A stretch of 64,000 nucleotides of DNA from Fulvivirga ligni (lineage in GTDB: Bacteria > Bacteroidota > Bacteroidia > Cytophagales > Cyclobacteriaceae): positions 6,286,501 to 6,350,500 of the forward strand of contig NZ_CP089979.1 of assembly GCF_021389935.1 (NCBI RefSeq). The letters are read 5' to 3'. A program made the position numbers and the translations under genes. The notes beneath the pieces are model-generated. The model had not been told where the DNA came from. It searched no databases and worked only from the letters and a program-made list of their open reading frames with translations. This document shows positions 1 through 64,000 of the stretch, piece after piece (within the stretch, counting starts at the first letter, position 1; every line of letters starts with the position of its first letter).

Positions 1-2
1 AT

Positions 3-1946
3 ATTCCTGCCGCCACAGAAAAAATAAAAACAGCCCTCAGGAAAAAGCAAATACCTAATGAGCAGTTTGAGGCTAGCGTAAAACGAATTCTAAGAGCAAA
101 ATATAAGGCTGGTCTTTCTCAGAAATGGAAATCTTTAAGCACTGACAATATTTACAGAAGGCTTAACCGCCCTCAGGCTAAATCACTGCAGGAAACACTA
201 TTTGCAAAGTCTATCACTACTTTAATAAGTCAGGATAGCCTTCTCCCTATTATTAATCTCGATAACAGAGATTTCGCATCCTTAACCATAGGTGGAACAG
301 GCGAATTTAATAGCTATCTGGATAAGTATGCACCATTTGCACATTATGACTTTGAAAGCTCAAGCCCAAAAATTTTAAGCAAGGAATTAAAAGCCTACAA
401 TACGGTGATAGTAGCAGTAGCGGACATATCACCATCCAAAGCCAATTTTGGCATACCAAAGCCAGCCATAGAACTTATTAACGCCTTAGAGGATGAAACC
501 GACATTGTGCTTTGTGTGCTGGGCACGCCTTATGCCATTTCATTATTCAGAAAACCATCTGGCCTGCTTTGTACTTACGAAAACAATGCGCTTACCCAGA
601 AATTAGCAGCGGAAGCCATCTTCGGTAGCATAGGCACCTCGGCTCAGCTACCCGTTTCAATGAAGGGTTATCCAGCAGGTAGTGGAGTAAATACTGCAGA
701 CCTGAAACGGCTTGGGTTTTCTGTACCAGAAACGGTAGGCATGGATGCCGATGTGTTAAAAAAGATTGACGTTATTATTAGAGAGGCCATTATAGATCAT
801 GCCACACCAGGGTGCCAGGTGTTAGTAGCTAAAAACGGAAAAGTAGTCTATCAGAAGTCCTTTGGTTATTATACCTATGATAGCCTGAAGCCAGTATCTA
901 ACGAAACCATCTATGATATTGCTTCTGTGACTAAGGTGATGGCCAGTATGCAAACCTTCATGTTTTTAGAAGAAAGAGGCATGGTGGATCTTGATAAAAA
1001 GGCCTCTGTTTATTTACCTGAACTGAAGGGGTCTAATAAAGAAAATATGATCTGGAGAGATATATTAACTCACCAGGCAGGTCTTTGGCCATATGTACCC
1101 TTTTGGAAGCAAAGCATAGAAGATTCTACTGTAGTAAAAAACTACTACCACTCTGAGCCAAGCCCTGAATACTCCTTTAAAGTGTCTGATAACATCTATG
1201 CCTCACAGGTAATGCAAGACAGCATCTGGAGCTGGGTGATTAATGCTAAAATAAGAGATAAAGAACCTCACGTGCCCTTTGATTATAAGTATAGTGACAT
1301 GGGCTATTATCTATTAAAACAAATGGCTGAAAAAATCCTTAATCAACCAATGAATGAGTTTCTTCAGCAAAACTTCTATGATCCTATGGGGCTTTCCACC
1401 ATGGGCTATCTTCCGCTTTGCAAGTACCCATTATCCAGGATAGCACCTACTGAGCAGGATACATATTTCAGAAACACATTAGTATATGGTCTGGTGCATG
1501 ATCAGGGAGCTGCCATGAGCGGTGGTGTGGCTGGCCATGCAGGTTTATTTAGCAACTCATTAGATCTAGCCAAGATGCTGCAAATGCATCTACAAGATGG
1601 TTTTTATGGTGGCACTCGATATTACCAGCCTGGAACCTTAGAAAAATTCACCTCTCAACAGTATAAAACTAACCGAAGAGGTATAGGATGGGATAAACCA
1701 GCCAAAGGCGTTTGGTGGGGCCCTACATCCAGATATGCTTCAGGAAAAACCTTCGGACACACAGGATTTACCGGTACAGCCATATGGGCAGATCCCGAGT
1801 TTGACCTGATTTATATATTTTTGTCGAACAGAGTTTATCCGGAAGCAGAAAATTCAAAACTTATTAAAAATAATATCCGTACAAGAGTTCAGGACGTGAT
1901 CTATGAGTCAATGTGGGAGTATAACCAATACATTGATTCATACTAA
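3..1946 (+). CDS. GH3 C-terminal part fused to serine beta-lactamase-like hydrolase (5' end outside window)
   Basis: The reading frame is open from base 3, so this is the C-terminal 647 residues of a larger protein whose start lies upstream. The first roughly 230 residues resemble the end of a glycoside hydrolase family 3 N-terminal domain and the following domain. The rest is a class C beta-lactamase/esterase fold: the SxxK motif is SVTK (Ser codon at 924-926), a YSD motif matches the Tyr-x-Asn position, and FGHTGFTG matches the third active-site box (HTG for KTG). Bacteroidota commonly encode about 950-1000 aa fusions of GH3 and serine hydrolase. They are usually taken to be periplasmic cell-wall enzymes (N-acetylglucosaminidase plus peptidase-like), which is inferred here. 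GTG at 405 is an internal Val codon, not a start. bshA follows after 10 bases. Confidence 0.85.
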   Translation: MPAATEKIKTALRKKQIPNEQFEASVKRILRAKYKAGLSQKWKSLSTDNIYRRLNRPQAKSLQETLFAKSITTLISQDSLLPIINLDNRDFASLTIGGTGEFNSYLDKYAPFAHYDFESSSPKILSKELKAYNTVIVAVADISPSKANFGIPKPAIELINALEDETDIVLCVLGTPYAISLFRKPSGLLCTYENNALTQKLAAEAIFGSIGTSAQLPVSMKGYPAGSGVNTADLKRLGFSVPETVGMDADVLKKIDVIIREAIIDHATPGCQVLVAKNGKVVYQKSFGYYTYDSLKPVSNETIYDIASVTKVMASMQTFMFLEERGMVDLDKKASVYLPELKGSNKENMIWRDILTHQAGLWPYVPFWKQSIEDSTVVKNYYHSEPSPEYSFKVSDNIYASQVMQDSIWSWVINAKIRDKEPHVPFDYKYSDMGYYLLKQMAEKILNQPMNEFLQQNFYDPMGLSTMGYLPLCKYPLSRIAPTEQDTYFRNTLVYGLVHDQGAAMSGGVAGHAGLFSNSLDLAKMLQMHLQDGFYGGTRYYQPGTLEKFTSQQYKTNRRGIGWDKPAKGVWWGPTSRYASGKTFGHTGFTGTAIWADPEFDLIYIFLSNRVYPEAENSKLIKNNIRTRVQDVIYESMWEYNQYIDSY

Positions 1947-1956
1947 TAAAAGAAAC

Positions 1957-3114
1957 ATGAAAATAGGAATTGTATGCTACCCTACGTTTGGAGGTAGTGG
2001 AGTGGTAGCCACAGAGTTGGGAAAGGCGTTAGCGAAGGCTGGGCATCAGGTACATTTCATCACATACTCACAGCCTACCAGGCTAGACTTTTTTAACGCT
2101 AACCTGTACTATCATGAAGTTGACATACGCTCTTATCCTCTTTTTCAATATCCGCCTTATGAACTTGCTCTTGCCAGCAAACTGGTAGATGTAGTGAAAT
2201 ACGAAAAGCTGGACATTCTTCATGTTCACTATGCCATACCTCATGCATCTTCTGCATATATGGCTAAGCAAATACTTAAAACGGAAGGAATAGAAATACC
2301 AGTAATTACCACCTTACACGGTACAGATATTACACTGGTAGGTAAAGATGCCTCTTATGCTCCGGTAGTTACTTTTAGTATAAATGCTTCTGACGGCGTT
2401 AGTGCCGTTTCTGAAGACTTAAGAAAAGATACTTATCAGCACTTTAAAATCACCAATGACATTGAGGTTATCCCTAACTTCATAGATTTGGATAGGTTTA
2501 AAAAGCAGAAGAAAGAACACTTCAAAACAGCCATCTGCCCTAATGATGAGCGACTAATCGTTCACACCTCTAATTTCCGCAAGGTAAAAAGAGTAGATGA
2601 TGTGGTCAGAATATTTAAGAATATCAGAAAAGAAATTCCTGCTAAGCTGCTATTAGTAGGTGATGGACCGGAGAGAAATAACATCGAGGCCCTTTGCAGA
2701 AAGTTTGGCATTTGCGAGGACATCAGATTCCTGGGCAAGCTGGAGGCTGTAGAGGAAGTATTGTCGGTGGCTGATTTATTCATCATGCCTTCTGAAAAGG
2801 AAAGTTTTGGATTAGCTGCACTGGAAGCGATGGCCTGTGAAGTGCCAGTAATCTCTACCAACGCAGGAGGATTACCTGAATTAAACATCCATGGTAAAAC
2901 AGGATATTTAAGCAAGGTGGGAGACATAAAAGACATGACCGAAAAGGCGCTAGACATCCTGGATGAGAAGAACTTACCTACTTTTAAAAAGAACGCATTG
3001 GCCCGAGCCAAAGAATTTGACATCACTAATATAATGCCGCTCTATGTGGCTCTTTATGAAAAAGTTTTAACAAATACGGGTAAAACTGAAACATTTTCTA
3101 ACAAAGTACTGTAG
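1957..3114 (+). CDS. bshA: N-acetyl-alpha-D-glucosaminyl L-malate synthase BshA
   Basis: A GT4 glycosyltransferase of 385 aa that joins GlcNAc from UDP-GlcNAc to L-malate, the first step of bacillithiol synthesis. The N-terminus MKIGIVCYPTFGGSGVVA is typical of BshA, with the glycine-rich nucleotide-sugar loop. The C-terminal GT4 signature EKESFGLAALEAMA contains the paired Glu residues. I chose ATG 1957 because family members begin with this MKIG motif. An in-frame upstream start at 1903 would overlap the previous gene by 44 bases and add 18 unconserved residues. Bacillithiol occurs in Bacillota and many Bacteroidota, which fits the host. The gene lies 10 bases after the GH3/hydrolase gene, so the two may be cotranscribed. 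Confidence 0.93.
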   Translation: MKIGIVCYPTFGGSGVVATELGKALAKAGHQVHFITYSQPTRLDFFNANLYYHEVDIRSYPLFQYPPYELALASKLVDVVKYEKLDILHVHYAIPHASSAYMAKQILKTEGIEIPVITTLHGTDITLVGKDASYAPVVTFSINASDGVSAVSEDLRKDTYQHFKITNDIEVIPNFIDLDRFKKQKKEHFKTAICPNDERLIVHTSNFRKVKRVDDVVRIFKNIRKEIPAKLLLVGDGPERNNIEALCRKFGICEDIRFLGKLEAVEEVLSVADLFIMPSEKESFGLAALEAMACEVPVISTNAGGLPELNIHGKTGYLSKVGDIKDMTEKALDILDEKNLPTFKKNALARAKEFDITNIMPLYVALYEKVLTNTGKTETFSNKVL

Positions 3115-3197
3115 TATACAGAACATAAAAAATGTCCTGATTTTAGTAAAAAAACCTTTTCATAAATTATTTTTGTGGAAAACACACAAGACGAGGA

Positions 3198-3809
3198 ATG
3201 GCACACGTAGACAATAAAGACTCAAAAATACTATTTAATAATCCTATCATTGAAAAGCTTTCAAGAACGCATATATCTATTCCTATTGGGCTTTTCTTTA
3301 TTTACTCAGGAGGACTATTGTACTGGAGCGTAGCCAATACTGACCTAGCTCCCAGCACCACCGTTCTATTGTTTTTTACTGGATTATTTGTATTCACATT
3401 AGTAGAATATATGATGCACAGATATGTATTCCACATGGCTACATATACCAAGCTAAGAGAAAAAATACAATACAATTTCCATGGTGTACACCATGACTAC
3501 CCAAAAGATAAGGATAGACTAGCCATGCCTCCTTTAGTGAGTCTCACGCTGGCTACCACTTTATTATTCTTATTCAGACTATTCATGGGCGATTTTGTAT
3601 TCGGCTTTCTTCCTGGATTTTTGATAGGATATGCCGGCTACTTATTTGTGCACTACATAGTACACGCATATCAGCCTCCTAAGAACATGTTTAAAACATT
3701 ATGGGTGCATCATGCTATCCATCACTATAAAGATCACGAAAGAGCATTTGGAGTTTCTTCTCCATTATGGGATTATATATTCAGAACTATGCCTAAGAGA
3801 GGCCGATAG
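3198..3809 (+). CDS. Fatty acid 2-hydroxylase-like membrane protein (sterol desaturase superfamily)
   Basis: A 203-aa integral membrane protein with the histidine clusters of the FA hydroxylase/sterol desaturase superfamily: H74-x4-H79, H95-xx-H98-H99, H152-x3-H156 and a final HHAIHH cluster at 171-176. These bind a di-metal centre in characterised relatives. About four hydrophobic segments surround the clusters. Close resemblance is to the fatty acid 2-hydroxylases that act on sphingolipid or ceramide acyl chains, and many Bacteroidota make sphingolipids, so 2-hydroxylation of a sphingolipid acyl chain is the likely role (inference). It could instead act on free or ornithine-lipid fatty acids. 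The gene is monocistronic and ends in a strong bidirectional terminator facing mdh. Confidence 0.85.
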   Translation: MAHVDNKDSKILFNNPIIEKLSRTHISIPIGLFFIYSGGLLYWSVANTDLAPSTTVLLFFTGLFVFTLVEYMMHRYVFHMATYTKLREKIQYNFHGVHHDYPKDKDRLAMPPLVSLTLATTLLFLFRLFMGDFVFGFLPGFLIGYAGYLFVHYIVHAYQPPKNMFKTLWVHHAIHHYKDHERAFGVSSPLWDYIFRTMPKRGR

Positions 3810-3823
3810 TTTAGCATACAAAT

Positions 3824-3870
3824 TAAAACAAGAAGGGCTGCTTTGAATCAAAGCAGCCCTTCTTGTTTTA
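3824..3870. terminator. Bidirectional intrinsic terminator, perfect 23-bp inverted repeat
   Basis: Two perfect 23-bp complementary arms (3824-3846 and 3848-3870) flank a single base. The arms start with AAAACAAGAAGGGCTGC, so either RNA strand has a GC-rich stem and ends in a U-rich tail. It lies between the convergent hydroxylase and mdh genes. Confidence 0.9.
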
Positions 3871-3885
3871 TAGCACATCGCTAAT

Positions 3886-3920
3886 AAAAAAAGGCTGTAT
3901 CAAAATCAATCGATACAGCC
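3886..3920 (-). terminator. Intrinsic terminator of mdh
   Basis: The stem GGCTGTATC (3893-3901) pairs with GATACAGCC (3912-3920). On the minus strand the stem is followed by seven T residues (A run 3886-3892). It starts 27 bases after the mdh stop codon. Confidence 0.85.
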
Positions 3921-3946
3921 CTAGCAATAATTAGTATTTCAAGCAA

Positions 3947-4879
3947 TTACCCGTTTAACTTATCAAGTACTGCCATAACTTCTTTCACATGCTCTCTAGA
4001 AGTTTCAAGTAATGCTTTTTCTTCCTCGTTAAGATCTAATTCAATGATCTTCTCGATTCCGTTTTTACCTAGCACTACAGGTACTCCTAAGTAGCAATCA
4101 TCTATACCGTACTCACCATCTAGCTTCACGCATACTGGGAATACTCTTTTTTGATCTTTTACAATAGCTTCAGCCATCTGAGCAGCAGCCGAACCAGGAG
4201 CATACCATGCAGAAGTACCCATTAACTTCACTAGCTCACCACCACCAGTTTTTGTTCTTTCAATGATAGCATCTAATTTATCAGCATCGATAAGCTCAGT
4301 TACAGGAATACCACCTACAGTAGTATATCTTGGAAGTGGCACCATAGTATCACCATGACCACCCATAAGTACTGCCTGAATATCTTTAGGAGATACATCT
4401 AAAGCTTCAGCTAAGAAAGCTCTGTAACGTGCAGTATCCAAAATACCAGCCATACCCATAACTTTAGTACGTGGTAATTTAGAGCTTAAATGAGCTTGGT
4501 AAGTCATTACATCTAATGGATTAGATACAATGATAATGATAGCCTCTGGCGAATGCTTAATTACATTCTCAGTAACTGACTTTACTATGCCCGCGTTAGT
4601 TTCGATAAGGTCGTCACGGGTCATACCTGGTTTTCTTGGTAAACCAGAAGTAATTACAACTACGTCAGAACCAGCAGTTTTTGAATAATCGTTTGTAGAA
4701 CCAATAGTTCTGGTATCATATAAGTTGATAGGTGCTTTTTGGAAAATATCTAAAGCTTTACCTTCAGCTACACCTTCTTTTATATCTACAAGAACTACCT
4801 CGTTAGCTATTTCTCTATAGGCTAGGACATCAGCACAGGTAGCGCCTACATTACCTGCTCCTACTACGGTTATTTTCAT
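3947..4879 (-). CDS. mdh: Malate dehydrogenase
   Basis: A 310-aa NAD-dependent malate dehydrogenase of the LDH-like (MDH3) group, interconverting malate and oxaloacetate in the TCA cycle. The N-terminal Rossmann motif is VGAGNVGATCA and the NAD-binding Asp is in VVLVDIKEG. Substrate-binding arginines R82 and R88 are in GLPRKPGMTR, and the relay pair is D148 (GILDTARYR, with R151) and H175 (MGGHGDTMVPL). Length is normal and no key residue is missing. A candidate -7 box, TAGATTTG, reads on the minus strand at 4926-4933, 47 bases before the start. The gene appears monocistronic with its own terminator. Confidence 0.97.
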   Translation of the reverse strand: MKITVVGAGNVGATCADVLAYREIANEVVLVDIKEGVAEGKALDIFQKAPINLYDTRTIGSTNDYSKTAGSDVVVITSGLPRKPGMTRDDLIETNAGIVKSVTENVIKHSPEAIIIIVSNPLDVMTYQAHLSSKLPRTKVMGMAGILDTARYRAFLAEALDVSPKDIQAVLMGGHGDTMVPLPRYTTVGGIPVTELIDADKLDAIIERTKTGGGELVKLMGTSAWYAPGSAAAQMAEAIVKDQKRVFPVCVKLDGEYGIDDCYLGVPVVLGKNGIEKIIELDLNEEEKALLETSREHVKEVMAVLDKLNG

Positions 4880-4981
4880 AATTTTCTATATGTAATTGAT
4901 TGAATTAATTGTTATTATCTGCTAACAAATCTAACCAATAGAAAGGACTTAGGTAAGCTTATAATCAATTAAATTAGGCCA

Positions 4982-5500
4982 TTAACCGCGATATACCTGA
5001 CTTAAATTGAAGAATCCTAAACTAGACTTATAGGCTTTAAAAAGATTGGAATTATAATCGTTATAAATCTCCGCCAGCATCTCTACCATCCGCACCTTTA
5101 TCTTCATATTGTTTTCGAATATATCGAAGATATTGTCTTGGGGAATCACATAGAACTCAGCCTTTTCCGAGGTTACAAAGGCATTTAATAACCGATTAGT
5201 GTTTTTTAACAGGCAGCTTTCGCCCAGCGCAACGCCAGGTCCTACTTTGGTCAGGTCCTCAAACTCTTCATTTACATCTATGGTAAGAGCTACTTCTCCT
5301 TTCTTAATGATGTAAAGTGCGTGGCTCGGATCATTCCTAAAAAACACTACCTCATCCTGCACATACTTTCTCTCATGCATAAAAGGCAAAAAGAGAGACA
5401 TCTGCTTGTAGTTTAAAGTAGAGAACAACTTTATTTTAGATAAAAACAAAAAAGTATCGTGTTCCTGTGGAGTAAAAGTCTTCTTAAAGGGATTAATCAT
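4982..5500 (-). CDS. Cyclic nucleotide-binding (cNMP) domain protein without DNA-binding domain
   Basis: A 172-aa cytoplasmic protein with one CAP_ED/cNMP beta-barrel at about residues 20-130. The phosphate-binding cassette region reads GVALGESCLLKNTNR, with the Gly-Glu and a Thr/Asn where Arg-Thr/Ser would bind cyclic nucleotide in CRP. The remaining 40 residues are a helix resembling the CRP dimerisation helix, but no winged-helix domain follows, so it is not a CRP/FNR-type regulator by itself. It overlaps the 3' end of tilS by 8 bases, which implies translational coupling. I do not know what it controls. It may sense a nucleotide or act through a partner protein. Confidence 0.8.
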   Translation of the reverse strand: MINPFKKTFTPQEHDTFLFLSKIKLFSTLNYKQMSLFLPFMHERKYVQDEVVFFRNDPSHALYIIKKGEVALTIDVNEEFEDLTKVGPGVALGESCLLKNTNRLLNAFVTSEKAEFYVIPQDNIFDIFENNMKIKVRMVEMLAEIYNDYNSNLFKAYKSSLGFFNLSQVYRG

Positions 5501-6818
5501 GGCTTTCTGTTACAATATTGTATATCCTCCGGGTAGCTGGTGTGATTTTAAAACGGTCATCTACTCTATAACCCACCACCCAGACTATTTCATCATCAGA
5601 GGTAAGCACATAGACGCGATTTTTCAAGTTTAACGGAATTTTCTCATCTATCATAAAATCGCTGAGCTTTTTTTTACCCCGCATTCCCAAGGGCTGAAAA
5701 ACATCTCCCTGCTTCCATTTCCTCATTTTTAAAGGAAACTTCAGCTTATCATAATCCACACTAATCCTATCCCTACTCTTAAAAATTTGCTCTACATCAT
5801 CAGAGGTAAAACAGCTAAGGTTCCACCCTGCTTCAGAGATTTTATCATCATTTTCTTCAATATAAAAATCCACGCCACCCTGTTCTGATGGACTAACGAT
5901 AATAGCTTCTCTATCAACATTAAGCTGGTAGCCATCAGAAAGAAATATTTTGCCTGGATTTGCACTTAGAATAGCCTCATGAATTTGAATGGCCTGCTCA
6001 TAATTAAACCCGAATGGCTTGAAAAGCTCTTCTACCAGCACTGTCTTATTTGCCTTTTGAAAAGGAGCTATTTCAAAATAGTGATCCACGCCCTCCTGCC
6101 GATAATGATCAACCTTGTATTTATCTATCAGCTCATGCAGGATCTCTTCCATCTCCTGGAGCCGCTTTTGGGTATTGCTAAAGGTACTTTCTAAAGAAGG
6201 GTTAATCTTTTTCAACTCAGGAATAATGTTATTCCTAATCTTATTTCGCATATAATCATCTTCGGCATTGCTGGCATCTTCCCTCCAGGTTAGGTCATTT
6301 TCCTCTGCATACTGCACCAACTCTGCCTTTGTAGCCCATAGCAAAGGCCTAATTATATTTCCATTTTTATTCTTAATACCGCGAACGCCACTAATACCTG
6401 TACCCTTCGCTAAATTATATAGAGTAGTTTCTAAACTATCATTCAAATGATGGGCCGTAACCAAGTGCCAAAGATGCTTCTCCTCTATTAACTTATTAAA
6501 ACATTCATACCTTAACTCACGCGCGGCCATTTCTATGGAAACACCGTTTTCTCTGGCATATTTTTTGGTCTCGAAAGACACTGTAACACATTCAGCACCT
6601 AAACCAGAAGCCAATGATTTTACGAACTGCTCATCTTTATCAGACTCAACCCCTCTTAAGTTAAAGTTACAGTGAGCTATTACCATAGAATACTGAGCCT
6701 GAGCCAGCAAATGAGCCAGAACCACGGAGTCCACACCACCGCTTACCGCTACCAGCAAAGGATCATTTTCAGCACATAAATTATTTGAGTGTATATAATC
6801 TAAAAACTTTTTAAGCAT
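5493..6818 (-). CDS. tilS: tRNA(Ile)-lysidine synthase
   Basis: A 441-aa cytoplasmic enzyme that converts C34 of the AUA-reading isoleucine tRNA to lysidine using ATP and lysine. The PP-loop motif SGGVDS is at residues 26-31, followed by the N-type ATP pyrophosphatase domain (about 20-210) with the THAH-like motif LVTAHHLNDSLETTLYNL. A C-terminal TilS domain (about 360-435) contains RKWKQGDVFQPLGM, the usual RxxGDxxxPxGM element. The start is 46 bases from that of the divergent OstA-like gene, so both promoters share this short region. The next gene downstream (cNMP protein) overlaps its end by 8 bases. Confidence 0.96.
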   Translation of the reverse strand: MLKKFLDYIHSNNLCAENDPLLVAVSGGVDSVVLAHLLAQAQYSMVIAHCNFNLRGVESDKDEQFVKSLASGLGAECVTVSFETKKYARENGVSIEMAARELRYECFNKLIEEKHLWHLVTAHHLNDSLETTLYNLAKGTGISGVRGIKNKNGNIIRPLLWATKAELVQYAEENDLTWREDASNAEDDYMRNKIRNNIIPELKKINPSLESTFSNTQKRLQEMEEILHELIDKYKVDHYRQEGVDHYFEIAPFQKANKTVLVEELFKPFGFNYEQAIQIHEAILSANPGKIFLSDGYQLNVDREAIIVSPSEQGGVDFYIEENDDKISEAGWNLSCFTSDDVEQIFKSRDRISVDYDKLKFPLKMRKWKQGDVFQPLGMRGKKKLSDFMIDEKIPLNLKNRVYVLTSDDEIVWVVGYRVDDRFKITPATRRIYNIVTESHD

Positions 6819-6863
6819 GGTTGTACCCCATTTTTTTGGTTATTTTGCAAACCTAGAATTATC

Positions 6864-8483
6864 ATGATCAAATTTATCCTAAAAATAACATATATCCTGC
6901 TCCTTGTTGGTGTGAGCTCTATAAGTGTTTTTGCCCAGAAGGAACAGATACAGTTAAAGCAGGCTGATGTACTCAAAGGTGGCAACCGAAATGGTGAGTC
7001 ACTTAACCGAGTAATTGGAAACGTTATCTTCCAACAGAAAGAAACCACCATTTATAGTGACTCTGCTTATTTTTTTAACAGCAGAAACTACATAGAAGCT
7101 TACGGCCACGTTAAAATTGTAGAAGGAGATTCCGTAACCATCACCGCTAAAAAGCTGGTCTATGACGGTAACTTAAAAGAAGCCAAGCTAAGAGAAAACG
7201 TGGTATTCGTAAAAAAGGGGGAACTCACCTTATATACTGACTACCTGGATTATTTCCGCATGCAGCAAGAAGCTCGTTATTATAATGGTGGTAAAATTGT
7301 AGATAGCACCAACGTACTCACCAGTAAAAAAGGCTACTATCAGGTAAACACTAGCATGGCCTCTTTCAAATCTGATGTGAAAGCCGTGAACCCCGATTAC
7401 ACACTTACCTCAGACACCTTACAGTATAACACTTCTACCAACATCATCTACTTCCGGGCCCATACCGAAATTGTAGATTCTGAAAACAACAGATTCAACT
7501 ACGAAACTGGTCAGTACGATACTAAAATTAAAAAGTCAGACCTAAACATAGGTAAGGTTGAAACCCCTGAGTACACGCTCAAAGGGGATAATCTCAACTT
7601 AGATGATCTTCAAAAACGTTATAAAGCAAAAGGAAATGTAATCTTAATATCGAAAGAAAATGATGTGATCATTACCGGAGATGATGGCTTTTATAAAAAG
7701 CGGGATGGCATATCAAAAGTATATGGCAATGCCCTCATGAAGAAAGTCATGAAAAATGACACCCTTTACCTAACTGCAGATACACTGGTTGCCATAGAAA
7801 GTGAAATTGCTTCAAAGAAAAGGTTGCTGGCTTACAACAATGTGAAAATCTTCAAATCAGATCTTCAGGGAGTAGCAGATTCTCTGGCCTATTTCACCAG
7901 CGACTCTACTATATTCTTCTATGATGATCCTGTTTTATGGAGTAGCGATACCCAAATGGAAGCAGATTCCATAAATGCTGAAATATCCAACGGCACCATT
8001 AACAGATTAAACTTGAACCTTAATTCCTTTGTGATTTCGGAAGATAGTATCTCTAACTACAACCAGATAAAAGGTCGCAGCATGGTAGCCTACTTTGATA
8101 GTGGAAACATAAAAAAGGTAGATGTGAATGGCAATGCAGAAAGCTTATTCTTTGCCCTTAATGATAACAGCACCGCCCTTATGGGTATGAATAAAATCAT
8201 CTGCAGCTTTATGATCATAAATTTTAAGCTGAATAAGGTAGATAACCTATCTTCTTATGTAAACCCTGAAGCATCGTTCATACCACCTCATGAGCTGGAA
8301 GAACCGGAAAAAAAATTAAAGGATTTCAGATGGCGAATAGAAGAAAAACCAGAGAAGGAAGCCATGCTTGAAGGGACATCTGCAGCGAAAAAAAATACTC
8401 CTGTGACTAAACCAGATGTTATTGAACAAAAGCCAGAAAAACCTGTTAGAAATAAAAATCTGAGAAAGATAGATAGTCAATAA
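6864..8483 (+). CDS. OstA/LptA-like LPS transport protein
   Basis: A 539-aa exported protein with a signal peptide (about 1-24, ending VFAQ). It is built almost entirely of the repeating short beta-strands of the OstA/LptA/LptD N-terminal fold, for example VYGNALMKKVMKNDTLYLTA and ADTLVAIESE. This beta-jellyroll forms the periplasmic bridge that carries lipopolysaccharide to the outer membrane. At more than 500 aa it is far longer than proteobacterial LptA (about 185 aa), which is normal for the Bacteroidota OstA-like family. The C-terminus is charged and proline-rich and probably disordered. A TATTTTG box lies at 6841-6847, a possible promoter shared with the tilS intergenic region. No OM barrel domain is present, so it is not LptD. 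Confidence 0.85.
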   Translation: MIKFILKITYILLLVGVSSISVFAQKEQIQLKQADVLKGGNRNGESLNRVIGNVIFQQKETTIYSDSAYFFNSRNYIEAYGHVKIVEGDSVTITAKKLVYDGNLKEAKLRENVVFVKKGELTLYTDYLDYFRMQQEARYYNGGKIVDSTNVLTSKKGYYQVNTSMASFKSDVKAVNPDYTLTSDTLQYNTSTNIIYFRAHTEIVDSENNRFNYETGQYDTKIKKSDLNIGKVETPEYTLKGDNLNLDDLQKRYKAKGNVILISKENDVIITGDDGFYKKRDGISKVYGNALMKKVMKNDTLYLTADTLVAIESEIASKKRLLAYNNVKIFKSDLQGVADSLAYFTSDSTIFFYDDPVLWSSDTQMEADSINAEISNGTINRLNLNLNSFVISEDSISNYNQIKGRSMVAYFDSGNIKKVDVNGNAESLFFALNDNSTALMGMNKIICSFMIINFKLNKVDNLSSYVNPEASFIPPHELEEPEKKLKDFRWRIEEKPEKEAMLEGTSAAKKNTPVTKPDVIEQKPEKPVRNKNLRKIDSQ

Positions 8484-8622
8484 ACAAAAACTCGAATTTT
8501 AGCTTTCAAAAAGAAAACTGAAACAATATATTTGGCCCTTGAATGCTAGATTTATTTTTTGTAAATTATTGAATTCACCTATACCTAAATCCAGTTACTA
8601 GTTTTTTAACGATGCTTTTACC

Positions 8623-9333
8623 ATGAGATTGTGTCTGTCATTCATATTAAGTTTTGCCATAATGTGCGTAGCGCAGGCGCAAAGCTTTGAGATTACAGAA
8701 AGCAAGGTTAACTACAAAGGCAACGTAGGCGATGAAATAAGCGCCATTATCCCTATAAAGAACACCTCCGATAAGCCGATACAGCTATACATTAAAAGAC
8801 TGGATAAAGTAATAGGCACAAGCCAAAACAATTACTTCTGCTGGGGTGCAGAGTGCTTTGAGCCGTCCATAGATCAGATTCCATTATCTAAAAAAATCAA
8901 TCCGGGAGAGACATCTCTAAAATTTAAAAGCGTGCTAGAAACAGGCTTAGTACCAGGCTTTAGCACAGTAAAGTACCTTATTTACGACAGGGACAATCCC
9001 GCTAACGCCATAGAATACGAAATCACTTACACGGTGGAAGATGAAGCCTACAGCAATAGCCTCTTCACCAACAGAGATATAAACATTCATGATGTATACC
9101 CTAATCCTGCAGAAGACTTTGCGGTGGTAGAATATAACATCATCAATAGTAATGTAGATGTAAAACTAGTTCTTCACAATGTTCTGGGTAGCATAGTTTC
9201 AGAATATAAGCTGCCTCTTTTGCAGAAAAAGATAAAGATCAGAACGGAAGACCTTAACCCTGGCGTTTATTTTTACACCTTGTACATAGATAATGACGGC
9301 GTAATGACACGCAAGCTCGTTGTGAAAAAATAA
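8623..9333 (+). CDS. Secreted protein with T9SS type A sorting domain
   Basis: A 236-aa protein with a signal peptide (about 1-20, ending AQAQ). An immunoglobulin-like beta domain (about 21-145) contains two Cys residues in FCWGAECFE. A C-terminal type A T9SS sorting domain (about 158-236) starts DVYPNPAEDFAVVEYNI and ends with GVYFYTLYIDNDGVMTRKLV. It should be exported by Sec, moved across the outer membrane by the type IX system and anchored at the surface. The N-terminal domain has no recognisable enzyme motif. It resembles small periplasmic beta-sandwich or chaperone-like domains. Function is unknown. Confidence 0.8.
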   Translation: MRLCLSFILSFAIMCVAQAQSFEITESKVNYKGNVGDEISAIIPIKNTSDKPIQLYIKRLDKVIGTSQNNYFCWGAECFEPSIDQIPLSKKINPGETSLKFKSVLETGLVPGFSTVKYLIYDRDNPANAIEYEITYTVEDEAYSNSLFTNRDINIHDVYPNPAEDFAVVEYNIINSNVDVKLVLHNVLGSIVSEYKLPLLQKKIKIRTEDLNPGVYFYTLYIDNDGVMTRKLVVKK

Positions 9334-9396
9334 TTCTTCCACAAACTAAGTTTCTGATTCTTTCGTTATTAACTCCGGCTTAGCGACATAAGCCCA

Positions 9397-9427
9397 TTGT
9401 TTATTATCAAATACTAACCTATATTTG
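9397..9427 (+). promoter_or_regulatory. Candidate Bacteroidota promoter for the bamD operon
   Basis: A TATATTTG box (9420-9427) matches the -7 consensus TAnnTTTG. A TTG at 9397-9399 sits 20 bases upstream, near the expected -33 position. The box ends only 7 bases before the bamD ATG, so the transcript would be nearly leaderless. Confidence 0.5.
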
Positions 9428-9434
9428 CACCCTT

Positions 9435-10247
9435 ATGTTGAAACGGGTATTTTTCAAGCACTTTCTGATTGCAATCACCATTATTTCTTTAGCTTCTTGT
9501 AGCAAGTTTCGCAAAATTGAAAAAAGCGAAGACTGGAGGGTAAAGTATGATGCAGCTCTTAAATACTATGAAGAAGAGGATTATTATCGTTCAGGTATCT
9601 TATTTGAACAGATTCTTCCTATAGTAAGAGGACTTCCGGAAGGCGAAGCGGTACAGTTTAAATTTGCTTACTGTCAGTTTTACCAGGACTTTTTCCTTTT
9701 AGCTGCGCATCATTTCAAAGTGTTTTACGAAACATACGCCAGAAGTGAATTTGCCAGAGAAGCACAGTATATGCATGCATATTCATTATACGCTAACTCT
9801 CCGGTTTACAATCTGGACCAAAGCAGCAGTATGGAAGCTCTTGTAGCTATGCAGACCTTTATTAACAGGTATCCATCTACTAAATTTAGAGATGATGCTA
9901 CTAAGGTAATTGATGACATACAGCAGAAGCTAGAGAAAAAGGCATATGAAAATGCTAAACAATATTATAAGGTATATAAATATAAAGCTGCAGTAGTAGC
10001 TTTTGATAGCTTTAAGAACGATTTCCCTGATTCACAGTTTAATGAAGAAGCGGCTTTCTTAAAGTTCATGGCTCAGTACGAGCTTGCTGAAAAGAGTATT
10101 TACTCTAAGCAACTAGAACGCTACCAGGAAGCTAACCAGTTTTATCTGGAATTTGTAGATAGCTACCCTGCAAGCGAATATTTAAAAGAGGCAGAAAAGA
10201 AGTATGCTGACAGCTTAGAAAAAAGCACTAAGCTGGCTAAAAAATAA
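9435..10247 (+). CDS. bamD: Outer membrane assembly lipoprotein BamD
   Basis: A 270-aa lipoprotein with lipobox LASC (Cys22). It is made of TPR-like helical repeats, for example ALKYYEEEDYYRSGILFEQ and AHHFKVFYETYARSEFA, with the spacing of the YfiO/BamD family. It is the essential partner of BamA in inserting beta-barrel proteins into the outer membrane and sits on the periplasmic face. Length fits Bacteroidota BamD (about 260-280 aa). It heads a tight operon with rpoZ (22-base gap), coaBC, a porD-like gene, a 73-aa gene and recN. Confidence 0.93.
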   Translation: MLKRVFFKHFLIAITIISLASCSKFRKIEKSEDWRVKYDAALKYYEEEDYYRSGILFEQILPIVRGLPEGEAVQFKFAYCQFYQDFFLLAAHHFKVFYETYARSEFAREAQYMHAYSLYANSPVYNLDQSSSMEALVAMQTFINRYPSTKFRDDATKVIDDIQQKLEKKAYENAKQYYKVYKYKAAVVAFDSFKNDFPDSQFNEEAAFLKFMAQYELAEKSIYSKQLERYQEANQFYLEFVDSYPASEYLKEAEKKYADSLEKSTKLAKK

Positions 10248-10269
10248 TTTAATTAAATAGAAATAAGTT

Positions 10270-10593
10270 ATGGCTATTCAAGCATCAATTGTTACCAGAG
10301 ATATGGATAAACTTGCCGAAGTAACTGGCAACGTATACGAAAGTGTAGCAATCATTTCAAAAAGAGCAAGACAAATTGCTGTGAATGTAAAAGAAGAGCT
10401 AAACAATAAGTTAGCTGAATTTGCATCTACTGTAGATAATCTTGAGGAGATTTTTGAAAACAGAGAGCAAATTGAAATCTCTAAATTCTACGAAAGAATG
10501 CCTAAGTCTACTAACGTAGCTATCGAGGAATTCGCCGAAGGTACTGTTACATTCCGTAGAAGAGAAGAAGAAACAGGTGGCATAAACCTATAA
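10270..10593 (+). CDS. rpoZ: RNA polymerase omega subunit, Bacteroidota type
   Basis: A 107-aa protein of the RpoZ/Rpb6 family. The core helix motif is GNVYESVAIISKRARQIAV, which corresponds to the NRyelv...ARQia element of omega. It binds the beta-prime subunit and helps RNA polymerase assembly. The C-terminal half (KLAEFASTVDNLEEIFENRE and onwards) is typical of the longer Bacteroidota form. It sits between bamD and coaBC, with only 9 bases before coaBC. The omega-coaBC linkage is widely conserved in bacteria. Confidence 0.9.
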   Translation: MAIQASIVTRDMDKLAEVTGNVYESVAIISKRARQIAVNVKEELNNKLAEFASTVDNLEEIFENREQIEISKFYERMPKSTNVAIEEFAEGTVTFRRREEETGGINL

Positions 10594-10602
10594 GCATTTT
10601 CT

Positions 10603-11802
10603 ATGCTCCAGGATAAGAAAATCATTATCGGAATATCCGGAAGCATAGCCGCTTACAAAGCAGCCACTTTAACAAGGCTTTTAGTAAAATCAGGAGCAGA
10701 GGTAAAGATCGTAATGACTACCTCTGCTTCTGAGTTTATAACACCCCTTACTTTATCTACCCTTTCCAAGAATCCGGTACTGAGTAAATTCTCTAAAAAT
10801 GACGCCGGCGAATGGAATAATCATGTAGATCTGGGCCTATGGGCTGATGCCATGATCATAGCCCCTGCCAGCGCCAACACCATCGCCAAAATGGCTAAAG
10901 GCCACTGCGATAATCTATTGCTAGCCACCTATTTATCTGCCAAATGCCCTGTATTCTTAGCTCCTGCTATGGACCTGGATATGTACAAGCATCCTGCTGT
11001 TCAGGAAAACCTGAGCCGGCTGAAAACATTTGGACATGAAGTGATAGAGGCTCAGCATGGTGAACTAGCCAGCGGACTAGTAGGTACCGGCCGCATGGAA
11101 GAACCAGAAAATATAGTAGAAGTTTTAGCGAACTTCTTCAGTAAGGATAAGCCATTAGCAGGTAAAAGAGCATTAGTAACAGCAGGCCCTACTTATGAAG
11201 CCATAGACCCTGTACGTTTTATAGGCAATCATTCTAGCGGCAAAATGGGTTATGCCATAGCTGAAAAACTTCAGCAGGCCGGAGCGGAAGTTACCCTGGT
11301 AAGTGGACCAACTAACCAGCCAATACCGCACCCAGACATCCATCTAGTACCAGTAAAGTCAGCTGAAGAAATGCATGATGCCTGCACAAAGGTTTATTCA
11401 GAGACTGACATTACCGTGCTTGCCGCAGCCGTAGCAGACTACCGCCCGGCACAGCAGGCCGATCAGAAAATAAAAAAATCATCTGACAACCTTTCCATTG
11501 AGCTGGTAAAAACTCATGATATCGCTCAAGCTCTGGGAAAATTGAAAAAAAATGGTCAGTTTACGGTAGGCTTTGCGCTAGAAACACAAAACGAACTTTC
11601 TAACGCACAAGAAAAGCTTACTCGAAAGAATTTTGACCTGATAGTGCTTAACTCTTTACAAGATAAAGGTGCCGGCTTTGGTCATGACACAAATAAAATA
11701 TCTATCATAGATAGACAAAATAAAGTGACGGATTTCGAGTTAAAAGATAAGAAAAGCGTAGCCCAGGATATAGTCAATACCATTATTGAATGTATAAAAT
11801 AA
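10603..11802 (+). CDS. coaBC: Bifunctional phosphopantothenoylcysteine decarboxylase / phosphopantothenate-cysteine ligase
   Basis: A 399-aa cytoplasmic enzyme for two steps of coenzyme A synthesis. The N-terminal FMN-dependent CoaC domain (about 1-180) has IIIGISGSIAAYKA, the active-site His in NNHVDLGLWAD and the PxMxxxM-like motif APAMDLDMY. The C-terminal CoaB ligase domain (about 185-399) has ALVTAGPTYEAIDPVRFIGN and the dimerisation/nucleotide motif AAAVADYRP. The final 13 bases overlap the next gene, so translation is likely coupled. Confidence 0.96.
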   Translation: MLQDKKIIIGISGSIAAYKAATLTRLLVKSGAEVKIVMTTSASEFITPLTLSTLSKNPVLSKFSKNDAGEWNNHVDLGLWADAMIIAPASANTIAKMAKGHCDNLLLATYLSAKCPVFLAPAMDLDMYKHPAVQENLSRLKTFGHEVIEAQHGELASGLVGTGRMEEPENIVEVLANFFSKDKPLAGKRALVTAGPTYEAIDPVRFIGNHSSGKMGYAIAEKLQQAGAEVTLVSGPTNQPIPHPDIHLVPVKSAEEMHDACTKVYSETDITVLAAAVADYRPAQQADQKIKKSSDNLSIELVKTHDIAQALGKLKKNGQFTVGFALETQNELSNAQEKLTRKNFDLIVLNSLQDKGAGFGHDTNKISIIDRQNKVTDFELKDKKSVAQDIVNTIIECIK

Positions 11803-12680
11803 TCACCATAATCCTTATTTTCATTACTACTGCAGCTTTTAGCCAGGAGCTAAACTGCAAAGTAACTGTAAACTCAGATCAGGTACAGTCTTCAGATAAA
11901 AGGGTGTTTACTGATATGGAGAATGCCTTCTCTCAGTTCTTAAACTCAAGAAAGTGGACTAATGACACCTATGAGTCCTTTGAAAGGATAAAATGCAATA
12001 TCATAATTACCTTACAAAATCCTACCAGCATAGGCAGCTACCAGGCTACGGTACAGGTTCAGTCTGCCAGACCGGTATATAATTCAAACTATGAAACCAT
12101 AGTATTAAACTTTGCTGATAGAGACTGGACTTTCGAATATGTAGAATCACAGCCTTTACAGTTTAACGAAAACACCTTCACCTCTAACCTTACCTCTCTC
12201 CTGGCTTTTTATGCTAATATAATTATAGGCATGGATTATGACACTTTCAGCCCGATGGGTGGAAACTTATATTTTCAAAAGGCCTTAGAGATTGCCACAA
12301 ATGCACAGCAGTCTAACCGACCAGGATGGAACTCTCTTGGTAGCAATAGAAATCGCTATTTCCTAATAGAAAATCTAAACAATCCTCAGCTGGCTCCGGT
12401 AAGAGAAGGCACCTACAAATACCACAGACTAGCCCTTGACACATTCGATCAGGACAAAGAAAATAGCCGCAAAGAAATAAGCGAAGTATTAAAAACATTA
12501 GAAAAAACCCGTACTAACTACCCCAATTCTATACTCATCATCAGCTTTTTAGATGCTAAGGGAGATGAGTTAGTAAACATGTTTTCTGAAGGGAACATAC
12601 AGGTGCGTAGGCAAGCCTATGACATTCTCACCAAAATAGATCCGTCGCAAAGCACATCATACGAAAAAATCATCAAATAA
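11790..12680 (+). CDS. DUF4835 family exported protein (PorD-like)
   Basis: A 296-aa protein with a signal peptide (about 1-18, ending AFSQ) and the DUF4835 sequence pattern: ELNCKVTVNSDQVQ near the mature N-terminus, NFADRDWTFEYVESQPLQF and ASFYANIIIG-like LLAFYANIIIGMDYDTFSP. As I recall, this family is now annotated as PorD and linked to the type IX secretion system, but I cannot check that here. It is consistently found between coaBC and recN in Bacteroidota. It overlaps coaBC by 13 bases, and its stop codon directly abuts the next start. Confidence 0.85.
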   Translation: MYKIITIILIFITTAAFSQELNCKVTVNSDQVQSSDKRVFTDMENAFSQFLNSRKWTNDTYESFERIKCNIIITLQNPTSIGSYQATVQVQSARPVYNSNYETIVLNFADRDWTFEYVESQPLQFNENTFTSNLTSLLAFYANIIIGMDYDTFSPMGGNLYFQKALEIATNAQQSNRPGWNSLGSNRNRYFLIENLNNPQLAPVREGTYKYHRLALDTFDQDKENSRKEISEVLKTLEKTRTNYPNSILIISFLDAKGDELVNMFSEGNIQVRRQAYDILTKIDPSQSTSYEKIIK

Positions 12681-12902
12681 ATGGCTAAGCGACAAATCCG
12701 CCTTACTCCGGACGTCATCTCTAACAAATGGCCGGAAATTTCTGGTAAAAAAGCTAATATTGTACTAAACAATAGAAGTGTCATCTTTGTGAAACTACTA
12801 CAGCATAATAACGGTACGCTGGAAGTAGAAAACATGCGATTCAAAAAACAAAAAGTTGACATTGCAGAGATATCAGAAATAATATTAGACATTAAAGCTT
12901 AA
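12681..12902 (+). CDS. Conserved hypothetical 73-aa protein
   Basis: The ATG follows directly after the stop codon of the porD-like gene, and the stop codon overlaps the recN start (TAATG), so the gene is embedded in the operon. The protein (MAKRQIRLTPDVISNKWPE at the N-terminus) is basic and cytoplasmic, with predicted beta-strands such as KKANIVLNNRSVIFVKLLQ. That pattern suggests a small Sm-like or SH3-like barrel, but this is only an impression. No catalytic motif is visible and I do not recognise a named family. It could bind nucleic acid. Confidence 0.75.
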   Translation: MAKRQIRLTPDVISNKWPEISGKKANIVLNNRSVIFVKLLQHNNGTLEVENMRFKKQKVDIAEISEIILDIKA

Positions 12903-14560
12903 TGCTAAAACATCTATTAATTAAGAATTACGCTCTTATCCAACATCTGGAGATTAGCCCTTCTAAAAACCTGAACATCATCACTGGTGAAACAGGTGCA
13001 GGAAAGTCCATTATGCTGGGCGCCGTGGGCCTATTACTCGGAAAGCGGGCCGACACTAAATCTTTATTAGATGAAAACAGCAAGTGCGTAATAGAAGGCC
13101 AGTTTGATGTGAGCGGATATCAGCTGGAAAAAGTTTTTGATGAAGAAGACCTTGATTATGAGTCTACCTCTGTCTTCAGAAGAGAGATAAGTCCTTCTGG
13201 CAAATCAAGAGCTTTTATAAATGATACTCCCGTTACGCTGGATGTGATAAAAAAAATAGCATCGCGGCTGATGGATGTACATTCGCAGCATGAAACACTA
13301 CACCTGGGCCAGCATAATTATCAGCTTGCCTTTGTAGATGCTTATGCCGGCACTACCACCCTAAGACAAACTTATAGGAGTAAATTTTCAGCCTATAAAA
13401 ATGCTTTGAAAAAGCTGGATGCCCTGAAAAAGGAAAATGCTGAAGTAGGCAAAGAGGCTGATTTCAATAACTTCTTATTAGAAGAACTAGTAAAAGCAAA
13501 GCTTAAAGCTGGTGAACAAGAAGAGCTTGAGGCCTCTATGGAGGTGATGGAGCATGCCGAAGAGATAAAGACCAAGCTGAATGAATCTATCTCAGCCTTA
13601 TCTGACAGTGAATTTGCAGCCATCAGTAATTTGCAACAAGCTAAAGTACTCATTGGCCAGCTAAAGAAATACTCCAAAAACTATGATGCACTATCCGAAA
13701 GGTTAGAAAGCACGTTCATAGAACTACAGGATATTATTGGCGAACTGGAAAAAGAAGAAGGTGCCGTAGAGTTTGATCCGGAGCAAACCCAACTTACTCA
13801 GGAAAGGCTCAGCCTTATCTACCAACTACAGCAGAAACATCAGGTAGATAATGTGGATGAACTACTTAAAATACAAGCTGATTTAGAAAGCAAAGCTGAT
13901 CGTTTCAATAACCTGGATGAAGAAATACAGGAAGCTGAAGATCAGGTAAATACCTTAAAAGAAGCCGCTCAAAAAGAGGCGGAATCTCTGAGCAGCAAAC
14001 GACAAAAGGTATTCAATAATCTGGAGAAAGAGCTGATGCAGCTGTTAGCGCAAGTAGGTATTCCAGATGCTAGCATTAGCATTACTAATGAAACCATTGC
14101 CTTATCAGATCATGGCATTGACCAGATCAACATATTATTCAGTGCTAACAAAGGAATAGCACCCCAAGAGCTATCTAAATCCGCCTCAGGTGGTGAATTT
14201 TCCAGACTTATGTTCTGTGTAAAATACATCCTGGCAGACAAAATTTCTATGCCTACTATCATATTTGATGAAATAGACACGGGAGTTTCTGGCGAAATAG
14301 CTCTGAAGCTTGGTAACATGATGAAGAAGATGGCAGAAAACCACCAGGTGATCACCATCAGTCATTTACCTCAGGTAGCAGCCAAAGGCAATAAGCACTA
14401 CTTCGTTTACAAAGACAGCAGCTCTGACAAAGCCATCAGTAAGATTAAGGCCCTGGAAGAAAGCGAACGTGTAGAAGCCATTGCTAAAATGATAGGTGGA
14501 GATAAACCTTCAGAAATTGCCTTTGAAAGCGCTAAAGAGCTACTATACTCTAAGGCTTAA
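12902..14560 (+). CDS. recN: DNA repair protein RecN
   Basis: A 552-aa SMC-like ATPase that acts early in double-strand break repair. Walker A GETGAGKS is at 29-36. A long coiled coil covers about 155-370. The ABC signature LSKSASGGEFSRLM and Walker B PTIIFDEIDTGVSG follow near the C-terminus, and the switch His is in VITISHLPQVAAKG. All ATPase motifs are intact. It is the last gene of the bamD-rpoZ-coaBC operon. Its start overlaps the stop of the 73-aa gene by one base. No clear terminator follows. Confidence 0.96.
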   Translation: MLKHLLIKNYALIQHLEISPSKNLNIITGETGAGKSIMLGAVGLLLGKRADTKSLLDENSKCVIEGQFDVSGYQLEKVFDEEDLDYESTSVFRREISPSGKSRAFINDTPVTLDVIKKIASRLMDVHSQHETLHLGQHNYQLAFVDAYAGTTTLRQTYRSKFSAYKNALKKLDALKKENAEVGKEADFNNFLLEELVKAKLKAGEQEELEASMEVMEHAEEIKTKLNESISALSDSEFAAISNLQQAKVLIGQLKKYSKNYDALSERLESTFIELQDIIGELEKEEGAVEFDPEQTQLTQERLSLIYQLQQKHQVDNVDELLKIQADLESKADRFNNLDEEIQEAEDQVNTLKEAAQKEAESLSSKRQKVFNNLEKELMQLLAQVGIPDASISITNETIALSDHGIDQINILFSANKGIAPQELSKSASGGEFSRLMFCVKYILADKISMPTIIFDEIDTGVSGEIALKLGNMMKKMAENHQVITISHLPQVAAKGNKHYFVYKDSSSDKAISKIKALEESERVEAIAKMIGGDKPSEIAFESAKELLYSKA

Positions 14561-14713
14561 TAACATTTTAACCGACGTAGTTTTCTTAATTAGTATTAGA
14601 TTACATATTTTAATACTGTGAAATGAGCATGACTTTGGCCTCCCAAATTATTATTGGGATAAATAAGTTTATTGTGAATTCCATGTGGCGATTGAAAAAA
14701 CCATCTAATACAC

Positions 14714-16150
14714 ATGAAAAAACTACGTCTGCTGTTCCTTGCCCTGGGACCTCTCCTATTTTTAATCACTCTACAACTTCAACACTCTTCTTACCTCTCA
14801 CCTGATATATGGAAAGTACTGGCCGTAGCAGTATGGATGGTGGTATGGTGGATAACTGAAGCCGCGCCCATAGCCGTTACTGCGCTGCTACCTATGGTAC
14901 TGCTTCCTATGCTGGAAATTTTCAAGGTAAGTGAAGCCACCACGCCTTATGCAAGCCCAATCATATTTCTTTTCATGGGCGGTTTTATGATTGCCCTGGG
15001 GCTGGAAAAACACAACCTTCACTTGCGAATAGCCCTTAACCTGATCAAGGTAACAGGCACTAGCGGCAATGGAATTATCCTGGGTTTTATGCTAGCAACA
15101 GCATTACTCAGCATGTGGATTAGCAACACGGCCACCGCCGTAATGATGCTTCCGGTAGCTTCCTCTGTAGTAAGCTTACTCAGCGAAGGCAGTCACGAAC
15201 TGAAGAAGTCACAGAAACGCTTTGCCCTGGGGCTCATGCTTATCATTGCCTACTCTGCTAACATAGGCGGCACTATCACCCTGATAGGCACCCCACCTAA
15301 CGTGGTAATGACAGGCTATTTAAATGAAATGCTTAACTATGAAATGCTTTTTAGCAGATGGTTAATCATTGGTGCTCCCACAGGGATATTTCTTCTTTTT
15401 ATTACATACCTGCTCATTACCAGAGTATTATATCCAAACAACCTCAAAAAGATAGAAGGCTCGGAAGTTCTCATTTATAATAAGCTTAAAGAAATTGGCT
15501 CCATTTCCAAACAAGAAAAACTGGTCCTGGCCATTTTCACACTCACAGCTGTGTGCTGGATTTTCAAAAGTCAAATCAACGCTCTTATTGGCAAAGACTT
15601 ACTTTCTGATACCACTACCGCCATGACCGGTGGAATACTCATGTTCATCACCCCCGTAAGTATTACAAAGGTCACTTTCCTATTAAAATGGGAAGATACC
15701 AAAAAGCTACCATGGGGTATCCTTATCCTGTTTGGCGGCGGCATGTGCTTGGCCAGAAGCCTGGAGCAAGTAGGTATAATACAAGCCATTGGAGCTTATG
15801 TAGCAGATTACAAAGGCATCAGTGTACTTATGCTGATAGGCATTATCACTACCATGGTACTTTTCCTCACAGAAATTATGAGCAATGTAGCCCTGGTCAC
15901 TATTTTCATTCCTGTAGCCATAGGCATGGCTCAGGGGCTTGGCATCGATCCGTTGCTATTAGTAATTCCATCTACTTTAGCTTCCAGCTGCGCCTTTATG
16001 ATGCCTATATCTACCCCGCCTAATGCCATAGTTTTTGCCAGCGGCCATATAAAAATGAAAGAAATGATGAAGGCCGGATTACTACTTAACTTGCTGGCCA
16101 TCATATTTCTAACCCTAATCACATATTTGATGGTGGAAAAATTTTTCTAA
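14714..16150 (+). CDS. DASS/SLC13 family sodium-coupled di-/tricarboxylate transporter
   Basis: A 478-aa polytopic inner-membrane protein with about 11-12 hydrophobic segments. Both family signature pairs are present: MWISNTATAVMMLP with ITLIGTPPNVV in the first half, and EIMSNVALVTIFIPVA with MMPISTPPNAIVF in the second. These SNT/TPPN loops form the Na+ and carboxylate sites in VcINDY. Import of succinate, malate, fumarate or citrate with sodium is likely, and the exact substrate cannot be told from sequence. The 153 bases between recN and this gene hold no other supported feature. Confidence 0.92.
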   Translation: MKKLRLLFLALGPLLFLITLQLQHSSYLSPDIWKVLAVAVWMVVWWITEAAPIAVTALLPMVLLPMLEIFKVSEATTPYASPIIFLFMGGFMIALGLEKHNLHLRIALNLIKVTGTSGNGIILGFMLATALLSMWISNTATAVMMLPVASSVVSLLSEGSHELKKSQKRFALGLMLIIAYSANIGGTITLIGTPPNVVMTGYLNEMLNYEMLFSRWLIIGAPTGIFLLFITYLLITRVLYPNNLKKIEGSEVLIYNKLKEIGSISKQEKLVLAIFTLTAVCWIFKSQINALIGKDLLSDTTTAMTGGILMFITPVSITKVTFLLKWEDTKKLPWGILILFGGGMCLARSLEQVGIIQAIGAYVADYKGISVLMLIGIITTMVLFLTEIMSNVALVTIFIPVAIGMAQGLGIDPLLLVIPSTLASSCAFMMPISTPPNAIVFASGHIKMKEMMKAGLLLNLLAIIFLTLITYLMVEKFF

Positions 16151-16167
16151 ATCTACGAGTCACTATA

Positions 16168-16195
16168 TTTAGTAATTACTAAAATAATTAGTAAT
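16168..16195 (+). promoter_or_regulatory. Perfect 16-bp palindrome plus half-site upstream of the polymerase pair
   Basis: TTTAGTAATTACTAAA at 16168-16183 is a perfect palindrome. The half-site TTAGTAAT recurs at 16188-16195, 19 bases from its first copy. The element ends 9 bases before the ATG of the Y-family polymerase, the position of a repressor operator. By gene content, a LexA-like damage-response repressor is the natural candidate (inference). Confidence 0.6.
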
Positions 16196-16203
16196 ATTGT
16201 ATT

Positions 16204-17418
16204 ATGGTTTCACGATCAATATTACACCTGGATTTAGACACCTTTTTTGTGTCTTGCGAGCGACTCCTAGATAGCAGGCTCAATAACAAACCCATACTGA
16301 TAGGTGGAGTAACAGATCGTGGAGTGGTTGCATCTTGTAGTTATGAGGCACGGCAGTTTGGCATTCATTCTGCCATGCCCATGAAACTAGCCCGCGAGTT
16401 ATGTCCCGAGGCCATTATCATCAAAGGAAACTCAGGCACCTATAGCTCTAAGTCTAACGACGTTACGGAAATTATAAGAGAAGAAGTTCCTCTCTTCGAG
16501 AAAACATCTATCGATGAGTTTTATGTAGATATGTCCGGTATGGACAGGTTTTTTGGTAACTATAAAGTAGCCAGCGAACTGCGCACCAAAATCATTAAAG
16601 AAACGGGTTTACCCATTTCATTTGGCTTATCAGAAAACAAAACCGTTTCAAAAATAGCCACAGGAGAAGCCAAGCCAAACAATCAGTTAAAGATAGATTA
16701 TGGCCTGGAGAAAAGCTTTTTAGCCCCACTTTCTGTAAAGAAAATCCCCATGATTGGCGATAAAACCTATATCGCTTTATGCAATCTGGGTATAAAACAT
16801 ATACAGACTATCCAGGAAACCCCTATTGAACTGATGGAAAAGGCCTTCGGCAAAAATGGTGCAACCATGTGGAAAAAGGCCAATGGCATAGATCCTTCTC
16901 CGGTGATTCCTTACTCTGAAAGAAAATCTATATCTACCGAGCGCACTTTTGATAGAGACACGATCGATATTGTAAAGCTCAAAGCCATTATTCTGGCTAT
17001 GGCCGAAAACCTGGCTTTTCAGCTACGAAGAGGTCAAAAGCTTACTGCCTGTGTATCTGTTAAAATCAGATATTCAGATTTTAACACCTATACTTTACAG
17101 TCAAGAATTTCTTACAGCTCTGCCGATCATGTGCTCATACCCAAAGTGTTAGAGCTCTTTGACAGAGTGTATGATAAGCGCCTATTAGTGAGACTTATAG
17201 GTGTGAAATTCAGCCACTTGGTCAATGGAAATTACCAAATCAACCTTTTTGAAGATTCCCTGGAAATGATCAGCCTGTACCAGGCTATGGACAAGATCAG
17301 AGATAAACACGGTGACCGAACTGTAATACGAGCAGCCGGTATAGAAGCCAAAACCATTAGCAGATTCAATCCATTTAAAGGAGATGCTCCGCCTTTGTTG
17401 GCTAATAGGAGAGCTTGA
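16204..17418 (+). CDS. dinB: Y-family DNA polymerase (DNA polymerase IV-like)
   Basis: A 404-aa translesion polymerase. Metal ligands are present: D10 in ILHLDLDTFF, and D104 and E105 in KTSIDEFYVDMSG. It should therefore be catalytically active, unlike the ImuB group, which lacks these residues. Palm and fingers are in the first 170 residues, the helix-hairpin-helix thumb around 175-240 (IGDKTYIALCNLGIK) and the little-finger domain around 250-360. It probably works with the DnaE2-like polymerase encoded just downstream in error-prone repair. A palindromic operator-like element lies right before the start. The TGA stop codon lies inside the first unit of a heptanucleotide repeat array. Confidence 0.92.
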   Translation: MVSRSILHLDLDTFFVSCERLLDSRLNNKPILIGGVTDRGVVASCSYEARQFGIHSAMPMKLARELCPEAIIIKGNSGTYSSKSNDVTEIIREEVPLFEKTSIDEFYVDMSGMDRFFGNYKVASELRTKIIKETGLPISFGLSENKTVSKIATGEAKPNNQLKIDYGLEKSFLAPLSVKKIPMIGDKTYIALCNLGIKHIQTIQETPIELMEKAFGKNGATMWKKANGIDPSPVIPYSERKSISTERTFDRDTIDIVKLKAIILAMAENLAFQLRRGQKLTACVSVKIRYSDFNTYTLQSRISYSSADHVLIPKVLELFDRVYDKRLLVRLIGVKFSHLVNGNYQINLFEDSLEMISLYQAMDKIRDKHGDRTVIRAAGIEAKTISRFNPFKGDAPPLLANRRA

Positions 17419-17470
17419 TGGTTGATGGTTGATGGTTGATGGTTGATGGTTGATGGTTGATGGTTGGTGG
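17415..17470 (+). repeat. Heptanucleotide tandem repeat (TTGATGG)
   Basis: Seven perfect copies of TTGATGG (17415-17463) are followed by one degenerate copy, TTGGTGG (17464-17470). The first copy includes the dinB stop codon. A 7-base unit shifts the reading frame with each copy gained or lost. Confidence 0.98.
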
Positions 17471-17563
17471 TTATTGGGTTATTGGTTATTGGTTATTGGT
17501 TATTGGTTATTGGTTATTGGTTATTGGTTATTGGTTATTGGTTATTGGTTATTGGGTTATTGG
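17471..17563 (+). repeat. Heptanucleotide tandem repeat (TTATTGG)
   Basis: The array has 13 units directly after the TTGATGG array. Ten are perfect consecutive TTATTGG copies (17479-17548), one further perfect copy is at 17557-17563, and two 8-base variants, TTATTGGG, are at 17471-17478 and 17549-17556. The array fills the space before the DnaE2-like gene. Confidence 0.98.
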
Positions 17564-17617
17564 TTATTATCTCAATACTCTAGACTATTTACTCACTACT
17601 CTAGACTATCTACTATT

Positions 17618-20600
17618 TTGCTAAACAACCATACATATTACAGTTTTAAATACGGCACTATGTCGTGTGAGGAGTTGCTGGAGGACGCTGGTAGTAAGGG
17701 TATGGATGCGGTGGTACTTACTGATATTAACTCTACGGCGGCTTGCCTTAATTTTGTGCGTCTGGCGCCGAAATATAATATTAAGCCAGTATTGGGAATT
17801 GATTTCAGGAATGGTGTAGAGCAGCTATTTATCGGCATTGCGAAGAACAACCAGGGCTACTATGAGCTGAATCGCTACCTTTCTCAATTTTTACATTCTG
17901 GTGAAAGTATTCCAGAAAAGGCTCCAGTATTTCAACATGCTTTTGTTATTTACCCTTTTTCAGAATATAAAGGACAGCGTCTTCGAAAAAACGAATACCT
18001 GGGCGTCACTCCTCAATATATAAACAGGCTTAGGTTTTCATCATATTATCCAGCCCTGAAAGACAAGCTGGTTATTTTACAAACTGCCACGTTTAGAAAT
18101 AAAAAAGACTTCAATGCCCACAGGCTGTTACGGGCCATTTACAATAACACCCTGCTTAGCAAGCTACCCAAATCAGAGGAAGGCGATCCAAACCACCAGA
18201 TGCTTTCAAAAGATCAGCTCATTGAGACCTATTCGCCTCATCCTGAAATCTTTAGCAACACCCTAAAACTGATTAGTCAGTGTAGTATTTACTTTGAATT
18301 TGGCGACGAGCAAGATCACAAGAACCAGAAAAACTATACTCACTCAGAATATGAAGATTATAAAAAGCTATGTAAGCTATGTTATAAAGGGTTGAGCTAT
18401 AGATATAAAGAGATCAACGATGCTATCAAAAAAAGGCTTAAAACAGAACTTCAGGTCATTAGAGAGAAGCAATTTATTGCCTATTTTTTGATTAACTGGG
18501 ACATAGTAACTTACGCCAGAAGAAAGGGGTACTTTTATGTAGGTCGCGGCAGTGGTGCCAACAGTATAATCGCTTACCTTCTCAGAATTACTGATGTAGA
18601 CCCCATAGATTTGGATCTGTATTTTGAAAGGTTCATCAATCTTTACAGGAAAAATCCGCCTGATTTTGATATTGACTTCTCATGGACTGACCGTGAAGAT
18701 ATTACTTCCTACATTTTCAAGCGGTTTAAGAATGTGGCACTACTGGCTACATACAGCACTTTTCAACTAAGGGCAGTGATCAGGGAGCTGGGGAAAGTAT
18801 TTGGTTTACCGGCCCATGAAATTGAGAAAATTGCCGAAGGTCAACCCAGGCAAGACTATTATTCTCATTTAGTATTAAAATATGGTCATCTTATTCAGGG
18901 TTTCCCTAGTCATTTAAGCATTCATGCTGGTGGTATACTTATATCTCAAAAGCATATCCATTATTTTTCAGCCACTGACCTGCCGCCAAAAGGCTATCCT
19001 ACCACTCATTTTGATATGGTGATCGCCGAAGATGTGGGACTCTATAAGTTTGACATATTAAGTCAGAGAGGCTTAGGGAAAATAAAAGATACGCTGGCCA
19101 TAGTAAAAGAAAATAAGCCTCAGGATCCAGCTATTGACATCCATGACCTGGACAGATTCAAGAAAGATGGACTGGTAAAATCACTACTGAAGCAAGGTAA
19201 AGCTATTGGCTGTTTTTATGTGGAGTCACCTGCTATGCGCATGCTTTTGAAAAAACTAGAAGCTGATGATTATCTTGGCCTGGTAGCTGCCAGCTCTATT
19301 ATTCGACCTGGAGTAGCCAAATCAGGGATGATGCGTGAGTATATCCTTAGGTTTAGGCATCCGGAAAGAAGAAAAGAGGCACATCCTATACTTATGAATA
19401 TTATGCCGGAGACCTTTGGAGTAATGGTATATCAGGAAGATGTGATTAAAGTGGCGCATTATTATGCAGGTCTTACTTTAGCAGAAGCTGATGTACTGCG
19501 CCGAGGCATGTCTGGCAAGTTCCGCTCAAGAGATGAGTTTCAAAAAGCACAGGATAAATACTTCACTAACTGCAAAGCCAAAGGCTACTCTCATGCAGAA
19601 AGCGCTGAAATATGGAGGCAAATAGAAAGCTTTGCCGGCTACGCCTTCTCTAAAGGACACTCGGCCTCTTATGCCGTAGAAAGCTACCAAAGCTTGTTTT
19701 TAAAAGCCTATTATCCAATGGAATATATGGTGGCCACCATCAATAACTTCGGCGGATTTTACAGAACTGAGCTCTATGTACATGAAGCGCGCATGCATGG
19801 AGCCAAAATATTTCCTCCCTGCGCTAATATGAGCGATGCCCTCACAAAAATATATGGCAATAGAATATATCTGGGACTTGGGTTCATTAAAGACCTGGAT
19901 CACAGAACTATAGAGCAGCTGTTAATAGCCAGAGGCAAGTATGGTGATTATCTTTCTTTAACTGATTTTGTGAAGAAAGTGCCTGTTTCATTGGATCAGG
20001 CTTCCCTCCTTATAAAAGCTGGGGTATTTCAGTTTACAGGAAAAAACAAAAAAGAACTACTATGGGAAGCTCACTTCCTTTTAGCCAATACAAAAAAGGC
20101 TTCAAATATGCCCAAGCTATTTGAAGTAGATATTAAACGATTGACCATACCTAACATTTCAGTTCCCCATCCATTAGAAAATGCTTTTGATGAAATGGAG
20201 CTTCTAGGTTTTCCTCTTTGCAATCCGTTTGACTTACTTAGAAACAGGCCGGATTACCATTTCAGAACCATAGACTTTCCGAACAACCTTCATCAAACCA
20301 TTACTATTTATGGCTATCTGGTAGCGATTAAGAATACTAGCACCACAAAAAAAGCCAGAATGAATTTCGGGACATTCCTGGATGTAGAGGGGCATTTTAT
20401 AGATACCGTACATTTTCCCCAGTCGGCAGCAAAGTGGCCATTTAGAGGGCGCGGTATTTATGCTATTACTGGCAAAGTGGTAGAAGAATTTGGATTCTAC
20501 AGCCTGGAAGTAACTGAAATGACCAAAGAGCCATTTATAGATGACCCACGGTATAGTGAGGATAACGGGAAACTTGGCGTAAAGCGAAAAACTATGAAGA

Positions 20601-20644
20601 TGACCTTTGATTCTACTTCTTCAGTGAGTTATGGTCGGGGTTAG
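17618..20644 (+). CDS. dnaE2: DNA polymerase III alpha subunit, DnaE2-like (error-prone), TTG start
   Basis: A C-family polymerase of 1008 aa. The PHP domain starts immediately (NNHTYYSFKYGTMS, with LTDINS further on). Palm aspartates are D351 and D353 in PDFDIDF, and the third is D479 in KFDILSQRGLGK. The helix-hairpin-helix motif and OB domain follow in the last 300 residues. I chose TTG 17618 because family members begin one or two residues before the PHP HTYYS motif. The only in-frame ATG upstream (17450) lies inside the repeat array and would encode a low-complexity WLLVIGY run. The short length and pairing with a Y-family polymerase point to the DnaE2/ImuC group rather than the replicative subunit. 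Confidence 0.88.
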   Translation: MLNNHTYYSFKYGTMSCEELLEDAGSKGMDAVVLTDINSTAACLNFVRLAPKYNIKPVLGIDFRNGVEQLFIGIAKNNQGYYELNRYLSQFLHSGESIPEKAPVFQHAFVIYPFSEYKGQRLRKNEYLGVTPQYINRLRFSSYYPALKDKLVILQTATFRNKKDFNAHRLLRAIYNNTLLSKLPKSEEGDPNHQMLSKDQLIETYSPHPEIFSNTLKLISQCSIYFEFGDEQDHKNQKNYTHSEYEDYKKLCKLCYKGLSYRYKEINDAIKKRLKTELQVIREKQFIAYFLINWDIVTYARRKGYFYVGRGSGANSIIAYLLRITDVDPIDLDLYFERFINLYRKNPPDFDIDFSWTDREDITSYIFKRFKNVALLATYSTFQLRAVIRELGKVFGLPAHEIEKIAEGQPRQDYYSHLVLKYGHLIQGFPSHLSIHAGGILISQKHIHYFSATDLPPKGYPTTHFDMVIAEDVGLYKFDILSQRGLGKIKDTLAIVKENKPQDPAIDIHDLDRFKKDGLVKSLLKQGKAIGCFYVESPAMRMLLKKLEADDYLGLVAASSIIRPGVAKSGMMREYILRFRHPERRKEAHPILMNIMPETFGVMVYQEDVIKVAHYYAGLTLAEADVLRRGMSGKFRSRDEFQKAQDKYFTNCKAKGYSHAESAEIWRQIESFAGYAFSKGHSASYAVESYQSLFLKAYYPMEYMVATINNFGGFYRTELYVHEARMHGAKIFPPCANMSDALTKIYGNRIYLGLGFIKDLDHRTIEQLLIARGKYGDYLSLTDFVKKVPVSLDQASLLIKAGVFQFTGKNKKELLWEAHFLLANTKKASNMPKLFEVDIKRLTIPNISVPHPLENAFDEMELLGFPLCNPFDLLRNRPDYHFRTIDFPNNLHQTITIYGYLVAIKNTSTTKKARMNFGTFLDVEGHFIDTVHFPQSAAKWPFRGRGIYAITGKVVEEFGFYSLEVTEMTKEPFIDDPRYSEDNGKLGVKRKTMKMTFDSTSSVSYGRG

Positions 20645-20647
20645 TTC

Positions 20648-20677
20648 CTCAGAGTCCTCTGCTAGTGGCTGTGAGGG
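20648..20677. repeat. REP-like hairpin, copy 1
   Basis: A CCTCAGAGTC arm pairs imperfectly with GGCTGTGAGG just after the polymerase stop codon. The sequence TCAGAGTCCTCTGC and the following AGTG are shared with the hairpin at 22162-22185. It may also act as a terminator or mRNA end. Confidence 0.55.
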
Positions 20678-20687
20678 GTTACAATAT

Positions 20688-21341
20688 TTATTCTATCGTT
20701 AATTCGATAAACTTCTTTTCACTATTATCAGAAGATGTAAATACGATATAGAACATTTCACCATCTCTGTAGCAAGACTTTAACGAATAATTAAACGTGT
20801 CAAAGCCCATACTTTTCCCACTGGCCATATCCCAATACTTAAATTGCCCTTCTGCATAATAATTACCATAAGAATAAATGCGGTTGCAGTCTATAAATAA
20901 TGGTGCATTGGGTAATATAAAGTAGTTAGCATTATTTACCACCACGTATCTCCACCATTCATATCCTTCATTTTGGATTATCACATTCTCACATTTATAA
21001 TCTAATACCCTAAACAGTTCATTATTGCGTTCATCAGACTCATTTTTTCTGTTACAAAGCTTTAGATCATTCCCTCGGTGAGTAATAATTATGCAGCTGT
21101 CCGAAATAGAAGCATTACTCAACTTACTAAGCCACTTATCATTAGAATTATCTACATCATAACGACTCTTCTCTTGAACCAAGTCCGATATACTGGCTTC
21201 AAATTGCCTTTGGGTCAACTCTTTGATGGAATAGACAATTTCAGAAGAATCACTTATGTTAATATTAAATCTACTACCATTCTGGGCATCAACAGAAGTA
21301 TGTATTAAAATAATTAAGAGTAGGATTGTTAAATTTTTCAT
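20688..21341 (-). CDS. Exported hypothetical protein
   Basis: A 217-aa protein with a clear signal peptide (about 1-20, ending VDAQ). I do not recognise the family. The mature part is mixed charged/aromatic with five Cys residues and a Trp/Tyr-rich segment (EGYEWWRYVVVNNANYFILP), so a soluble beta-rich periplasmic or surface protein is likely. It follows the HAD phosphatase gene by only 13 bases on the same strand, which suggests an operon. Base composition is somewhat more AT-rich than the flanking core genes. Confidence 0.6.
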   Translation of the reverse strand: MKNLTILLLIILIHTSVDAQNGSRFNINISDSSEIVYSIKELTQRQFEASISDLVQEKSRYDVDNSNDKWLSKLSNASISDSCIIITHRGNDLKLCNRKNESDERNNELFRVLDYKCENVIIQNEGYEWWRYVVVNNANYFILPNAPLFIDCNRIYSYGNYYAEGQFKYWDMASGKSMGFDTFNYSLKSCYRDGEMFYIVFTSSDNSEKKFIELTIE

Positions 21342-21354
21342 GTGTTAATATTGA

Positions 21355-21942
21355 CTATTTACTCTGTTTACCTTCCCTCCAATTTCTTTTTTCGATCAGC
21401 CTAAAGTTAGGTTCATCCTTTATTTCAATCAAATAGTTTAGTAGGTGGAAAAGTTCATCATCAGTATTGTCTCCGGTAAACTCAGATGGGTAAATTGCAT
21501 TTCCATAATTGTACTTAGATTTTTCAGGAGTATCATCCACTATCAATATTTCTTCCATTTTCGCAATTCCCTTTTTCCTGACTTTCTTAAGGATTTTAGC
21601 ATAGTTCAAATGATTGTAATAATCAGAGTAACCTTGGTCATCAATAGACTGATAATTAAACTGTTGAGTGCATTTTGTTCGCCCCCACACAAATTCTAAT
21701 GGATAATCTTTTAGAAAAATATGTTGAACAACCTTATCTACGTAAGCATCAGAAGCAGAAGACCATACTGCAATTCTGAAGTGATTTTTAACCTCTGTTA
21801 AGAAACGTCCTAAAAATGGTCGTTTAAAAACTTTGTAATCTTCAATTTCGAAATCCCAATGCTCAGAAACAGGCTCTTTAGTTGCATGAATTAACGTTTC
21901 ATCAAGATCTAGTATTAGGAGTTTGTTGTGAGGGATAACCAT
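21355..21942 (-). CDS. HAD-superfamily phosphatase, FCP1/NIF-like
   Basis: A 195-aa cytoplasmic protein of the NLI-interacting factor/FCP1-like HAD group. HAD motif I is LLILDLDETLIHAT, with the catalytic DxDxT/V pattern at D11 and D13 and the following T15. Motif II is VWSSASDAYV, and motif IV is ILIVDDTPEKSKYN. The FCP1 family acts on phosphoserine of RNA polymerase in eukaryotes. In bacteria the substrate is unknown. It is the first gene of a probable two-gene operon with the exported hypothetical protein. Confidence 0.8.
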   Translation of the reverse strand: MVIPHNKLLILDLDETLIHATKEPVSEHWDFEIEDYKVFKRPFLGRFLTEVKNHFRIAVWSSASDAYVDKVVQHIFLKDYPLEFVWGRTKCTQQFNYQSIDDQGYSDYYNHLNYAKILKKVRKKGIAKMEEILIVDDTPEKSKYNYGNAIYPSEFTGDNTDDELFHLLNYLIEIKDEPNFRLIEKRNWREGKQSK

Positions 21943-22068
21943 TTCTTACATACTAAGTAGTTCTCAGAAATTACGAGACGTCTTTTTGAATTATAAATTT
22001 CACAGAATTATTATTAAAAGCAAAAGATGTGGAATGAATGAACAGCAGAGACTCCGGCTCTTCGCTGC

Positions 22069-22147
22069 GCTACGGCCGGAGTGACATAAAAGAAAAGGTA
22101 GCTACGGTCGGAGTGATCCAAAAGGAAAGGTAGCTACGTTGGAGTGG
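22069..22147. repeat. 32-bp degenerate tandem repeat, 2.5 copies
   Basis: The units at 22069-22100 and 22101-22132 share GCTACGG, then CGGAGTGA, then an A/G-rich tail ending AAAGGTA. A partial third unit starts at 22133. The repeat is GC-richer than the surrounding DNA. Confidence 0.85.
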
Positions 22148-22161
22148 CTTTGGCTCTCTCT

Positions 22162-22185
22162 CAGAGTCCTCTGCGAGTGACTCTG
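22162..22185. repeat. REP-like hairpin, copy 2
   Basis: CAGAGTC (22162-22168) pairs with GACTCTG (22179-22185). About 30 bases around it match the hairpin after the DnaE2-like gene at 20648-20677, so this is a dispersed short repeat. Confidence 0.65.
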
Positions 22186-22220
22186 AAGGGGATGGAGTAA
22201 CTCTGAAGAGCTTCAAGAAA

Positions 22221-22258
22221 ATAAAACAAGCTGGTGATGACCCTGAAATTCACCAGCT
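22221..22258 (-). terminator. Terminator of the DUF6249-like gene
   Basis: AGCTGGTGA (22229-22237) pairs with TCACCAGCT (22250-22258). On the minus strand the stem is followed by TGTTTTATTTTC. It lies 13 bases past the stop codon. Confidence 0.8.
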
Positions 22259-22270
22259 GTTTTACTTGAA

Positions 22271-22615
22271 TTATTGAAGTCTCTTTTTGTTCTTTTTCTC
22301 CTCTATAACATAAGAGGCAAATAAACCTGCTCCGCCGAAAATGAACAGCATGGAGAAGTAGCATATGGGTTCTCTAAAACCGGTAAGCTCGCGTAGCACC
22401 TCTCCCATCAGAAAGCCACATCCTATGCCAATAAAGAATAAGGCCAGGCGCAGGGCTATGCTGCTGTTGGTTTCTCCGCCCCACCATTCGCCACGGTTAA
22501 TACCTTTTTCTATCATGGCCATTCTCTCTATGTTAGAGTATCTTCTTAAATAAATGATCACTAACACAATTCCTATTACAGATAAAATAGGGATGAATAA
22601 AGCTAATTCTTGCAT
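22271..22615 (-). CDS. Small membrane protein, DUF6249-like
   Basis: A 114-aa protein with three hydrophobic segments: LALFIPILSVIGIVLVIIYL near the N-terminus, LRLALFFIGIGCGFLMG, and ICYFSMLFIFGGAGLFASYV. Charged loops such as RRYSNIERMAMIEKG lie between them. I chose ATG 22615, because an in-frame extension to 22651 adds 12 polar residues before the first membrane segment. Proteins of this type (DUF6249) often sit beside an ECF sigma/anti-sigma pair in Bacteroidota, as here, where the divergent sigma gene starts 144 bases away. The function is unknown, and membrane-stress sensing is a guess. Confidence 0.7.
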   Translation of the reverse strand: MQELALFIPILSVIGIVLVIIYLRRYSNIERMAMIEKGINRGEWWGGETNSSIALRLALFFIGIGCGFLMGEVLRELTGFREPICYFSMLFIFGGAGLFASYVIEEKKNKKRLQ

Positions 22616-22759
22616 ATTATTTTGAGTTTTAATTTGCCCGTTGGACTGCAAATCAAAAGTCTAGGTTACAAGAGATTTAATATTTTTTAAGAAAATTATT
22701 TATTTAAAAAAACTGCAAGATTGCTGTAACTTGAAAAAGACCAACAGCGTCCAACCCAC

Positions 22760-23317
22760 GTGCACGATCAGAACGATAATATACTTGTAAAGCGGATTGT
22801 TAAAGGAGAGCATCACCTTTTTAATATGCTGGTAGAAAGGCATAAAAAGTATGCTTTTAATATCGCTTTAAAGATTCTGGAAAGTGCTGAAGATGCTGAA
22901 GAGGTGGCCCATGATAGTTTTGTGAAGGCCTATCAAAACCTGAGTAGGTTTAACCATGACTCCAAATTTTCTACATGGCTTTATAGAATCACTTTTAATA
23001 CAGCGATTACAGCCAAGAGAAAAAGGAAGGTGATTAAAGAAGACCTGGAAAAGGCAGAACACTATCTCCAGGCCGATGAACAGAACAGGCTGGAAGAGAC
23101 GGATCAAAAAGTATACATAGAAAAGGCGTTGAGCAGACTTTCTGATAAGGACCGGACCATTATATCATTATTTTATCTCAAAGATTTTTCACTGGAAGAA
23201 ATCGGAGAAATTACCGACATGAGTCCCAATACAGTGAAAGTGAGACTTCACCGATGCCGCAAGAAACTAGCGGATGAGATGAAGAATATTTTAAAAGAAG
23301 AAGCATTAAATTTATAG
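22760..23317 (+). CDS. ECF RNA polymerase sigma factor
   Basis: A 185-aa sigma-70 family protein with region 2 at about 20-90 (AEEVAHDSFVKAYQNLSRF and FSTWLYRITFNTAI) and region 4 at about 125-180 (RTIISLFYLKDFSLEEIGEI, then MSPNTVKVRLHRCRKKL). The start is GTG 22760, because no ATG lies before the conserved region. The downstream gene starts 2 bases after its stop and encodes a membrane protein that looks like its anti-sigma factor. It would redirect RNA polymerase to envelope-stress or similar promoters. The signal is unknown. Confidence 0.9.
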   Translation: MHDQNDNILVKRIVKGEHHLFNMLVERHKKYAFNIALKILESAEDAEEVAHDSFVKAYQNLSRFNHDSKFSTWLYRITFNTAITAKRKRKVIKEDLEKAEHYLQADEQNRLEETDQKVYIEKALSRLSDKDRTIISLFYLKDFSLEEIGEITDMSPNTVKVRLHRCRKKLADEMKNILKEEALNL

Positions 23318-23319
23318 AT

Positions 23320-23847
23320 ATGAGCAAGCCCATAAATTTATCTGACGAAGTTTTATTAGACTACCTGGATGGTCATTTGAGTAATGAGGAAATGCTTGTG
23401 GTAGAAACTGCCTGTAAACAGCAGCCCTGGGCGGATAGGCTCAAGGAGTTAACAAAACTCCACCAGTCGCTGAGCTTTACTTTATCTGAAGATCACCTGA
23501 TGGCTACTCCCATAAATTTTAGTGAATCGGTTATGGCCAGTATAAATAAAACGGCCATTGTACCAGATGCTATCATGACCAGAAGAGGATTTATCCTGCT
23601 AATCACTATGCTATTGATAGTTTTAGGAGGTGCATTTTTCATCTCAAACAGCCAATTAAAGCTATCATTACCAAATAGTTACACATCAAATCAACTCACA
23701 GAGCTGATACAATTAGATGCATTACCATCATCTTTAAATATAGGAGGGTTCATGAATGCTCTCATGTTTGCCTTGGTAATTTGTTCACTTATTTTACTTG
23801 ATCGGTTAGTGCTTAAACCATACTTCAAAAAGCGCCGTGCCATTTAG
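23320..23847 (+). CDS. Putative membrane anti-sigma factor
   Basis: A 175-aa protein that starts 2 bases after the ECF sigma gene. The N-terminal 75 residues are acidic and helical (LSDEVLLDYLDGHLSNEEM), like the zinc-less anti-sigma domain that binds a sigma factor in the cytoplasm. Two membrane segments follow (RGFILLITMLLIVLGGAFFI and NALMFALVICSLILLDRLVL), and the C-terminus is basic. No zinc-binding HxxxCxxC motif is seen. The role is inferred from position and layout. Confidence 0.7.
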   Translation: MSKPINLSDEVLLDYLDGHLSNEEMLVVETACKQQPWADRLKELTKLHQSLSFTLSEDHLMATPINFSESVMASINKTAIVPDAIMTRRGFILLITMLLIVLGGAFFISNSQLKLSLPNSYTSNQLTELIQLDALPSSLNIGGFMNALMFALVICSLILLDRLVLKPYFKKRRAI

Positions 23848-23900
23848 TTTTATAACAGGAAATTTTTCCCAAAATTGGAAACTTTAGAACCTAATAAGAC

Positions 23901-23936
23901 AAAAAAAAGGGAGCCGTTAAGCTCCCTCTTTTTATT
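23901..23936. terminator. Intrinsic terminator, usable from both strands
   Basis: GGGAGC (23909-23914) pairs with GCTCCC (23921-23926) around a 6-base loop. A T-rich run follows on the plus strand and eight T residues follow on the minus strand. It separates the anti-sigma gene from the small lipoprotein gene that converges on it. Confidence 0.85.
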
Positions 23937-23967
23937 CATTTATATATAACTATTAAACATCCATTAG

Positions 23968-24099
23968 TTAAATGTGCTGAGTCTTTTCAGTTCTCTGCTC
24001 TTTCTTTGCAGGCGCTTTAGAATACGTAGGGCAAGAATATGACGCACATGCAGAAGTAAACAACCCCGCTACCAATAAGATTAGTAAAGACTTTTTCAT
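23968..24099 (-). CDS. 43-aa small lipoprotein
   Basis: A short gene on the minus strand, ATG at 24097-24099 and TAA at 23968-23970. The product starts MKKSLLILLVAGLFTSAC, a lipoprotein signal peptide with Cys18, and the mature part contains the motif CASYSCPTYSKAP and a charged tail. The mature lipoprotein would be only 26 residues, with a second Cys at position 23. Small lipoproteins with a CPTY motif occur in Cytophagales and Flavobacteria as far as I recall, with no known function. The terminator at 23901-23936 lies just past its stop. Confidence 0.7.
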   Translation of the reverse strand: MKKSLLILLVAGLFTSACASYSCPTYSKAPAKKEQRTEKTQHI

Positions 24100-24311
24100 A
24101 GATACATTAGTTTAAAGTTTCTTTCAATTGACTAAATCGTATTTGGTAAAAGACAAAAAGAATACCAAACATGTAACTACCTGCTAAGCCATGCGTTAAT
24201 CTACTTCTACTATTATTCTTTCGCAGGAGGATAATCCAAAAATCATCTGAACAGAATTTCCAGTGAATTCGTTTTGAACTTAGTCTTTACTGTTTAATTT
24301 TCACATTGGTT

Positions 24312-25409
24312 ATGTTAGGTACAAGATTCACAAAATTTATCCCCTCCCCTGATCAGAACAAATCAGACTTTGATAAGCTCATGGATATATTCCTACAGCT
24401 TGTTACTATTACCGGTGGGGATGTAGAAGAGGCGTTGGCATGGTTAAATAACCTGGATAAGCAATATAATATCACCAACAATGATTACGGCATGGGTGAT
24501 TTCATAGAAGACCTGAAGGATAAGGGCTACCTTACCGATAAAACGCCTGACGGTTCTTTTGAGATCACAGCAAAGAGCGAACAAAAGATCCGCTCAGATG
24601 CCTTGGAAGAAATATTTGGTAAGCTTAAGAAATCTGGTCGTGGTGAGCACAAAACCACATTTGGCGGGCAAGGAGACGAGCAAAGCACAGATAGAAGAGA
24701 CTATCAGTTTGGTGACACGCTGGAGCAGCTTTCTATGACTGACTCACTTCGTAATGCCCAGATCAATCATGGTTTAGATAACTTCATGATGACTGAGAAT
24801 GATCTCGAAGTCCTAGAAAATGAGTACAAGACCCAGACATCTACAGTCCTCATGATTGACATCTCTCACTCCATGATTCTTTATGGAGAAGACCGTATAA
24901 CGCCAGCAAAAAAAGTAGCTATGGCACTGGCTGAGCTCATCACCCGAAAGTATAAAAAGGACACTTTAGATATTATAGTTTTTGGTAATGACGCCTGGCA
25001 AATAGAAATTAAAGACCTTCCGTATTTACAGGTAGGTCCATACCATACAAACACGGTGGCAGGGCTGGAACTTGCCATGGATTTATTAAGAAGAAGGAGA
25101 AATCCTAACAAGCAGATTTTCATGATTACTGATGGAAAGCCTACCTGCTTAAAAGAAGGGATAAAATACTACAAAAACAGCTTCGGCATAGACAGCAAAA
25201 TCCTTACTAAAACGCTCAATATAGCCAAGCAATGTAGAAAGCTAAAAATTCCTGTTACCACTTTTATGATTGCCTCAGACCCTTATCTCAAAGAGTTTGT
25301 GAGGGAGTTTACCAAGGTAAATAATGGAAATGCTTACTACAGTAGTCTTCAGGGTTTAGGAGACCTGATTTTTGAGGACTATAGGAAAAACAGAAGGAAA
25401 AAACTTTAA
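24312..25409 (+). CDS. VWA-domain protein, partner of AAA+ ATPase
   Basis: A 365-aa cytoplasmic protein. A C-terminal von Willebrand A domain (about 175-350) has an intact MIDAS metal site: MIDISHSMILYG (DxSxS), a Thr/Asn region at about 240 and MITDGKPT. The N-terminal 170 residues are helical and charged with a possible coiled coil. I chose ATG 24312. A TTG 6 bases upstream is less likely. It lies 14 bases before an AAA+ ATPase gene. MoxR/VWA pairs usually act together as a chaperone or metal-insertion machine, as in Mg-chelatase ChlI/ChlD. The target here is unknown. The gap of 212 bases from the small lipoprotein gene holds no other supported feature. Confidence 0.85.
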   Translation: MLGTRFTKFIPSPDQNKSDFDKLMDIFLQLVTITGGDVEEALAWLNNLDKQYNITNNDYGMGDFIEDLKDKGYLTDKTPDGSFEITAKSEQKIRSDALEEIFGKLKKSGRGEHKTTFGGQGDEQSTDRRDYQFGDTLEQLSMTDSLRNAQINHGLDNFMMTENDLEVLENEYKTQTSTVLMIDISHSMILYGEDRITPAKKVAMALAELITRKYKKDTLDIIVFGNDAWQIEIKDLPYLQVGPYHTNTVAGLELAMDLLRRRRNPNKQIFMITDGKPTCLKEGIKYYKNSFGIDSKILTKTLNIAKQCRKLKIPVTTFMIASDPYLKEFVREFTKVNNGNAYYSSLQGLGDLIFEDYRKNRRKKL

Positions 25410-25423
25410 CAGAGACACAGTTT

Positions 25424-26929
25424 ATGCAATCAAGAGAATTGATAGATATAAAAACCCTTGGCGAATTAAAGGCCGCGGGATACAAAAGCAAATCAGTAAA
25501 GCAGGAATTAAGAGATAATCTTATTCAAAAAATAAAAGTAAAGGAAAACGTATTTGAGGGCATTTGGGGATATGAGGACACGGTAATTCCAGATATGGAA
25601 AGAGCCATCCTTTCTATGCATGACATCAACTTATTAGGTTTAAGAGGGCAGGCTAAAACGCGTATGGCCAGAATGATGGTTCAGCTTTTAGATGAGTACA
25701 TCCCGGTTATAGAAGGCTCTGAGATGAATGATGATCCTTTTAACCCTATCTCAAGATTTGGCAGAGATACTGTAGCCGAAAAAGGAGATGACACCCCCAT
25801 TAGCTGGTTACCTAGAAATGATCGCTACAGCGAAAAACTAGCTACTCCAGATGTTTCTATTGCAGATTTAATTGGAGATGTAGATCCTATTAAAGCAGCT
25901 ACATTGAAACTTCCATATTCTGATGAAAGAGTGATTCACTTTGGGTTAATTCCGAGATCACACAGAGGTATATTTGTTATCAACGAAATACCTGATTTAC
26001 AGGCTCGTATTCAGGTGGCTCTCTTTAATATTCTGCAGGAAGGTGACATTCAGATAAGAGGTTTTAAGGTAAGAATGCCATTGGACATACAGTTTGTTTT
26101 CACAGCCAACCCGGAAGATTATACAAACAGAGGGAGTATTGTTACGCCTTTAAAGGATAGAATTGATAGTCAGATCATTACACACTATCCTAAAGATATT
26201 GCCATAGGTAGAAAAATTACTGAACAGGAAGCTCACATTAAATCAGAACAGAAAGAACTGGTATCAGTAAATGAAATCAGTAAAGATCTGATAGAGCAAA
26301 TTGCTTTTGAGGCCCGTGACAGCGAATATGTAGATAGTAAAAGTGGTGTTTCAGCCCGTTTAACCATCTCTGCCTATGAAAACCTGGTGAGTGCTGCGGA
26401 AAGAAGGGCATTATATAATGATGAAAAAACACAGATCCGAGTATCTGATTTATATGGTGCTGTGCCTTCCATCACGGGAAAAGTGGAATTAGTATATGAA
26501 GGAGAACAGGAAGGTGCAGGTATTGTAGCCAGAAACCTGGTAGGCAAAGCCATAAGAACGCAATTTGTAACGTATTTCCCAGATCCTGATAAGCTCAGAA
26601 AGCAAAAAGGAGAAAACCCATATAAGACCATCACAGACTGGTTCGGAGATAGCCACCAGATAGATATTCTAAACGATTATAACAATCAGGAACATGAGCA
26701 AGCGTTAAAAAATGTACCTGGCTTAGAGAAGCTGGTAGATCAGTATCATAAAAATGAGGACTACGCCACCAAGCTGTTTTTGATGGAGTTTGCCCTACAT
26801 GGCCTGGCTGAGTATAGTATGCTCAGCAGACATGAACTTACCAGAGGCTTACAGTTTAAAGATCTATTGAGCGGTATGTTTACCATGCCAGGTCCTGATG
26901 ATGAAGATGAGGATAATGATCATTTTTAA
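25424..26929 (+). CDS. AAA+ ATPase, magnesium-chelatase/MoxR-like
   Basis: A 501-aa protein resembling the ChlI/MoxR branch of AAA+ ATPases. The P-loop is GLRGQAKT (residues 72-79), where the usual last Gly is Ala. The Walker B is FVINEIPDL, where the usual Asp before Glu is Asn (N187). A sensor region FVFTANPEDYTNRG and an arginine-finger-like PLKDRIDSQI follow. The C-terminal 150 residues are helical and acidic. It pairs with the VWA protein encoded 14 bases upstream and probably remodels a target together with it. The altered Walker motifs may be a family trait or may lower ATPase activity. Confidence 0.85.
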   Translation: MQSRELIDIKTLGELKAAGYKSKSVKQELRDNLIQKIKVKENVFEGIWGYEDTVIPDMERAILSMHDINLLGLRGQAKTRMARMMVQLLDEYIPVIEGSEMNDDPFNPISRFGRDTVAEKGDDTPISWLPRNDRYSEKLATPDVSIADLIGDVDPIKAATLKLPYSDERVIHFGLIPRSHRGIFVINEIPDLQARIQVALFNILQEGDIQIRGFKVRMPLDIQFVFTANPEDYTNRGSIVTPLKDRIDSQIITHYPKDIAIGRKITEQEAHIKSEQKELVSVNEISKDLIEQIAFEARDSEYVDSKSGVSARLTISAYENLVSAAERRALYNDEKTQIRVSDLYGAVPSITGKVELVYEGEQEGAGIVARNLVGKAIRTQFVTYFPDPDKLRKQKGENPYKTITDWFGDSHQIDILNDYNNQEHEQALKNVPGLEKLVDQYHKNEDYATKLFLMEFALHGLAEYSMLSRHELTRGLQFKDLLSGMFTMPGPDDEDEDNDHF

Positions 26930-26948
26930 ATTTTAAAGATGATAAGTG

Positions 26949-27605
26949 ATGCAACTCTCAGACGTAAAAAGGCTCATCCGGCATGGAGAAAATGCTACGA
27001 TTGAGTTCAAGGCTAAGATGCGGCATCCTGAGAAGGTGGTGAAGGAACTAGTGGCCTTCGCCAATACTGCGGGAGGCCATCTTTTTATTGGTGTACATGA
27101 TGATGGATCATTGGCAGGAGTGAAATATCCTGAGGATGAGATCTTTGCGCTGGATAGAGCCATTGAAAAATATTGTAAGCCAGCCTTTGAATACACTGTA
27201 CATATTATAGACCTCACCGAAGACAGCTCCGTTGTGGTATACGAGGTGCCTGCTAGTGACAATAAGGCTCATTGTGTAGTTAACAATGAGCTTTTACATG
27301 GGCGTCAGGCTTTTGTGCGTGTAGCAGACAGAAGCATAAAAGCCAGCAAGCATGTAAAGGAAATATTGGACAGGCAAAGTAAAAACAAGAGCATCCAATT
27401 CAACTTTGGTGATAAGGAAAAGCTGCTCATGACCTACCTGGAAAACAATGAAACCATTACCGTAAATGAGTTTAAAAAAATTTCAGGTAGAAACTACTAT
27501 CAAGCTTCCAGGACATTAATCTTAATGGTTCTGGCCAATGTACTGGAAATTCACCCTCATGAGAAAGAGGATTTTTATACTTTGAAGGGAGTTGGGTTGG
27601 GTTGA
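26949..27605 (+). CDS. AlbA_2 (Schlafen-like) domain protein
   Basis: A 218-aa protein with an AlbA_2 domain at about 5-120. Typical elements are ENATIEFKAKMRHPEKVVKELVAFANTAGGHLFIGV and the DGSLAGV motif. The C-terminal part (about 140-215) is a winged-helix-like region, with ITVNEFKKISGRNYYQASRTL as a possible recognition helix. AlbA_2 domains bind nucleic acids or nucleotides and often occur in transcriptional regulators. The longer family members carry a GHKL ATPase, and this one does not. ATG 26949 was preferred to the GTG one codon earlier. It starts 20 bases after the AAA+ gene and may be in the same operon. Confidence 0.8.
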   Translation: MQLSDVKRLIRHGENATIEFKAKMRHPEKVVKELVAFANTAGGHLFIGVHDDGSLAGVKYPEDEIFALDRAIEKYCKPAFEYTVHIIDLTEDSSVVVYEVPASDNKAHCVVNNELLHGRQAFVRVADRSIKASKHVKEILDRQSKNKSIQFNFGDKEKLLMTYLENNETITVNEFKKISGRNYYQASRTLILMVLANVLEIHPHEKEDFYTLKGVGLG

Positions 27606-27610
27606 CATTA

Positions 27611-27706
27611 ATTCCATATTCCAATGAATTGGAATACAACATTCCATATTCCATTAAAATTAATTATATTAGAATATGAGGATTTATAATCTATTTCATT
27701 GGAATA
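27611..27706 (+). promoter_or_regulatory. Repeated TTCCA/TGGAA operator-like sites before the fic gene
   Basis: ATTCCATATTCCA occurs twice, at 27611-27623 and 27641-27653. TATTCCAA (27617-27624) and TTGGAATA (27629-27636) form an inverted repeat around TGAA. ATTGGAATA recurs at 27698-27706, just before the fic ATG. The clustering suggests a binding site for a regulator of the fic gene, possibly the product of the gene itself (inference). Confidence 0.5.
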
Positions 27707-27709
27707 AAA

Positions 27710-28803
27710 ATGAGCTCACAACCACACAAATTAAAACTGCTACCTCCACATATTGATTATTCTGGTTTAATAAAAGAAATTGGAGATGCAAACCGTTCAC
27801 AAGGCGAACTAAAAGGTCTTTTAGCCAATATTCCTAATCCAGATTTATTGACGACTCCTCTACTAACCAAAGAAGCTGTAGCCAGTTCTAAAATTGAAGG
27901 AACTCAAGCCACGATAGAAGATGTATTCAAGTACGAAGCGGAAGGAAGAAACACAGAAAACAATTCCAGAGAACAGGATGTAAGAGAAATCATAAATTAT
28001 AGAATGGCAATTAGAGAAGCCACTGAAATACTCCCTAAAAAAGCTATTGGAGAAAACTTCATCAAACAACTTCATTCTATTCTACTAAATTCAGTTAGAG
28101 GTGAAAGTAAGGATAGAGGGAATTTCAGAAGAATACCTGTTTATATTGGAAAGCCAGGAGGCTCAATAGAAAATGCAATATACATTCCACCTAGTTCATC
28201 CGAGTTAAATGAATTGGTTTCTAATTGGGAAAATATATTAATAGCCAAGAAGAACCTGATCCATTAGTTCAGACAGCAATTGCTCACTATCAATTTGAGG
28301 CGATTCATCCCTTTCTAGACGGTAATGGAAGAATAGGTCGTTTATTGATTCCTATAATTCTTTATGAAAAAAACATATTATCATACCCTCTTTTATATGT
28401 AAGTGAATACTTTGAAAACAATAAACAAGAATACTATAACTTTTTAAGATTAGTAGATACTGAAGAAGATTGGACTTCTTGGATCAGGTTTTTTCTCAAC
28501 TCAATCAAAATACAAGCTGAAGACACTCAAACCAAGGTAAAGGATATGTTAGAACTATATAAAAAAACAAGAGAAAAGTTGGTCAATTTTAATTCTCAAT
28601 ACGCAGTAGACTTGTTAGATATAATCTTTGAAAACCCAATTGTTTCTTTTAAATCAATCAGGCTACAAATAAAGACTAACAGCTACCAGACCATTTATAA
28701 TTTATTAAACAAATTTGAGGAGGAAAGCATTTTAAGGCAAATTACAAAAGGCAGAAGAAACAAGGTTTACATATTTGAGGATCTGCTAAAGACTATAAGA
28801 TAA
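27710..28803 (+). pseudogene. Fic-family protein gene interrupted by one frameshift
   Basis: Two overlapping frames (27710-28267 and a continuation from about 28225 to 28803) together form one class II Fic protein of about 364 aa. The N-terminal part has the inhibitory helix motif SSKIEG (residues 59-64). The C-terminal part has the active-site motif HPFLDGNGRIGR with catalytic His, and a winged-helix-like tail. The frame changes near 28230-28233, in a run of A residues. Adding one A restores NWEKYINSQEEPDPLVQ, the expected family sequence. Intact Fic enzymes transfer AMP to target hydroxyls. This copy may be inactive, may hold a sequencing error, or may be expressed by slippage at the A run. 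The gene is clearly more AT-rich than its neighbours, consistent with transfer. Confidence 0.85.
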
Positions 28804-28834
28804 CACTTTATTAATCACTTAACGTTTTACGATC

Positions 28835-29245
28835 ATTTTAGAAATTCACCCTATCCCCCACCACCAAACCTGGCCATTAAGACACACCGTGATGTGGCCG
28901 GACAAGCCTTTGGACTATGTAAAACTGGATAATGATGAAGAAGGGTGTCATTATGGCTTGTTTTTAGGTGATCGATTGGTATCTGTTGTTTCTCTTTTTA
29001 TTGAGGGCGATGAAGGTCAGTTTAGGAAATTTGCCACCGACTTAGATGAGCAAGGCAAGGGTTATGGCTCTAAACTTTTACACTTCCTTTTCAATAAGGC
29101 TGAAGAGGAAAATGTAAAACGCATTTGGTGCAACGCCCGAAAGGACAAGGCAGGGTTTTATGAGAAATTTGGTATGCAAACCACTGATAACGAGTTCACC
29201 AAAGGTGGAATAGACTATGTGATCATGGAAAAAATAATGAATTAA
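28835..29245 (+). CDS. GNAT-family N-acetyltransferase, non-standard start
   Basis: A small acetyltransferase of about 136 aa. The acetyl-CoA loop is DEQGKGYGSKLL (the Q/RxxGxG/A motif), followed by CNARKDKAGFYEKFGM. The first ATG in frame is at 28892, but the frame is open back to a stop at 28820-28822 and encodes HHQTWPLRHTVMWPDKPL, which looks like the conserved N-terminus of this family. The only possible starts before it are ATT 28835 or ATC 28832, which are rare start codons. Either one of these is used or the original ATG has been lost. The substrate is unknown. Confidence 0.7.
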   Translation: MLEIHPIPHHQTWPLRHTVMWPDKPLDYVKLDNDEEGCHYGLFLGDRLVSVVSLFIEGDEGQFRKFATDLDEQGKGYGSKLLHFLFNKAEEENVKRIWCNARKDKAGFYEKFGMQTTDNEFTKGGIDYVIMEKIMN

Positions 29246-29370
29246 ATAGCTTCATTCTCTTCTTTTTGGGTTCGCCAAAATTTACTTAAAATCTTTTCTT
29301 CGTTTATTTCTGTTTTTCACCTAGTTAATTAAATTTACCTAACATCCACTTTTTAAACGACCTACCCTTT

Positions 29371-30711
29371 ATGGCGAAAGCACAGACGAAAGAAAAGAAG
29401 ATTTTTGTACTTGACACCTCAGTTATCATTTACGAACACAACTCCATCATGAACTTTGAAGAGCATGATGTAGGCATTCCTATTACTGTTTTAGAGGAGC
29501 TGGATCAGTTTAAAAAAGGAAACGACACCAAAAACTTTGAGGCTAGAGAGTTTACCCGACTACTGGATAAACTGGCCCAAGGGCAGATGTTGCATGACTG
29601 GAATAATCTGAACGGAAGGAATAAAGGGAAGTTTAAAGTGTTGATGCATGCAAAAAGCAAGGTCGATGCAAATGAGGTGTTTGATGAGGAAAAGGCTGAT
29701 CACAGAATATTAAATGCTGCACTGCAACTTCAGCAAGAATCTAAAGACAAAAAGGTAATTCTGGTAAGTAAAGACATTAACCTCAGGTTAAAAGCCAAGT
29801 CATTAGGTCTACCTGCTGAGGATTATAATACAGGTAAAGTGAAGAATGTAAGCTCACTTTATTCTGGAAAAAAAATTCACGACAAACTGACTCCAGATAA
29901 GATTAATGAGCTTTATGAAAAAGGATCATGCGAGCCTAAAGACGTTTTAGGCAAAGAAAAGCCTTTAAAAAACAGCTACTACATTTTAAAGAGTGGTAAG
30001 AAGTCTATTTTATCGTACTACAATGCGATTACTGATAGAATAGAACATGTAGAAAAGCGGTCAGCATATGGCATAAAGCCAAGAAATGCAGAGCAGACTT
30101 TTGCTATTCATGCCATATTAAACCCTGAGATAAAGCTAGTTACCATGCAAGGTGTAGCGGGTACAGGTAAAACGTTAATTGCACTGGCCGCCGCGTTGGA
30201 GCAAAAGAGAAGCTTTAAGCAAATCTATCTGGCCAGGCCAATCGTACCTTTAAGTAATAAAGATATTGGATACCTTCCTGGTGACATTAAGTCTAAGCTC
30301 AACCCGTACATGGAGCCACTTTGGGATAACCTAAAGTTCATCCAGAATCAGTATCACGAGTCAGATAAGGAATATTCCAAGCTTACTGAAATGGTAAATC
30401 AGGAAAAGCTGGTGATAACACCTTTGGCTTATATCAGAGGTCGTAGTTTATCTAACATTTGCTTTATAGTAGATGAGGCTCAAAACCTTACTCCACATGA
30501 GGTAAAAACTATTATTACCAGAGCTGGTGAGAACACCAAGATTATTTTTACCGGAGATATTTATCAGATAGACACCCCTTACCTCGATTCGCAGAGTAAT
30601 GGCCTTTCTTATCTGATAGACCGAGTGAAGGATCATGAACTGTATGCCCATATAACCCTTGAAAAAGGTGAGAGATCCGAACTGGCTAACTTGGCTAACG
30701 AGTTGCTTTAA
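29371..30711 (+). CDS. PhoH family ATPase with N-terminal PIN domain
   Basis: A 446-aa cytoplasmic protein. The N-terminal PIN ribonuclease domain (about 10-145) has the acidic residues D15 in FVLDTSVIIYEH, E42/E43 in VLEELDQF and a later DHRILNAA. The PhoH ATPase domain (about 230-440) has Walker A GVAGTGKT and Walker B ICFIVDEAQNLT, then FTGDIYQID. The PIN-PhoH fusion is the YlaK/PhoH2 type, an ATP-driven RNA helicase/RNase in studied cases. The gene appears monocistronic. Confidence 0.92.
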   Translation: MAKAQTKEKKIFVLDTSVIIYEHNSIMNFEEHDVGIPITVLEELDQFKKGNDTKNFEAREFTRLLDKLAQGQMLHDWNNLNGRNKGKFKVLMHAKSKVDANEVFDEEKADHRILNAALQLQQESKDKKVILVSKDINLRLKAKSLGLPAEDYNTGKVKNVSSLYSGKKIHDKLTPDKINELYEKGSCEPKDVLGKEKPLKNSYYILKSGKKSILSYYNAITDRIEHVEKRSAYGIKPRNAEQTFAIHAILNPEIKLVTMQGVAGTGKTLIALAAALEQKRSFKQIYLARPIVPLSNKDIGYLPGDIKSKLNPYMEPLWDNLKFIQNQYHESDKEYSKLTEMVNQEKLVITPLAYIRGRSLSNICFIVDEAQNLTPHEVKTIITRAGENTKIIFTGDIYQIDTPYLDSQSNGLSYLIDRVKDHELYAHITLEKGERSELANLANELL

Positions 30712-30767
30712 CAATTTGATAGCCTTGCCGGTTTTATAGGATCAATTTTATTCAATATATTGGCGAC

Positions 30768-31610
30768 ATGAAGATTAATCTACACCATTGGCTGCTGATG
30801 CTATTGCTAGCAGCAGCCACCAGTTGTACCAAGCAACCTAAAGAGGAGACTACGGAAGAAGAGCCACAAGAGGAAAAAATCACTTCTCTGGAATATACTT
30901 TTAACGATTATACCAAGCAGTATGGTCAGTGCGATACGGATACATCCATCTATTGTACACGCATTGAGCTCAATTACCCTGAATTTGATACTGATAAGCA
31001 TCCATCGCAGGCCACTGCTATTAATGAGCAAATAGAGTCTTATGTGCTTAATCAGTTTTTCCCTGATTCAGTGGAAAATAAATCTATCGCCATGTTTGTA
31101 GAAGGCTTTATAGCGGATTACAAAGAGGTGAAAGAGGCTTTCGGAGAAGCTTTTGGCTGGTATGCTAAAATCAATGGGAAAGTACTTAGAAACGACTCTG
31201 TTTCAGTAACAGTAGAGCTCACCGCAGACATTTATACCGGTGGCGCTCACGGAAGCTTTGACATGCATTATCTAAACTTTGATCCTGCTACTGGTGATCT
31301 GATTGATTTTGAATCACTGTTTAAGCCCGGATTTGATGCCAAGCTGAACCAAATAGTAGAGCAGAAATTCAGAGAAACTTATAAAATAGAACCTGGCACT
31401 GACTTAAGTGACGAAGGCTATGAGTTTGAAGATGGTGTTTATTACAACCTGAACAATTTTGCTCTATTAGATAAAGGAATCAAATTTTACTATAACAGCT
31501 ATGAAATTGCTCCATATGCCAAAGGTCCATCAGAGGTATTTGTAAGCTATGAAGAGCTAAAAGATTTACTTAAACACCCTGAAGCTGAAACAGTTGCAGA
31601 AGTTTTATAA
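30768..31610 (+). CDS. DUF3298 (RsiV-like) lipoprotein
   Basis: A 280-aa lipoprotein with lipobox (Cys20 in AATSCTKQ) and a Glu-rich linker (about 24-36). The following DUF4163/DUF3298 fold (about 50-270) includes GGAHGSFDMHYLNFDPATGD, the signature of this family. In Gram-positives related domains form the extracellular part of the anti-sigma factor RsiV, which binds lysozyme. Here the protein has no transmembrane anti-sigma part, so it is probably periplasmic or surface-exposed with unknown ligand. A strong hairpin terminator follows. Confidence 0.85.
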   Translation: MKINLHHWLLMLLLAAATSCTKQPKEETTEEEPQEEKITSLEYTFNDYTKQYGQCDTDTSIYCTRIELNYPEFDTDKHPSQATAINEQIESYVLNQFFPDSVENKSIAMFVEGFIADYKEVKEAFGEAFGWYAKINGKVLRNDSVSVTVELTADIYTGGAHGSFDMHYLNFDPATGDLIDFESLFKPGFDAKLNQIVEQKFRETYKIEPGTDLSDEGYEFEDGVYYNLNNFALLDKGIKFYYNSYEIAPYAKGPSEVFVSYEELKDLLKHPEAETVAEVL

Positions 31611-31617
31611 TATAGAA

Positions 31618-31665
31618 AACGCCTCATTATATGGCTTTTGAGCATTTAATGAGGTGTTTTTATAT
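31618..31665 (+). terminator. Intrinsic terminator of the DUF3298 gene
   Basis: AACGCCTCATTA (31618-31629) pairs with TAATGAGGTGTT (31647-31658), with one G-U pair. A TTTATATTT tail follows. Confidence 0.85.
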
Positions 31666-31668
31666 TTG
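31637..31668 (+). promoter_or_regulatory. Bacteroidota-type promoter, overlapping the terminator
   Basis: TTTG (31637-31640), 20 bases, then TATATTTG (31661-31668) fits the -33/-7 consensus exactly. It lies 63 bases before the 52-aa gene and partly inside the terminator hairpin of the previous gene. Confidence 0.7.
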
Positions 31669-31731
31669 CAGTACCAAGTATTAAATTGAAAAATCAACTT
31701 TTTCTTAGTATATTTCGTTAAACACTTAGCT

Positions 31732-31890
31732 ATGAATAGTCACGGAAACAGTCTATCGGAAAAAGAAATTAAAGAGTTATTTAGAGAGAAGAAGTTTGTG
31801 GAAACAGACAACAACGCTCTAAAGGTAGACCGAGACTATTTCTACGAAAGCCCCCATATCAAAGTCATCTACGACGATATGAAAAGATAA
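31732..31890 (+). CDS. Hypothetical 52-aa protein
   Basis: A short gene with ATG 31732 and TAA 31888-31890. It sits 63 bases after a consensus promoter and 12 bases before the next gene. The product is highly charged (MNSHGNSLSEKEIKELFREK, then KKFVETDNNALKVDRDYFY and VIYDDMKR) with an N-terminal helix, no signal peptide and no membrane segment. I do not recognise the family. The position, promoter and codon usage like the neighbours support it as a real gene. Confidence 0.6.
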   Translation: MNSHGNSLSEKEIKELFREKKFVETDNNALKVDRDYFYESPHIKVIYDDMKR

Positions 31891-31902
31891 TAATCTCCAA
31901 AT

Positions 31903-32604
31903 ATGAGCTGGAGTATCATTGTCCTCCCGTTACTCGGAGGATTTTATTTTTTATCACGATCTATTTTTTGGAGAAACAGAATTAGACGCATGCCGCGTCA
32001 GGTACTCATTTATGCTTCTGGTGTGGCCGGCATCCTCTGGGGATTTGCTCTTCTTCTTTTATCAAAAACTTTACAATATTGGGATCCTTATGGCATGATC
32101 AGCAGCGCCGAAGCAGGCATTAGAAGCTTCGTACAGATCAATGAACCTTATGCCTATACCTTGGCAGCATCATTTCTTATTCCAGCCATACTCACTGAAT
32201 TTATCAATTTCCTATTTAGGAAAAGGGAAGACTATCAGGTATACCTGGCCATTAGAAAGGAAGGTGATGAATTTCAAAGGCTTTTGCTACAGGAATTTAT
32301 AAAAAGAAGGCCAATGCTTTTTACGCTGACCACCCAAAAGGTTTATGTAGGCGGCCTTACCAGAATGGGAGATCCACACGGAGAAGATGGCTTCATTAAT
32401 ATTATTCCGCTATTTTCTGGTTACCGCAATGCCGAGGGCAAACTGGACCTCACCACAAATTACCCACGAGATGAGAATGACAATTTCGAAATTGTACTAC
32501 CCATAGATAAAATCATATCTGCCTCCTCATTTAACTACGAGACATACAAAAAGCTGAATGAAGGAAAAGAGCAATCTTCTATTTTTAAAAAGATCTTTAA
32601 ATGA
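31903..32604 (+). CDS. Hypothetical membrane protein
   Basis: A 233-aa protein with membrane segments near the N-terminus (SIIVLPLLGGFYFLSRSIF, LIYASGVAGILWGFALLLLS) and around 90-105 (TLAASFLIPAILTEFINFLF). A cytoplasmic or periplasmic C-terminal half of about 130 aa follows, with a patterned beta/alpha sequence (YVGGLTRMGDPHGEDGFINI). I do not recognise the family. It probably shares a transcript with the 52-aa gene just upstream. Confidence 0.65.
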   Translation: MSWSIIVLPLLGGFYFLSRSIFWRNRIRRMPRQVLIYASGVAGILWGFALLLLSKTLQYWDPYGMISSAEAGIRSFVQINEPYAYTLAASFLIPAILTEFINFLFRKREDYQVYLAIRKEGDEFQRLLLQEFIKRRPMLFTLTTQKVYVGGLTRMGDPHGEDGFINIIPLFSGYRNAEGKLDLTTNYPRDENDNFEIVLPIDKIISASSFNYETYKKLNEGKEQSSIFKKIFK

Positions 32605-32635
32605 AAAACCATCCGATAGTATTACTACCGGATGG
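32604..32635 (-). terminator. Terminator at the end of the PUL
   Basis: On the minus strand a 12-bp stem (one G-U pair) with a 3-base loop, beginning CCATCCGGTAGT, spans 32609-32635 and is followed by TTTTTC. It lies 26 bases past the GH51 stop codon and ends the locus. Confidence 0.85.
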
Positions 32636-32660
32636 CCTCAAAGAATTAAGCAATAATTCA

Positions 32661-34187
32661 CTAATTCACTTCAAATACAACCACTGAAAATGGTGGTACG
32701 GTTAAAGTAAGTTCTCCTTTTTTAGCTTTGAATTTCTTAAACTCAGCAAGCTTTATTTTGTCAGGCTGCTCGAAGGTGTTGTGGTCTTGTAGCTGAGCTG
32801 AAGTTAAAATTTCTGCTTTAGCATTTTTTAAATCAACATTTCCTAAACTGAACGTGATGTCATTGGCTTTTTTAGCGTCAATGTTCACCACAGAAATATG
32901 GATTTTACCATTGCTATCTTTAGAAGCTGAAGCTGAAATAGCTGGCAGCTTATCATCTCCGAATGAATAGAACTTTTCGTCTACCTTCAATGGCAAGAGC
33001 TGAGCATCCTGATGTACGCTGTACATCTTCATGACCCAATAGGTGGGCGTAAGGATCATTTTTTCCTTATCAGTAAGGATAACAGCCTGCAAGACGTTAA
33101 TAGCCTGAGCCAGGTTAGCCATACGAACTCTCTCCGCGTGATTATTGAAAATATTCAAGGTAGCACCGGCAATCATGGCATCTCTCATGGTATTTTGCTG
33201 ATATAGAAATCCCGGGTTAGTGCCCTCTTCCACATCATACCAGCCGCCCCACTCATCAACCACTAAGGCAATTTTCTTTTCAGGATCATACTTATCCATA
33301 ATAGCACTGTGCTTTTCAATCAGCTCTTCCATTCTTAGCGCCTGCTTCATTATTTTGAAATATTGCTCTTCAGAGAAAGTTGCCGCAGGGCCTTTATTCC
33401 CCCAGTCGATTACCGAATAGTGATGCAAGGCCATGCCCTCGATCATGTGATTAGGAATGTTTTTCATTAGTACTTCAGTCCAGTTATAATCATCAGAACT
33501 GGCGCCAGAAGCTATTCTATATAAACCCCCAGGCATGAAGGTCACATATTTCCTGTAGATATTTGAATAATACTCAGGAGTCATATTTCCACCACAGCCC
33601 CACGCTTCGTTTCCAATGCCCCAAAATTTCACATCCCACGGCTCTTTTCTACCGTTTTCTATTCGGTATTCTGACATAGGACTCTGTCCGTCATGAGTCA
33701 CGTACTGAGCCCAATCAGCAACCTCCTGCACGGTACCGCTTCCCACATTAGCAGAGAGATAAGGCTCAGCCTCTAGCAGTTCGCACATATTTAGGAAGTC
33801 ATGGGTACCGAAACTGTTATCTTCCGTAACGCCACCCCACCATTTGTTCACAATAGTAGGTCTGTCTTTTTTGGGTCCAATACCATCTTTCCAGTGATAA
33901 GTATCGGCAAAACAACCACCGGGCCATCTCAAATTGGGTATTTTAAGATCTTTAAGGGCCTTTACTACATCATTCCTTACTCCGGCAGTATTGGGTATTT
34001 CAGAGTCTTCACCCACATAGAATCCACCATAGATACATCTACCAAGATGCTCTGCGAAATGCCCATAAATATCTTTGTCAATTTTAACAGACGGCTTATC
34101 AGTCTGAATGTCAACCTTAACCTGCGCCCATAAAGTTGAGGACATCATAAGACAGCAGGTAAAGATCCAGCGGTTTAGAATTTTCAT
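32661..34187 (-). CDS. Alpha-L-arabinofuranosidase, GH51
   Basis: A 508-aa exported glycoside hydrolase of family 51 with a signal peptide (about 1-22, ending LWAQ). The catalytic (beta/alpha)8 barrel contains the acid/base E194 in WGIGNEAWG and the nucleophile E312 in VVDEWGGWY. The C-terminal beta-sandwich (about 400-508) ends VPPFSVVVFEVN, as is usual. It removes alpha-L-arabinofuranose from arabinan, arabinoxylan or arabinogalactan side chains. It is the last gene of the PUL, which supports an arabinose-containing target. The distance to the GH2-malectin gene upstream is 72 bases. Confidence 0.95.
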   Translation of the reverse strand: MKILNRWIFTCCLMMSSTLWAQVKVDIQTDKPSVKIDKDIYGHFAEHLGRCIYGGFYVGEDSEIPNTAGVRNDVVKALKDLKIPNLRWPGGCFADTYHWKDGIGPKKDRPTIVNKWWGGVTEDNSFGTHDFLNMCELLEAEPYLSANVGSGTVQEVADWAQYVTHDGQSPMSEYRIENGRKEPWDVKFWGIGNEAWGCGGNMTPEYYSNIYRKYVTFMPGGLYRIASGASSDDYNWTEVLMKNIPNHMIEGMALHHYSVIDWGNKGPAATFSEEQYFKIMKQALRMEELIEKHSAIMDKYDPEKKIALVVDEWGGWYDVEEGTNPGFLYQQNTMRDAMIAGATLNIFNNHAERVRMANLAQAINVLQAVILTDKEKMILTPTYWVMKMYSVHQDAQLLPLKVDEKFYSFGDDKLPAISASASKDSNGKIHISVVNIDAKKANDITFSLGNVDLKNAKAEILTSAQLQDHNTFEQPDKIKLAEFKKFKAKKGELTLTVPPFSVVVFEVN

Positions 34188-34259
34188 AGCGTTTTTGTTG
34201 ATTATTTTTACGTGTTAAATATACACTTAAATTCAATGAATGCTATGAAAAAGTCCGTT

Positions 34260-36941
34260 CTAATATTCCTTTCTCACTTTTAGCCCATTGAGCACTGCCT
34301 GACCAGCAGAAGCATCAAAAGTTAACTGAAGGCCTTTTTCATCTTCCACAAACACCTCTGTTTTGATTTCTACGGCCACACGTTCACCGTATTGTTCCGC
34401 AAGATTCAGGTCGTCAATGATTAAATTTCCATTGATATAAACATCAAATACACGTTTAGAAGCCTTCTCCTGTTTTGTGTCATTGCCAAGATTATAGACC
34501 AACTTCTCCAGCTCTTTATTAGATAGTAATTCTGCAAAATAAAAAGTTACTTCATACTTGCCTGCCGGAACATCTAACTGATATTCTTTGATATCATACT
34601 GCTGGGTTTGATAGATGGGGTCAATATTGGTACCGAGTATATCTGAAGGATTTTCCTTTTTAGATTGAAAATCACCCTTTTCACCCCATTGGCCTGCTTT
34701 GTACATCTGATCCGGCATCCATACTTCATGGGTGAGGTCATCTACAAAATAGCGGTGATCTCCCAGACTGATTCTGATTTCTTCAAAAGGCCATTTTTTA
34801 CTTTTTAGATCGTAAGGTTGAATCTGAAAATTCACCTGCATAAAATCCTTTACCTTCTTGCCATCTCTTTTCCCTATGGCTTCAAGCCAATTGATCCCAT
34901 TTTTAAATGGGACCTTCCAGCTCGCAACATTCTTATTCACCTGCTTCTCTCCCAAATCCTGACCATTCAAAAACAGATTTACTTTATCCAGATTGCTGTA
35001 CACTTCAAATTCCTGAGAAGAAACACCAGTATTTTCAGCATCTTCGACACCTGCTCTGTACTGCCAAATTTTTGATCCCAGGCCCACAAAAGGTTCTTTC
35101 CATAAGGCTGCCTGATAATAATAGAAAGCATCTTTTGGTCTTCTATCCTGAGTGACCAGGCCTTTGTTATTTACTTGCGGCACAGCATCTCTCCTGCCTG
35201 AAGAATAGAAATCATTCAGGTTCCAAACATTGGCACCAGCTACAAACGGGTACTTTTTGATTTGCTCCACATAGTGCTTGTGATAGTAAGTTTCATATTC
35301 CACTGTGAAATCAAATCGTTTAGGGTCAAAAGAATGCAATCTAGGATCGGCCCCTGCCCCATATTCGGTGATTATCAATGGCTTATCAGATAATTCCTGA
35401 TGATGCCTTTCCAGAAATTTCTCCAAGCCATGAATGTCAGCTCCGTACCACCCCGGATATAAATTCCAGCCGACAATCATCGGAATTTGAGTAAGTTGAG
35501 TATCTCTATAACCTTCAAACCAGCCGTGATTAGGAATCATGGTATATCTGGTGGGATCTTCCTTTCTGATCAAATTTTCCAGTTCCTGAGCCTGGCGAGT
35601 GATTTCTTTATAATAAGCCTTTCGTTCATCCGAATCATTACCATATCTTGGCCTAAGCAGAACTTCATTCATGTAAGCCCATATCACCACGCTGGGATGA
35701 TTAAAGTTTTGACGGATCATTTCCGTCATCATCTGCTTGCAATTGCTGAGGAAAACCTCTGATTCCGTCACTCTGTTAACGATCGGAATCTCTACAGAAG
35801 TAATAATCCCTAACTTATCACACATCTCCAGAATGGTAGGATCTTGAGGATAATGAGCTATTCTCAGGAAGTTGCCACCCATGGCTTTCAGCAATTTGAT
35901 GTCATTGATATGCAGCGCATCAGGCAGGGCATTACCTAAGCTTAAATAATCCTGGTGTCGGTTAGTGCCAATCAGTTTTACATGTTTCCCGTTAAGTGAA
36001 AAGCCTTCATTGCCGTCAAATTTAAACCATCGAAATCCCAGGGAATTTTCTACTTCATCCAGCACCTGCTTACTTTTGCTGTCTATTATTTTAGTGACAA
36101 CGGTGTACAAATAAGGATCTTCAATAGACCATAAATGCGGGTTTTTAATTTCTTTTATATTCTGACTCAGATCTGCAGCCAAACCTGGCTTTAACGTAAG
36201 TTTATTAAATACCTTTGCTATGACCTTCTTATCCGCATCTAAAATCAGCTGTTGAACTTCTACTTTGCTCGCTTGTTTTTGCTCATTAACCAAATGAGTC
36301 ATCACCTCCACTTCAGCCTGCTCGGTTGACACTTGCGGAGTGGTTATCTGAACACCAGAAGAGGCATATTTTTCTAAATCGGTATGAACAGGCTCCAAAG
36401 CTACTACATAAACATCTCTGTAGATACCACCGAAGAAAGTAAAATCTGCTTCTAAAGGAGGTATCTCTTCATTATGACGGTTGTTCAGCTTCACAGCTAT
36501 GGTGGCTGTAGATTTTTCAAAGTCTATGAGGTTGGTCATAGGAATGGCAAAGCGAGTATAGCCTCCGATATGACTCCCTGCCTTCTGGCCATTTACAAAA
36601 ACTTCAGCTTCCTGATTGGCCCCTTCAAAAAACAGGTAGAGCTTTTTACCTTTCCAATTAGGGCTAATGGACAATTCTTTAGTATACCAGGCTTCACCAC
36701 GATAATAACCTGGCTCTTCATCAGTAGCATCCTGAGCATTCCAGCTATGGGGCAGAGCAATGTGCTGCCAATCTACTGATTCTGCAAATGGCTGAGTAAG
36801 TTCACCTTGATGAAATTTCCAGCCTGAATTAATGCTAATCTTTTGTCTGACAGTGCTTTGTGCCTGAACTAAAGAAATGCTGGTAATAAGTAATAATAAT
36901 AGTGGTAGCTTGAAAGGATTCATTAGAAAAGTGTTAATCAA
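34260..36941 (-). CDS. GH2 glycoside hydrolase with C-terminal malectin domain
   Basis: A protein of 893 aa with a signal peptide (about 1-28, ending VQAQ). GH2 sugar-binding, Ig-like and TIM-barrel domains follow in order. The acid/base is E426 in IWAYMNEVLL and the nucleophile E526 in LIITEYGAG. After a beta-sandwich (about 600-710), a malectin-like carbohydrate-binding domain covers about 720-890 (ending VLNGLKVRKEY). GH2 members act on beta-galactoside, beta-glucuronide or alpha-arabinopyranoside bonds, and I cannot pick one. Met7 (36923) is an alternative start that also keeps the signal peptide. The role is probably removal of a galactose or glucuronic acid cap from the glycan. Confidence 0.9.
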   Translation of the reverse strand: MINTFLMNPFKLPLLLLLITSISLVQAQSTVRQKISINSGWKFHQGELTQPFAESVDWQHIALPHSWNAQDATDEEPGYYRGEAWYTKELSISPNWKGKKLYLFFEGANQEAEVFVNGQKAGSHIGGYTRFAIPMTNLIDFEKSTATIAVKLNNRHNEEIPPLEADFTFFGGIYRDVYVVALEPVHTDLEKYASSGVQITTPQVSTEQAEVEVMTHLVNEQKQASKVEVQQLILDADKKVIAKVFNKLTLKPGLAADLSQNIKEIKNPHLWSIEDPYLYTVVTKIIDSKSKQVLDEVENSLGFRWFKFDGNEGFSLNGKHVKLIGTNRHQDYLSLGNALPDALHINDIKLLKAMGGNFLRIAHYPQDPTILEMCDKLGIITSVEIPIVNRVTESEVFLSNCKQMMTEMIRQNFNHPSVVIWAYMNEVLLRPRYGNDSDERKAYYKEITRQAQELENLIRKEDPTRYTMIPNHGWFEGYRDTQLTQIPMIVGWNLYPGWYGADIHGLEKFLERHHQELSDKPLIITEYGAGADPRLHSFDPKRFDFTVEYETYYHKHYVEQIKKYPFVAGANVWNLNDFYSSGRRDAVPQVNNKGLVTQDRRPKDAFYYYQAALWKEPFVGLGSKIWQYRAGVEDAENTGVSSQEFEVYSNLDKVNLFLNGQDLGEKQVNKNVASWKVPFKNGINWLEAIGKRDGKKVKDFMQVNFQIQPYDLKSKKWPFEEIRISLGDHRYFVDDLTHEVWMPDQMYKAGQWGEKGDFQSKKENPSDILGTNIDPIYQTQQYDIKEYQLDVPAGKYEVTFYFAELLSNKELEKLVYNLGNDTKQEKASKRVFDVYINGNLIIDDLNLAEQYGERVAVEIKTEVFVEDEKGLQLTFDASAGQAVLNGLKVRKEY

Positions 36942-36999
36942 ATGATGCTAAAGTAGCCATTAAACTCTCAAGATGATATGTGCAGTACTTTTGCATCCC

Positions 37000-37986
37000 T
37001 TATTTAGGACAATCATTATCCTTAAAATAAGGTCCATCAGCATTCCATAGCACCTCTTTTTTAGAAATCATCCAGGTATGGCCATTGTCATTATTTCCCT
37101 GGAAGAAGAGGTAGGTTTTACCATCATTATCCTTAAAAATGTGGGGATGACCAGACTCACTACTGTTCCAGCTGCCGGGATCTCCATTTTCAAGAAAAGG
37201 CTTATTGGATAAACGCTCCCAATGTACTCCATCCTTGCTTTTAGCCAGGCCCACCTGCTGCGGCTGATTGTTATAAGCACCGGCATAAAACATGTACATT
37301 TCATCGCCTCTGGTAATCACTGAAGCTCCTTCCACGCACTCTCCTTCCCATGGATATTTATGGGCAAGCACAGGTCCATCCCCTTGTTGTATCCACTGGT
37401 CTCTGTCAAAAGATTGTCCTTTGGCCACCGCCACACCTTGCATTTGGGTAGTCATGGTGGTGTCACGGGTGGCGAAGTATAAATAGAATTTCCCTTTGAA
37501 CATTCCCACTTCCGCATCTATAGCACGGCCAACCGTCCAGCTGCCCTGAGGTCGGAATATTGGGTTGGTAGCGTTTTTCTGAAAATGAACACCATCCACT
37601 GACCAGGCATGGCAGATAGCATCCTTTTCCCAGTTACCATAAGTCTGATAGAAAAGGTGCACTGTATCGTTTCTCACCAAAGCCCCAGGAGCACACAGCC
37701 CTTTGGCCTCATAATCATATTCAGCGGCAATATGATCTATTGGTTTCCAGCTAGTTAAGTTGTGACTTTCGGCTATGCCAATGCCCCAGCCTTTAAATTT
37801 ATCGTTGGGAGGAGTGGAGTAATACATGAGATACCTGCCTTTGAAATTTACCACGTGCGGATCTTTGGAAAAAGGTCTTCCCAGACGTGAAGTATCACCA
37901 AATTTCATTTTGGGCTCTTGCTTTGAAGATTGAGCCATTACATTGGCACTTAGCAAGAGTAGTAAAAGGTACAAAAGGTTTCTCAT
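37000..37986 (-). CDS. GH43/GH117-like beta-propeller glycosidase
   Basis: A 328-aa exported protein (signal peptide about 1-18, ending VMAQ). It has the five-bladed beta-propeller pattern of the GH43/GH117 superfamily: repeated FKGRYLMYYS, MFKGKFYLYFA and MYMFYAGAYN blades. The three expected acids are D42 (KDPHVVNF), D157 (AIDAEVGMF) and E219 (ECVEGASV). I chose ATG 37986, because the in-frame start at 38025 adds 13 residues before the signal peptide. The substrate is probably an arabinose- or galactose-containing oligosaccharide. It does not match typical GH43 arabinanase well, so a less common branch or GH117 is possible. Confidence 0.75.
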   Translation of the reverse strand: MRNLLYLLLLLLSANVMAQSSKQEPKMKFGDTSRLGRPFSKDPHVVNFKGRYLMYYSTPPNDKFKGWGIGIAESHNLTSWKPIDHIAAEYDYEAKGLCAPGALVRNDTVHLFYQTYGNWEKDAICHAWSVDGVHFQKNATNPIFRPQGSWTVGRAIDAEVGMFKGKFYLYFATRDTTMTTQMQGVAVAKGQSFDRDQWIQQGDGPVLAHKYPWEGECVEGASVITRGDEMYMFYAGAYNNQPQQVGLAKSKDGVHWERLSNKPFLENGDPGSWNSSESGHPHIFKDNDGKTYLFFQGNNDNGHTWMISKKEVLWNADGPYFKDNDCPK

Positions 37987-38002
37987 AGTATCAGTTTTAT
38001 AA

Positions 38003-38044
38003 ACAGCCTTAAAGCATGACCGCAATCTTGTGCTTTAAGGCTGT
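38003..38044 (-). terminator. Intra-PUL hairpin, terminator-like
   Basis: A perfect 14-bp stem, ACAGCCTTAAAGCA (38003-38016) with TGCTTTAAGGCTGT (38031-38044), has a 14-base loop. It lies between the ADP-ribosylglycohydrolase gene and the GH43-like start. On the minus strand TTTATAAAA follows, a weak U tract, so partial termination or RNA stabilisation is likely. Confidence 0.7.
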
Positions 38045-38053
38045 CTTTCATTT

Positions 38054-41000
38054 TTATTTCAATAATATTTTTTCACATCTGGAATAGTCTCCCGAACTGA
38101 TCTTCAATAAAATCATACCCTGATGACCTAGTGAAGATGTTTCAAGCTCTATTTGCTGGGTGTTTTCATAATCTTTGTGCAAGAGCTCTTTCCCATCAAT
38201 AGTGAGTAATTTCACATTGATTTGAGACTGTAATTTAGGCAATTGAACCGTGAGCTTGCCCTCGGTAGGATTAGGAAATACGTTAAATTGAGAATCCAAT
38301 TTACTTTCGGGTGATTCTTCTCTGGCAAAACCTGATGGCTTAGAAAAATCTCGCTCAAATCTCCATAACTGACTATCTCCACCAACAAAGTCCCACTGCC
38401 CTACCTTGGCTCCGTTATTCGTATTCAGCCCTAAAACATCCATGGCCTTCCCGCTATGACGATTAATTATTCTGTAATAACCATTACTTTCAGGTATGAT
38501 AGACCACTGCTGATTGTGGCCACCCCAATAATCGAATTGCTTTACAAAAGCACCGTTGGTGGTCAGTGAATTCTCTATCTCAAGTGACTTGCCGGAATGC
38601 ATGGGTGTTATTCGGTAAAAACCTCCATTGGTCAGTTCTACTTTGTATTGTTGATTCAGGTTGCCCAAATATTCCCACTGAATGAGTTGCGCCAGGTTAT
38701 TTTGTGACATGGCATCGATATCTAATGACTTGCCGCTCATTTTATTGATCATTCTATAAACACCACCTGAAACTACCTGATTTGGAGCAGGATCAGCGAG
38801 TTTTTCCAGTTTCCATTGCTGGTGTGCTCCTCCGGTGTATTGCCATTGCCTAACGTCAGCACCATTTTGAACAGAGGCATTTGCCACTTCCATCACCTTG
38901 CCACTATTATTGTTAATCAGCTTAAAGAATCCATCGCCGGTGCTCACTACAGCCCATTGCTGGTTGCCTCCACCAAGATAATCCCACTGCACCACCGTAG
39001 CTCCATTGGCCATTGAAACACCTAAAACATCTAGTGATTTATTGCTATGAAGCGGATAAATAGCATATACACCATGACTCACTTCCTCCAATCTGAATTT
39101 TTGATTGTTGCTACCGAAATAATCCCATTGCAACAAGTTATCACCATTATTTTGGCCGCTAGAGCCAAGATCTAAACTCTTATTTGAATTTCGGTTGATG
39201 ATTTTATAAACACCGCCAGTGAGAATACCAGAATCGTCAGCTGGCTTGTTTCCATCAAATGCCGCCAATACTTCAATCTTATCAATCTCAGCATAATTGG
39301 CCACTCTGGTAAGTTTGATGGTATTACTACCTTCATTTAAGCGTACCGGAGCCTCTATGAAATTCTGTGAAAACTGTCCCCACGGGCCGCTGTCAGGATA
39401 TTCAACATTACCCAGGCTGACACCATTTACCTGAAGTTGATGTAAGCCCATGGAAGTAGTAGCATTGGCATAGAAAATCCTTACCATATGCTCACCCGAG
39501 TAAGAAGCAGAAACATTTTGAAATTCGATGGAGCTGGTATTGGAATCAATTCCGCCTACATAAGATCCACCTGAGGCCGATGAAGAATTGTATAAACGAA
39601 CAGCATTGAGCACGGCATTCTCTGATTCATAACTTACTGATGGCAAGGTGGGTACCTGAGTTATAACAATATCATCCAAGTTAGCCCACTTACCTGGGTT
39701 AGTGGTTGGTGGCGTGTGCATGCCTACATCCATGGAAGTGCTATTAGGACCAAGCGTTACATACAAATAGCGATAAGGAAAATCCGACAAATGATTATAA
39801 ATGGAGGTGTAAATGTATGGTCCGCCGTAGTTATCTGCATAGAAGCGGGCCTGTCTGCCTGCCGTGCTATTCATACGGGCTTCTACTTTATAAGTGGCTC
39901 CGGGGGTTAATCCCGTCACCGTCTGGTAAAGCTTGGCATCATCCTGATCCGAGCCAGTGATTACGGTCCCTTTATATTCTCCTGTTGCCGCAAAGCAGGC
40001 TTTAGTGCCATTGTTGCATTGTCGTTCTACAAAAACAGCGTTGCTATTACCGGCTGAGCCCCAGACATTCCAATTAGTAAAGTCACCCATTTCAAAATCC
40101 CAGTTTTGAGTGGCAATGCTAGGGATATTGGCTGTTTCTCTGTTTACATTATAGGTATTTCCAGCGACAGTGCCACCATAAGCCCTAAGCATACGCTCCA
40201 TATTTCTTTGGAACAAACTGGTAAGATCGGTGAACTTATGCTCCACAGGAAAGTCTTTATCCATATGCAATGCATGGTTCATATCGTTGATCCACTTACC
40301 GTTTCCATTAGCATAAATATTATCAACAAAAGCCTGGGGTGTGCCTGACATTCCTTTGATAATCCCCATCATACCGCAAATATTAGCGGCAGTACAATCT
40401 CCATCTCCACCAGCCAGTGAGCAGATTTTGAGGGTCTCCATGTAGTTATTTTCCCCATAGAACACGGCCAGTAATCCAAGGCCGTGATTCACTTCTGGCT
40501 GCAAATGCACTTTATCTGACCCTACTGCGTATACGCCTCTTCTGTGATCATTCCACAGCTCACGGACAGCCGCTCGCCAGTCGTTAGGATATTTTTGATG
40601 TAAAGAAACGGCTATATCATACATTTCCCGGGCATAACAATTTTGCGGCAATACGCCCAGTGCTTTTTCTACCACCACACGAGCATCCGTTTCAAAGTAG
40701 GCGATAGCATGAGCTGCTGCCCAATATTGCCCCCAAAGCAGATTCTCTCCCTGGCCCGACATGCTGGCAAACTTGGCTACATACTCAGCTGCCTTGTTGG
40801 GCATACCTGGAAAATTGGCGCCCACCATTTCATGTTCGATGTAACATTCCGGGAGCCAGTGCCCATAATTACCATGTTCCCTCTGGCCCATTAAAGGAGC
40901 AATTAAATTTTTACTGTTAATTAGGCCTAGGGCATCAGCTGTACCTCCAAAATCACGCAGATCATGGGTAATCCATTCCTTCTTAATATCCTCAAAAGCC

Positions 41001-41425
41001 ACTGAGGGGCCATACTGTTCCAGGATATGCTGGTTGAATACTTCTACATGCTGGTCATCATCAGAGTAGATAATGCCAGGCTGGTAATTCGAAAAGTAAT
41101 TGTATTCATCTTTGGTGGTGCCGCCCAAAGTACCGTTCAACAGGATAAACCAATCGTCAGGAAGGCCCAAAAGAAACTCAACGGGCTGTTTCACAGTAGC
41201 TCCGGGCTGGTAAAACCCATTAGGCGTATTGTATACTTTCAGATATTCATATCCCGTGACTACACCACCACATGTACCAATGAGCATAGCCAGTGTTTTG
41301 TCATAATACTCTTGTTTGGAAAGAGTAACCTGCTGCGAATAAGTGTTAAAAACACACGTAAAAAAAGAAAAAAATAATACCAGATTAAAGAGCCTATTAG
41401 AGGCTCTATTTTCTAAGTTTAACAT
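38054..41425 (-). CDS. Secreted ADP-ribosylglycohydrolase-fold protein with CBM, R-type lectin and T9SS domains
   Basis: A 1123-aa multidomain protein. After a signal peptide (about 1-31) comes an ADP-ribosylglycohydrolase (ARH) domain at about 38-420. Metal-site motifs are YSDDD (D122-D124) and AGGDGDCTAANICG (D341, D343). They correspond to the TDDT and GGDTD(S/T) boxes, with Gly and Cys replacing Thr and Ser/Thr. A CBM4/9-like domain (about 440-592), a CBM6/CBM35-like domain (about 598-720), two ricin-type beta-trefoil lectin domains (about 736-876 and 886-1026, QxW repeats) and a T9SS type A sorting domain (about 1047-1123) follow. The ARH family removes ADP-ribose, but this secreted form among glycosidases more likely cuts a ribosyl/arabinosyl-type glycan bond (inference). 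Confidence 0.85.
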   Translation of the reverse strand: MLNLENRASNRLFNLVLFFSFFTCVFNTYSQQVTLSKQEYYDKTLAMLIGTCGGVVTGYEYLKVYNTPNGFYQPGATVKQPVEFLLGLPDDWFILLNGTLGGTTKDEYNYFSNYQPGIIYSDDDQHVEVFNQHILEQYGPSVAFEDIKKEWITHDLRDFGGTADALGLINSKNLIAPLMGQREHGNYGHWLPECYIEHEMVGANFPGMPNKAAEYVAKFASMSGQGENLLWGQYWAAAHAIAYFETDARVVVEKALGVLPQNCYAREMYDIAVSLHQKYPNDWRAAVRELWNDHRRGVYAVGSDKVHLQPEVNHGLGLLAVFYGENNYMETLKICSLAGGDGDCTAANICGMMGIIKGMSGTPQAFVDNIYANGNGKWINDMNHALHMDKDFPVEHKFTDLTSLFQRNMERMLRAYGGTVAGNTYNVNRETANIPSIATQNWDFEMGDFTNWNVWGSAGNSNAVFVERQCNNGTKACFAATGEYKGTVITGSDQDDAKLYQTVTGLTPGATYKVEARMNSTAGRQARFYADNYGGPYIYTSIYNHLSDFPYRYLYVTLGPNSTSMDVGMHTPPTTNPGKWANLDDIVITQVPTLPSVSYESENAVLNAVRLYNSSSASGGSYVGGIDSNTSSIEFQNVSASYSGEHMVRIFYANATTSMGLHQLQVNGVSLGNVEYPDSGPWGQFSQNFIEAPVRLNEGSNTIKLTRVANYAEIDKIEVLAAFDGNKPADDSGILTGGVYKIINRNSNKSLDLGSSGQNNGDNLLQWDYFGSNNQKFRLEEVSHGVYAIYPLHSNKSLDVLGVSMANGATVVQWDYLGGGNQQWAVVSTGDGFFKLINNNSGKVMEVANASVQNGADVRQWQYTGGAHQQWKLEKLADPAPNQVVSGGVYRMINKMSGKSLDIDAMSQNNLAQLIQWEYLGNLNQQYKVELTNGGFYRITPMHSGKSLEIENSLTTNGAFVKQFDYWGGHNQQWSIIPESNGYYRIINRHSGKAMDVLGLNTNNGAKVGQWDFVGGDSQLWRFERDFSKPSGFAREESPESKLDSQFNVFPNPTEGKLTVQLPKLQSQINVKLLTIDGKELLHKDYENTQQIELETSSLGHQGMILLKISSGDYSRCEKILLK

Positions 41426-41499
41426 AAGGGAGGGGTTTAGGTGTTGAAAATTGATTTACATAACTAATGCATATGGTTTGATAGTTTTTTGATTTGAGA

Positions 41500-43860
41500 T
41501 TAGATCAGGCTTAAGTCAAGGTCAGCATTCTCGTTAATGAGCCTGCAACCAAATATACCGCCCGCTGTGGCCCCGGGATGGGCCTGAAATTTGACTACGA
41601 TAGATTTCTTCCCCTTCAACAAGGCATTAGGAATGGGGTAAGTGATGAAATAATAATCCTGGCCGTTTTTCTTTATTTGCTGCGTGGCAATCTTTTCATT
41701 GTCTACCATGATATCGAAGACTCTGTTGCCACCATCAGGACCGAAGTATCGGCACACCAAGGCTATATTTTTATTCTGATCAGATAATGACATTTCGTAA
41801 GAGAACCAGCCTCCATCGGTAGCGTGCCTCCATTTTTCTGTGGTTCCACCGGCTTCTGTCTTTTCACCTGTGAAATTATGATCTCTTTCTGGCTGCATTT
41901 CGCCTATTCTCACGATATCAAGCGTATTTTTCTCCAGCTTTTCCTTGGCTGCCTTCTGAGCATTTAGCTGTGCTAGTTTATTTTGCCAGCCATCCTCATC
42001 CATGAAGTCAAAGTAAACAGCATAATTATCTTTATAGATTTGATAAAAAGGCTTGAGCACCGCATCAGATGGTTTGGTTACATTCACCGTTCTAAACATA
42101 AGATCATCACCTTCCTTTTTCTCCAAAGCAGATTCTAATGTGCTCTCATTTAATACAAATGATGGAATATCTTCAGGGTTCAACTCTTTGATGCCAAGAT
42201 CAGCCGCAAGTACTAGTGGACCATAAAGAATGGCCTTTTTAGAGCTGTCGCCACGTAAATCTTCAGTATGAATGCTCATTGGTAGCTCGTATTCCAGAAT
42301 ATCACCATCCTTCCACTCTCTTTTGATGGAAATATAAGATGATGGGTTTCCATCTACTTCTACCATTTCTCCATTAACCCGAACTAAAGGCTTGCTAGCA
42401 GCCCAGGCAGGCCATCTCAGTTGAATATTCAGTTCTTTAGGCTGATCCACAGTAATCGTATATTTCATACTGCTTTCTTCCGGATAGTTGGTCTCCAGCT
42501 TTATCTTGGTCTTCTGCTCTTCCCAATTAAGGATGGATGGAATAAAAAGATTAGCCCAAAGGGTATTTTGATGATGGAAATAGATATTTCCACCGTATTT
42601 CACATGATTTTCCAGACCTGTTCCCACGCAGCACCAGAAATCTTCCGTGGCGTGACTGAATTTTTTACCTTCACCTGAAGCCATGTTTACATAGTAGGTA
42701 ATCATGCCCGTTTCAGGGTTTTGAGAAGCCAGAATATGATTGTATAAAGCTCTTTCATAATAGTCTGCATACTGAGCCTGAGGATCCCAGGTGAACAATT
42801 CACGAGTGAGCTTCAGCATGTTGTAAGTATTGCAGGTCTCTGCTGAGTTAGTACTCAACCTGCCGGTAAGATTATCGGCCGGCCCAAAATGCTCAAAGTT
42901 GCTGTTACCACCTATTACATAGCTATGATGGTTTACCACTCTGTTCCAAAAGAACTCTACTCCTGCCCGCTTGCTATCGTCTCCACTAAACTCATACTGA
43001 CGGCCAAGGCCTATCAATTTTGGAATCTGAGTATTGGCGTGCAAACCTTCCAACTGATCATTTTGGTGAATAATTGGATCTAAGACCGCCTTATGATTAA
43101 ACTTTTCGGCCAGATCATAATATTTCTTATCGCCGGTAATGCCATATAGGTAAGTGAGAGATTCATTCATCCCTCCATGCTCACAGGCAAGCATTTTCTG
43201 AAAATCATCCTGACTAAGACTGCCTACAGTATTTACCGCCCAATCTCCCAATTGGGTAACTATTTCTTTGGCTTTTTCATTGCCAGTGAGCAAGTACACA
43301 TCGATTAATCCTGCAAAAAGCTTATGCAAATTATACCATGGCACCCAGCCACCATTAAGATCAAAGCCTGCCGATCTGATATCTCCATTACTGACCTCCT
43401 TAAATATTCTCTCATGCTCAGGCACAGCGCCTACATAGCCATTTCCATAGGCTTTTTGACAATCCGCTAATTCGTCAACTATATAATTTGCTCTATCTAG
43501 AAACTCCTTATCGCCAGTAGCATCATATCCCATGGCCAGTGCCGACAAATAATGCCCTAAAGTCTGACCGGAAACACCTCTGCTCTCCCAACCACCATAG
43601 ATTGAATCCTTGGGTTGCAGACCAGCAAACTTCCTGAACCTATACAACAGTCGATCTGGCTTCAGCAATAGAATCCATTCCCTATCTTTTTCATAGGCAT
43701 GAGTGAACGGACTTTCCAATAGTTCCACCTGATGTAAAGCAAATGGCTCAGCCTGAAGCTCTACTTTTTTTTCTACGGCCAGCTTCGGCTGTTCTTTTTT
43801 ATCGCAAGCTATGAGCAGACACACAGCACCTGCGGTGAGTAAAATATTCTTTAATTTCAT
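41500..43860 (-). CDS. Beta-L-arabinofuranosidase, GH127 (lipoprotein)
   Basis: A 786-aa lipoprotein with lipobox LLIAC (Cys19). The alpha/alpha-barrel GH127 domain carries the zinc site of HypBA1: E341 and C343 in SAETCNTYN, and C410 and C411 in FWCCVGTG, where C410 corresponds to the catalytic Cys nucleophile. E323 (SNFEHFG) lies near the expected acid/base Glu. A C-terminal beta-sandwich (about 660-780) looks like a carbohydrate-binding or discoidin-type domain. HypBA1 removes beta-L-arabinofuranose from arabinofuranosyl-hydroxyproline chains. A similar activity on arabinogalactan, extensin or RG-II is likely. It is the second of two adjacent GH127-type genes (gap 15 bases). Confidence 0.92.
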   Translation of the reverse strand: MKLKNILLTAGAVCLLIACDKKEQPKLAVEKKVELQAEPFALHQVELLESPFTHAYEKDREWILLLKPDRLLYRFRKFAGLQPKDSIYGGWESRGVSGQTLGHYLSALAMGYDATGDKEFLDRANYIVDELADCQKAYGNGYVGAVPEHERIFKEVSNGDIRSAGFDLNGGWVPWYNLHKLFAGLIDVYLLTGNEKAKEIVTQLGDWAVNTVGSLSQDDFQKMLACEHGGMNESLTYLYGITGDKKYYDLAEKFNHKAVLDPIIHQNDQLEGLHANTQIPKLIGLGRQYEFSGDDSKRAGVEFFWNRVVNHHSYVIGGNSNFEHFGPADNLTGRLSTNSAETCNTYNMLKLTRELFTWDPQAQYADYYERALYNHILASQNPETGMITYYVNMASGEGKKFSHATEDFWCCVGTGLENHVKYGGNIYFHHQNTLWANLFIPSILNWEEQKTKIKLETNYPEESSMKYTITVDQPKELNIQLRWPAWAASKPLVRVNGEMVEVDGNPSSYISIKREWKDGDILEYELPMSIHTEDLRGDSSKKAILYGPLVLAADLGIKELNPEDIPSFVLNESTLESALEKKEGDDLMFRTVNVTKPSDAVLKPFYQIYKDNYAVYFDFMDEDGWQNKLAQLNAQKAAKEKLEKNTLDIVRIGEMQPERDHNFTGEKTEAGGTTEKWRHATDGGWFSYEMSLSDQNKNIALVCRYFGPDGGNRVFDIMVDNEKIATQQIKKNGQDYYFITYPIPNALLKGKKSIVVKFQAHPGATAGGIFGCRLINENADLDLSLI

Positions 43861-43875
43861 GAGTGATTTTCTTTA

Positions 43876-45909
43876 TTACCAAACTTCCGGGAACTCACTG
43901 ATTCTCATCGTGGTGCATCCGTAAGGTATTAATGTGATTTCTTCTACTTCCTGATTAGGCTCCCAGTTGGGGCTATAAGGTATTGGACCTGCCATTCCAT
44001 TATATTCCTGCCATCTGCTTACCCTTTTTGCTGTAGCTTTTATTTCCAACGGAGCATTTTCCAGATTCCAGGGATAACCATTGACTTGCTTGGCACTGAA
44101 TGTCATGGTAGAGACCAAATGATCTTGCCTCAAAAGGCCGTAGTTCCATGGGCTTTTGGCATACACCTCATAATAGAAGTCGCCATACCACTGCGGATCT
44201 TTTTTGTTTTCTACTTTCTTCCATTCTTCCTCCACTTTTAAGGCATATACCAGCGGCCCTCTCTTAACGGAAAGTGCCCTTTCATGCCACCTTTCAGTTT
44301 CAATGTGCATCGGGAATTCCAGTGTTACCTGATCTCCCTTTTTCCATTCTCTACTGACAGTAACTATTTTACCGCCTTTGGAGGTGGCATACTCTTGTCC
44401 ATTCACCAGCACCTTTGCCTGGCTACACCATTCAGGGATACGAAGGTCAAAATCAAAGGTCACTTTTTTCTTAGATGCCCTTTGTAGTGTGAATTTTACG
44501 GATTCTTCGAAAGGATAATTGGTTTCTTCTATAAAGTTAACTTCAACACAGTCAGCCACTTTCGCAGTCACTTCACTGGGAGCATACACCAGGGCAGCAA
44601 GGCCACCTTCCGGCGTAGCGTACCATAGATTCTGTACAAACTTAGGCCATCCCTGATGCATATTGGATGTGCAGCAAGGATAGCCAGTAAGTAAACCGAA
44701 ACATAGTGTGTTTCCTCCATTCTGCTGGACGAAATTTCTTAATTTCCTGCTTGCTTCAATCTGGTTAGATTGTTGAAAATATTGTCTTGCCGTATAGTCA
44801 TCATTAGCTTGGGTTGGGAGAGCGTTGAAAGCTACTCTCTCCAGCCTTTCGGCAAAATCCAGCATACCTGTGATTTTCAGCATACTTTCCAAAGAGAACA
44901 TCATCTCTACAGCTGAGCAAAATTCTGAGCCCTGAGTAGGGTCAGAACCATGGAGCCATTCATCGCCTCCATACAGGCCGTGCGGCTGGCCATTAAATTT
45001 CATTAAATCATAAAAGCCTTTTTCAACGGCCCTTATATAAGTGGAGTCTTTGGCCTGCTGATAGTAAATGATGGGCTCTTTTATGCCTTGCGCTATATTC
45101 ACGCAGTGTAGACTTCCTTTAGTTCTTAGGTGTTCCTGGTTGAGAAAAACGTCTGTCCAGTTGAAGGTTTGTTCATGGACGATCTCCGCCAGATCAAGGA
45201 GAAATTTATCTCCAGTAATGTTGTATAACCAGTAGATTACCTGAAGATTATCGCCTCCTCTTCTGTTAGCCCAGAAAGTCCAATGGCCGAGTGGGGTGTT
45301 TGGTAATTCTTTTAACTGGTATTTAAAATATTTTGTCATCAGCTGTATAACACGCTGATCCTGAGTGGCTGAGTAATACTGCTGAAGCACCTTTAGCATC
45401 ACCATTTTTGGCCACCAGTCTTCAATATTATCTCTTTGGATGCCGTCTTCATGTCCATAGGCTTGTTTGGGTGGGATAGGCCCGAAATATCCATCTTCAC
45501 GCTGGTTATTGAGACTCCATTCTATCCAGGGCTTTACTTTGGCTTTGAGCTCTTCATCGTCCAAAATATAAGCCAGCGGCAAAAGACCATCAATCCAATA
45601 AGGTCCTCTTTCCCACTGGTCTCCATCACCACCGAGCCAGCCGTTTCTTTTTCCCATCACCAGTGGATATTGCTCATCCAGGTGGCCTGTCATGCCCTGC
45701 TTTTGCTTCACCAGCTGATCTTTTAGCCAGCCATGGGGCTTAATAGCTCCCAAAGGTAACTCCAGATAAGGTGAACTGATTAAAGGACTGCGGTTGGTTA
45801 AGTAATTAGCTTCAGATTTAGGTTGAGCGTCATCTTTTTCTCTATCACCAATAGGACTCAGGCCTAAAGTGAGAAAAAACAGCAGCGTTAAGGTAAGGGA
45901 AGAATACAT
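43876..45909 (-). CDS. GH127-like beta-L-arabinofuranosidase domain protein
   Basis: A 677-aa exported protein of the glyco_hydro_127 superfamily, distant from its neighbour. The zinc-site residues are kept as E329-F-C331 (SEFCSAVEM) and C412-C413 (YPCCTSNM), with E317 in GDEWLHG a possible acid/base. The first 100 residues and the barrel align with the family overall. I chose ATG 45909, because it starts the hydrophobic signal segment. The in-frame ATG at 45981 lies at the end of a terminator hairpin and would add 24 residues. Because only the core site is conserved, the substrate may differ from that of GH127 proper. Confidence 0.85.
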   Translation of the reverse strand: MYSSLTLTLLFFLTLGLSPIGDREKDDAQPKSEANYLTNRSPLISSPYLELPLGAIKPHGWLKDQLVKQKQGMTGHLDEQYPLVMGKRNGWLGGDGDQWERGPYWIDGLLPLAYILDDEELKAKVKPWIEWSLNNQREDGYFGPIPPKQAYGHEDGIQRDNIEDWWPKMVMLKVLQQYYSATQDQRVIQLMTKYFKYQLKELPNTPLGHWTFWANRRGGDNLQVIYWLYNITGDKFLLDLAEIVHEQTFNWTDVFLNQEHLRTKGSLHCVNIAQGIKEPIIYYQQAKDSTYIRAVEKGFYDLMKFNGQPHGLYGGDEWLHGSDPTQGSEFCSAVEMMFSLESMLKITGMLDFAERLERVAFNALPTQANDDYTARQYFQQSNQIEASRKLRNFVQQNGGNTLCFGLLTGYPCCTSNMHQGWPKFVQNLWYATPEGGLAALVYAPSEVTAKVADCVEVNFIEETNYPFEESVKFTLQRASKKKVTFDFDLRIPEWCSQAKVLVNGQEYATSKGGKIVTVSREWKKGDQVTLEFPMHIETERWHERALSVKRGPLVYALKVEEEWKKVENKKDPQWYGDFYYEVYAKSPWNYGLLRQDHLVSTMTFSAKQVNGYPWNLENAPLEIKATAKRVSRWQEYNGMAGPIPYSPNWEPNQEVEEITLIPYGCTTMRISEFPEVW

Positions 45910-45947
45910 AGAATTCTTTGAGTTTAGGGTAGGTCGGAAACTTGTAT

Positions 45948-45982
45948 GAAAAAAGAAGTGGGAAGAAAAATTTCTTCCCACT
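45948..45982 (-). terminator. Strong intrinsic terminator within the PUL
   Basis: A perfect 12-bp stem, AGTGGGAAGAAA (45957-45968) with TTTCTTCCCACT (45971-45982), has a 2-base gap. On the minus strand TCTTTTTTC follows. It lies 14 bases past the stop of the DUF3823 gene and before the GH127-like genes, so it should lower enzyme expression relative to susCD. Confidence 0.85.
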
Positions 45983-45996
45983 GTCCTTTTTAGTTA

Positions 45997-46701
45997 TTAG
46001 AGATCAATTTTTTCTACAGGAGAAAAAATCATGTCTTCTACGCCTTGGATTTTTAAGCCTATGCGGGCGTAGATGTAGTTTTGGTTAGGCACTAAATCTG
46101 GCACATCAACCGACAGGTTCACAGAAGACCCGGTAATATCACCTCCTCCAATTTCGGAGTTTCTGATATTATTACCTCCGCTTACAAATTGAGTTTTGTT
46201 GATATAGAGATTTACCCTTTCTATGCCTTTGGCATCATCTCCCGTAATCACTTGCTCAAGATCCGCAGAGGCTGAGATAGTTCTACCTGAAATGGAGAAA
46301 TTACTGTTGTTAACCATGTAATACGGCAACACCTCAATATCCATTTCCACAATTCCATTAAGATTGACATTAATGGTGTCAGAATTAGTCTCACCATTCA
46401 CAAGTGGAATATAAGGCCCTTGCCCACCCGGGAAGGTTAGCTTATAGGACCCAGAGAATAAGACTGAGGAAAATGAACCATCTTGAGCAATTGCTACATC
46501 TATAGGTAGCAAAGAATTATACTTAGGCTCCCAAAGTTGAAACCTTACCTGGTCATGTTGCACATTAATGGGCGTTCCATTATAAACAATATTACCTTTG
46601 AAGAAAACATCAGGAGCATCATAGTTATCCTTCTCACATGACGCAAAGAAAACCACCGCCATTAATCCCAAAAGTATTTTTATATTATTTTTAAACATCA
46701 T
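45997..46701 (-). CDS. DUF3823 lipoprotein (surface glycan-binding candidate)
   Basis: A 234-aa lipoprotein with lipobox FASC (Cys22) and the DUF3823 pattern: a beta-sandwich near residues 32-125 (FKGNIVYNGTPI, VRFQLWEPKY, LFSGSYKLTFPGG) and a second Ig-like domain (about 130-234). DUF3823 genes are found next to SusD in Bacteroidota PULs and are thought to encode outer-surface glycan-binding proteins that help SusCD. It follows SusD2 by 13 bases. Confidence 0.85.
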   Translation of the reverse strand: MMFKNNIKILLGLMAVVFFASCEKDNYDAPDVFFKGNIVYNGTPINVQHDQVRFQLWEPKYNSLLPIDVAIAQDGSFSSVLFSGSYKLTFPGGQGPYIPLVNGETNSDTINVNLNGIVEMDIEVLPYYMVNNSNFSISGRTISASADLEQVITGDDAKGIERVNLYINKTQFVSGGNNIRNSEIGGGDITGSSVNLSVDVPDLVPNQNYIYARIGLKIQGVEDMIFSPVEKIDL

Positions 46702-46714
46702 TTTAGAATTTAGA

Positions 46715-48649
46715 TTATTGATTAGGATTTCTTACTAGTTTCGGATTGGAGGCAATATGGCCATCAGGTATTTGAGAGTAATAATTGCCTAATCTGAATA
46801 AGTCATTTCCAGTTACCGGATTGGGTTTAGTAATTTTAAAAACCCAGTCAATATGATTTTCCAACCCTGCAGCTGGTGGATTATCAGGATGGTTTGGATC
46901 ATAGTACTTGTATGGTATCAAAGCAAACACTTGTGTCATTCGGTTATCAGCCTCACCAAGACCTGTTTCCAAATCCTGAACATCCATAGAGTTTCCATCC
47001 CAAACTTCATGAGCCAACCTCCAACGTTTCATATCCCAAAGTAAATGAGACTCAAACGCCAATTCTACTTTTCTTTCATGTACAATTCTATCAAAGGTTA
47101 AATCTGCACTGGTAAGGTCTGTTGTGAAACCAGCTCGTCTTCTTAAGAGATTCATATAATCTACGGCCTCATCACTTCTTCCTAATTCAAACAATGCTTC
47201 AGAAGCATTGAGAAGAATTTCTCCGTATCTAAAATGAATCCACCAAACTTCACTTTGAGTTCCTAAAGAACCTGCTCCATCAATTGGATCGAGGTATTTT
47301 CTTATCAGAAACCCAGTTTGGGCTGTATTTTCACGTCCTGGTATAGGACCATCTCCACCTACTACAACCTCAGGATCAGCTTTTCCTGGCAGTTTTTTCA
47401 GGGTTACAAAATCGGTAGCTGTAATTATTGAGTCATCAGGAACAATGTATCCACCCCATATATCCAACTTATTTCCCTTAAATGTAGAACCAGGAACTAT
47501 TATAGTACCTTCCAATCTTGCGTCTCTATTAGCGAAAATTTCACGGGCCGTACTATAATGTATGTAATCCCCACTCTCTTCGATCTTTAGAGGCTCAAAA
47601 GTATTATCGAGTAGCTCAAATTCTTCTACCATGTTTAATGATGGGTTCATTCGTGATCCGAAGGACTCCTCGGTCATGCTAAATGGCTGATTTTCTACTG
47701 TAAAACCTTGAAATTTATGCTTTAATAAAAAATCTTCTACAAAAATCACTTCCGAATTACCACTCTTATCCAAGAATAGCTGTGAAAAATTATTAATCCT
47801 ACTCTCTATAGGATCATTCTCGTCAATAGCATCTACATAAAGCTGATACCCTAAATCCATCACGGCCTCTGAGGCTTCTAATGATTTTTCATAATAGTCA
47901 TCAGCCATAGATGCAGGAATACCAACTTCTTCCCCAGGCAATGATACGGAAGGCGTTGAGGTTCCATGCTTTGCGATAGAACCAGCATATAATGCAGCTC
48001 TTGATATAAGCGCATAAGCAGCTCCTTTTGTGGCCCTACTTTTTTCATTGATATCGCCAGGTAGATAATCTATTATACCTTCTAACTCATTAATTACAAA
48101 ATCATATATTTCATATTCTTTTGCTCGTGGGTATTGAAGATAAGCAGGATCGCCATTGAAATCATACTCCAAAGGCTCTAGAATTAATGGCACCCCGCCA
48201 TCTCTAATCACCATATTGAAGTAAAGAAAAGCCCTTAGAAACTTAGCCTCTGCGGCAAACTTCTCCAGATCATCATTTGTTAACTGAGACGAGATCACAG
48301 CTTCAGTTTCTAAGCTTTCTAAAAAAAGGTTAAGGTCTCTTACATATCCATAATCCCACATGAACCAACTTCCATAACCGAAATCATTATTAGAAAACCT
48401 TCCATAGGTACCGTTTCTCGAGATTAATGCTTCATTTAAATCTCCATAAGCATCTATGTTTTGAAAATGCTGGTAGTTCGGTATTCTGTCGTATAAATCA
48501 GAAAGAACATTCGTTATTAAAACTTTACTGCTCCAAATTTGCTCAGGAAGCAACAAGTCTGTTGGCTCCTTACTTAAGAATTCCTCATCATTACATGAGG
48601 TAGATAAGGCCAAAACCAACCCGACTAAAAGTATATATATTTTTTTCAT
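46715..48649 (-). CDS. SusD/RagB-family surface glycan-binding lipoprotein (SusD2)
   Basis: A 644-aa lipoprotein with lipobox STSC (Cys19). It has the TPR-like helices of SusD (LKFAAEAKFLRAFLYFNMV-like segment at about 110-130, with FLRAFLYFNM) and a C-terminal signature of the RagB/SusD family (ERKVELAFESHLLWDMKRW). It forms the lid over SusC2 at the outer face of the outer membrane and captures the glycan before import. It is 11 bases from SusC2 upstream and 13 bases from DUF3823 downstream. Confidence 0.94.
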   Translation of the reverse strand: MKKIYILLVGLVLALSTSCNDEEFLSKEPTDLLLPEQIWSSKVLITNVLSDLYDRIPNYQHFQNIDAYGDLNEALISRNGTYGRFSNNDFGYGSWFMWDYGYVRDLNLFLESLETEAVISSQLTNDDLEKFAAEAKFLRAFLYFNMVIRDGGVPLILEPLEYDFNGDPAYLQYPRAKEYEIYDFVINELEGIIDYLPGDINEKSRATKGAAYALISRAALYAGSIAKHGTSTPSVSLPGEEVGIPASMADDYYEKSLEASEAVMDLGYQLYVDAIDENDPIESRINNFSQLFLDKSGNSEVIFVEDFLLKHKFQGFTVENQPFSMTEESFGSRMNPSLNMVEEFELLDNTFEPLKIEESGDYIHYSTAREIFANRDARLEGTIIVPGSTFKGNKLDIWGGYIVPDDSIITATDFVTLKKLPGKADPEVVVGGDGPIPGRENTAQTGFLIRKYLDPIDGAGSLGTQSEVWWIHFRYGEILLNASEALFELGRSDEAVDYMNLLRRRAGFTTDLTSADLTFDRIVHERKVELAFESHLLWDMKRWRLAHEVWDGNSMDVQDLETGLGEADNRMTQVFALIPYKYYDPNHPDNPPAAGLENHIDWVFKITKPNPVTGNDLFRLGNYYSQIPDGHIASNPKLVRNPNQ

Positions 48650-48660
48650 CGCTATTCTAT

Positions 48661-51600
48661 TTAAAGGGTTAGATTGATTCCAAAATTGAATACCTTATTC
48701 TGAGGATATTGAAGACCATTAGGGTCAATAATTTCTGGTTCAATACCTAGATCATGCACATTATCTATAGAGAAGAGGTTAAATGTATTTACATACACTC
48801 TCAGTTTCGTAATCTTAGCTTTTTCTAAAATATTTTCAGGGACACTGTATCCTAATTCTAATGTTCTTGCCCTTAAATATTTAACATTGGTACTAAAGAA
48901 AGTGGAGGGTACATCACCGTTTCTATAATTACTATGCCCACCCTCATTATATCTTAAGGCTGGATATGTTCCTGCAACCCATTCACTATTAACATCAAAC
49001 GGGTCTTCTCTATGCCACCTATCCTGATAGATAGCTAACAAATTTCCACCGTTTTGGTAAGGCCATAACATTTCCCATCTCTGTTGGAAGGTATACATTG
49101 AACCACCGGAAAAATCAGCAGTGAAATCGAATCCCTTATAGTCAAATGAGAAGCTAAGACCAAAGTTTACTATAGGATTTCTGTCCGGGGAATATCCTAT
49201 AGGTCGCTCATCTAGTCCATCAATTTTTCCATCTCCATTCTGGTCTTTGTATATTAAATCTCCTGGCAAAAGGGTTTCATTTCCACGTCCGTCAATATTT
49301 ACAGGGTAATCACTAATTTCCTCTGCAGACTTAAACTGGCCTTCCACTTCATAACCCCACATGATGTTATTCCATCTATTCTCTATACTAGATCTGTATT
49401 CATTCCATGAATTACCAAAAACAGGCTTATATGAAGATAGGAATTTACTTCTAGCGTAAGAGACGTTGCCTCCAACTGAGAAATTAGCTTCTCCAACCTT
49501 CCCGAAATACATTAATGAAACCTCTCCTCCAATAACAGCATCACTATTTACATTTTCATCAGGAAGAGCATATCCTAACTCTGCAGGTAATAATACATCA
49601 TACTTTCTACCTCTAAGACCTGTCCTTTTTCTATAGAAGTAATCTACTGTACCAGATAATTTACTATTAAAGAGACTAAAATCTGTACCTATATCTGTAG
49701 TAGTACTAGTAAACCAAGATAGGTTGTTCACTGTATTTCTGTAGCGTGCTCCTAATACTATCTGACCATCAAATACAGAGCGTCCTGTACCTGTGTTGTA
49801 ACCATAGCCAGGTAGATAAGCAAACGGATCAATACCGATATTATCATCCCCTAACTGACCGTAAGAAACTCTTAATTTTAAACTACTTAAAACTTTTGTT
49901 CCTATTAAGTCTTTTATGAAAGGCTCATCTGTAACAAGCCAACCTGCGGATACGGACGGGAAATATCCCACTCTATTTTCAGGTGAGAACTTCCAAGAAG
50001 CGTCTCTTCTGCAAACCAACTCTAAGAAATACTTATCTGCAAAGTTGTAAGTTAAGCGACCAACATATCCAATCCTGGCTTCAGGTTGATCTAAATCTGC
50101 AAAATCCGTATCATCCATTGTAGAAAATGAAAGGTTAGGCAAATAATTATTAGTGGGTACTGCATGTTGAAAAGTATAAAGTCTTCTTCTTTCTATCCTT
50201 TCATTTACAAATGTCGCACCTATTGTATGTTGTCCAAAGGTATTTTTATAATCCACCTGAACCTGAGATACTTTGTTAAAAACTTTTTCAAGTCTTCTTT
50301 CTCTCCACGGATTAGTACTTCCTCCAGTACGTGTGTAAGTGCTATCAGCAGGATTGAAGGTATAAGCATCATAAGTATATTCATGACCATTAGTTACCAT
50401 GTCTGCTAAGTAGTAAGAATACTTACCTGACACTTTTAATCCCTTAACAAATGGCACCTCATATGAACCTGTGAAGTTCGTTTGTAACACTCTCCAATCT
50501 TGAGTCCAATATCCAGAATTTTCTTTATTCAAAAGCCCCCAGTTTTCTGCGTTATGACCGATATCATTCAGGTATTCTGGATTGTCATTAGCAAATGGCC
50601 TTTCCCAAGGCAAATTACGAAGAAGAGCAAATCGTGGAGCCCAATAATCATCACCTCCAGGTACACCTGGATTATCCCTTGTTTCAATTCTACCATTTAT
50701 CTGAACTCCAATTTTTAGGTTTTTAGTAATATTAGCATCTATATTACTCTGCATATTTGTTCTGCCAAATGTGAATTCTCTACCAAGAACAGAAGATTGA
50801 TCTAAGCGCGTTAATGATACATAATAATTTATCTTTTCACTACCGCCAGTAGTACTGAGGTTTATAGATGTAAGAGGTGCGTCCCCTTCAATAATATAAT
50901 CATACCAATCAAAATCTCGATAACCATACTCTGTACCTTCTTTCCATCTTTCGAGTTCTTCAGGCGTCATACTTGTTCCTGGATTTACTCGATTCATATC
51001 CGCCTCTAGTTTTCCAACTTGCCATTCATAAGAATTAACAGTTTCAGGAAAACGAGACCAGTTCTGAACACCGTAATATGCATCTAAATTAATAGTATTA
51101 CTTTCTCCTCTCTTACCTCTCTTGGTTGTAACCAATACTACTCCATTGGCAGCTCTAACACCGTAGATGGCTGCTGATGCATCTTTAAGTATAGTTATAC
51201 TCTCAATGTCATTTGGAGCTAGGTTATTAAATTGTCCTGCATCTTGTTGTATTCCATCAATTACGTAAAGTGGGTCTCCCATATTACGGATTTGAATGGT
51301 AGCTGATGCACCAGGTCTACCATCAGGCATTCTGAAAGTAACGCCTGGCAGTTTACCTGCTAAACCAGAACTTACGGTAGATCCACCGTGAACCTTACCT
51401 ATCTCTTCACTGGTAATGGATGATACAGCAGCTGTAATAGACTGTTTGGTTTGGGTCCCATATCCTGTAACCACCACCTCATCCAATGATTGAATATCAG
51501 ACTCTAATTGTACATCTATTGTGCTTCTGCCATTAATAGCCACTTCTTGAGATTTGTAGCCTATGAAGGAGAAGATAAGTGTATTCTGATCATCGGGTAC

Positions 51601-52122
51601 TGAGAGGGAGTAGTTTCCGTCTATATCTGTAACGGTACCGATGGTGGTGCCTTTTACCAGGATACTAACACCTGGTAAGGCCTCGCCCTCATCTGAGGTT
51701 ACGGTACCTTGAACGTTTACATCGTAAATAAAGACTTCCAGCTGGTTAGTAGCTTTCTTGGAAACTTTCTGAACGTGTATGTTCTCGTTTATTTGTTTGA
51801 AATGCAGGCCTGCTAGCTTTGAAATTTCGATAAGCAGATCTGCCACTTTTCCCTTCTTATTGTAAGAGAATCGGATGTCTTCGTTGAGTATGTGTTTATC
51901 GTAAGAGAAGCGTAAGTTGGTTTTGCTCTCAATAGTGCGGAAAGCATCTGAGATTGAAACATTATTAAGGGCAATACCAAAGTCAATTTTCTTAACACTT
52001 GAAATGCGCTGGGCAGATAGATCTGTGGCTAGAAGTATAGAAATGGACAGCACTTGCACCATTAAAATACACAGAAACTGCCTTGAGCCCATCACGGTTA
52101 GGTGAAGTAACTTTTGTTTCAT
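48661..52122 (-). CDS. SusC/RagA-family TonB-dependent transporter with STN domain (SusC2)
   Basis: A protein of 1153 aa from ATG 52122. A signal peptide (ending DLSAQ) is followed by an STN (secretin/TonB short N-terminal) domain (IALNNVSISDAFRTIESKT), a carboxypeptidase-regulatory-like domain (VTSDEGEALPGVSILVKG), the plug (VVVTGYGTQTKQSI) and a 22-strand barrel ending with FNFGINLTL. The STN domain contacts a FecR anti-sigma factor in known systems. I chose 52122, because the in-frame start at 52176 adds a charged segment and is not in the other SusC. A conserved leader (52142-52204) sits upstream. With SusD2 it imports oligosaccharides. Confidence 0.93.
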   Translation of the reverse strand: MKQKLLHLTVMGSRQFLCILMVQVLSISILLATDLSAQRISSVKKIDFGIALNNVSISDAFRTIESKTNLRFSYDKHILNEDIRFSYNKKGKVADLLIEISKLAGLHFKQINENIHVQKVSKKATNQLEVFIYDVNVQGTVTSDEGEALPGVSILVKGTTIGTVTDIDGNYSLSVPDDQNTLIFSFIGYKSQEVAINGRSTIDVQLESDIQSLDEVVVTGYGTQTKQSITAAVSSITSEEIGKVHGGSTVSSGLAGKLPGVTFRMPDGRPGASATIQIRNMGDPLYVIDGIQQDAGQFNNLAPNDIESITILKDASAAIYGVRAANGVVLVTTKRGKRGESNTINLDAYYGVQNWSRFPETVNSYEWQVGKLEADMNRVNPGTSMTPEELERWKEGTEYGYRDFDWYDYIIEGDAPLTSINLSTTGGSEKINYYVSLTRLDQSSVLGREFTFGRTNMQSNIDANITKNLKIGVQINGRIETRDNPGVPGGDDYWAPRFALLRNLPWERPFANDNPEYLNDIGHNAENWGLLNKENSGYWTQDWRVLQTNFTGSYEVPFVKGLKVSGKYSYYLADMVTNGHEYTYDAYTFNPADSTYTRTGGSTNPWRERRLEKVFNKVSQVQVDYKNTFGQHTIGATFVNERIERRRLYTFQHAVPTNNYLPNLSFSTMDDTDFADLDQPEARIGYVGRLTYNFADKYFLELVCRRDASWKFSPENRVGYFPSVSAGWLVTDEPFIKDLIGTKVLSSLKLRVSYGQLGDDNIGIDPFAYLPGYGYNTGTGRSVFDGQIVLGARYRNTVNNLSWFTSTTTDIGTDFSLFNSKLSGTVDYFYRKRTGLRGRKYDVLLPAELGYALPDENVNSDAVIGGEVSLMYFGKVGEANFSVGGNVSYARSKFLSSYKPVFGNSWNEYRSSIENRWNNIMWGYEVEGQFKSAEEISDYPVNIDGRGNETLLPGDLIYKDQNGDGKIDGLDERPIGYSPDRNPIVNFGLSFSFDYKGFDFTADFSGGSMYTFQQRWEMLWPYQNGGNLLAIYQDRWHREDPFDVNSEWVAGTYPALRYNEGGHSNYRNGDVPSTFFSTNVKYLRARTLELGYSVPENILEKAKITKLRVYVNTFNLFSIDNVHDLGIEPEIIDPNGLQYPQNKVFNFGINLTL

Positions 52123-52141
52123 AATTTTATGATTTTGTTTT

Positions 52142-52204
52142 AAACATGTAATAATCCGCTTTAGCAGCGTCGCCAAACTATGCTTTGCGGAGGAAGAAAA
52201 ACCG
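52142..52204 (-). promoter_or_regulatory. Conserved SusC leader element, copy 2
   Basis: On the minus strand CGGTTTTTC (ending 52196), 15 bases, TAGTTTGGCGACG (52180-52168), then TTACATGTTT precede the SusC2 ATG by 46 bases measured from the GACG end. The same elements with the same 15- and 46-base spacing precede SusC1. It is probably a promoter/leader recognised by the PUL sigma factor. Confidence 0.6.
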
Positions 52205-52223
52205 GTATCTCATATCGGTTTTT
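52197..52223 (-). terminator. Hairpin upstream of the SusC2 leader
   Basis: A 12-bp stem (AAAAACCGGTAT with ATATCGGTTTTT, one G-U pair, loop CTC) spans 52197-52223. On the minus strand five T residues end the stem. It lies 98 bases past the DUF4998 gene and likely terminates its transcript. The last arm contains the conserved CGGTTTTTC box. Confidence 0.75.
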
Positions 52224-52320
52224 CCGTTTTAAAGAGGGTTTTAGGTCATAAGTGGTCGAGTCGCTTTTTCATTTTCATAAGGGTAAGGTTTATAGTTAGT
52301 TTTAGTAATTGTTCGTTATA

Positions 52321-53478
52321 TCATCGGCGATAAATACCCACCTCTGCAATGGCACATCTTGGCTTATCTCTATAAGTTCCATTGCATACAATCTGGATAT
52401 ATCTCATGGTTTGAGGCGTAGCAAAATCATAGTACTGTACATTGCCATTATCAGGCACATCAAACACGCCTGCAGATGACCATTCTACATTATCACTGCT
52501 TACTAGTATCTCGAAATTATTGAGCCTTGGATTTTCCTCAGCCATAGGATCATTGGTGTTAGTTCGAGGCTGCAAATACAGGCCAGTCACACTCTGAATC
52601 TCCTCTTTCATATCAATATTGAAATAGAAAGGAAACTGCCCATCTTCCGGCTGGGCTGTCCACCAGTATGTGAAAGGATTTCCATCTATAGCGTTATAGG
52701 CCGAAAAACCGGGATCTATACTGTTTGCGGTAACTTCCCAGTTACCTCTAGAGAAAACTGTAAATACCTCTGAAGTATCATACTTGGTATAGAACATATC
52801 CAGCGCAAGTGAATCTGGCAAATAGACAGTTCTAGTGTAGATAGAGCCTCCATTCTGGGCATCATAATCAAAAATAGCGGTATGGGCTGCTTTACTGTCT
52901 GCTAAAATCTGCTTTTCGCCCCCACTTTCAGACTGGTATATAACTTCTACTCCAAGCGCGGTATCATCTAAAGCAGCGCCCCAGGATACCGTGAGACTGT
53001 CACCTTGAAATTTAACTTCTTCAACACTCCTGTTTATGATTAAGGAATTATAATTATCTCCATAAACTCTTCCTGCAGCATTTGCCGGTATTGAAATATT
53101 ATTATCATCATCGAAGGTATAGATTTCAAATACATAAAACTGTTCCTCTAAGTCATTGATAATCACAGAAATACTATCCGCCCCACTGGTTGACTCAAAG
53201 GGTACTCGAAGAGAGTCGTTTCTGTTATTCCAATAGATTAGAGCACTAGTTACTGATGGATCACCGTTAATGATCCAGCTTAACCCTATTCTGTTTCTAC
53301 CTGGAAAAACGGTAACAGAATCAGCATTGGCCGGATAGACAATCTCCCCTTCAGACCAAAACTGATCATACGTATCATCCATATCAGTACAGCCTATGGC
53401 CACCAGAAACACTGAAAGTGCGAGCAGGAGACTTTTAGCTATAGTGGGTATTTTATATTTTTTTCTTTGCTTATTCAT
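52321..53478 (-). CDS. DUF4998 lipoprotein with discoidin domain
   Basis: A 385-aa lipoprotein with lipobox VAIGC (Cys30). A DUF4998 region (about 35-235, fibronectin-like repeats such as IGLSWIINGDPSVTSALIYW) is followed by an F5/8 type C (discoidin) carbohydrate-binding domain (about 250-385, with FTYWWTAQPEDGQFPFYFNI and MRYIQIVCNGTYRDKPRCA). It is probably a surface glycan-binding protein of the SusCD1 system. It is 28 bases downstream of the DUF4959/5000 gene. Confidence 0.85.
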   Translation of the reverse strand: MNKQRKKYKIPTIAKSLLLALSVFLVAIGCTDMDDTYDQFWSEGEIVYPANADSVTVFPGRNRIGLSWIINGDPSVTSALIYWNNRNDSLRVPFESTSGADSISVIINDLEEQFYVFEIYTFDDDNNISIPANAAGRVYGDNYNSLIINRSVEEVKFQGDSLTVSWGAALDDTALGVEVIYQSESGGEKQILADSKAAHTAIFDYDAQNGGSIYTRTVYLPDSLALDMFYTKYDTSEVFTVFSRGNWEVTANSIDPGFSAYNAIDGNPFTYWWTAQPEDGQFPFYFNIDMKEEIQSVTGLYLQPRTNTNDPMAEENPRLNNFEILVSSDNVEWSSAGVFDVPDNGNVQYYDFATPQTMRYIQIVCNGTYRDKPRCAIAEVGIYRR

Positions 53479-53506
53479 TAGCTAAATTTCAAATGAGTAG
53501 TCCTGA

Positions 53507-54715
53507 TTATTTTCCTCCATCACCCCACAAGTCCAACTGCACTATGGTAATGTTCGCTCCATTCCATACTTCCAGCGTCTTAAATCTGATGTATCTCACC
53601 GGAGGTATATCTGAAGGAAACTCATAATCAATACCATCTAAACTATACTGTCTGTCCTCATCAGTGACTACTCCTGTAGGCTGACCTGATGGTTTTAACA
53701 TTTCGCATTCCAGGAGTAATGACCAGCTATCCCAACTACCATCCGGATTAGGATCATTAGAACCCCATATCTCGAAAAATCTCGGTTGGTTAGAATAGGC
53801 AAAAACACCGTCTGACCGAGGGAAATATTTCATCCTGGCCAAGGTAGTGGTCACGCCCAGATCAAAGGCAAAGGCCTGCGGAAACCCAGCCCCAGGATTA
53901 CTACCGAAGAAGGTTCCCGGATCATTATCCCACATTAATGGCATAGCTAAATTATATAGAGGGTTCGGCATCCAGTTATCTCCCGGGAGTTCTAAAACCT
54001 GGAAGTTTTTACTATCTATTTTCTCCTCATAATAAGGTTTCAACTCTGTAAATAGAGTATCTGAATAGTTATCCCATCTATCTCTGATATAGACTCCAAA
54101 AACTCTTGACAAAGAATCAAAACCACGTACTGACATAGTTCCTTCCGTTCTTTTAGTATAGTAAGTGTCGGCTATATAAAAATCATCCAGCGAATCAGTG
54201 GTGACCACGTTAATCTTTAGGTCAGCCTTACTTTCATTCAGAAAATTTATAAAGATCCCGCCAAATGTAGGCCCTACCTCCAGGTTAGCCAGCGCGGAAT
54301 GCACTGGTGGTGTTTGGGGCTTTACCAGAACAGAAACTGGCTCTGATTTCTTACCACTACGCGTAACACTTCTTAATAGAACAGAATGTTCGTTAGTATC
54401 TGGAAAACCTAAAATGGTAATACTGTTATTATAGTAAGAAGATTTCTGAGTGGCCGTTTCACCATCTCCCTTGCGCGAATACTCCGCTTCTACATAGAGT
54501 ACATTTTCACTATCTGGAAGTGAGTAGGTGATGGTAGCACCACCTGGAATATTTTCAACTAAAGGTTCGCTTACAGGACCTGGTACGGAGCCATCATCAA
54601 AAGGAATACCCCTTTCTTCAGACTCATCGCAGGCGATCATAACAATAGCTATCATGAAAACTGCCAGGCCAATATTTTTAATATGATCAAATAAATATTT
54701 CATATTCAATTTCAT
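53507..54715 (-). CDS. DUF4959/DUF5000-type lipoprotein, surface glycan-binding
   Basis: A 402-aa lipoprotein with lipobox MIAC (Cys29). Its layout, N-terminal DUF4959 Ig-like, DUF5126-like middle and C-terminal DUF5000 discoidin-like domain (about 230-400, RMKYFPRSDGVFAYSNQPRF and VRYIRFKTLEVWNGANITI), is standard for surface-exposed binding proteins next to SusD. It follows SusD1 by 15 bases and precedes the DUF4998 gene. Both binding proteins probably serve the first SusCD pair. Confidence 0.85.
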   Translation of the reverse strand: MKLNMKYLFDHIKNIGLAVFMIAIVMIACDESEERGIPFDDGSVPGPVSEPLVENIPGGATITYSLPDSENVLYVEAEYSRKGDGETATQKSSYYNNSITILGFPDTNEHSVLLRSVTRSGKKSEPVSVLVKPQTPPVHSALANLEVGPTFGGIFINFLNESKADLKINVVTTDSLDDFYIADTYYTKRTEGTMSVRGFDSLSRVFGVYIRDRWDNYSDTLFTELKPYYEEKIDSKNFQVLELPGDNWMPNPLYNLAMPLMWDNDPGTFFGSNPGAGFPQAFAFDLGVTTTLARMKYFPRSDGVFAYSNQPRFFEIWGSNDPNPDGSWDSWSLLLECEMLKPSGQPTGVVTDEDRQYSLDGIDYEFPSDIPPVRYIRFKTLEVWNGANITIVQLDLWGDGGK

Positions 54716-54730
54716 TTTATCATTAGAAAA

Positions 54731-56644
54731 TTACCAACCGGGATTTTGAACCAGCTTATTATTTACAATAAGAGCGTATTCATTTAATGGCCAGAAATAA
54801 TCTCTGGTAGTAAATGATTGGCTATACACCAGACTCTCTTTATAATAATCTTCGGCTTCAGGCTGGGTTAAATTCCATCCTGTTATAGGTTGGTTAAGCT
54901 CCACAAGCGCTTCTTTCCATCTTCGGAGATCCCAAAATCTTTTACCTTCAAAAGCTAATTCAATGTTTCGCTCCGTATGGATAATTGATCTCAAACCTGC
55001 TTGGGTAGTAAACTTGCCCGGGTTATTAGAATAATTGCTCCATGACTCCTGAACCGATGGGATACCTGCTCTTTCTCTTACCTTATTTAGATAAGTGTAC
55101 ACTTCTTCAGTTGGTCCATTTACCTCATTCAGAGCCTCGGCATATAAAAGGTACATGTCTGCAAGGCGAATAACAGGCCATGGATAATTTTCTATACTAA
55201 AATTATTTCCTTCACCAATTGTACTCTCGAAGTGTACCAGCTTTTTAGGCCAATAACCTGTAGATGAGTAATATAGCACACCAGATGTGTTATCTCTTGT
55301 AGCCGCTGGTTGTCCCCATTTGGCCTGTACATAGTACACATCAGCACTATTATCATCAAATACTCCCTGGCCATACCAGATCCCTCCGTCAAAACCCAAA
55401 TCAGCATAGTACCTAGGCTCTCTGTCAAAATTCAAAGCCGCGGTTGAGTATCCTTCTTTGAGATAAAATTTATGTGATGCATCACCCTCTTTCAATTGGA
55501 ATCTTCCTGAAAAATCATACGTAACATCTTCATTAATAGGAACTCCATGTGATGAATAGAACATCTCAGCGATTTTGATCGGAGGAGCCATGTTACCTCT
55601 TAGAGATGAATTAGTAGTTTTAGCTGGATCTAATCCTCTGGGTATAGCTCTACTTTGCAGATCATAATTACCCATACTGTTAGTATTCCCCCAAATCACT
55701 TCAGAATTCCACTTTTCGCATACGGCATTTCTGATGGTTAATTTTTGAATGGTAGTATCAGAAAGGTTGTACTGACTAAACGGAGCATATTCATAAAGCT
55801 GAATACCCTGTGCCTCGCAAAAATCAATAGCTACCTTACAGGCCTCAGCAGCCTTTTGCCATTTAGCAGCATCGTAAGATGGATTAAACAGTAAAGTACC
55901 ATCACTATTTGAAAATCCCTGATAATCTGGATTGCCATTAAATAAAGGACTAGCTGCCGTAACCAGCACTTGTGCCTTTACAGAAAGCTCAATGGCTTTA
56001 GTTATTCTACCAAGCTCATCCACTTTGTTAGTAATAACTTCCGGTAGGCCTTCTTCAGCCTCATCTAACAATTGAACTACATAATCAAAACAAGCATCGA
56101 TTGGTGATCTGGCTGCCCTTACCTCATCTGGTGAAGCAGAAACAGGAACGTTCTCCTTCTTTAAAACTATTGGTCCGTACATTCTAATGAGATAGAAATG
56201 GTAGTAGGCTTTCAAAAACTTCGCTTCGCCAATCCATCTTTTTCGCTCTACTTCTGTAAGATCAGGGACCTCGTTAACATTCTCTAGAAAAATATTACAC
56301 TGACGAATGCCTTCATACAAATCTTTTCCTCCGCGTGTACCTCCCCAGAAGTTACAGTACTGATCTACTACTTCTTGTGCCCCCAGGGCTATTTGCCAGC
56401 CATAGTTACCATTATTCGGGGCCAACCATAATTCGTCACCAGCATGAAAGGCAGGATTATCCTGGCCGCCATGAGCTGGCATATATGAGTAGCATGTAAA
56501 TAAGAATCTTTCTGCAGTATTTCTTAACCTAAAGGCCATATCTATCTCAGCCACGTTATCAGGAACTATGTCCAGGTAATCGTTACATCCATCGAGAATG
56601 AAGAGCGCTATGGTTAAGTATGATATTATTAATTTATTCTTCAT
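54731..56644 (-). CDS. SusD/RagB-family surface glycan-binding lipoprotein (SusD1)
   Basis: A 637-aa lipoprotein with lipobox LDGC (Cys20). It has the SusD TPR helices (WIGEAKFLKAYYHFYLIRMY) and the C-terminal motif RNIELAFEGKRFWDLRRWKE. It caps SusC1 and binds the glycan. The gene is 20 bases after SusC1. It differs strongly from SusD2 (46715-48649), so the two pairs probably bind different parts or sizes of the substrate. Confidence 0.94.
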   Translation of the reverse strand: MKNKLIISYLTIALFILDGCNDYLDIVPDNVAEIDMAFRLRNTAERFLFTCYSYMPAHGGQDNPAFHAGDELWLAPNNGNYGWQIALGAQEVVDQYCNFWGGTRGGKDLYEGIRQCNIFLENVNEVPDLTEVERKRWIGEAKFLKAYYHFYLIRMYGPIVLKKENVPVSASPDEVRAARSPIDACFDYVVQLLDEAEEGLPEVITNKVDELGRITKAIELSVKAQVLVTAASPLFNGNPDYQGFSNSDGTLLFNPSYDAAKWQKAAEACKVAIDFCEAQGIQLYEYAPFSQYNLSDTTIQKLTIRNAVCEKWNSEVIWGNTNSMGNYDLQSRAIPRGLDPAKTTNSSLRGNMAPPIKIAEMFYSSHGVPINEDVTYDFSGRFQLKEGDASHKFYLKEGYSTAALNFDREPRYYADLGFDGGIWYGQGVFDDNSADVYYVQAKWGQPAATRDNTSGVLYYSSTGYWPKKLVHFESTIGEGNNFSIENYPWPVIRLADMYLLYAEALNEVNGPTEEVYTYLNKVRERAGIPSVQESWSNYSNNPGKFTTQAGLRSIIHTERNIELAFEGKRFWDLRRWKEALVELNQPITGWNLTQPEAEDYYKESLVYSQSFTTRDYFWPLNEYALIVNNKLVQNPGW

Positions 56645-56664
56645 AGTAATTCGTAATTCTCAGA

Positions 56665-59600
56665 TTAAAAATTGGCCAATAAGCCTACGTTAAAGACCTT
56701 CTGTATAGGATAACCCAGGCCATTTCCACCCACCTCAGGATCCCATAATTTGAATTTACTCCACACCATTGGGTTGGTGCTGTTCAAATAAATTCTTAGA
56801 GACTTCATTTTTAATTTGGTAGTAACATTAGCAGGCACATTATAACCTAGCTCTACTTGTTTCAACCTTAAAAATGATCCATTGCGCATAAACCATGTAT
56901 TACGAACATTATTATTATCGTTACCTGAAGCATTGCTACTAAGCCTTGGCCAAAGAGCATAAATATCCTGATCCTCTTCTGACCAATGATCATCAGCATA
57001 TGCTTTAAGTAATTGCGTATCTCCACGGAAAGGTGCGGTGCCATTGGCGTCTATCCAGAAAGACCTTCTGCCTAGACCTTGAAAGAAAATGGAAAAATCA
57101 AAGTTCTTATACCCTACAGATAGACCAAAACCGTAAACTATTTCTGGTATAGTAGGATAGCCGATGGGCACTTCATCTAAAGCGGTAATTCTACCGTCGC
57201 CATTTACATCATGGTATTTGATATCTCCACCTCCATATTGGCCAAACTGTTGGGGTGATTTCTGAGTTTCAGCATCATCAACAAACAGACGCTCAGCCAG
57301 ATATCCCCATTGCTGACTTATAGGATAACCTCTTCTTGATTTCCATGGAGCATCAGGGTATTCAGGTTCTTCAAAAACCTTAAATTCACTAGTGGCATAG
57401 GTAAAGTTTCCTCTGGCCTGTAACCAGAAACTATTATTGAAATAATGATTGTAATCTAATGACAGGTCAACACCTTTACCTTCAACTTCACCAATATTAG
57501 ACTGCGGCTGTGCCGAAAGGCCCATTTCTGCCGGTATGTCAGCACGGCTTTGAAGTATGTTGGTTCTTAATTCCCTATAAAAATCTGCCTGAAAATTTAG
57601 CTGGTCCATAATGCCGATTTCTACACCGATATTGGTCTTAGCCGCCTTTTCCCAGGTAATGTTAGGATCAGAGTATCTGTATATACCCATTCCGTTTCGG
57701 TAATAGCCATTATTAGTACCAAACACGGCTCCATGTGCAGGATCATTCAGATTAACATCTGACAGATATAAGAATCTATCGCCAGGAGCTCCAATAGCAT
57801 CATTTCCACTTATACCGTAGGTTCCTCTAAGTTTGAATAGTGTAATCTTCTGCTTTAAAGGCTCCCAAAACGGCTCGTTAGAAACGTTCCAGGCTAGACC
57901 TACAGCTGGAAATAATCCCCATCTATGGTCTTTATAAAAACGCTCTGAAGCATTATATCCAAAGCTGAGTTCCGTAAAATATCTGTCTTTATATGAGTAT
58001 GTAGCTCTACCTGCCAGGCCAACATTTCTAAATGGTAAGGATGACTGTAGGTTGCCGGCATTTCCTGTTAATCGGTTTTGAACCAGGAACACCAATGCCC
58101 CACCTACTTTATGGATTTTATTGATCTCCCCACTGTAGTTTAAAGAAGACTCAAAGTAAAAATGAGACTGTACATCTTTTCCGCCAGGCACATAATCCAA
58201 ATATTCTCTTCCCCCCTCTTCATTTAGTAATTCGATACTGTATTGGTCAGAGTATTTATCATAATTCTGAACGCTATACCAGTAAGGTGCATATTGTCTG
58301 GTTACATCAAAATAGGTGTACTTTCTGGTATTCACCCTTGCTCTGGCACGTAAACCTTTCACCAAAAATGACAAATCTTGCTGCAGTTGTAGCTGAGCAT
58401 TCATATTAGACCTGGAGTACTCTTTATAACCCCTCACTAATTCTGCATATGGGTTTCGGCTAAAGCCTCCACCGTCATTTTGGTAGTTTCCAAACATAAT
58501 ATGCTGCACATGCTCATGTTCCGCATCAATGGGGAAATAAGCAGGAAAGCGAGTAGGATTAGTGTGCATAATATCCCAATACACCTGCGCTCCACCACTT
58601 ATAGGCCCGGCATAATCATCAAATGCACCATAAAGGAGTACATCTAGCTCAGTAGTTTTAGTAAGGTTGATGTTTACATTTGAGCGTAGGGAATAAGTTT
58701 TAAGGCTAACGTTATTGTTAAAATTATTACGATTATCCACCTTCAACAAGCCATTATCATGATTAAAGGATGCGGCCACGTAGTATCGCGCTACTTGTCC
58801 TCCACCTTTCACATTTATATTGGCCCTCTGATTCATGGTGTAATCCTTAATCAGCTCATTTCTCCAATCTGTAGACGGATAAACAAGTGAGTTACCTCCT
58901 TCTCTGGTTTTCTCGATTTTCTCCTGAGTATAAGGTAATTGGCCTAGCGGATCTCTGGTAAGAACGGCTTCATTATTTAGCGTCATATAGGTAATAGGAT
59001 CGGCCAGTTCTACCTCTCTGGTAGGCATAGATACTGAATTTTCCAACCTTACTGATACTGTTGCTTTACCTTCTTTACCTTCTTTACTTTTAATTAAGAT
59101 TACACCATTAGCCGCACGGCTACCATAAAGGGCAGTAGCTGTAGCATCTTTCATAATGGAAAAACTCTCTATATCATCTGGGTGCAATCTTGCTAAATCT
59201 GTAGATGTACTTTCAATACCATCTATCAGAATTAAGGGATCACTTTTATAACCAAACGTGGTTACACCTCTAATAAAAAACTGAGCATTATCCTGACCTG
59301 GCTCACCACTGGGTTGGTATGAGATCATACCTGAAACTCTACCAGCCATAGCTGTGGTAAGGTTACTGGATGGAACTTTCAATTCCGCTGGCTTAATGGA
59401 AGTTACTGAGGCTACCAGATCCTGCTTTTTTTGTTCACCAAAGGCTACTACCACCACCTCTTCAAGGGCAGTAATATCTGGTTCTAGCTGTACATTTACT
59501 TCTTTGCGGTTATCTATAAGTACCTCTTGGCTCTTGTATCCTATAAATGAAAATATTAGGGTATTTTTTCCGTCTGGTATGGTAAGTGAGTATTTACCGT

Positions 59601-60099
59601 CAAGATCGGTAACAGTACCTATGGTGGTTCCTTTTACGAGCACGTTAACACCAGGAAGGGGCTCATCTTCTTCCGAGAGCACCTGGCCGGTTATTCTGGT
59701 ATCGAATATTACTACATCGATTTCTTTAGTGCTGCCTTTTCTCTTATTGACATGCACATTTTCATTGATCTGTTTGAATTGAAGACCTCCAAGCCTGGAA
59801 ATCTCAATAAGAAGGTCAGAAACAGGACCTTGTTTATGATAGTTGATCTTTAGATCGTTATTAACGATTTGATTATCATATGAGAAGTGTAGATAGGTTT
59901 TCTTCTCTATGTCATCAAACGCTTCTTTGATAGATGCTTGTGTAAGATCCAGGTTAACCACAATATTCTTCACACTAGATATTCTCTGCGCAGTAAGATC
60001 TGTAGCAGAAAGCACAGTCATAGTGAGAATCTGTATGAATAAAATGGCAATAAATTTCCCTGAATACATCACAATACGGTGAAGTAAAGTTTTTTTCAT
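56665..60099 (-). CDS. SusC/RagA-family TonB-dependent transporter with STN domain (SusC1)
   Basis: A 1144-aa protein. The signal peptide (ending DLTAQ) is followed by an STN domain (VNLDLTQASIKEAFDDIEKK, about 45-95), a CarboxypepD_reg-like domain (LSEEDEPLPGVNVLVKG, about 130-220), a plug domain (VVVVAFGEQKKQDL) and a C-terminal barrel. The STN domain implies signalling to the FecR encoded just upstream. The start at 60099 is supported by similarity with the SusC2 N-terminus (LLATDLSAQRISSVKK there, LSATDLTAQRISSVKN here). A conserved leader precedes the gene (60117-60181). It works with SusD1. Confidence 0.94.
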   Translation of the reverse strand: MKKTLLHRIVMYSGKFIAILFIQILTMTVLSATDLTAQRISSVKNIVVNLDLTQASIKEAFDDIEKKTYLHFSYDNQIVNNDLKINYHKQGPVSDLLIEISRLGGLQFKQINENVHVNKRKGSTKEIDVVIFDTRITGQVLSEEDEPLPGVNVLVKGTTIGTVTDLDGKYSLTIPDGKNTLIFSFIGYKSQEVLIDNRKEVNVQLEPDITALEEVVVVAFGEQKKQDLVASVTSIKPAELKVPSSNLTTAMAGRVSGMISYQPSGEPGQDNAQFFIRGVTTFGYKSDPLILIDGIESTSTDLARLHPDDIESFSIMKDATATALYGSRAANGVILIKSKEGKEGKATVSVRLENSVSMPTREVELADPITYMTLNNEAVLTRDPLGQLPYTQEKIEKTREGGNSLVYPSTDWRNELIKDYTMNQRANINVKGGGQVARYYVAASFNHDNGLLKVDNRNNFNNNVSLKTYSLRSNVNINLTKTTELDVLLYGAFDDYAGPISGGAQVYWDIMHTNPTRFPAYFPIDAEHEHVQHIMFGNYQNDGGGFSRNPYAELVRGYKEYSRSNMNAQLQLQQDLSFLVKGLRARARVNTRKYTYFDVTRQYAPYWYSVQNYDKYSDQYSIELLNEEGGREYLDYVPGGKDVQSHFYFESSLNYSGEINKIHKVGGALVFLVQNRLTGNAGNLQSSLPFRNVGLAGRATYSYKDRYFTELSFGYNASERFYKDHRWGLFPAVGLAWNVSNEPFWEPLKQKITLFKLRGTYGISGNDAIGAPGDRFLYLSDVNLNDPAHGAVFGTNNGYYRNGMGIYRYSDPNITWEKAAKTNIGVEIGIMDQLNFQADFYRELRTNILQSRADIPAEMGLSAQPQSNIGEVEGKGVDLSLDYNHYFNNSFWLQARGNFTYATSEFKVFEEPEYPDAPWKSRRGYPISQQWGYLAERLFVDDAETQKSPQQFGQYGGGDIKYHDVNGDGRITALDEVPIGYPTIPEIVYGFGLSVGYKNFDFSIFFQGLGRRSFWIDANGTAPFRGDTQLLKAYADDHWSEEDQDIYALWPRLSSNASGNDNNNVRNTWFMRNGSFLRLKQVELGYNVPANVTTKLKMKSLRIYLNSTNPMVWSKFKLWDPEVGGNGLGYPIQKVFNVGLLANF

Positions 60100-60116
60100 A
60101 GTTGATGGTTTGTTTC

Positions 60117-60196
60117 AAACATGTAATAAATCCAGCCGGGTTTACGTCGCCAAACTAGCCCAGTGGATGAAAGAAAAACCGTAAGTAAATCGGTTT
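60117..60196 (-). promoter_or_regulatory. Conserved SusC leader element, copy 1, with small hairpin
   Basis: On the minus strand AAACCG (60196-60191) pairs with CGGTTT (60181-60176) around 9 bases, followed by TTTC. After 15 more bases TAGTTTGGCGACG (60157-60145) and TTACATGTTT precede the SusC1 ATG by the same 46 bases as in copy 2. It is a candidate promoter/leader of the susCD1 genes. Confidence 0.6.
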
Positions 60197-60242
60197 AATA
60201 GCAAGTCAACTAGTATTCTGATTTTTCATGAGGTGTGTGTGT

Positions 60243-61343
60243 TTAGGGTTTATAATTTATAGTAACGTGTTTATCTTCTATGGTATAAGAGAAGCCTTGA
60301 GTGAAACTCAGGCCATCTAATACGCGCTCCAGACTTTCGTCTTTATACTGCCCCGAATACCGCCATTCGCGGATTTTATCGGAAGTATTTTGAAAGTCGA
60401 ACTCTACTCCATACCAGCGTGAAAGGGTAGAAAAAACCTCCTCCTGATCAGCATTTTGAAAGCTGATGATGTTGTTTTTCCAAGCCAGCACCAAAGTGGG
60501 ATTGAACATCTCCCGGTGAGTAGTGTGCTTTAACAGATCAAATTTTAATTGCTCTCCCGGGGTGATAATGTGCTTATCATCTTTACCATTAGGACCTTCT
60601 ACTTTTACCTTACCAGTAACTAATGATACTTTTAAAGGTGATCCGTCTTCGATGTATTTTATATTAAATGAGGTACCTAAAGCCGTGGTTAATATATCTG
60701 CGCTATGAACCACAAACGGCTTTTCCGTATTCTTTTCTACTTCAAAGAATGCCTCTCCTTTTAAGTATACTTCCCTGGTTAGTCCTTCAAACTTCTCTTT
60801 GTAAAGCAGCTCACTCTCAGCATTTAAGGTAACTTTAGAACCATCAGGCAGCTTTATCTTAGACTTTTGGCCTTTAGGGTTCTGCTTTCTTACCCAAAGA
60901 ATTTCTTCTTTCATCTCTTTAGTCGTTGAGCCAAAGAAATAGCCGGTGATAAAAACTCCTATTATTAATAAAGAAGCAGCTACACCTAAATTAATGAGTA
61001 AGGCACGTCGCTTAACGGTCTTTTTTTTAGGAAGATCAGGATTTACATACCTGGGGTGGATAGGAAGCACCTTTCCGTTATCTTTTTTTTGATTATCAGT
61101 AGATTGATTGGTTTCTTCAATCCGCTTCCAGAGCTTCTCTCTTTTTTTCTGGCTTACCTCTTTCCTTTCAGCCTCAAGATCTAACAGAACTTTGCGGGCT
61201 TGCTCTATGACAGAGTAGGCTTCCGGGTGGTCTTTGATCCACTCTAGCCAATATGCTTCTAATTCAGAGTTGGGCGTAAGCACCCAGGCTCTAAAATCAG
61301 CATTGTCAAGGAAATCGCTTATTTGGTAACGATTGAAATTCAC
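60243..61343 (-). CDS. FecR-family anti-sigma factor
   Basis: A 366-aa inner-membrane protein. The cytoplasmic N-terminal part (about 1-110) includes the sigma-binding helices (FLDNADFRAWVLTPNSELEAYW). One membrane segment (about 115-136, LLINLGVAASLLIIGVFITG) and a periplasmic FecR domain (about 165-290, VTLNAESELLYKEKF, YLKGEAFFEVEKN) follow. The C-terminal DUF4974-like part (about 295-366) binds the STN domain of a SusC. The start is GTG 61343, and a hairpin in the mRNA covers it. The sigma gene lies upstream. FecR carries the signal from the SusC proteins to the sigma factor. Confidence 0.93.
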   Translation of the reverse strand: MNFNRYQISDFLDNADFRAWVLTPNSELEAYWLEWIKDHPEAYSVIEQARKVLLDLEAERKEVSQKKREKLWKRIEETNQSTDNQKKDNGKVLPIHPRYVNPDLPKKKTVKRRALLINLGVAASLLIIGVFITGYFFGSTTKEMKEEILWVRKQNPKGQKSKIKLPDGSKVTLNAESELLYKEKFEGLTREVYLKGEAFFEVEKNTEKPFVVHSADILTTALGTSFNIKYIEDGSPLKVSLVTGKVKVEGPNGKDDKHIITPGEQLKFDLLKHTTHREMFNPTLVLAWKNNIISFQNADQEEVFSTLSRWYGVEFDFQNTSDKIREWRYSGQYKDESLERVLDGLSFTQGFSYTIEDKHVTINYKP

Positions 61344-61367
61344 AGATAAAAGCAGTTATTTATCTGT
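61342..61367 (-). promoter_or_regulatory. Hairpin covering the fecR start codon
   Basis: ACAGATAAA (61342-61350 on the plus strand) pairs with TTTATCTGT (61359-61367). On the mRNA the second arm includes the first two bases of the GTG start codon at 61343-61341. A 9-bp AU-rich stem there could slow fecR translation. Confidence 0.4.
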
Positions 61368-61423
61368 AAGAGAGATGGTAAAAGAAAATCTCACCATTTA
61401 TAACTCAAATTTTTAAAAAAAAT

Positions 61424-62002
61424 TTAACGTAGTACTTTCTTCAGTTTTCCTATGGCTTTGGAAATGAGATTATAGGTAGATTCAATGCTCAAATTCATGA
61501 TATCAGAGATTTCCTCATTACTGAAATTATCCTGATACCTAAGTTTTATTATCTCTCTCTGTCTTTTGGTAAGGTGCTGTAATGAGTTACTGAATTTCTT
61601 TTTACGCTCTTTTTCTGTTTGTTCAGAAATTAAATCTTCTTCATAAGAAGGTACACCTTCCAGATATACTTCATTAATGTCTGACGTCGGGTATTTACGA
61701 GATGCCTTAAGCACATGTATCACCTTTCTCTGCAAAGATTTAAATAGGTAGAATTTCAGAGAAGACTTAATTTGAATGTTGTTTTTATACTTCCATATGT
61801 CAGTAAATACATCATGAATACAGTCTTCAATAACTGATTCATCAGAAGTTATTCTTCTGCCATAAGAAAATAGATCATCGAGGTATAGATCATATAAATG
61901 TCTAAATGCCAGCTTGTTTCCAGATTGCACATCAATCCATAATTGATGGCATTCTATATCAAGCTGCTCGGTAGTAGGGTTAGTTGCGATTGAGAGATTC
62001 AT
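61424..62002 (-). CDS. ECF sigma factor of the PUL (FecI-like)
   Basis: A 192-aa sigma-70 family protein of the Bacteroidota FecI-like group. Region 2 (about 25-95) contains FRHLYDLYLDDLFSYGRRI and CIHDVFTDIWKYK. Region 4 (about 130-190) contains LTKRQREIIKLRYQDNFSNEEI and NLSIESTYNLISKAIGKLKK as helix-turn-helix. It precedes the FecR gene by 80 bases. It probably activates transcription of both SusC operons through the shared leader when the substrate is present. No terminator is seen between it and fecR. Confidence 0.93.
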   Translation of the reverse strand: MNLSIATNPTTEQLDIECHQLWIDVQSGNKLAFRHLYDLYLDDLFSYGRRITSDESVIEDCIHDVFTDIWKYKNNIQIKSSLKFYLFKSLQRKVIHVLKASRKYPTSDINEVYLEGVPSYEEDLISEQTEKERKKKFSNSLQHLTKRQREIIKLRYQDNFSNEEISDIMNLSIESTYNLISKAIGKLKKVLR

Positions 62003-62130
62003 AAGAGCGTTGATTCATCCTATGATTTCAATGTATGAATATATTTTGAAACTTGAAAACGATTGCAGTATAAAATGTAAAACTTACGGTTATTATTTTA
62101 TTTTTCTAACTTTCTATTATACAAATCCTA

Positions 62131-62172
62131 TAAAAAGGAAACAGGCCAGCCATTTACATGACCAGCCTGTTT
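62131..62172 (-). terminator. Terminator of the right-end GH2 gene
   Basis: AAACAGGC (62139-62146) pairs with GCCTGTTT (62165-62172). On the minus strand CCTTTTTA follows the stem. It lies 25 bases past the GH2 stop codon, so this GH2 gene is transcribed separately from the sigma factor gene. Confidence 0.8.
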
Positions 62173-62196
62173 GTCCAAACTAAACCTACTTACTAC

Positions 62197-63999
62197 TTAG
62201 TCTTCAATGCTTTGTATCACTTTTTCATTGGCCTCACGTACTCTGTCTTCGTCCACTTTAATCACCTTTCTATCGTAAGTTAAAAGGCCATTTACCTCCA
62301 CCTCTACATCAGTGGTTTGTGTATAAACAGCTGCTGAAAATCCTCTTTTAGCTAGTTCTGCTAATTTCTCAGCATATTTTACATATTCATCAGTTACTGC
62401 TTTAGAGTTTTTAAACTGTACATATCCCCAGTTCTTATCAGGCACCCATAGATGACCTTCAAGCGCCAGGCCTATACCTCCATACTCTCCAAGTACGGTA
62501 GATCTCATACCATCATATAAGTACATATCTGGTCCCGGGTAATTGTGAAGATCCAGCATATCTCCTGTTTGGAAGTGATTACCACCACTAGCAGGGTTCA
62601 CTAGTCTTGATGGATCGTACTCCTTAGTCCACTCTACAATTTCTTTAGTTTTAAACTGTCCCCATGCCTCGTTGAAAGGCACCCAAACTACTATACTTGG
62701 ATATGAGTAGAGATAATCCATAATTTCTTTCCACTCTTTTCTATAAGTAGCTTCTGATTCAGCTGATCTCTGTAGTTCTTCGCCCTGGAAGTAATGGTGG
62801 TTATCCCATCTTTGGAATCTCTCGCCGCTAGGCATATCTTGCCATACTAATATTCCAAGCTTATCACAATGCGTATACCATCTTGCTGGCTCTACTTTTA
62901 CGTGCTTTCTGATCATGTTGAAACCAAAGTCTTTGGTTTTTTTGATGTCATATACCAAAGCTTCATCAGTAGGAGCAGTGTATAATCCATCAGGCCACCA
63001 GCCCTGATCTAAAGGACCAAACTGGAATACGTCCTTGTTATTCAGTTGCAAACGCACTATGCCGTGCTCATCTCTTTTCTGAGATATTTTTCTCATAGCA
63101 AAATAGCTTTTCACATTATCCAGTGCTTTGCCATTTTGTACCAACTTCACTTCTATATCATATAAGAAGGGTGAATCCGGAGTCCATAATTTTGCATCAG
63201 CTATAGAGATTTCTACTGCCTGATTTGCAGCAGCTTTCGCAGTAGTTACTACCTTACCATCAGCCTTAACAATCACCTCAGCAATGTCAGCATATTGCTC
63301 ATCATTGGTTTCTACCTTAATAGAAACACTGTTGTTATCGATGTTTGGAGTAGTTTTTAAGTTAGTGATATAGTGCTCAGGCACAGGCTCTAACCATACT
63401 GTTTGCCAGATACCAGTTACCGGAGTATACCAGATTCCTTCCGGATTTTTCACCTGCTTACCTCTTGGCTGATGACCTCTGTCTGAAGGATCCCAAACTT
63501 TCACCATCAGCTTCTGGCTGCCAGATTTGTTAATAAATGGAGTAATATCGAAAGAGAAAGGCGTGTATCCACCTGTGTGCTCACCTACTTTGATATCATT
63601 AACCCAAATTTCTGTTTTCCAATCTACCGCTCCAAAATGAAGTAGCACATGATTTCTCTTCCAGCTGCTAGGCACTTCGAAAGTTCTTTTATACCAAAGC
63701 TCATTTTGCTCGCCTACAGTCTTTTGCACGCCAGAAAGGCTAGACTCCACTGCAAATGGCACTAATATTTTTCCATCAAATCCTGCTGGTTTTTCACCTT
63801 TTGGCTTTATGGCATAATCCCATAGGCCGTTAAGGTTTTTCCAGTCAGATCTTTCCATGATCGGTCTTGGGTATTCGCCAAGTACATTATTCGGGTCTAC
63901 TTTCTCAGCCCATTCAGTTTTTATTTTATCGCCAGCCGGCTTCCATTGAGCCTGTGCTGTTATCATTACAAAACAGGCCGCTACAGCTAGTAGTCTTTT
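62197..63999 (-). CDS. GH2 glycoside hydrolase (5' end outside window)
   Basis: The first few codons lie beyond the window. The visible frame begins KRLLAVAACFVMITAQAQ, most of a signal peptide, so Met at 63966 is not the true start. The mature protein (about 580 aa) has the GH2 order: sugar-binding jellyroll (about 40-195), Ig-like domain (about 200-295) and TIM barrel. Counting from Met 63966, the acid/base is E433 in VVWVPFNEAWGQ and the nucleophile E494 in STVLGEYGGIG. Beta-galactosidase, beta-glucuronidase or beta-mannosidase activity is possible. It is close to the short Bacteroidota GH2 members without extra domains. Next to the sigma/FecR genes, it may belong to the PUL or to the gene set on its right. 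Confidence 0.9.
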   Translation of the reverse strand, partial: KRLLAVAACFVMITAQAQWKPAGDKIKTEWAEKVDPNNVLGEYPRPIMERSDWKNLNGLWDYAIKPKGEKPAGFDGKILVPFAVESSLSGVQKTVGEQNELWYKRTFEVPSSWKRNHVLLHFGAVDWKTEIWVNDIKVGEHTGGYTPFSFDITPFINKSGSQKLMVKVWDPSDRGHQPRGKQVKNPEGIWYTPVTGIWQTVWLEPVPEHYITNLKTTPNIDNNSVSIKVETNDEQYADIAEVIVKADGKVVTTAKAAANQAVEISIADAKLWTPDSPFLYDIEVKLVQNGKALDNVKSYFAMRKISQKRDEHGIVRLQLNNKDVFQFGPLDQGWWPDGLYTAPTDEALVYDIKKTKDFGFNMIRKHVKVEPARWYTHCDKLGILVWQDMPSGERFQRWDNHHYFQGEELQRSAESEATYRKEWKEIMDYLYSYPSIVVWVPFNEAWGQFKTKEIVEWTKEYDPSRLVNPASGGNHFQTGDMLDLHNYPGPDMYLYDGMRSTVLGEYGGIGLALEGHLWVPDKNWGYVQFKNSKAVTDEYVKYAEKLAELAKRGFSAAVYTQTTDVEVEVNGLLTYDRKVIKVDEDRVREANEKVIQSIED

Positions 64000-64000
64000 C

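What the first reader, a model, noticed from the sequence alone, without database searches (positions are those of the whole stretch)
38054..41425. Secreted ADP-ribosylglycohydrolase-fold protein with two lectin domains inside an arabinose PUL
Seen: an ARH-like domain (YSDDD, GGDGDC), CBM4/9-like and CBM6/35-like domains, two ricin-type lectin domains and a T9SS sorting domain, in a locus of arabinosidases and SusCD pairs. Known: ARH enzymes cut the alpha-N-/O-glycosidic bond of ADP-ribose with Mg2+ bound by the two acid boxes. Inference: the secreted, glycan-binding layout and locus suggest that the fold has been recruited to cut a furanosyl (arabinosyl or ribosyl) linkage in a polysaccharide, which would be a new kind of glycosidase. 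The Gly/Cys changes in the second box may mark the shift.
Basis: partly seen in the sequence, partly recalled or inferred. Interest (0 to 1): 0.78.

Follow-up and report, generated by a model that had tools for sequence, protein, structure and literature searches.

The report
Secreted ARH-fold enzyme in arabinose locus
A bacterium secretes a protein that puts an enzyme fold known for removing ADP-ribose onto sugar-binding domains, and the evidence suggests, without yet proving it, that it is an undescribed enzyme for digesting sugar polymers.

Summary
The 1123-aa protein at 38054-41425(-) has an ADP-ribosylglycohydrolase (PF03747) domain, a CBM4/9-like domain, CBM35, two ricin-B lectins and a T9SS tail, in a multi-SusCD locus with GH146, GH127, GH51 and GH43 relatives. 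The ARH-domain model (pTM 0.82) matches ARH structures, with high rmsd. Relatives with the same core (ARH, CBM4/9-like, CBM35) occur in Flavobacterium, a genome of the same order, Paenibacillus relatives and Cnuibacter. In the Gram-positive loci it has an export-type N-terminus and lies beside an ABC importer, while the partner glycosidases checked have none. The Glu and four Asp expected for ARH catalysis are kept. The Cys in box 2 is not special to this protein: it belongs to a deep non-canonical half of PF03747 (box 1 [D/Y/N/F]DD, box 2 DxD[C/N]; 19 of 81 surveyed proteins), some of which sit in ribose operons. Best reading: an extracellular furanosidase-type glycosidase feeding a dedicated importer. 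That the sugar is arabinose is not shown.

The parts
38054..41425 (-). whole gene, 1123 aa, secreted ARH-CBM4/9-CBM35-ricin-ricin-T9SS protein
   Evidence: ORF; domains
41336..41425 (-). N-terminal hydrophobic stretch, signal-peptide-like (residues 1-30)
   Evidence: read from the sequence; no dedicated predictor was run
40136..41320 (-). ARH (PF03747) domain, residues 36-430
   Evidence: Pfam; AlphaFold2 model pTM 0.82; Foldseek ranks 1-33 are ARH-family structures
41246..41248 (-). Glu60, aligned with the conserved Glu of the ARH motif (ARH3 E41 by recall)
   Evidence: E in 8 of 8 core, 24 of 24 other non-canonical and 30 of 33 canonical sequences
41054..41065 (-). acid box 1, S121-D122-D123-D124 (canonical Thr/Ser replaced by Asp122)
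40394..40405 (-). acid box 2, D341-G-D343-C344 (canonical Thr/Ser replaced by Cys344)
39656..40117 (-). CBM4/9-like beta-sandwich, residues 437-590
   Evidence: sub-threshold Pfam match in the window protein; listed for 6 of 9 core proteins, over threshold in 2
39260..39637 (-). CBM35/CBM6-type domain, residues 597-722
   Evidence: Pfam; listed for 9 of 9 core proteins, over threshold in 7; PDB CBM matches
38804..39220 (-). first ricin-B beta-trefoil lectin, residues 736-874
   Evidence: Pfam; QxW-like repeats
38351..38764 (-). second ricin-B beta-trefoil lectin, residues 888-1025
   Evidence: Pfam; QxW-like repeats; PDB lectin matches
38060..38281 (-). T9SS type A C-terminal sorting domain, residues 1049-1122
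   Evidence: PF18962; TIGR04183
43876..45981 (-). GH127-type glycosidase (701 aa), partner gene; E-x-C and CC cysteines kept
   Evidence: Pfam; PDB 5mqo/4qjy; homologues in 6 of 8 other core loci; Cys columns
41500..43860 (-). GH146-type beta-L-arabinofuranosidase relative (786 aa)
   Evidence: Pfam; PDB 5opj E=1e-170 (5opj as GH146/BT0349 is recalled)
37000..38025 (-). GH43-like protein, 55% identical to one in the Flavobacterium potami locus
34260..36941 (-). GH2 glycosidase with malectin domain, 48-49% identical to one in three Flavobacterium loci
32661..34187 (-). GH51-type alpha-L-arabinofuranosidase
   Evidence: Pfam and NCBIfam
45997..60099 (-). two SusCD pairs with DUF3823, DUF4998 and DUF5000 proteins
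60243..62002 (-). FecR anti-sigma and sigma factor pair
62197..63966 (-). GH2 glycosidase at the window edge; its likely start lies just outside (L204)

Best explanation
The protein is an extracellular, carbohydrate-bound glycosidase built on a non-canonical ARH fold. Two CBM-type domains and, in Bacteroidota, ricin-B lectins hold it on a polysaccharide. The ARH domain, with a metal site made of D123, D124, D341 and D343 plus D122 and C344 and with E60 close by, cuts a furanosyl linkage. The released sugars go in through the neighbouring importer (SusCD here, ABC transporters in the Gram-positive loci) and are finished by the partner glycosidases (GH127 type, GH146, GH51, GH43, GH2 here). Shown by computation: architecture, fold, conserved catalytic residues, locus context and cross-phylum conservation. 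Inferred: that it is catalytic, that the target is a furanosyl glycan, that it acts first, and the metal. The exact sugar is not settled.
For: Domains and location. ARH fold. E60, D123, D124, D341 and D343 invariant in 8 of 8 core sequences and in 24 of 24 other non-canonical ones (L010 and five duplicate rows left out of that count). Core of about 690 residues aligned end to end at 35-67% identity in 8 other loci of three phyla; Pfam lists ARH and CBM35 in 9 of 9 and CBM4/9 in 6 of 9. In the four Gram-positive loci the ARH protein has a hydrophobic N-terminus, whereas the GH127-type (3), DUF6259-like (2 of 4 checked) and GH88 (1) proteins do not, and ABC importer genes lie beside it (annotation; Pfam). 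GH127-type partner in 7 of 9 core loci including the window (L011 truncated at the contig edge; none in L002 or L025). GH146 relative of a solved beta-L-arabinofuranosidase-family enzyme. Other non-canonical ARH proteins sit with ribokinase, sugar transporter or nucleoside hydrolase or with DUF2961, GH92, GH125 and GH26, so part of the wider group already looks sugar-releasing. Canonical MR motif and GD Asp lost: MR in 24 of 33 canonical and 0 of 24 non-canonical; Asp in 33 of 33 and 0 of 24.
Against: No activity data; ADP-ribosyl hydrolysis is not excluded. The GH127-type partner is common without this ARH: 42 of 196 genomes of the Paenibacillus family sample have it, while 3 of 394 have the core ARH (candidates scored per genome were capped). 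No ribokinase, GRP transporter or nucleoside hydrolase homologue in the core loci, so the ribose link of the relatives does not carry over directly. The 14 Asn-type non-canonical loci show no such sugar neighbours by our queries, save SusCD at one, L084. Two of nine core loci (L002, L025) lack the GH127-type partner in the sequence held. L012 has another surface-type protein downstream, a metallophosphoesterase with SLH domains, so the ARH protein is not the only exported protein there. The model alignment contained canonical ARH sequences, so the fold match is not independent; rmsd is 6.6-10.9 A, E-values are 6.5e-5 to 0.02, loops have pLDDT under 50, and no coordinates were available to overlay the metal site.
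Confidence: 0.6

Rival explanations
1. It is a true ADP-ribosyl hydrolase or ADP-ribose/nucleoside scavenger, secreted to free ribose or ADP-ribose from nucleotides or proteins, that happens to sit in a glycan locus.
For: PF03747 membership; some non-canonical relatives beside ribokinase and nucleoside hydrolase; fold match to ARH3 and DraG.
Against: No ribokinase, nucleoside hydrolase or GRP transporter homologue in any core locus searched. CBM35 is listed in 9 of 9 core proteins and glycosidase-type genes are neighbours in 8 of 9 core loci (none recognised in L025). The MR and GD motifs of canonical members are lost.
Confidence: 0.15
2. The ARH domain is a catalytically dead carbohydrate-binding or scaffold module, and the protein is a secreted glycan-binding adhesin.
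For: Several appended binding domains; two canonical metal-ligand positions are changed.
Against: E60, D123, D124, D341 and D343 are invariant in the core family at identities down to about 35%. In Cnuibacter, of the two enzyme candidates next to the ABC genes (ARH and DUF6259-like), only the ARH protein has an export-type N-terminus.
Confidence: 0.1
3. It is a glycosidase, but for a pyranosyl or other non-furanosyl linkage; the arabinofuranosidase neighbours act on side chains only.
For: Non-canonical relatives also lie with GH65, GH130, and GH92/GH125/GH26; partners in Gram-positive loci include GH36, GH43, GH88 and DUF2264, one locus each.
Against: The biochemically known ARH substrates are ribofuranosides (recalled); neighbours shared between genera here are GH127 and GH146 furanosidase types.
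Confidence: 0.15

Closest known systems
Canonical ADP-ribosylhydrolases (ARH1, ARH3, DraG, MJ1187; Pfam PF03747)
   Same: Fold, two acid boxes, conserved Glu. ARH3 also cuts a ribose-ribose polymer, PAR (recalled).
   Different: Box-1 Thr/Ser is Asp, box-2 Thr/Ser is Cys, GD Asp and MR motif absent, secreted with CBMs, in a glycan locus; separated by a long branch (SH-aLRT 100, quick tree).
Non-canonical ARH homologues of ribose operons (P. distasonis rbsK-ARH-nucleoside hydrolase-GRP; by recall also RusGH of the B. thetaiotaomicron rus locus)
   Same: Same side of the deep branch, DDD or YDD box 1 and DxDC or DxDN box 2.
   Different: No CBM, lectin or T9SS domain listed by Pfam in three non-canonical relatives scanned (L198, L199 from ribose operons, L201); ribokinase-type neighbours absent at the core loci.
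GH127 and GH146 beta-L-arabinofuranosidases
   Same: Work in the same locus; same presumed sugar class (furanosides).
   Different: Unrelated fold; Cys nucleophile on Zn (recalled); here they are separate genes.
GH172 (DUF2961) furanosidases
   Same: A recently founded furanosidase family (PMC8605356, listing and start of abstract seen; that it is GH172 = DUF2961 is recalled); a DUF2961 gene lies in the same locus as a non-canonical ARH in L097.
   Different: Different Pfam family, no known relation to PF03747.

Membership tests
PF03747 ADP_ribosyl_GH superfamily | Pfam model match over cutoff | tested here: met
   56.5 bits, cutoff 26.2
PF03747 ADP_ribosyl_GH superfamily | all-alpha ARH fold | tested here: met
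   pTM 0.82; Foldseek ranks 1-33 ARH family at probability 1.00, TM up to 0.70 of target, rmsd 6.6-10.9 A; the model alignment included canonical ARHs
Canonical ADP-ribosyl hydrolase (ARH1/ARH3/DraG type) | [T/S]DD ... DxD[T/S] metal ligands | tested here: not met
   four Asp kept, but Thr/Ser replaced by D122 and C344
Canonical ADP-ribosyl hydrolase (ARH1/ARH3/DraG type) | GD(A)xG and MRxxP motifs | tested here: not met
   Val56 for Asp; no MR; MR in only 24 of 33 canonical sequences but 0 of 24 other non-canonical; Asp 33 of 33 and 0 of 24
Canonical ADP-ribosyl hydrolase (ARH1/ARH3/DraG type) | cleaves ADP-ribosyl bonds | not testable with these tools
   needs protein assay
Non-canonical PF03747 clade | non-T/S box 1 coupled to C/N in box 2, one side of a deep branch | tested here: met
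   whole survey: 18 of 19 with non-T/S box 1 have C/N, 57 of 57 with T/S have T/S, 5 of 81 unreadable or fragments; tree: 37 rows, SH-aLRT 100, one TS exception
Ribose-operon ARH homologues | ribokinase / ribose transporter / nucleoside hydrolase neighbours | tested here: not met
   no tblastn hit in the window or 14 core-locus and extension sequences
Polysaccharide-utilization-locus enzyme | secreted, CBM-bearing, beside SusCD and glycosidases | tested here: met
Glycoside hydrolase (new family) | hydrolyses a glycan | not testable with these tools
   needs assay; no paper describing such an enzyme found in searches of one held library

The most novel reading that the evidence does not exclude
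A new glycoside hydrolase family: a secreted, probably metal-dependent ARH-fold depolymerase, possibly endo-acting, that opens a furanosyl-rich polysaccharide for a dedicated importer. It has an altered metal site (DDD/DxDC) and is shared between Bacteroidota, Bacillota and Actinomycetota, with the wider non-canonical half of PF03747 being sugar-releasing furanosidases instead of ADP-ribosyl hydrolases.
Probability: 0.4. Interest if true: 0.8.

Novelty: new variant of a known kind. Interest (0 to 1): 0.62.

Why it matters
If true, an enzyme fold studied for removing ADP-ribose from proteins has a secreted branch that digests sugar polymers, giving CAZy a new family and a test of whether many genes now named ADP-ribosylglycohydrolase (19 of 81 surveyed here in one phylum carry the non-canonical site) are really sugar-releasing enzymes. 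The paired Thr/Ser to Asp and Thr/Ser to Cys changes give a simple sequence rule for which genes to test.

Tried and rejected
Search for a solved structure related by sequence: the close-family profile gave only one match, a tyrosyl-tRNA synthetase at E=0.011, taken as chance; a wider profile reached ARH structures. First model, six sequences over three domains, was too poor (mean pLDDT 59, pTM 0.46) and was not used. Literature: no paper in the held library joins ADP-ribosylglycohydrolase with polysaccharide utilization loci, CAZyme or furanosid-; with SusD, and with glycoside hydrolase plus arabinofuranosidase, only PMC10434189, whose one passage names such a gene beside a hemin locus. Other spellings of the name were searched only. 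The rus-locus paper (Glowacki 2020) is not held. Considered and rejected: Cys344 as a special mark of this protein; the lectins as essential (absent in 0 of 5 Bacteroidota and 4 of 4 Gram-positive members); obligate pairing with GH127. My first motif and neighbour tables rest on a partial sample: canonical members were under-sampled and 7 of 59 regions with a PF03747 match fell below my profile cut. I then classified the whole survey and checked those 7 for ribokinase-type neighbours, finding none. The Cys/ribokinase association rests on few, partly related loci, and the query proteins came from three of them and two plasmids.
Full report
Observation. The ORF 38054-41425 on the minus strand codes for 1123 aa. 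Pfam and NCBIfam give an ADP_ribosyl_GH domain, a weak CBM4/9, a CBM35, two ricin-B lectins and a T9SS tail. The motifs YSDDD and GGDGDC begin at residues 120 and 339, and six QxW-like repeats fit two beta-trefoils. The own genome has one PF03747 match, this gene. No tandem DNA repeats were found in the gene.

Locus. The window holds, all on the minus strand, GH51, GH2 with malectin, a GH43-like protein, the ARH protein, a GH146-type protein (PDB 5opj, E=1e-170), a GH127-type protein (PDB 5mqo and 4qjy), DUF3823, SusD, SusC, DUF4998, DUF5000, SusD, SusC, FecR, a sigma factor and a GH2 at the edge. Outside the window the genome continues with a glutaminase-A-like protein, GH43, aldose epimerase, two proteins without Pfam hits, GH43, SusD, SusC and an HTCS regulator. 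Among the 19 window proteins scanned, only the ARH protein has a T9SS tail by Pfam.

Relatives. tblastn, a genome-contig scan and genome searches found the same core at 66-67% identity in three Flavobacterium species, 52% in a genome of the same order (L025), 35-36% in three members of the Paenibacillus family and 35% in the moss-associated actinobacterium Cnuibacter physcomitrellae. All nine proteins were scanned: ARH is listed in 9 of 9, CBM35 in 9 of 9 (over cutoff in 7), CBM4/9 in 6 of 9 (over cutoff in 2), ricin and T9SS in 5 of 5 Bacteroidota and 0 of 4 Gram-positive members. It is rare: 3 of 394 genomes of the family of L013's genome, 1 of 299 of the genus of L009's genome (that genome itself), 2 of 194 of the window's order including its own genome (candidates scored per genome were capped). 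In 395 genomes of the phylum a single-sequence search at E up to 1e-20 found the window protein and four distant non-canonical relatives. The core-family clade has SH-aLRT support of 100 and a long stem.

Neighbour conservation. A GH127-type homologue (41-44% identity, 37% in the truncated L011) lies in the same locus in 7 of 9 core loci including the window, and not in L002 or L025 as far as their sequence goes. Its E-x-C and CC cysteines are kept, the signature of GH127 catalysis by recall. GH146-type and GH2 genes are shared with the three Flavobacterium loci, and the GH43-like gene with the one whose downstream region was fetched. A DUF6259-like protein lies next to the ARH gene in all four Gram-positive loci (Pfam scores 24.5, 31.8, 25.1 and 28.5 against a cutoff of 28.7). 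As a control, the GH127-type gene alone is common, 42 of 196 genomes, so its presence is not special but its nearness is. In the Gram-positive loci the ARH protein begins with a hydrophobic stretch, while the GH127-type (3), DUF6259-like (2) and GH88 (1) proteins checked do not, and ABC solute-binding and permease genes adjoin. The simplest reading is an outside enzyme, an importer and inside enzymes. Against a too simple picture, L012 also has an SLH-bearing metallophosphoesterase-type protein downstream. Signal peptides were judged by hydrophobicity, not by a predictor. L025, on a short contig, has no recognised glycosidase neighbour.

Fold and active site. A model of the ARH domain from 32 sequences has pTM 0.82 and mean pLDDT 72.5, with weak loops. 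Its best 33 PDB matches are ARH-family structures (probability 1.00, TM up to 0.70 of target, rmsd 6.6-10.9 A, E 6.5e-5 to 0.022, 10 of them at E up to 0.001), and rank 34 is unrelated at probability 0.12. Canonical ARH sequences from viral contigs were in that alignment, so this is support and not independent proof. A profile-to-PDB alignment pairs box 2 of the family with that of MJ1187, 6dre, Lmo0067 and DraG, and box 1 with that of MJ1187 (ARH3 is in the list, but its alignment was not printed). Among 70 aligned sequences, after dropping five duplicates, E60, D123, D124, D341 and D343 are kept in 8 of 8 core and 24 of 24 other non-canonical sequences, and in 30, 33, 32, 32 and 31 of 33 canonical ones (the last four computed from the printed fractions). 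The Thr/Ser positions known as metal ligands (recalled) are Asp122 and Cys344. No coordinates were available for an overlay of the metal site.

Two halves of the family. PF03747 was sampled in 198 genomes of the window's phylum; 65 have a member, 82 matches in all. A first, partial table of 56 proteins (54 survey regions and five others; 7 regions fell below my profile cut) gave box 1 Thr/Ser with box 2 Thr/Ser in 33 of 33, and another box-1 residue with Cys/Asn in 22 of 23. All 82 matches were then classified as 81 proteins: 57 of 57 with Thr/Ser in box 1 have Thr/Ser in box 2; of 19 with another residue, 18 have Cys or Asn (5 Cys, 13 Asn) and 1 Ser; 5 are fragments or lack readable boxes. 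In the quick tree the two halves are split by a branch with support 100, with 2 changes needed for box 2 and 1 for box 1; the program warns of long branches, among them the one joining the core family to the Asn-type clade. The coupling is thus one or two old events and not many independent ones, so the Fisher values must not be read as independent evidence.

What the other half does. Ribokinase homologues lie within about 8 kb in 4 of 8 Cys-type loci, 0 of 14 Asn-type, 0 of 1 mixed and 0 of 36 canonical loci (the query kinases came from these loci and from plasmids, and three of the four are one clade). Of eight annotated plasmid loci opened, P. distasonis has rbsK, ARH, nucleoside hydrolase and a GRP transporter; Flammeovirga rbsK, GRP, ARH and SusCD; Agrobacterium two ARH genes, an ABC importer and ribokinase; Spirosoma rbsK and GRP around the unannotated match; Sinorhizobium, Enterobacter and Deinococcus have no annotated ribokinase there, and the eighth is the Cnuibacter core locus, also without one. 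A ninth record has no annotation. One more member lies in a locus with GH125, GH92, GH26 and DUF2961. The B. thetaiotaomicron rus locus BT2803-2809 is required for ribose use (passages of PMC12596196). That it holds an ARH gene is recalled. A staphylococcal trio of ARH, permease and ribokinase is in print (passages of PMC3637587); whether that one is canonical was not tested. No ribokinase, GRP or nucleoside hydrolase homologue lies at the core loci, and the large Asn-type group shows no such neighbours by our queries, so its role is open.

Interpretation. The core family looks like a secreted offshoot of a half of PF03747 part of which is sugar-linked. I think a furanosidase-type glycosidase is most likely (0.6). 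The sugar is open. Arabinofuranosidase neighbours favour an arabinose-rich glycan in the window and Flavobacterium, but in Gram-positive loci the partners include GH88, DUF2264, GH43 and GH36. Canonical ARH binds the ribose 2,3-cis-diol on its metals (recalled), which arabinofuranose lacks and ribofuranose or apiofuranose has. Either the sugar is not arabinose or the changed metal site (D122, C344) accepts another geometry. Core-only invariant residues such as H126, N131, W190, E193, Y195, W231, R249, R296 and D304 are candidates for the specificity pocket.

Literature. In the held library, searches joining ADP-ribosylglycohydrolase with polysaccharide utilization loci, SusD, CAZyme, furanosid-, or glycoside hydrolase plus arabinofuranosidase gave at most PMC10434189 (one passage seen), which does not describe such an enzyme there. 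Absence from print is claimed only for these searches.

Noticed in passing
   Followed up: partly
L059, 4500-8870: Four PF03747 genes in tandem, mixing canonical and non-canonical boxes; one has degraded boxes.
   Followed up: no
L082, L085, L087-L096: Twelve closely related DDD/DxDN ARH homologues form one clade; none shows SusC or SusD homologues in the flanks by our queries (L085 has one sigma-factor hit); function unclear.
   Followed up: no
L010, 16123-18444: The GH146 gene of Flavobacterium zhairuonense is read as two adjacent ORFs, so it is probably interrupted; intact relatives exist.
   Followed up: no
L113, 5356-7467 and L097, 9609-11099: FGE-sulfatase-like (formylglycine-generating-type) domain proteins lie next to non-canonical ARH genes.
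   Followed up: no
L200, 5735-9055 and L202, 5735-9055: Rhizobial operons carry a canonical and a non-canonical ARH gene side by side with an ABC sugar importer.
   Followed up: partly
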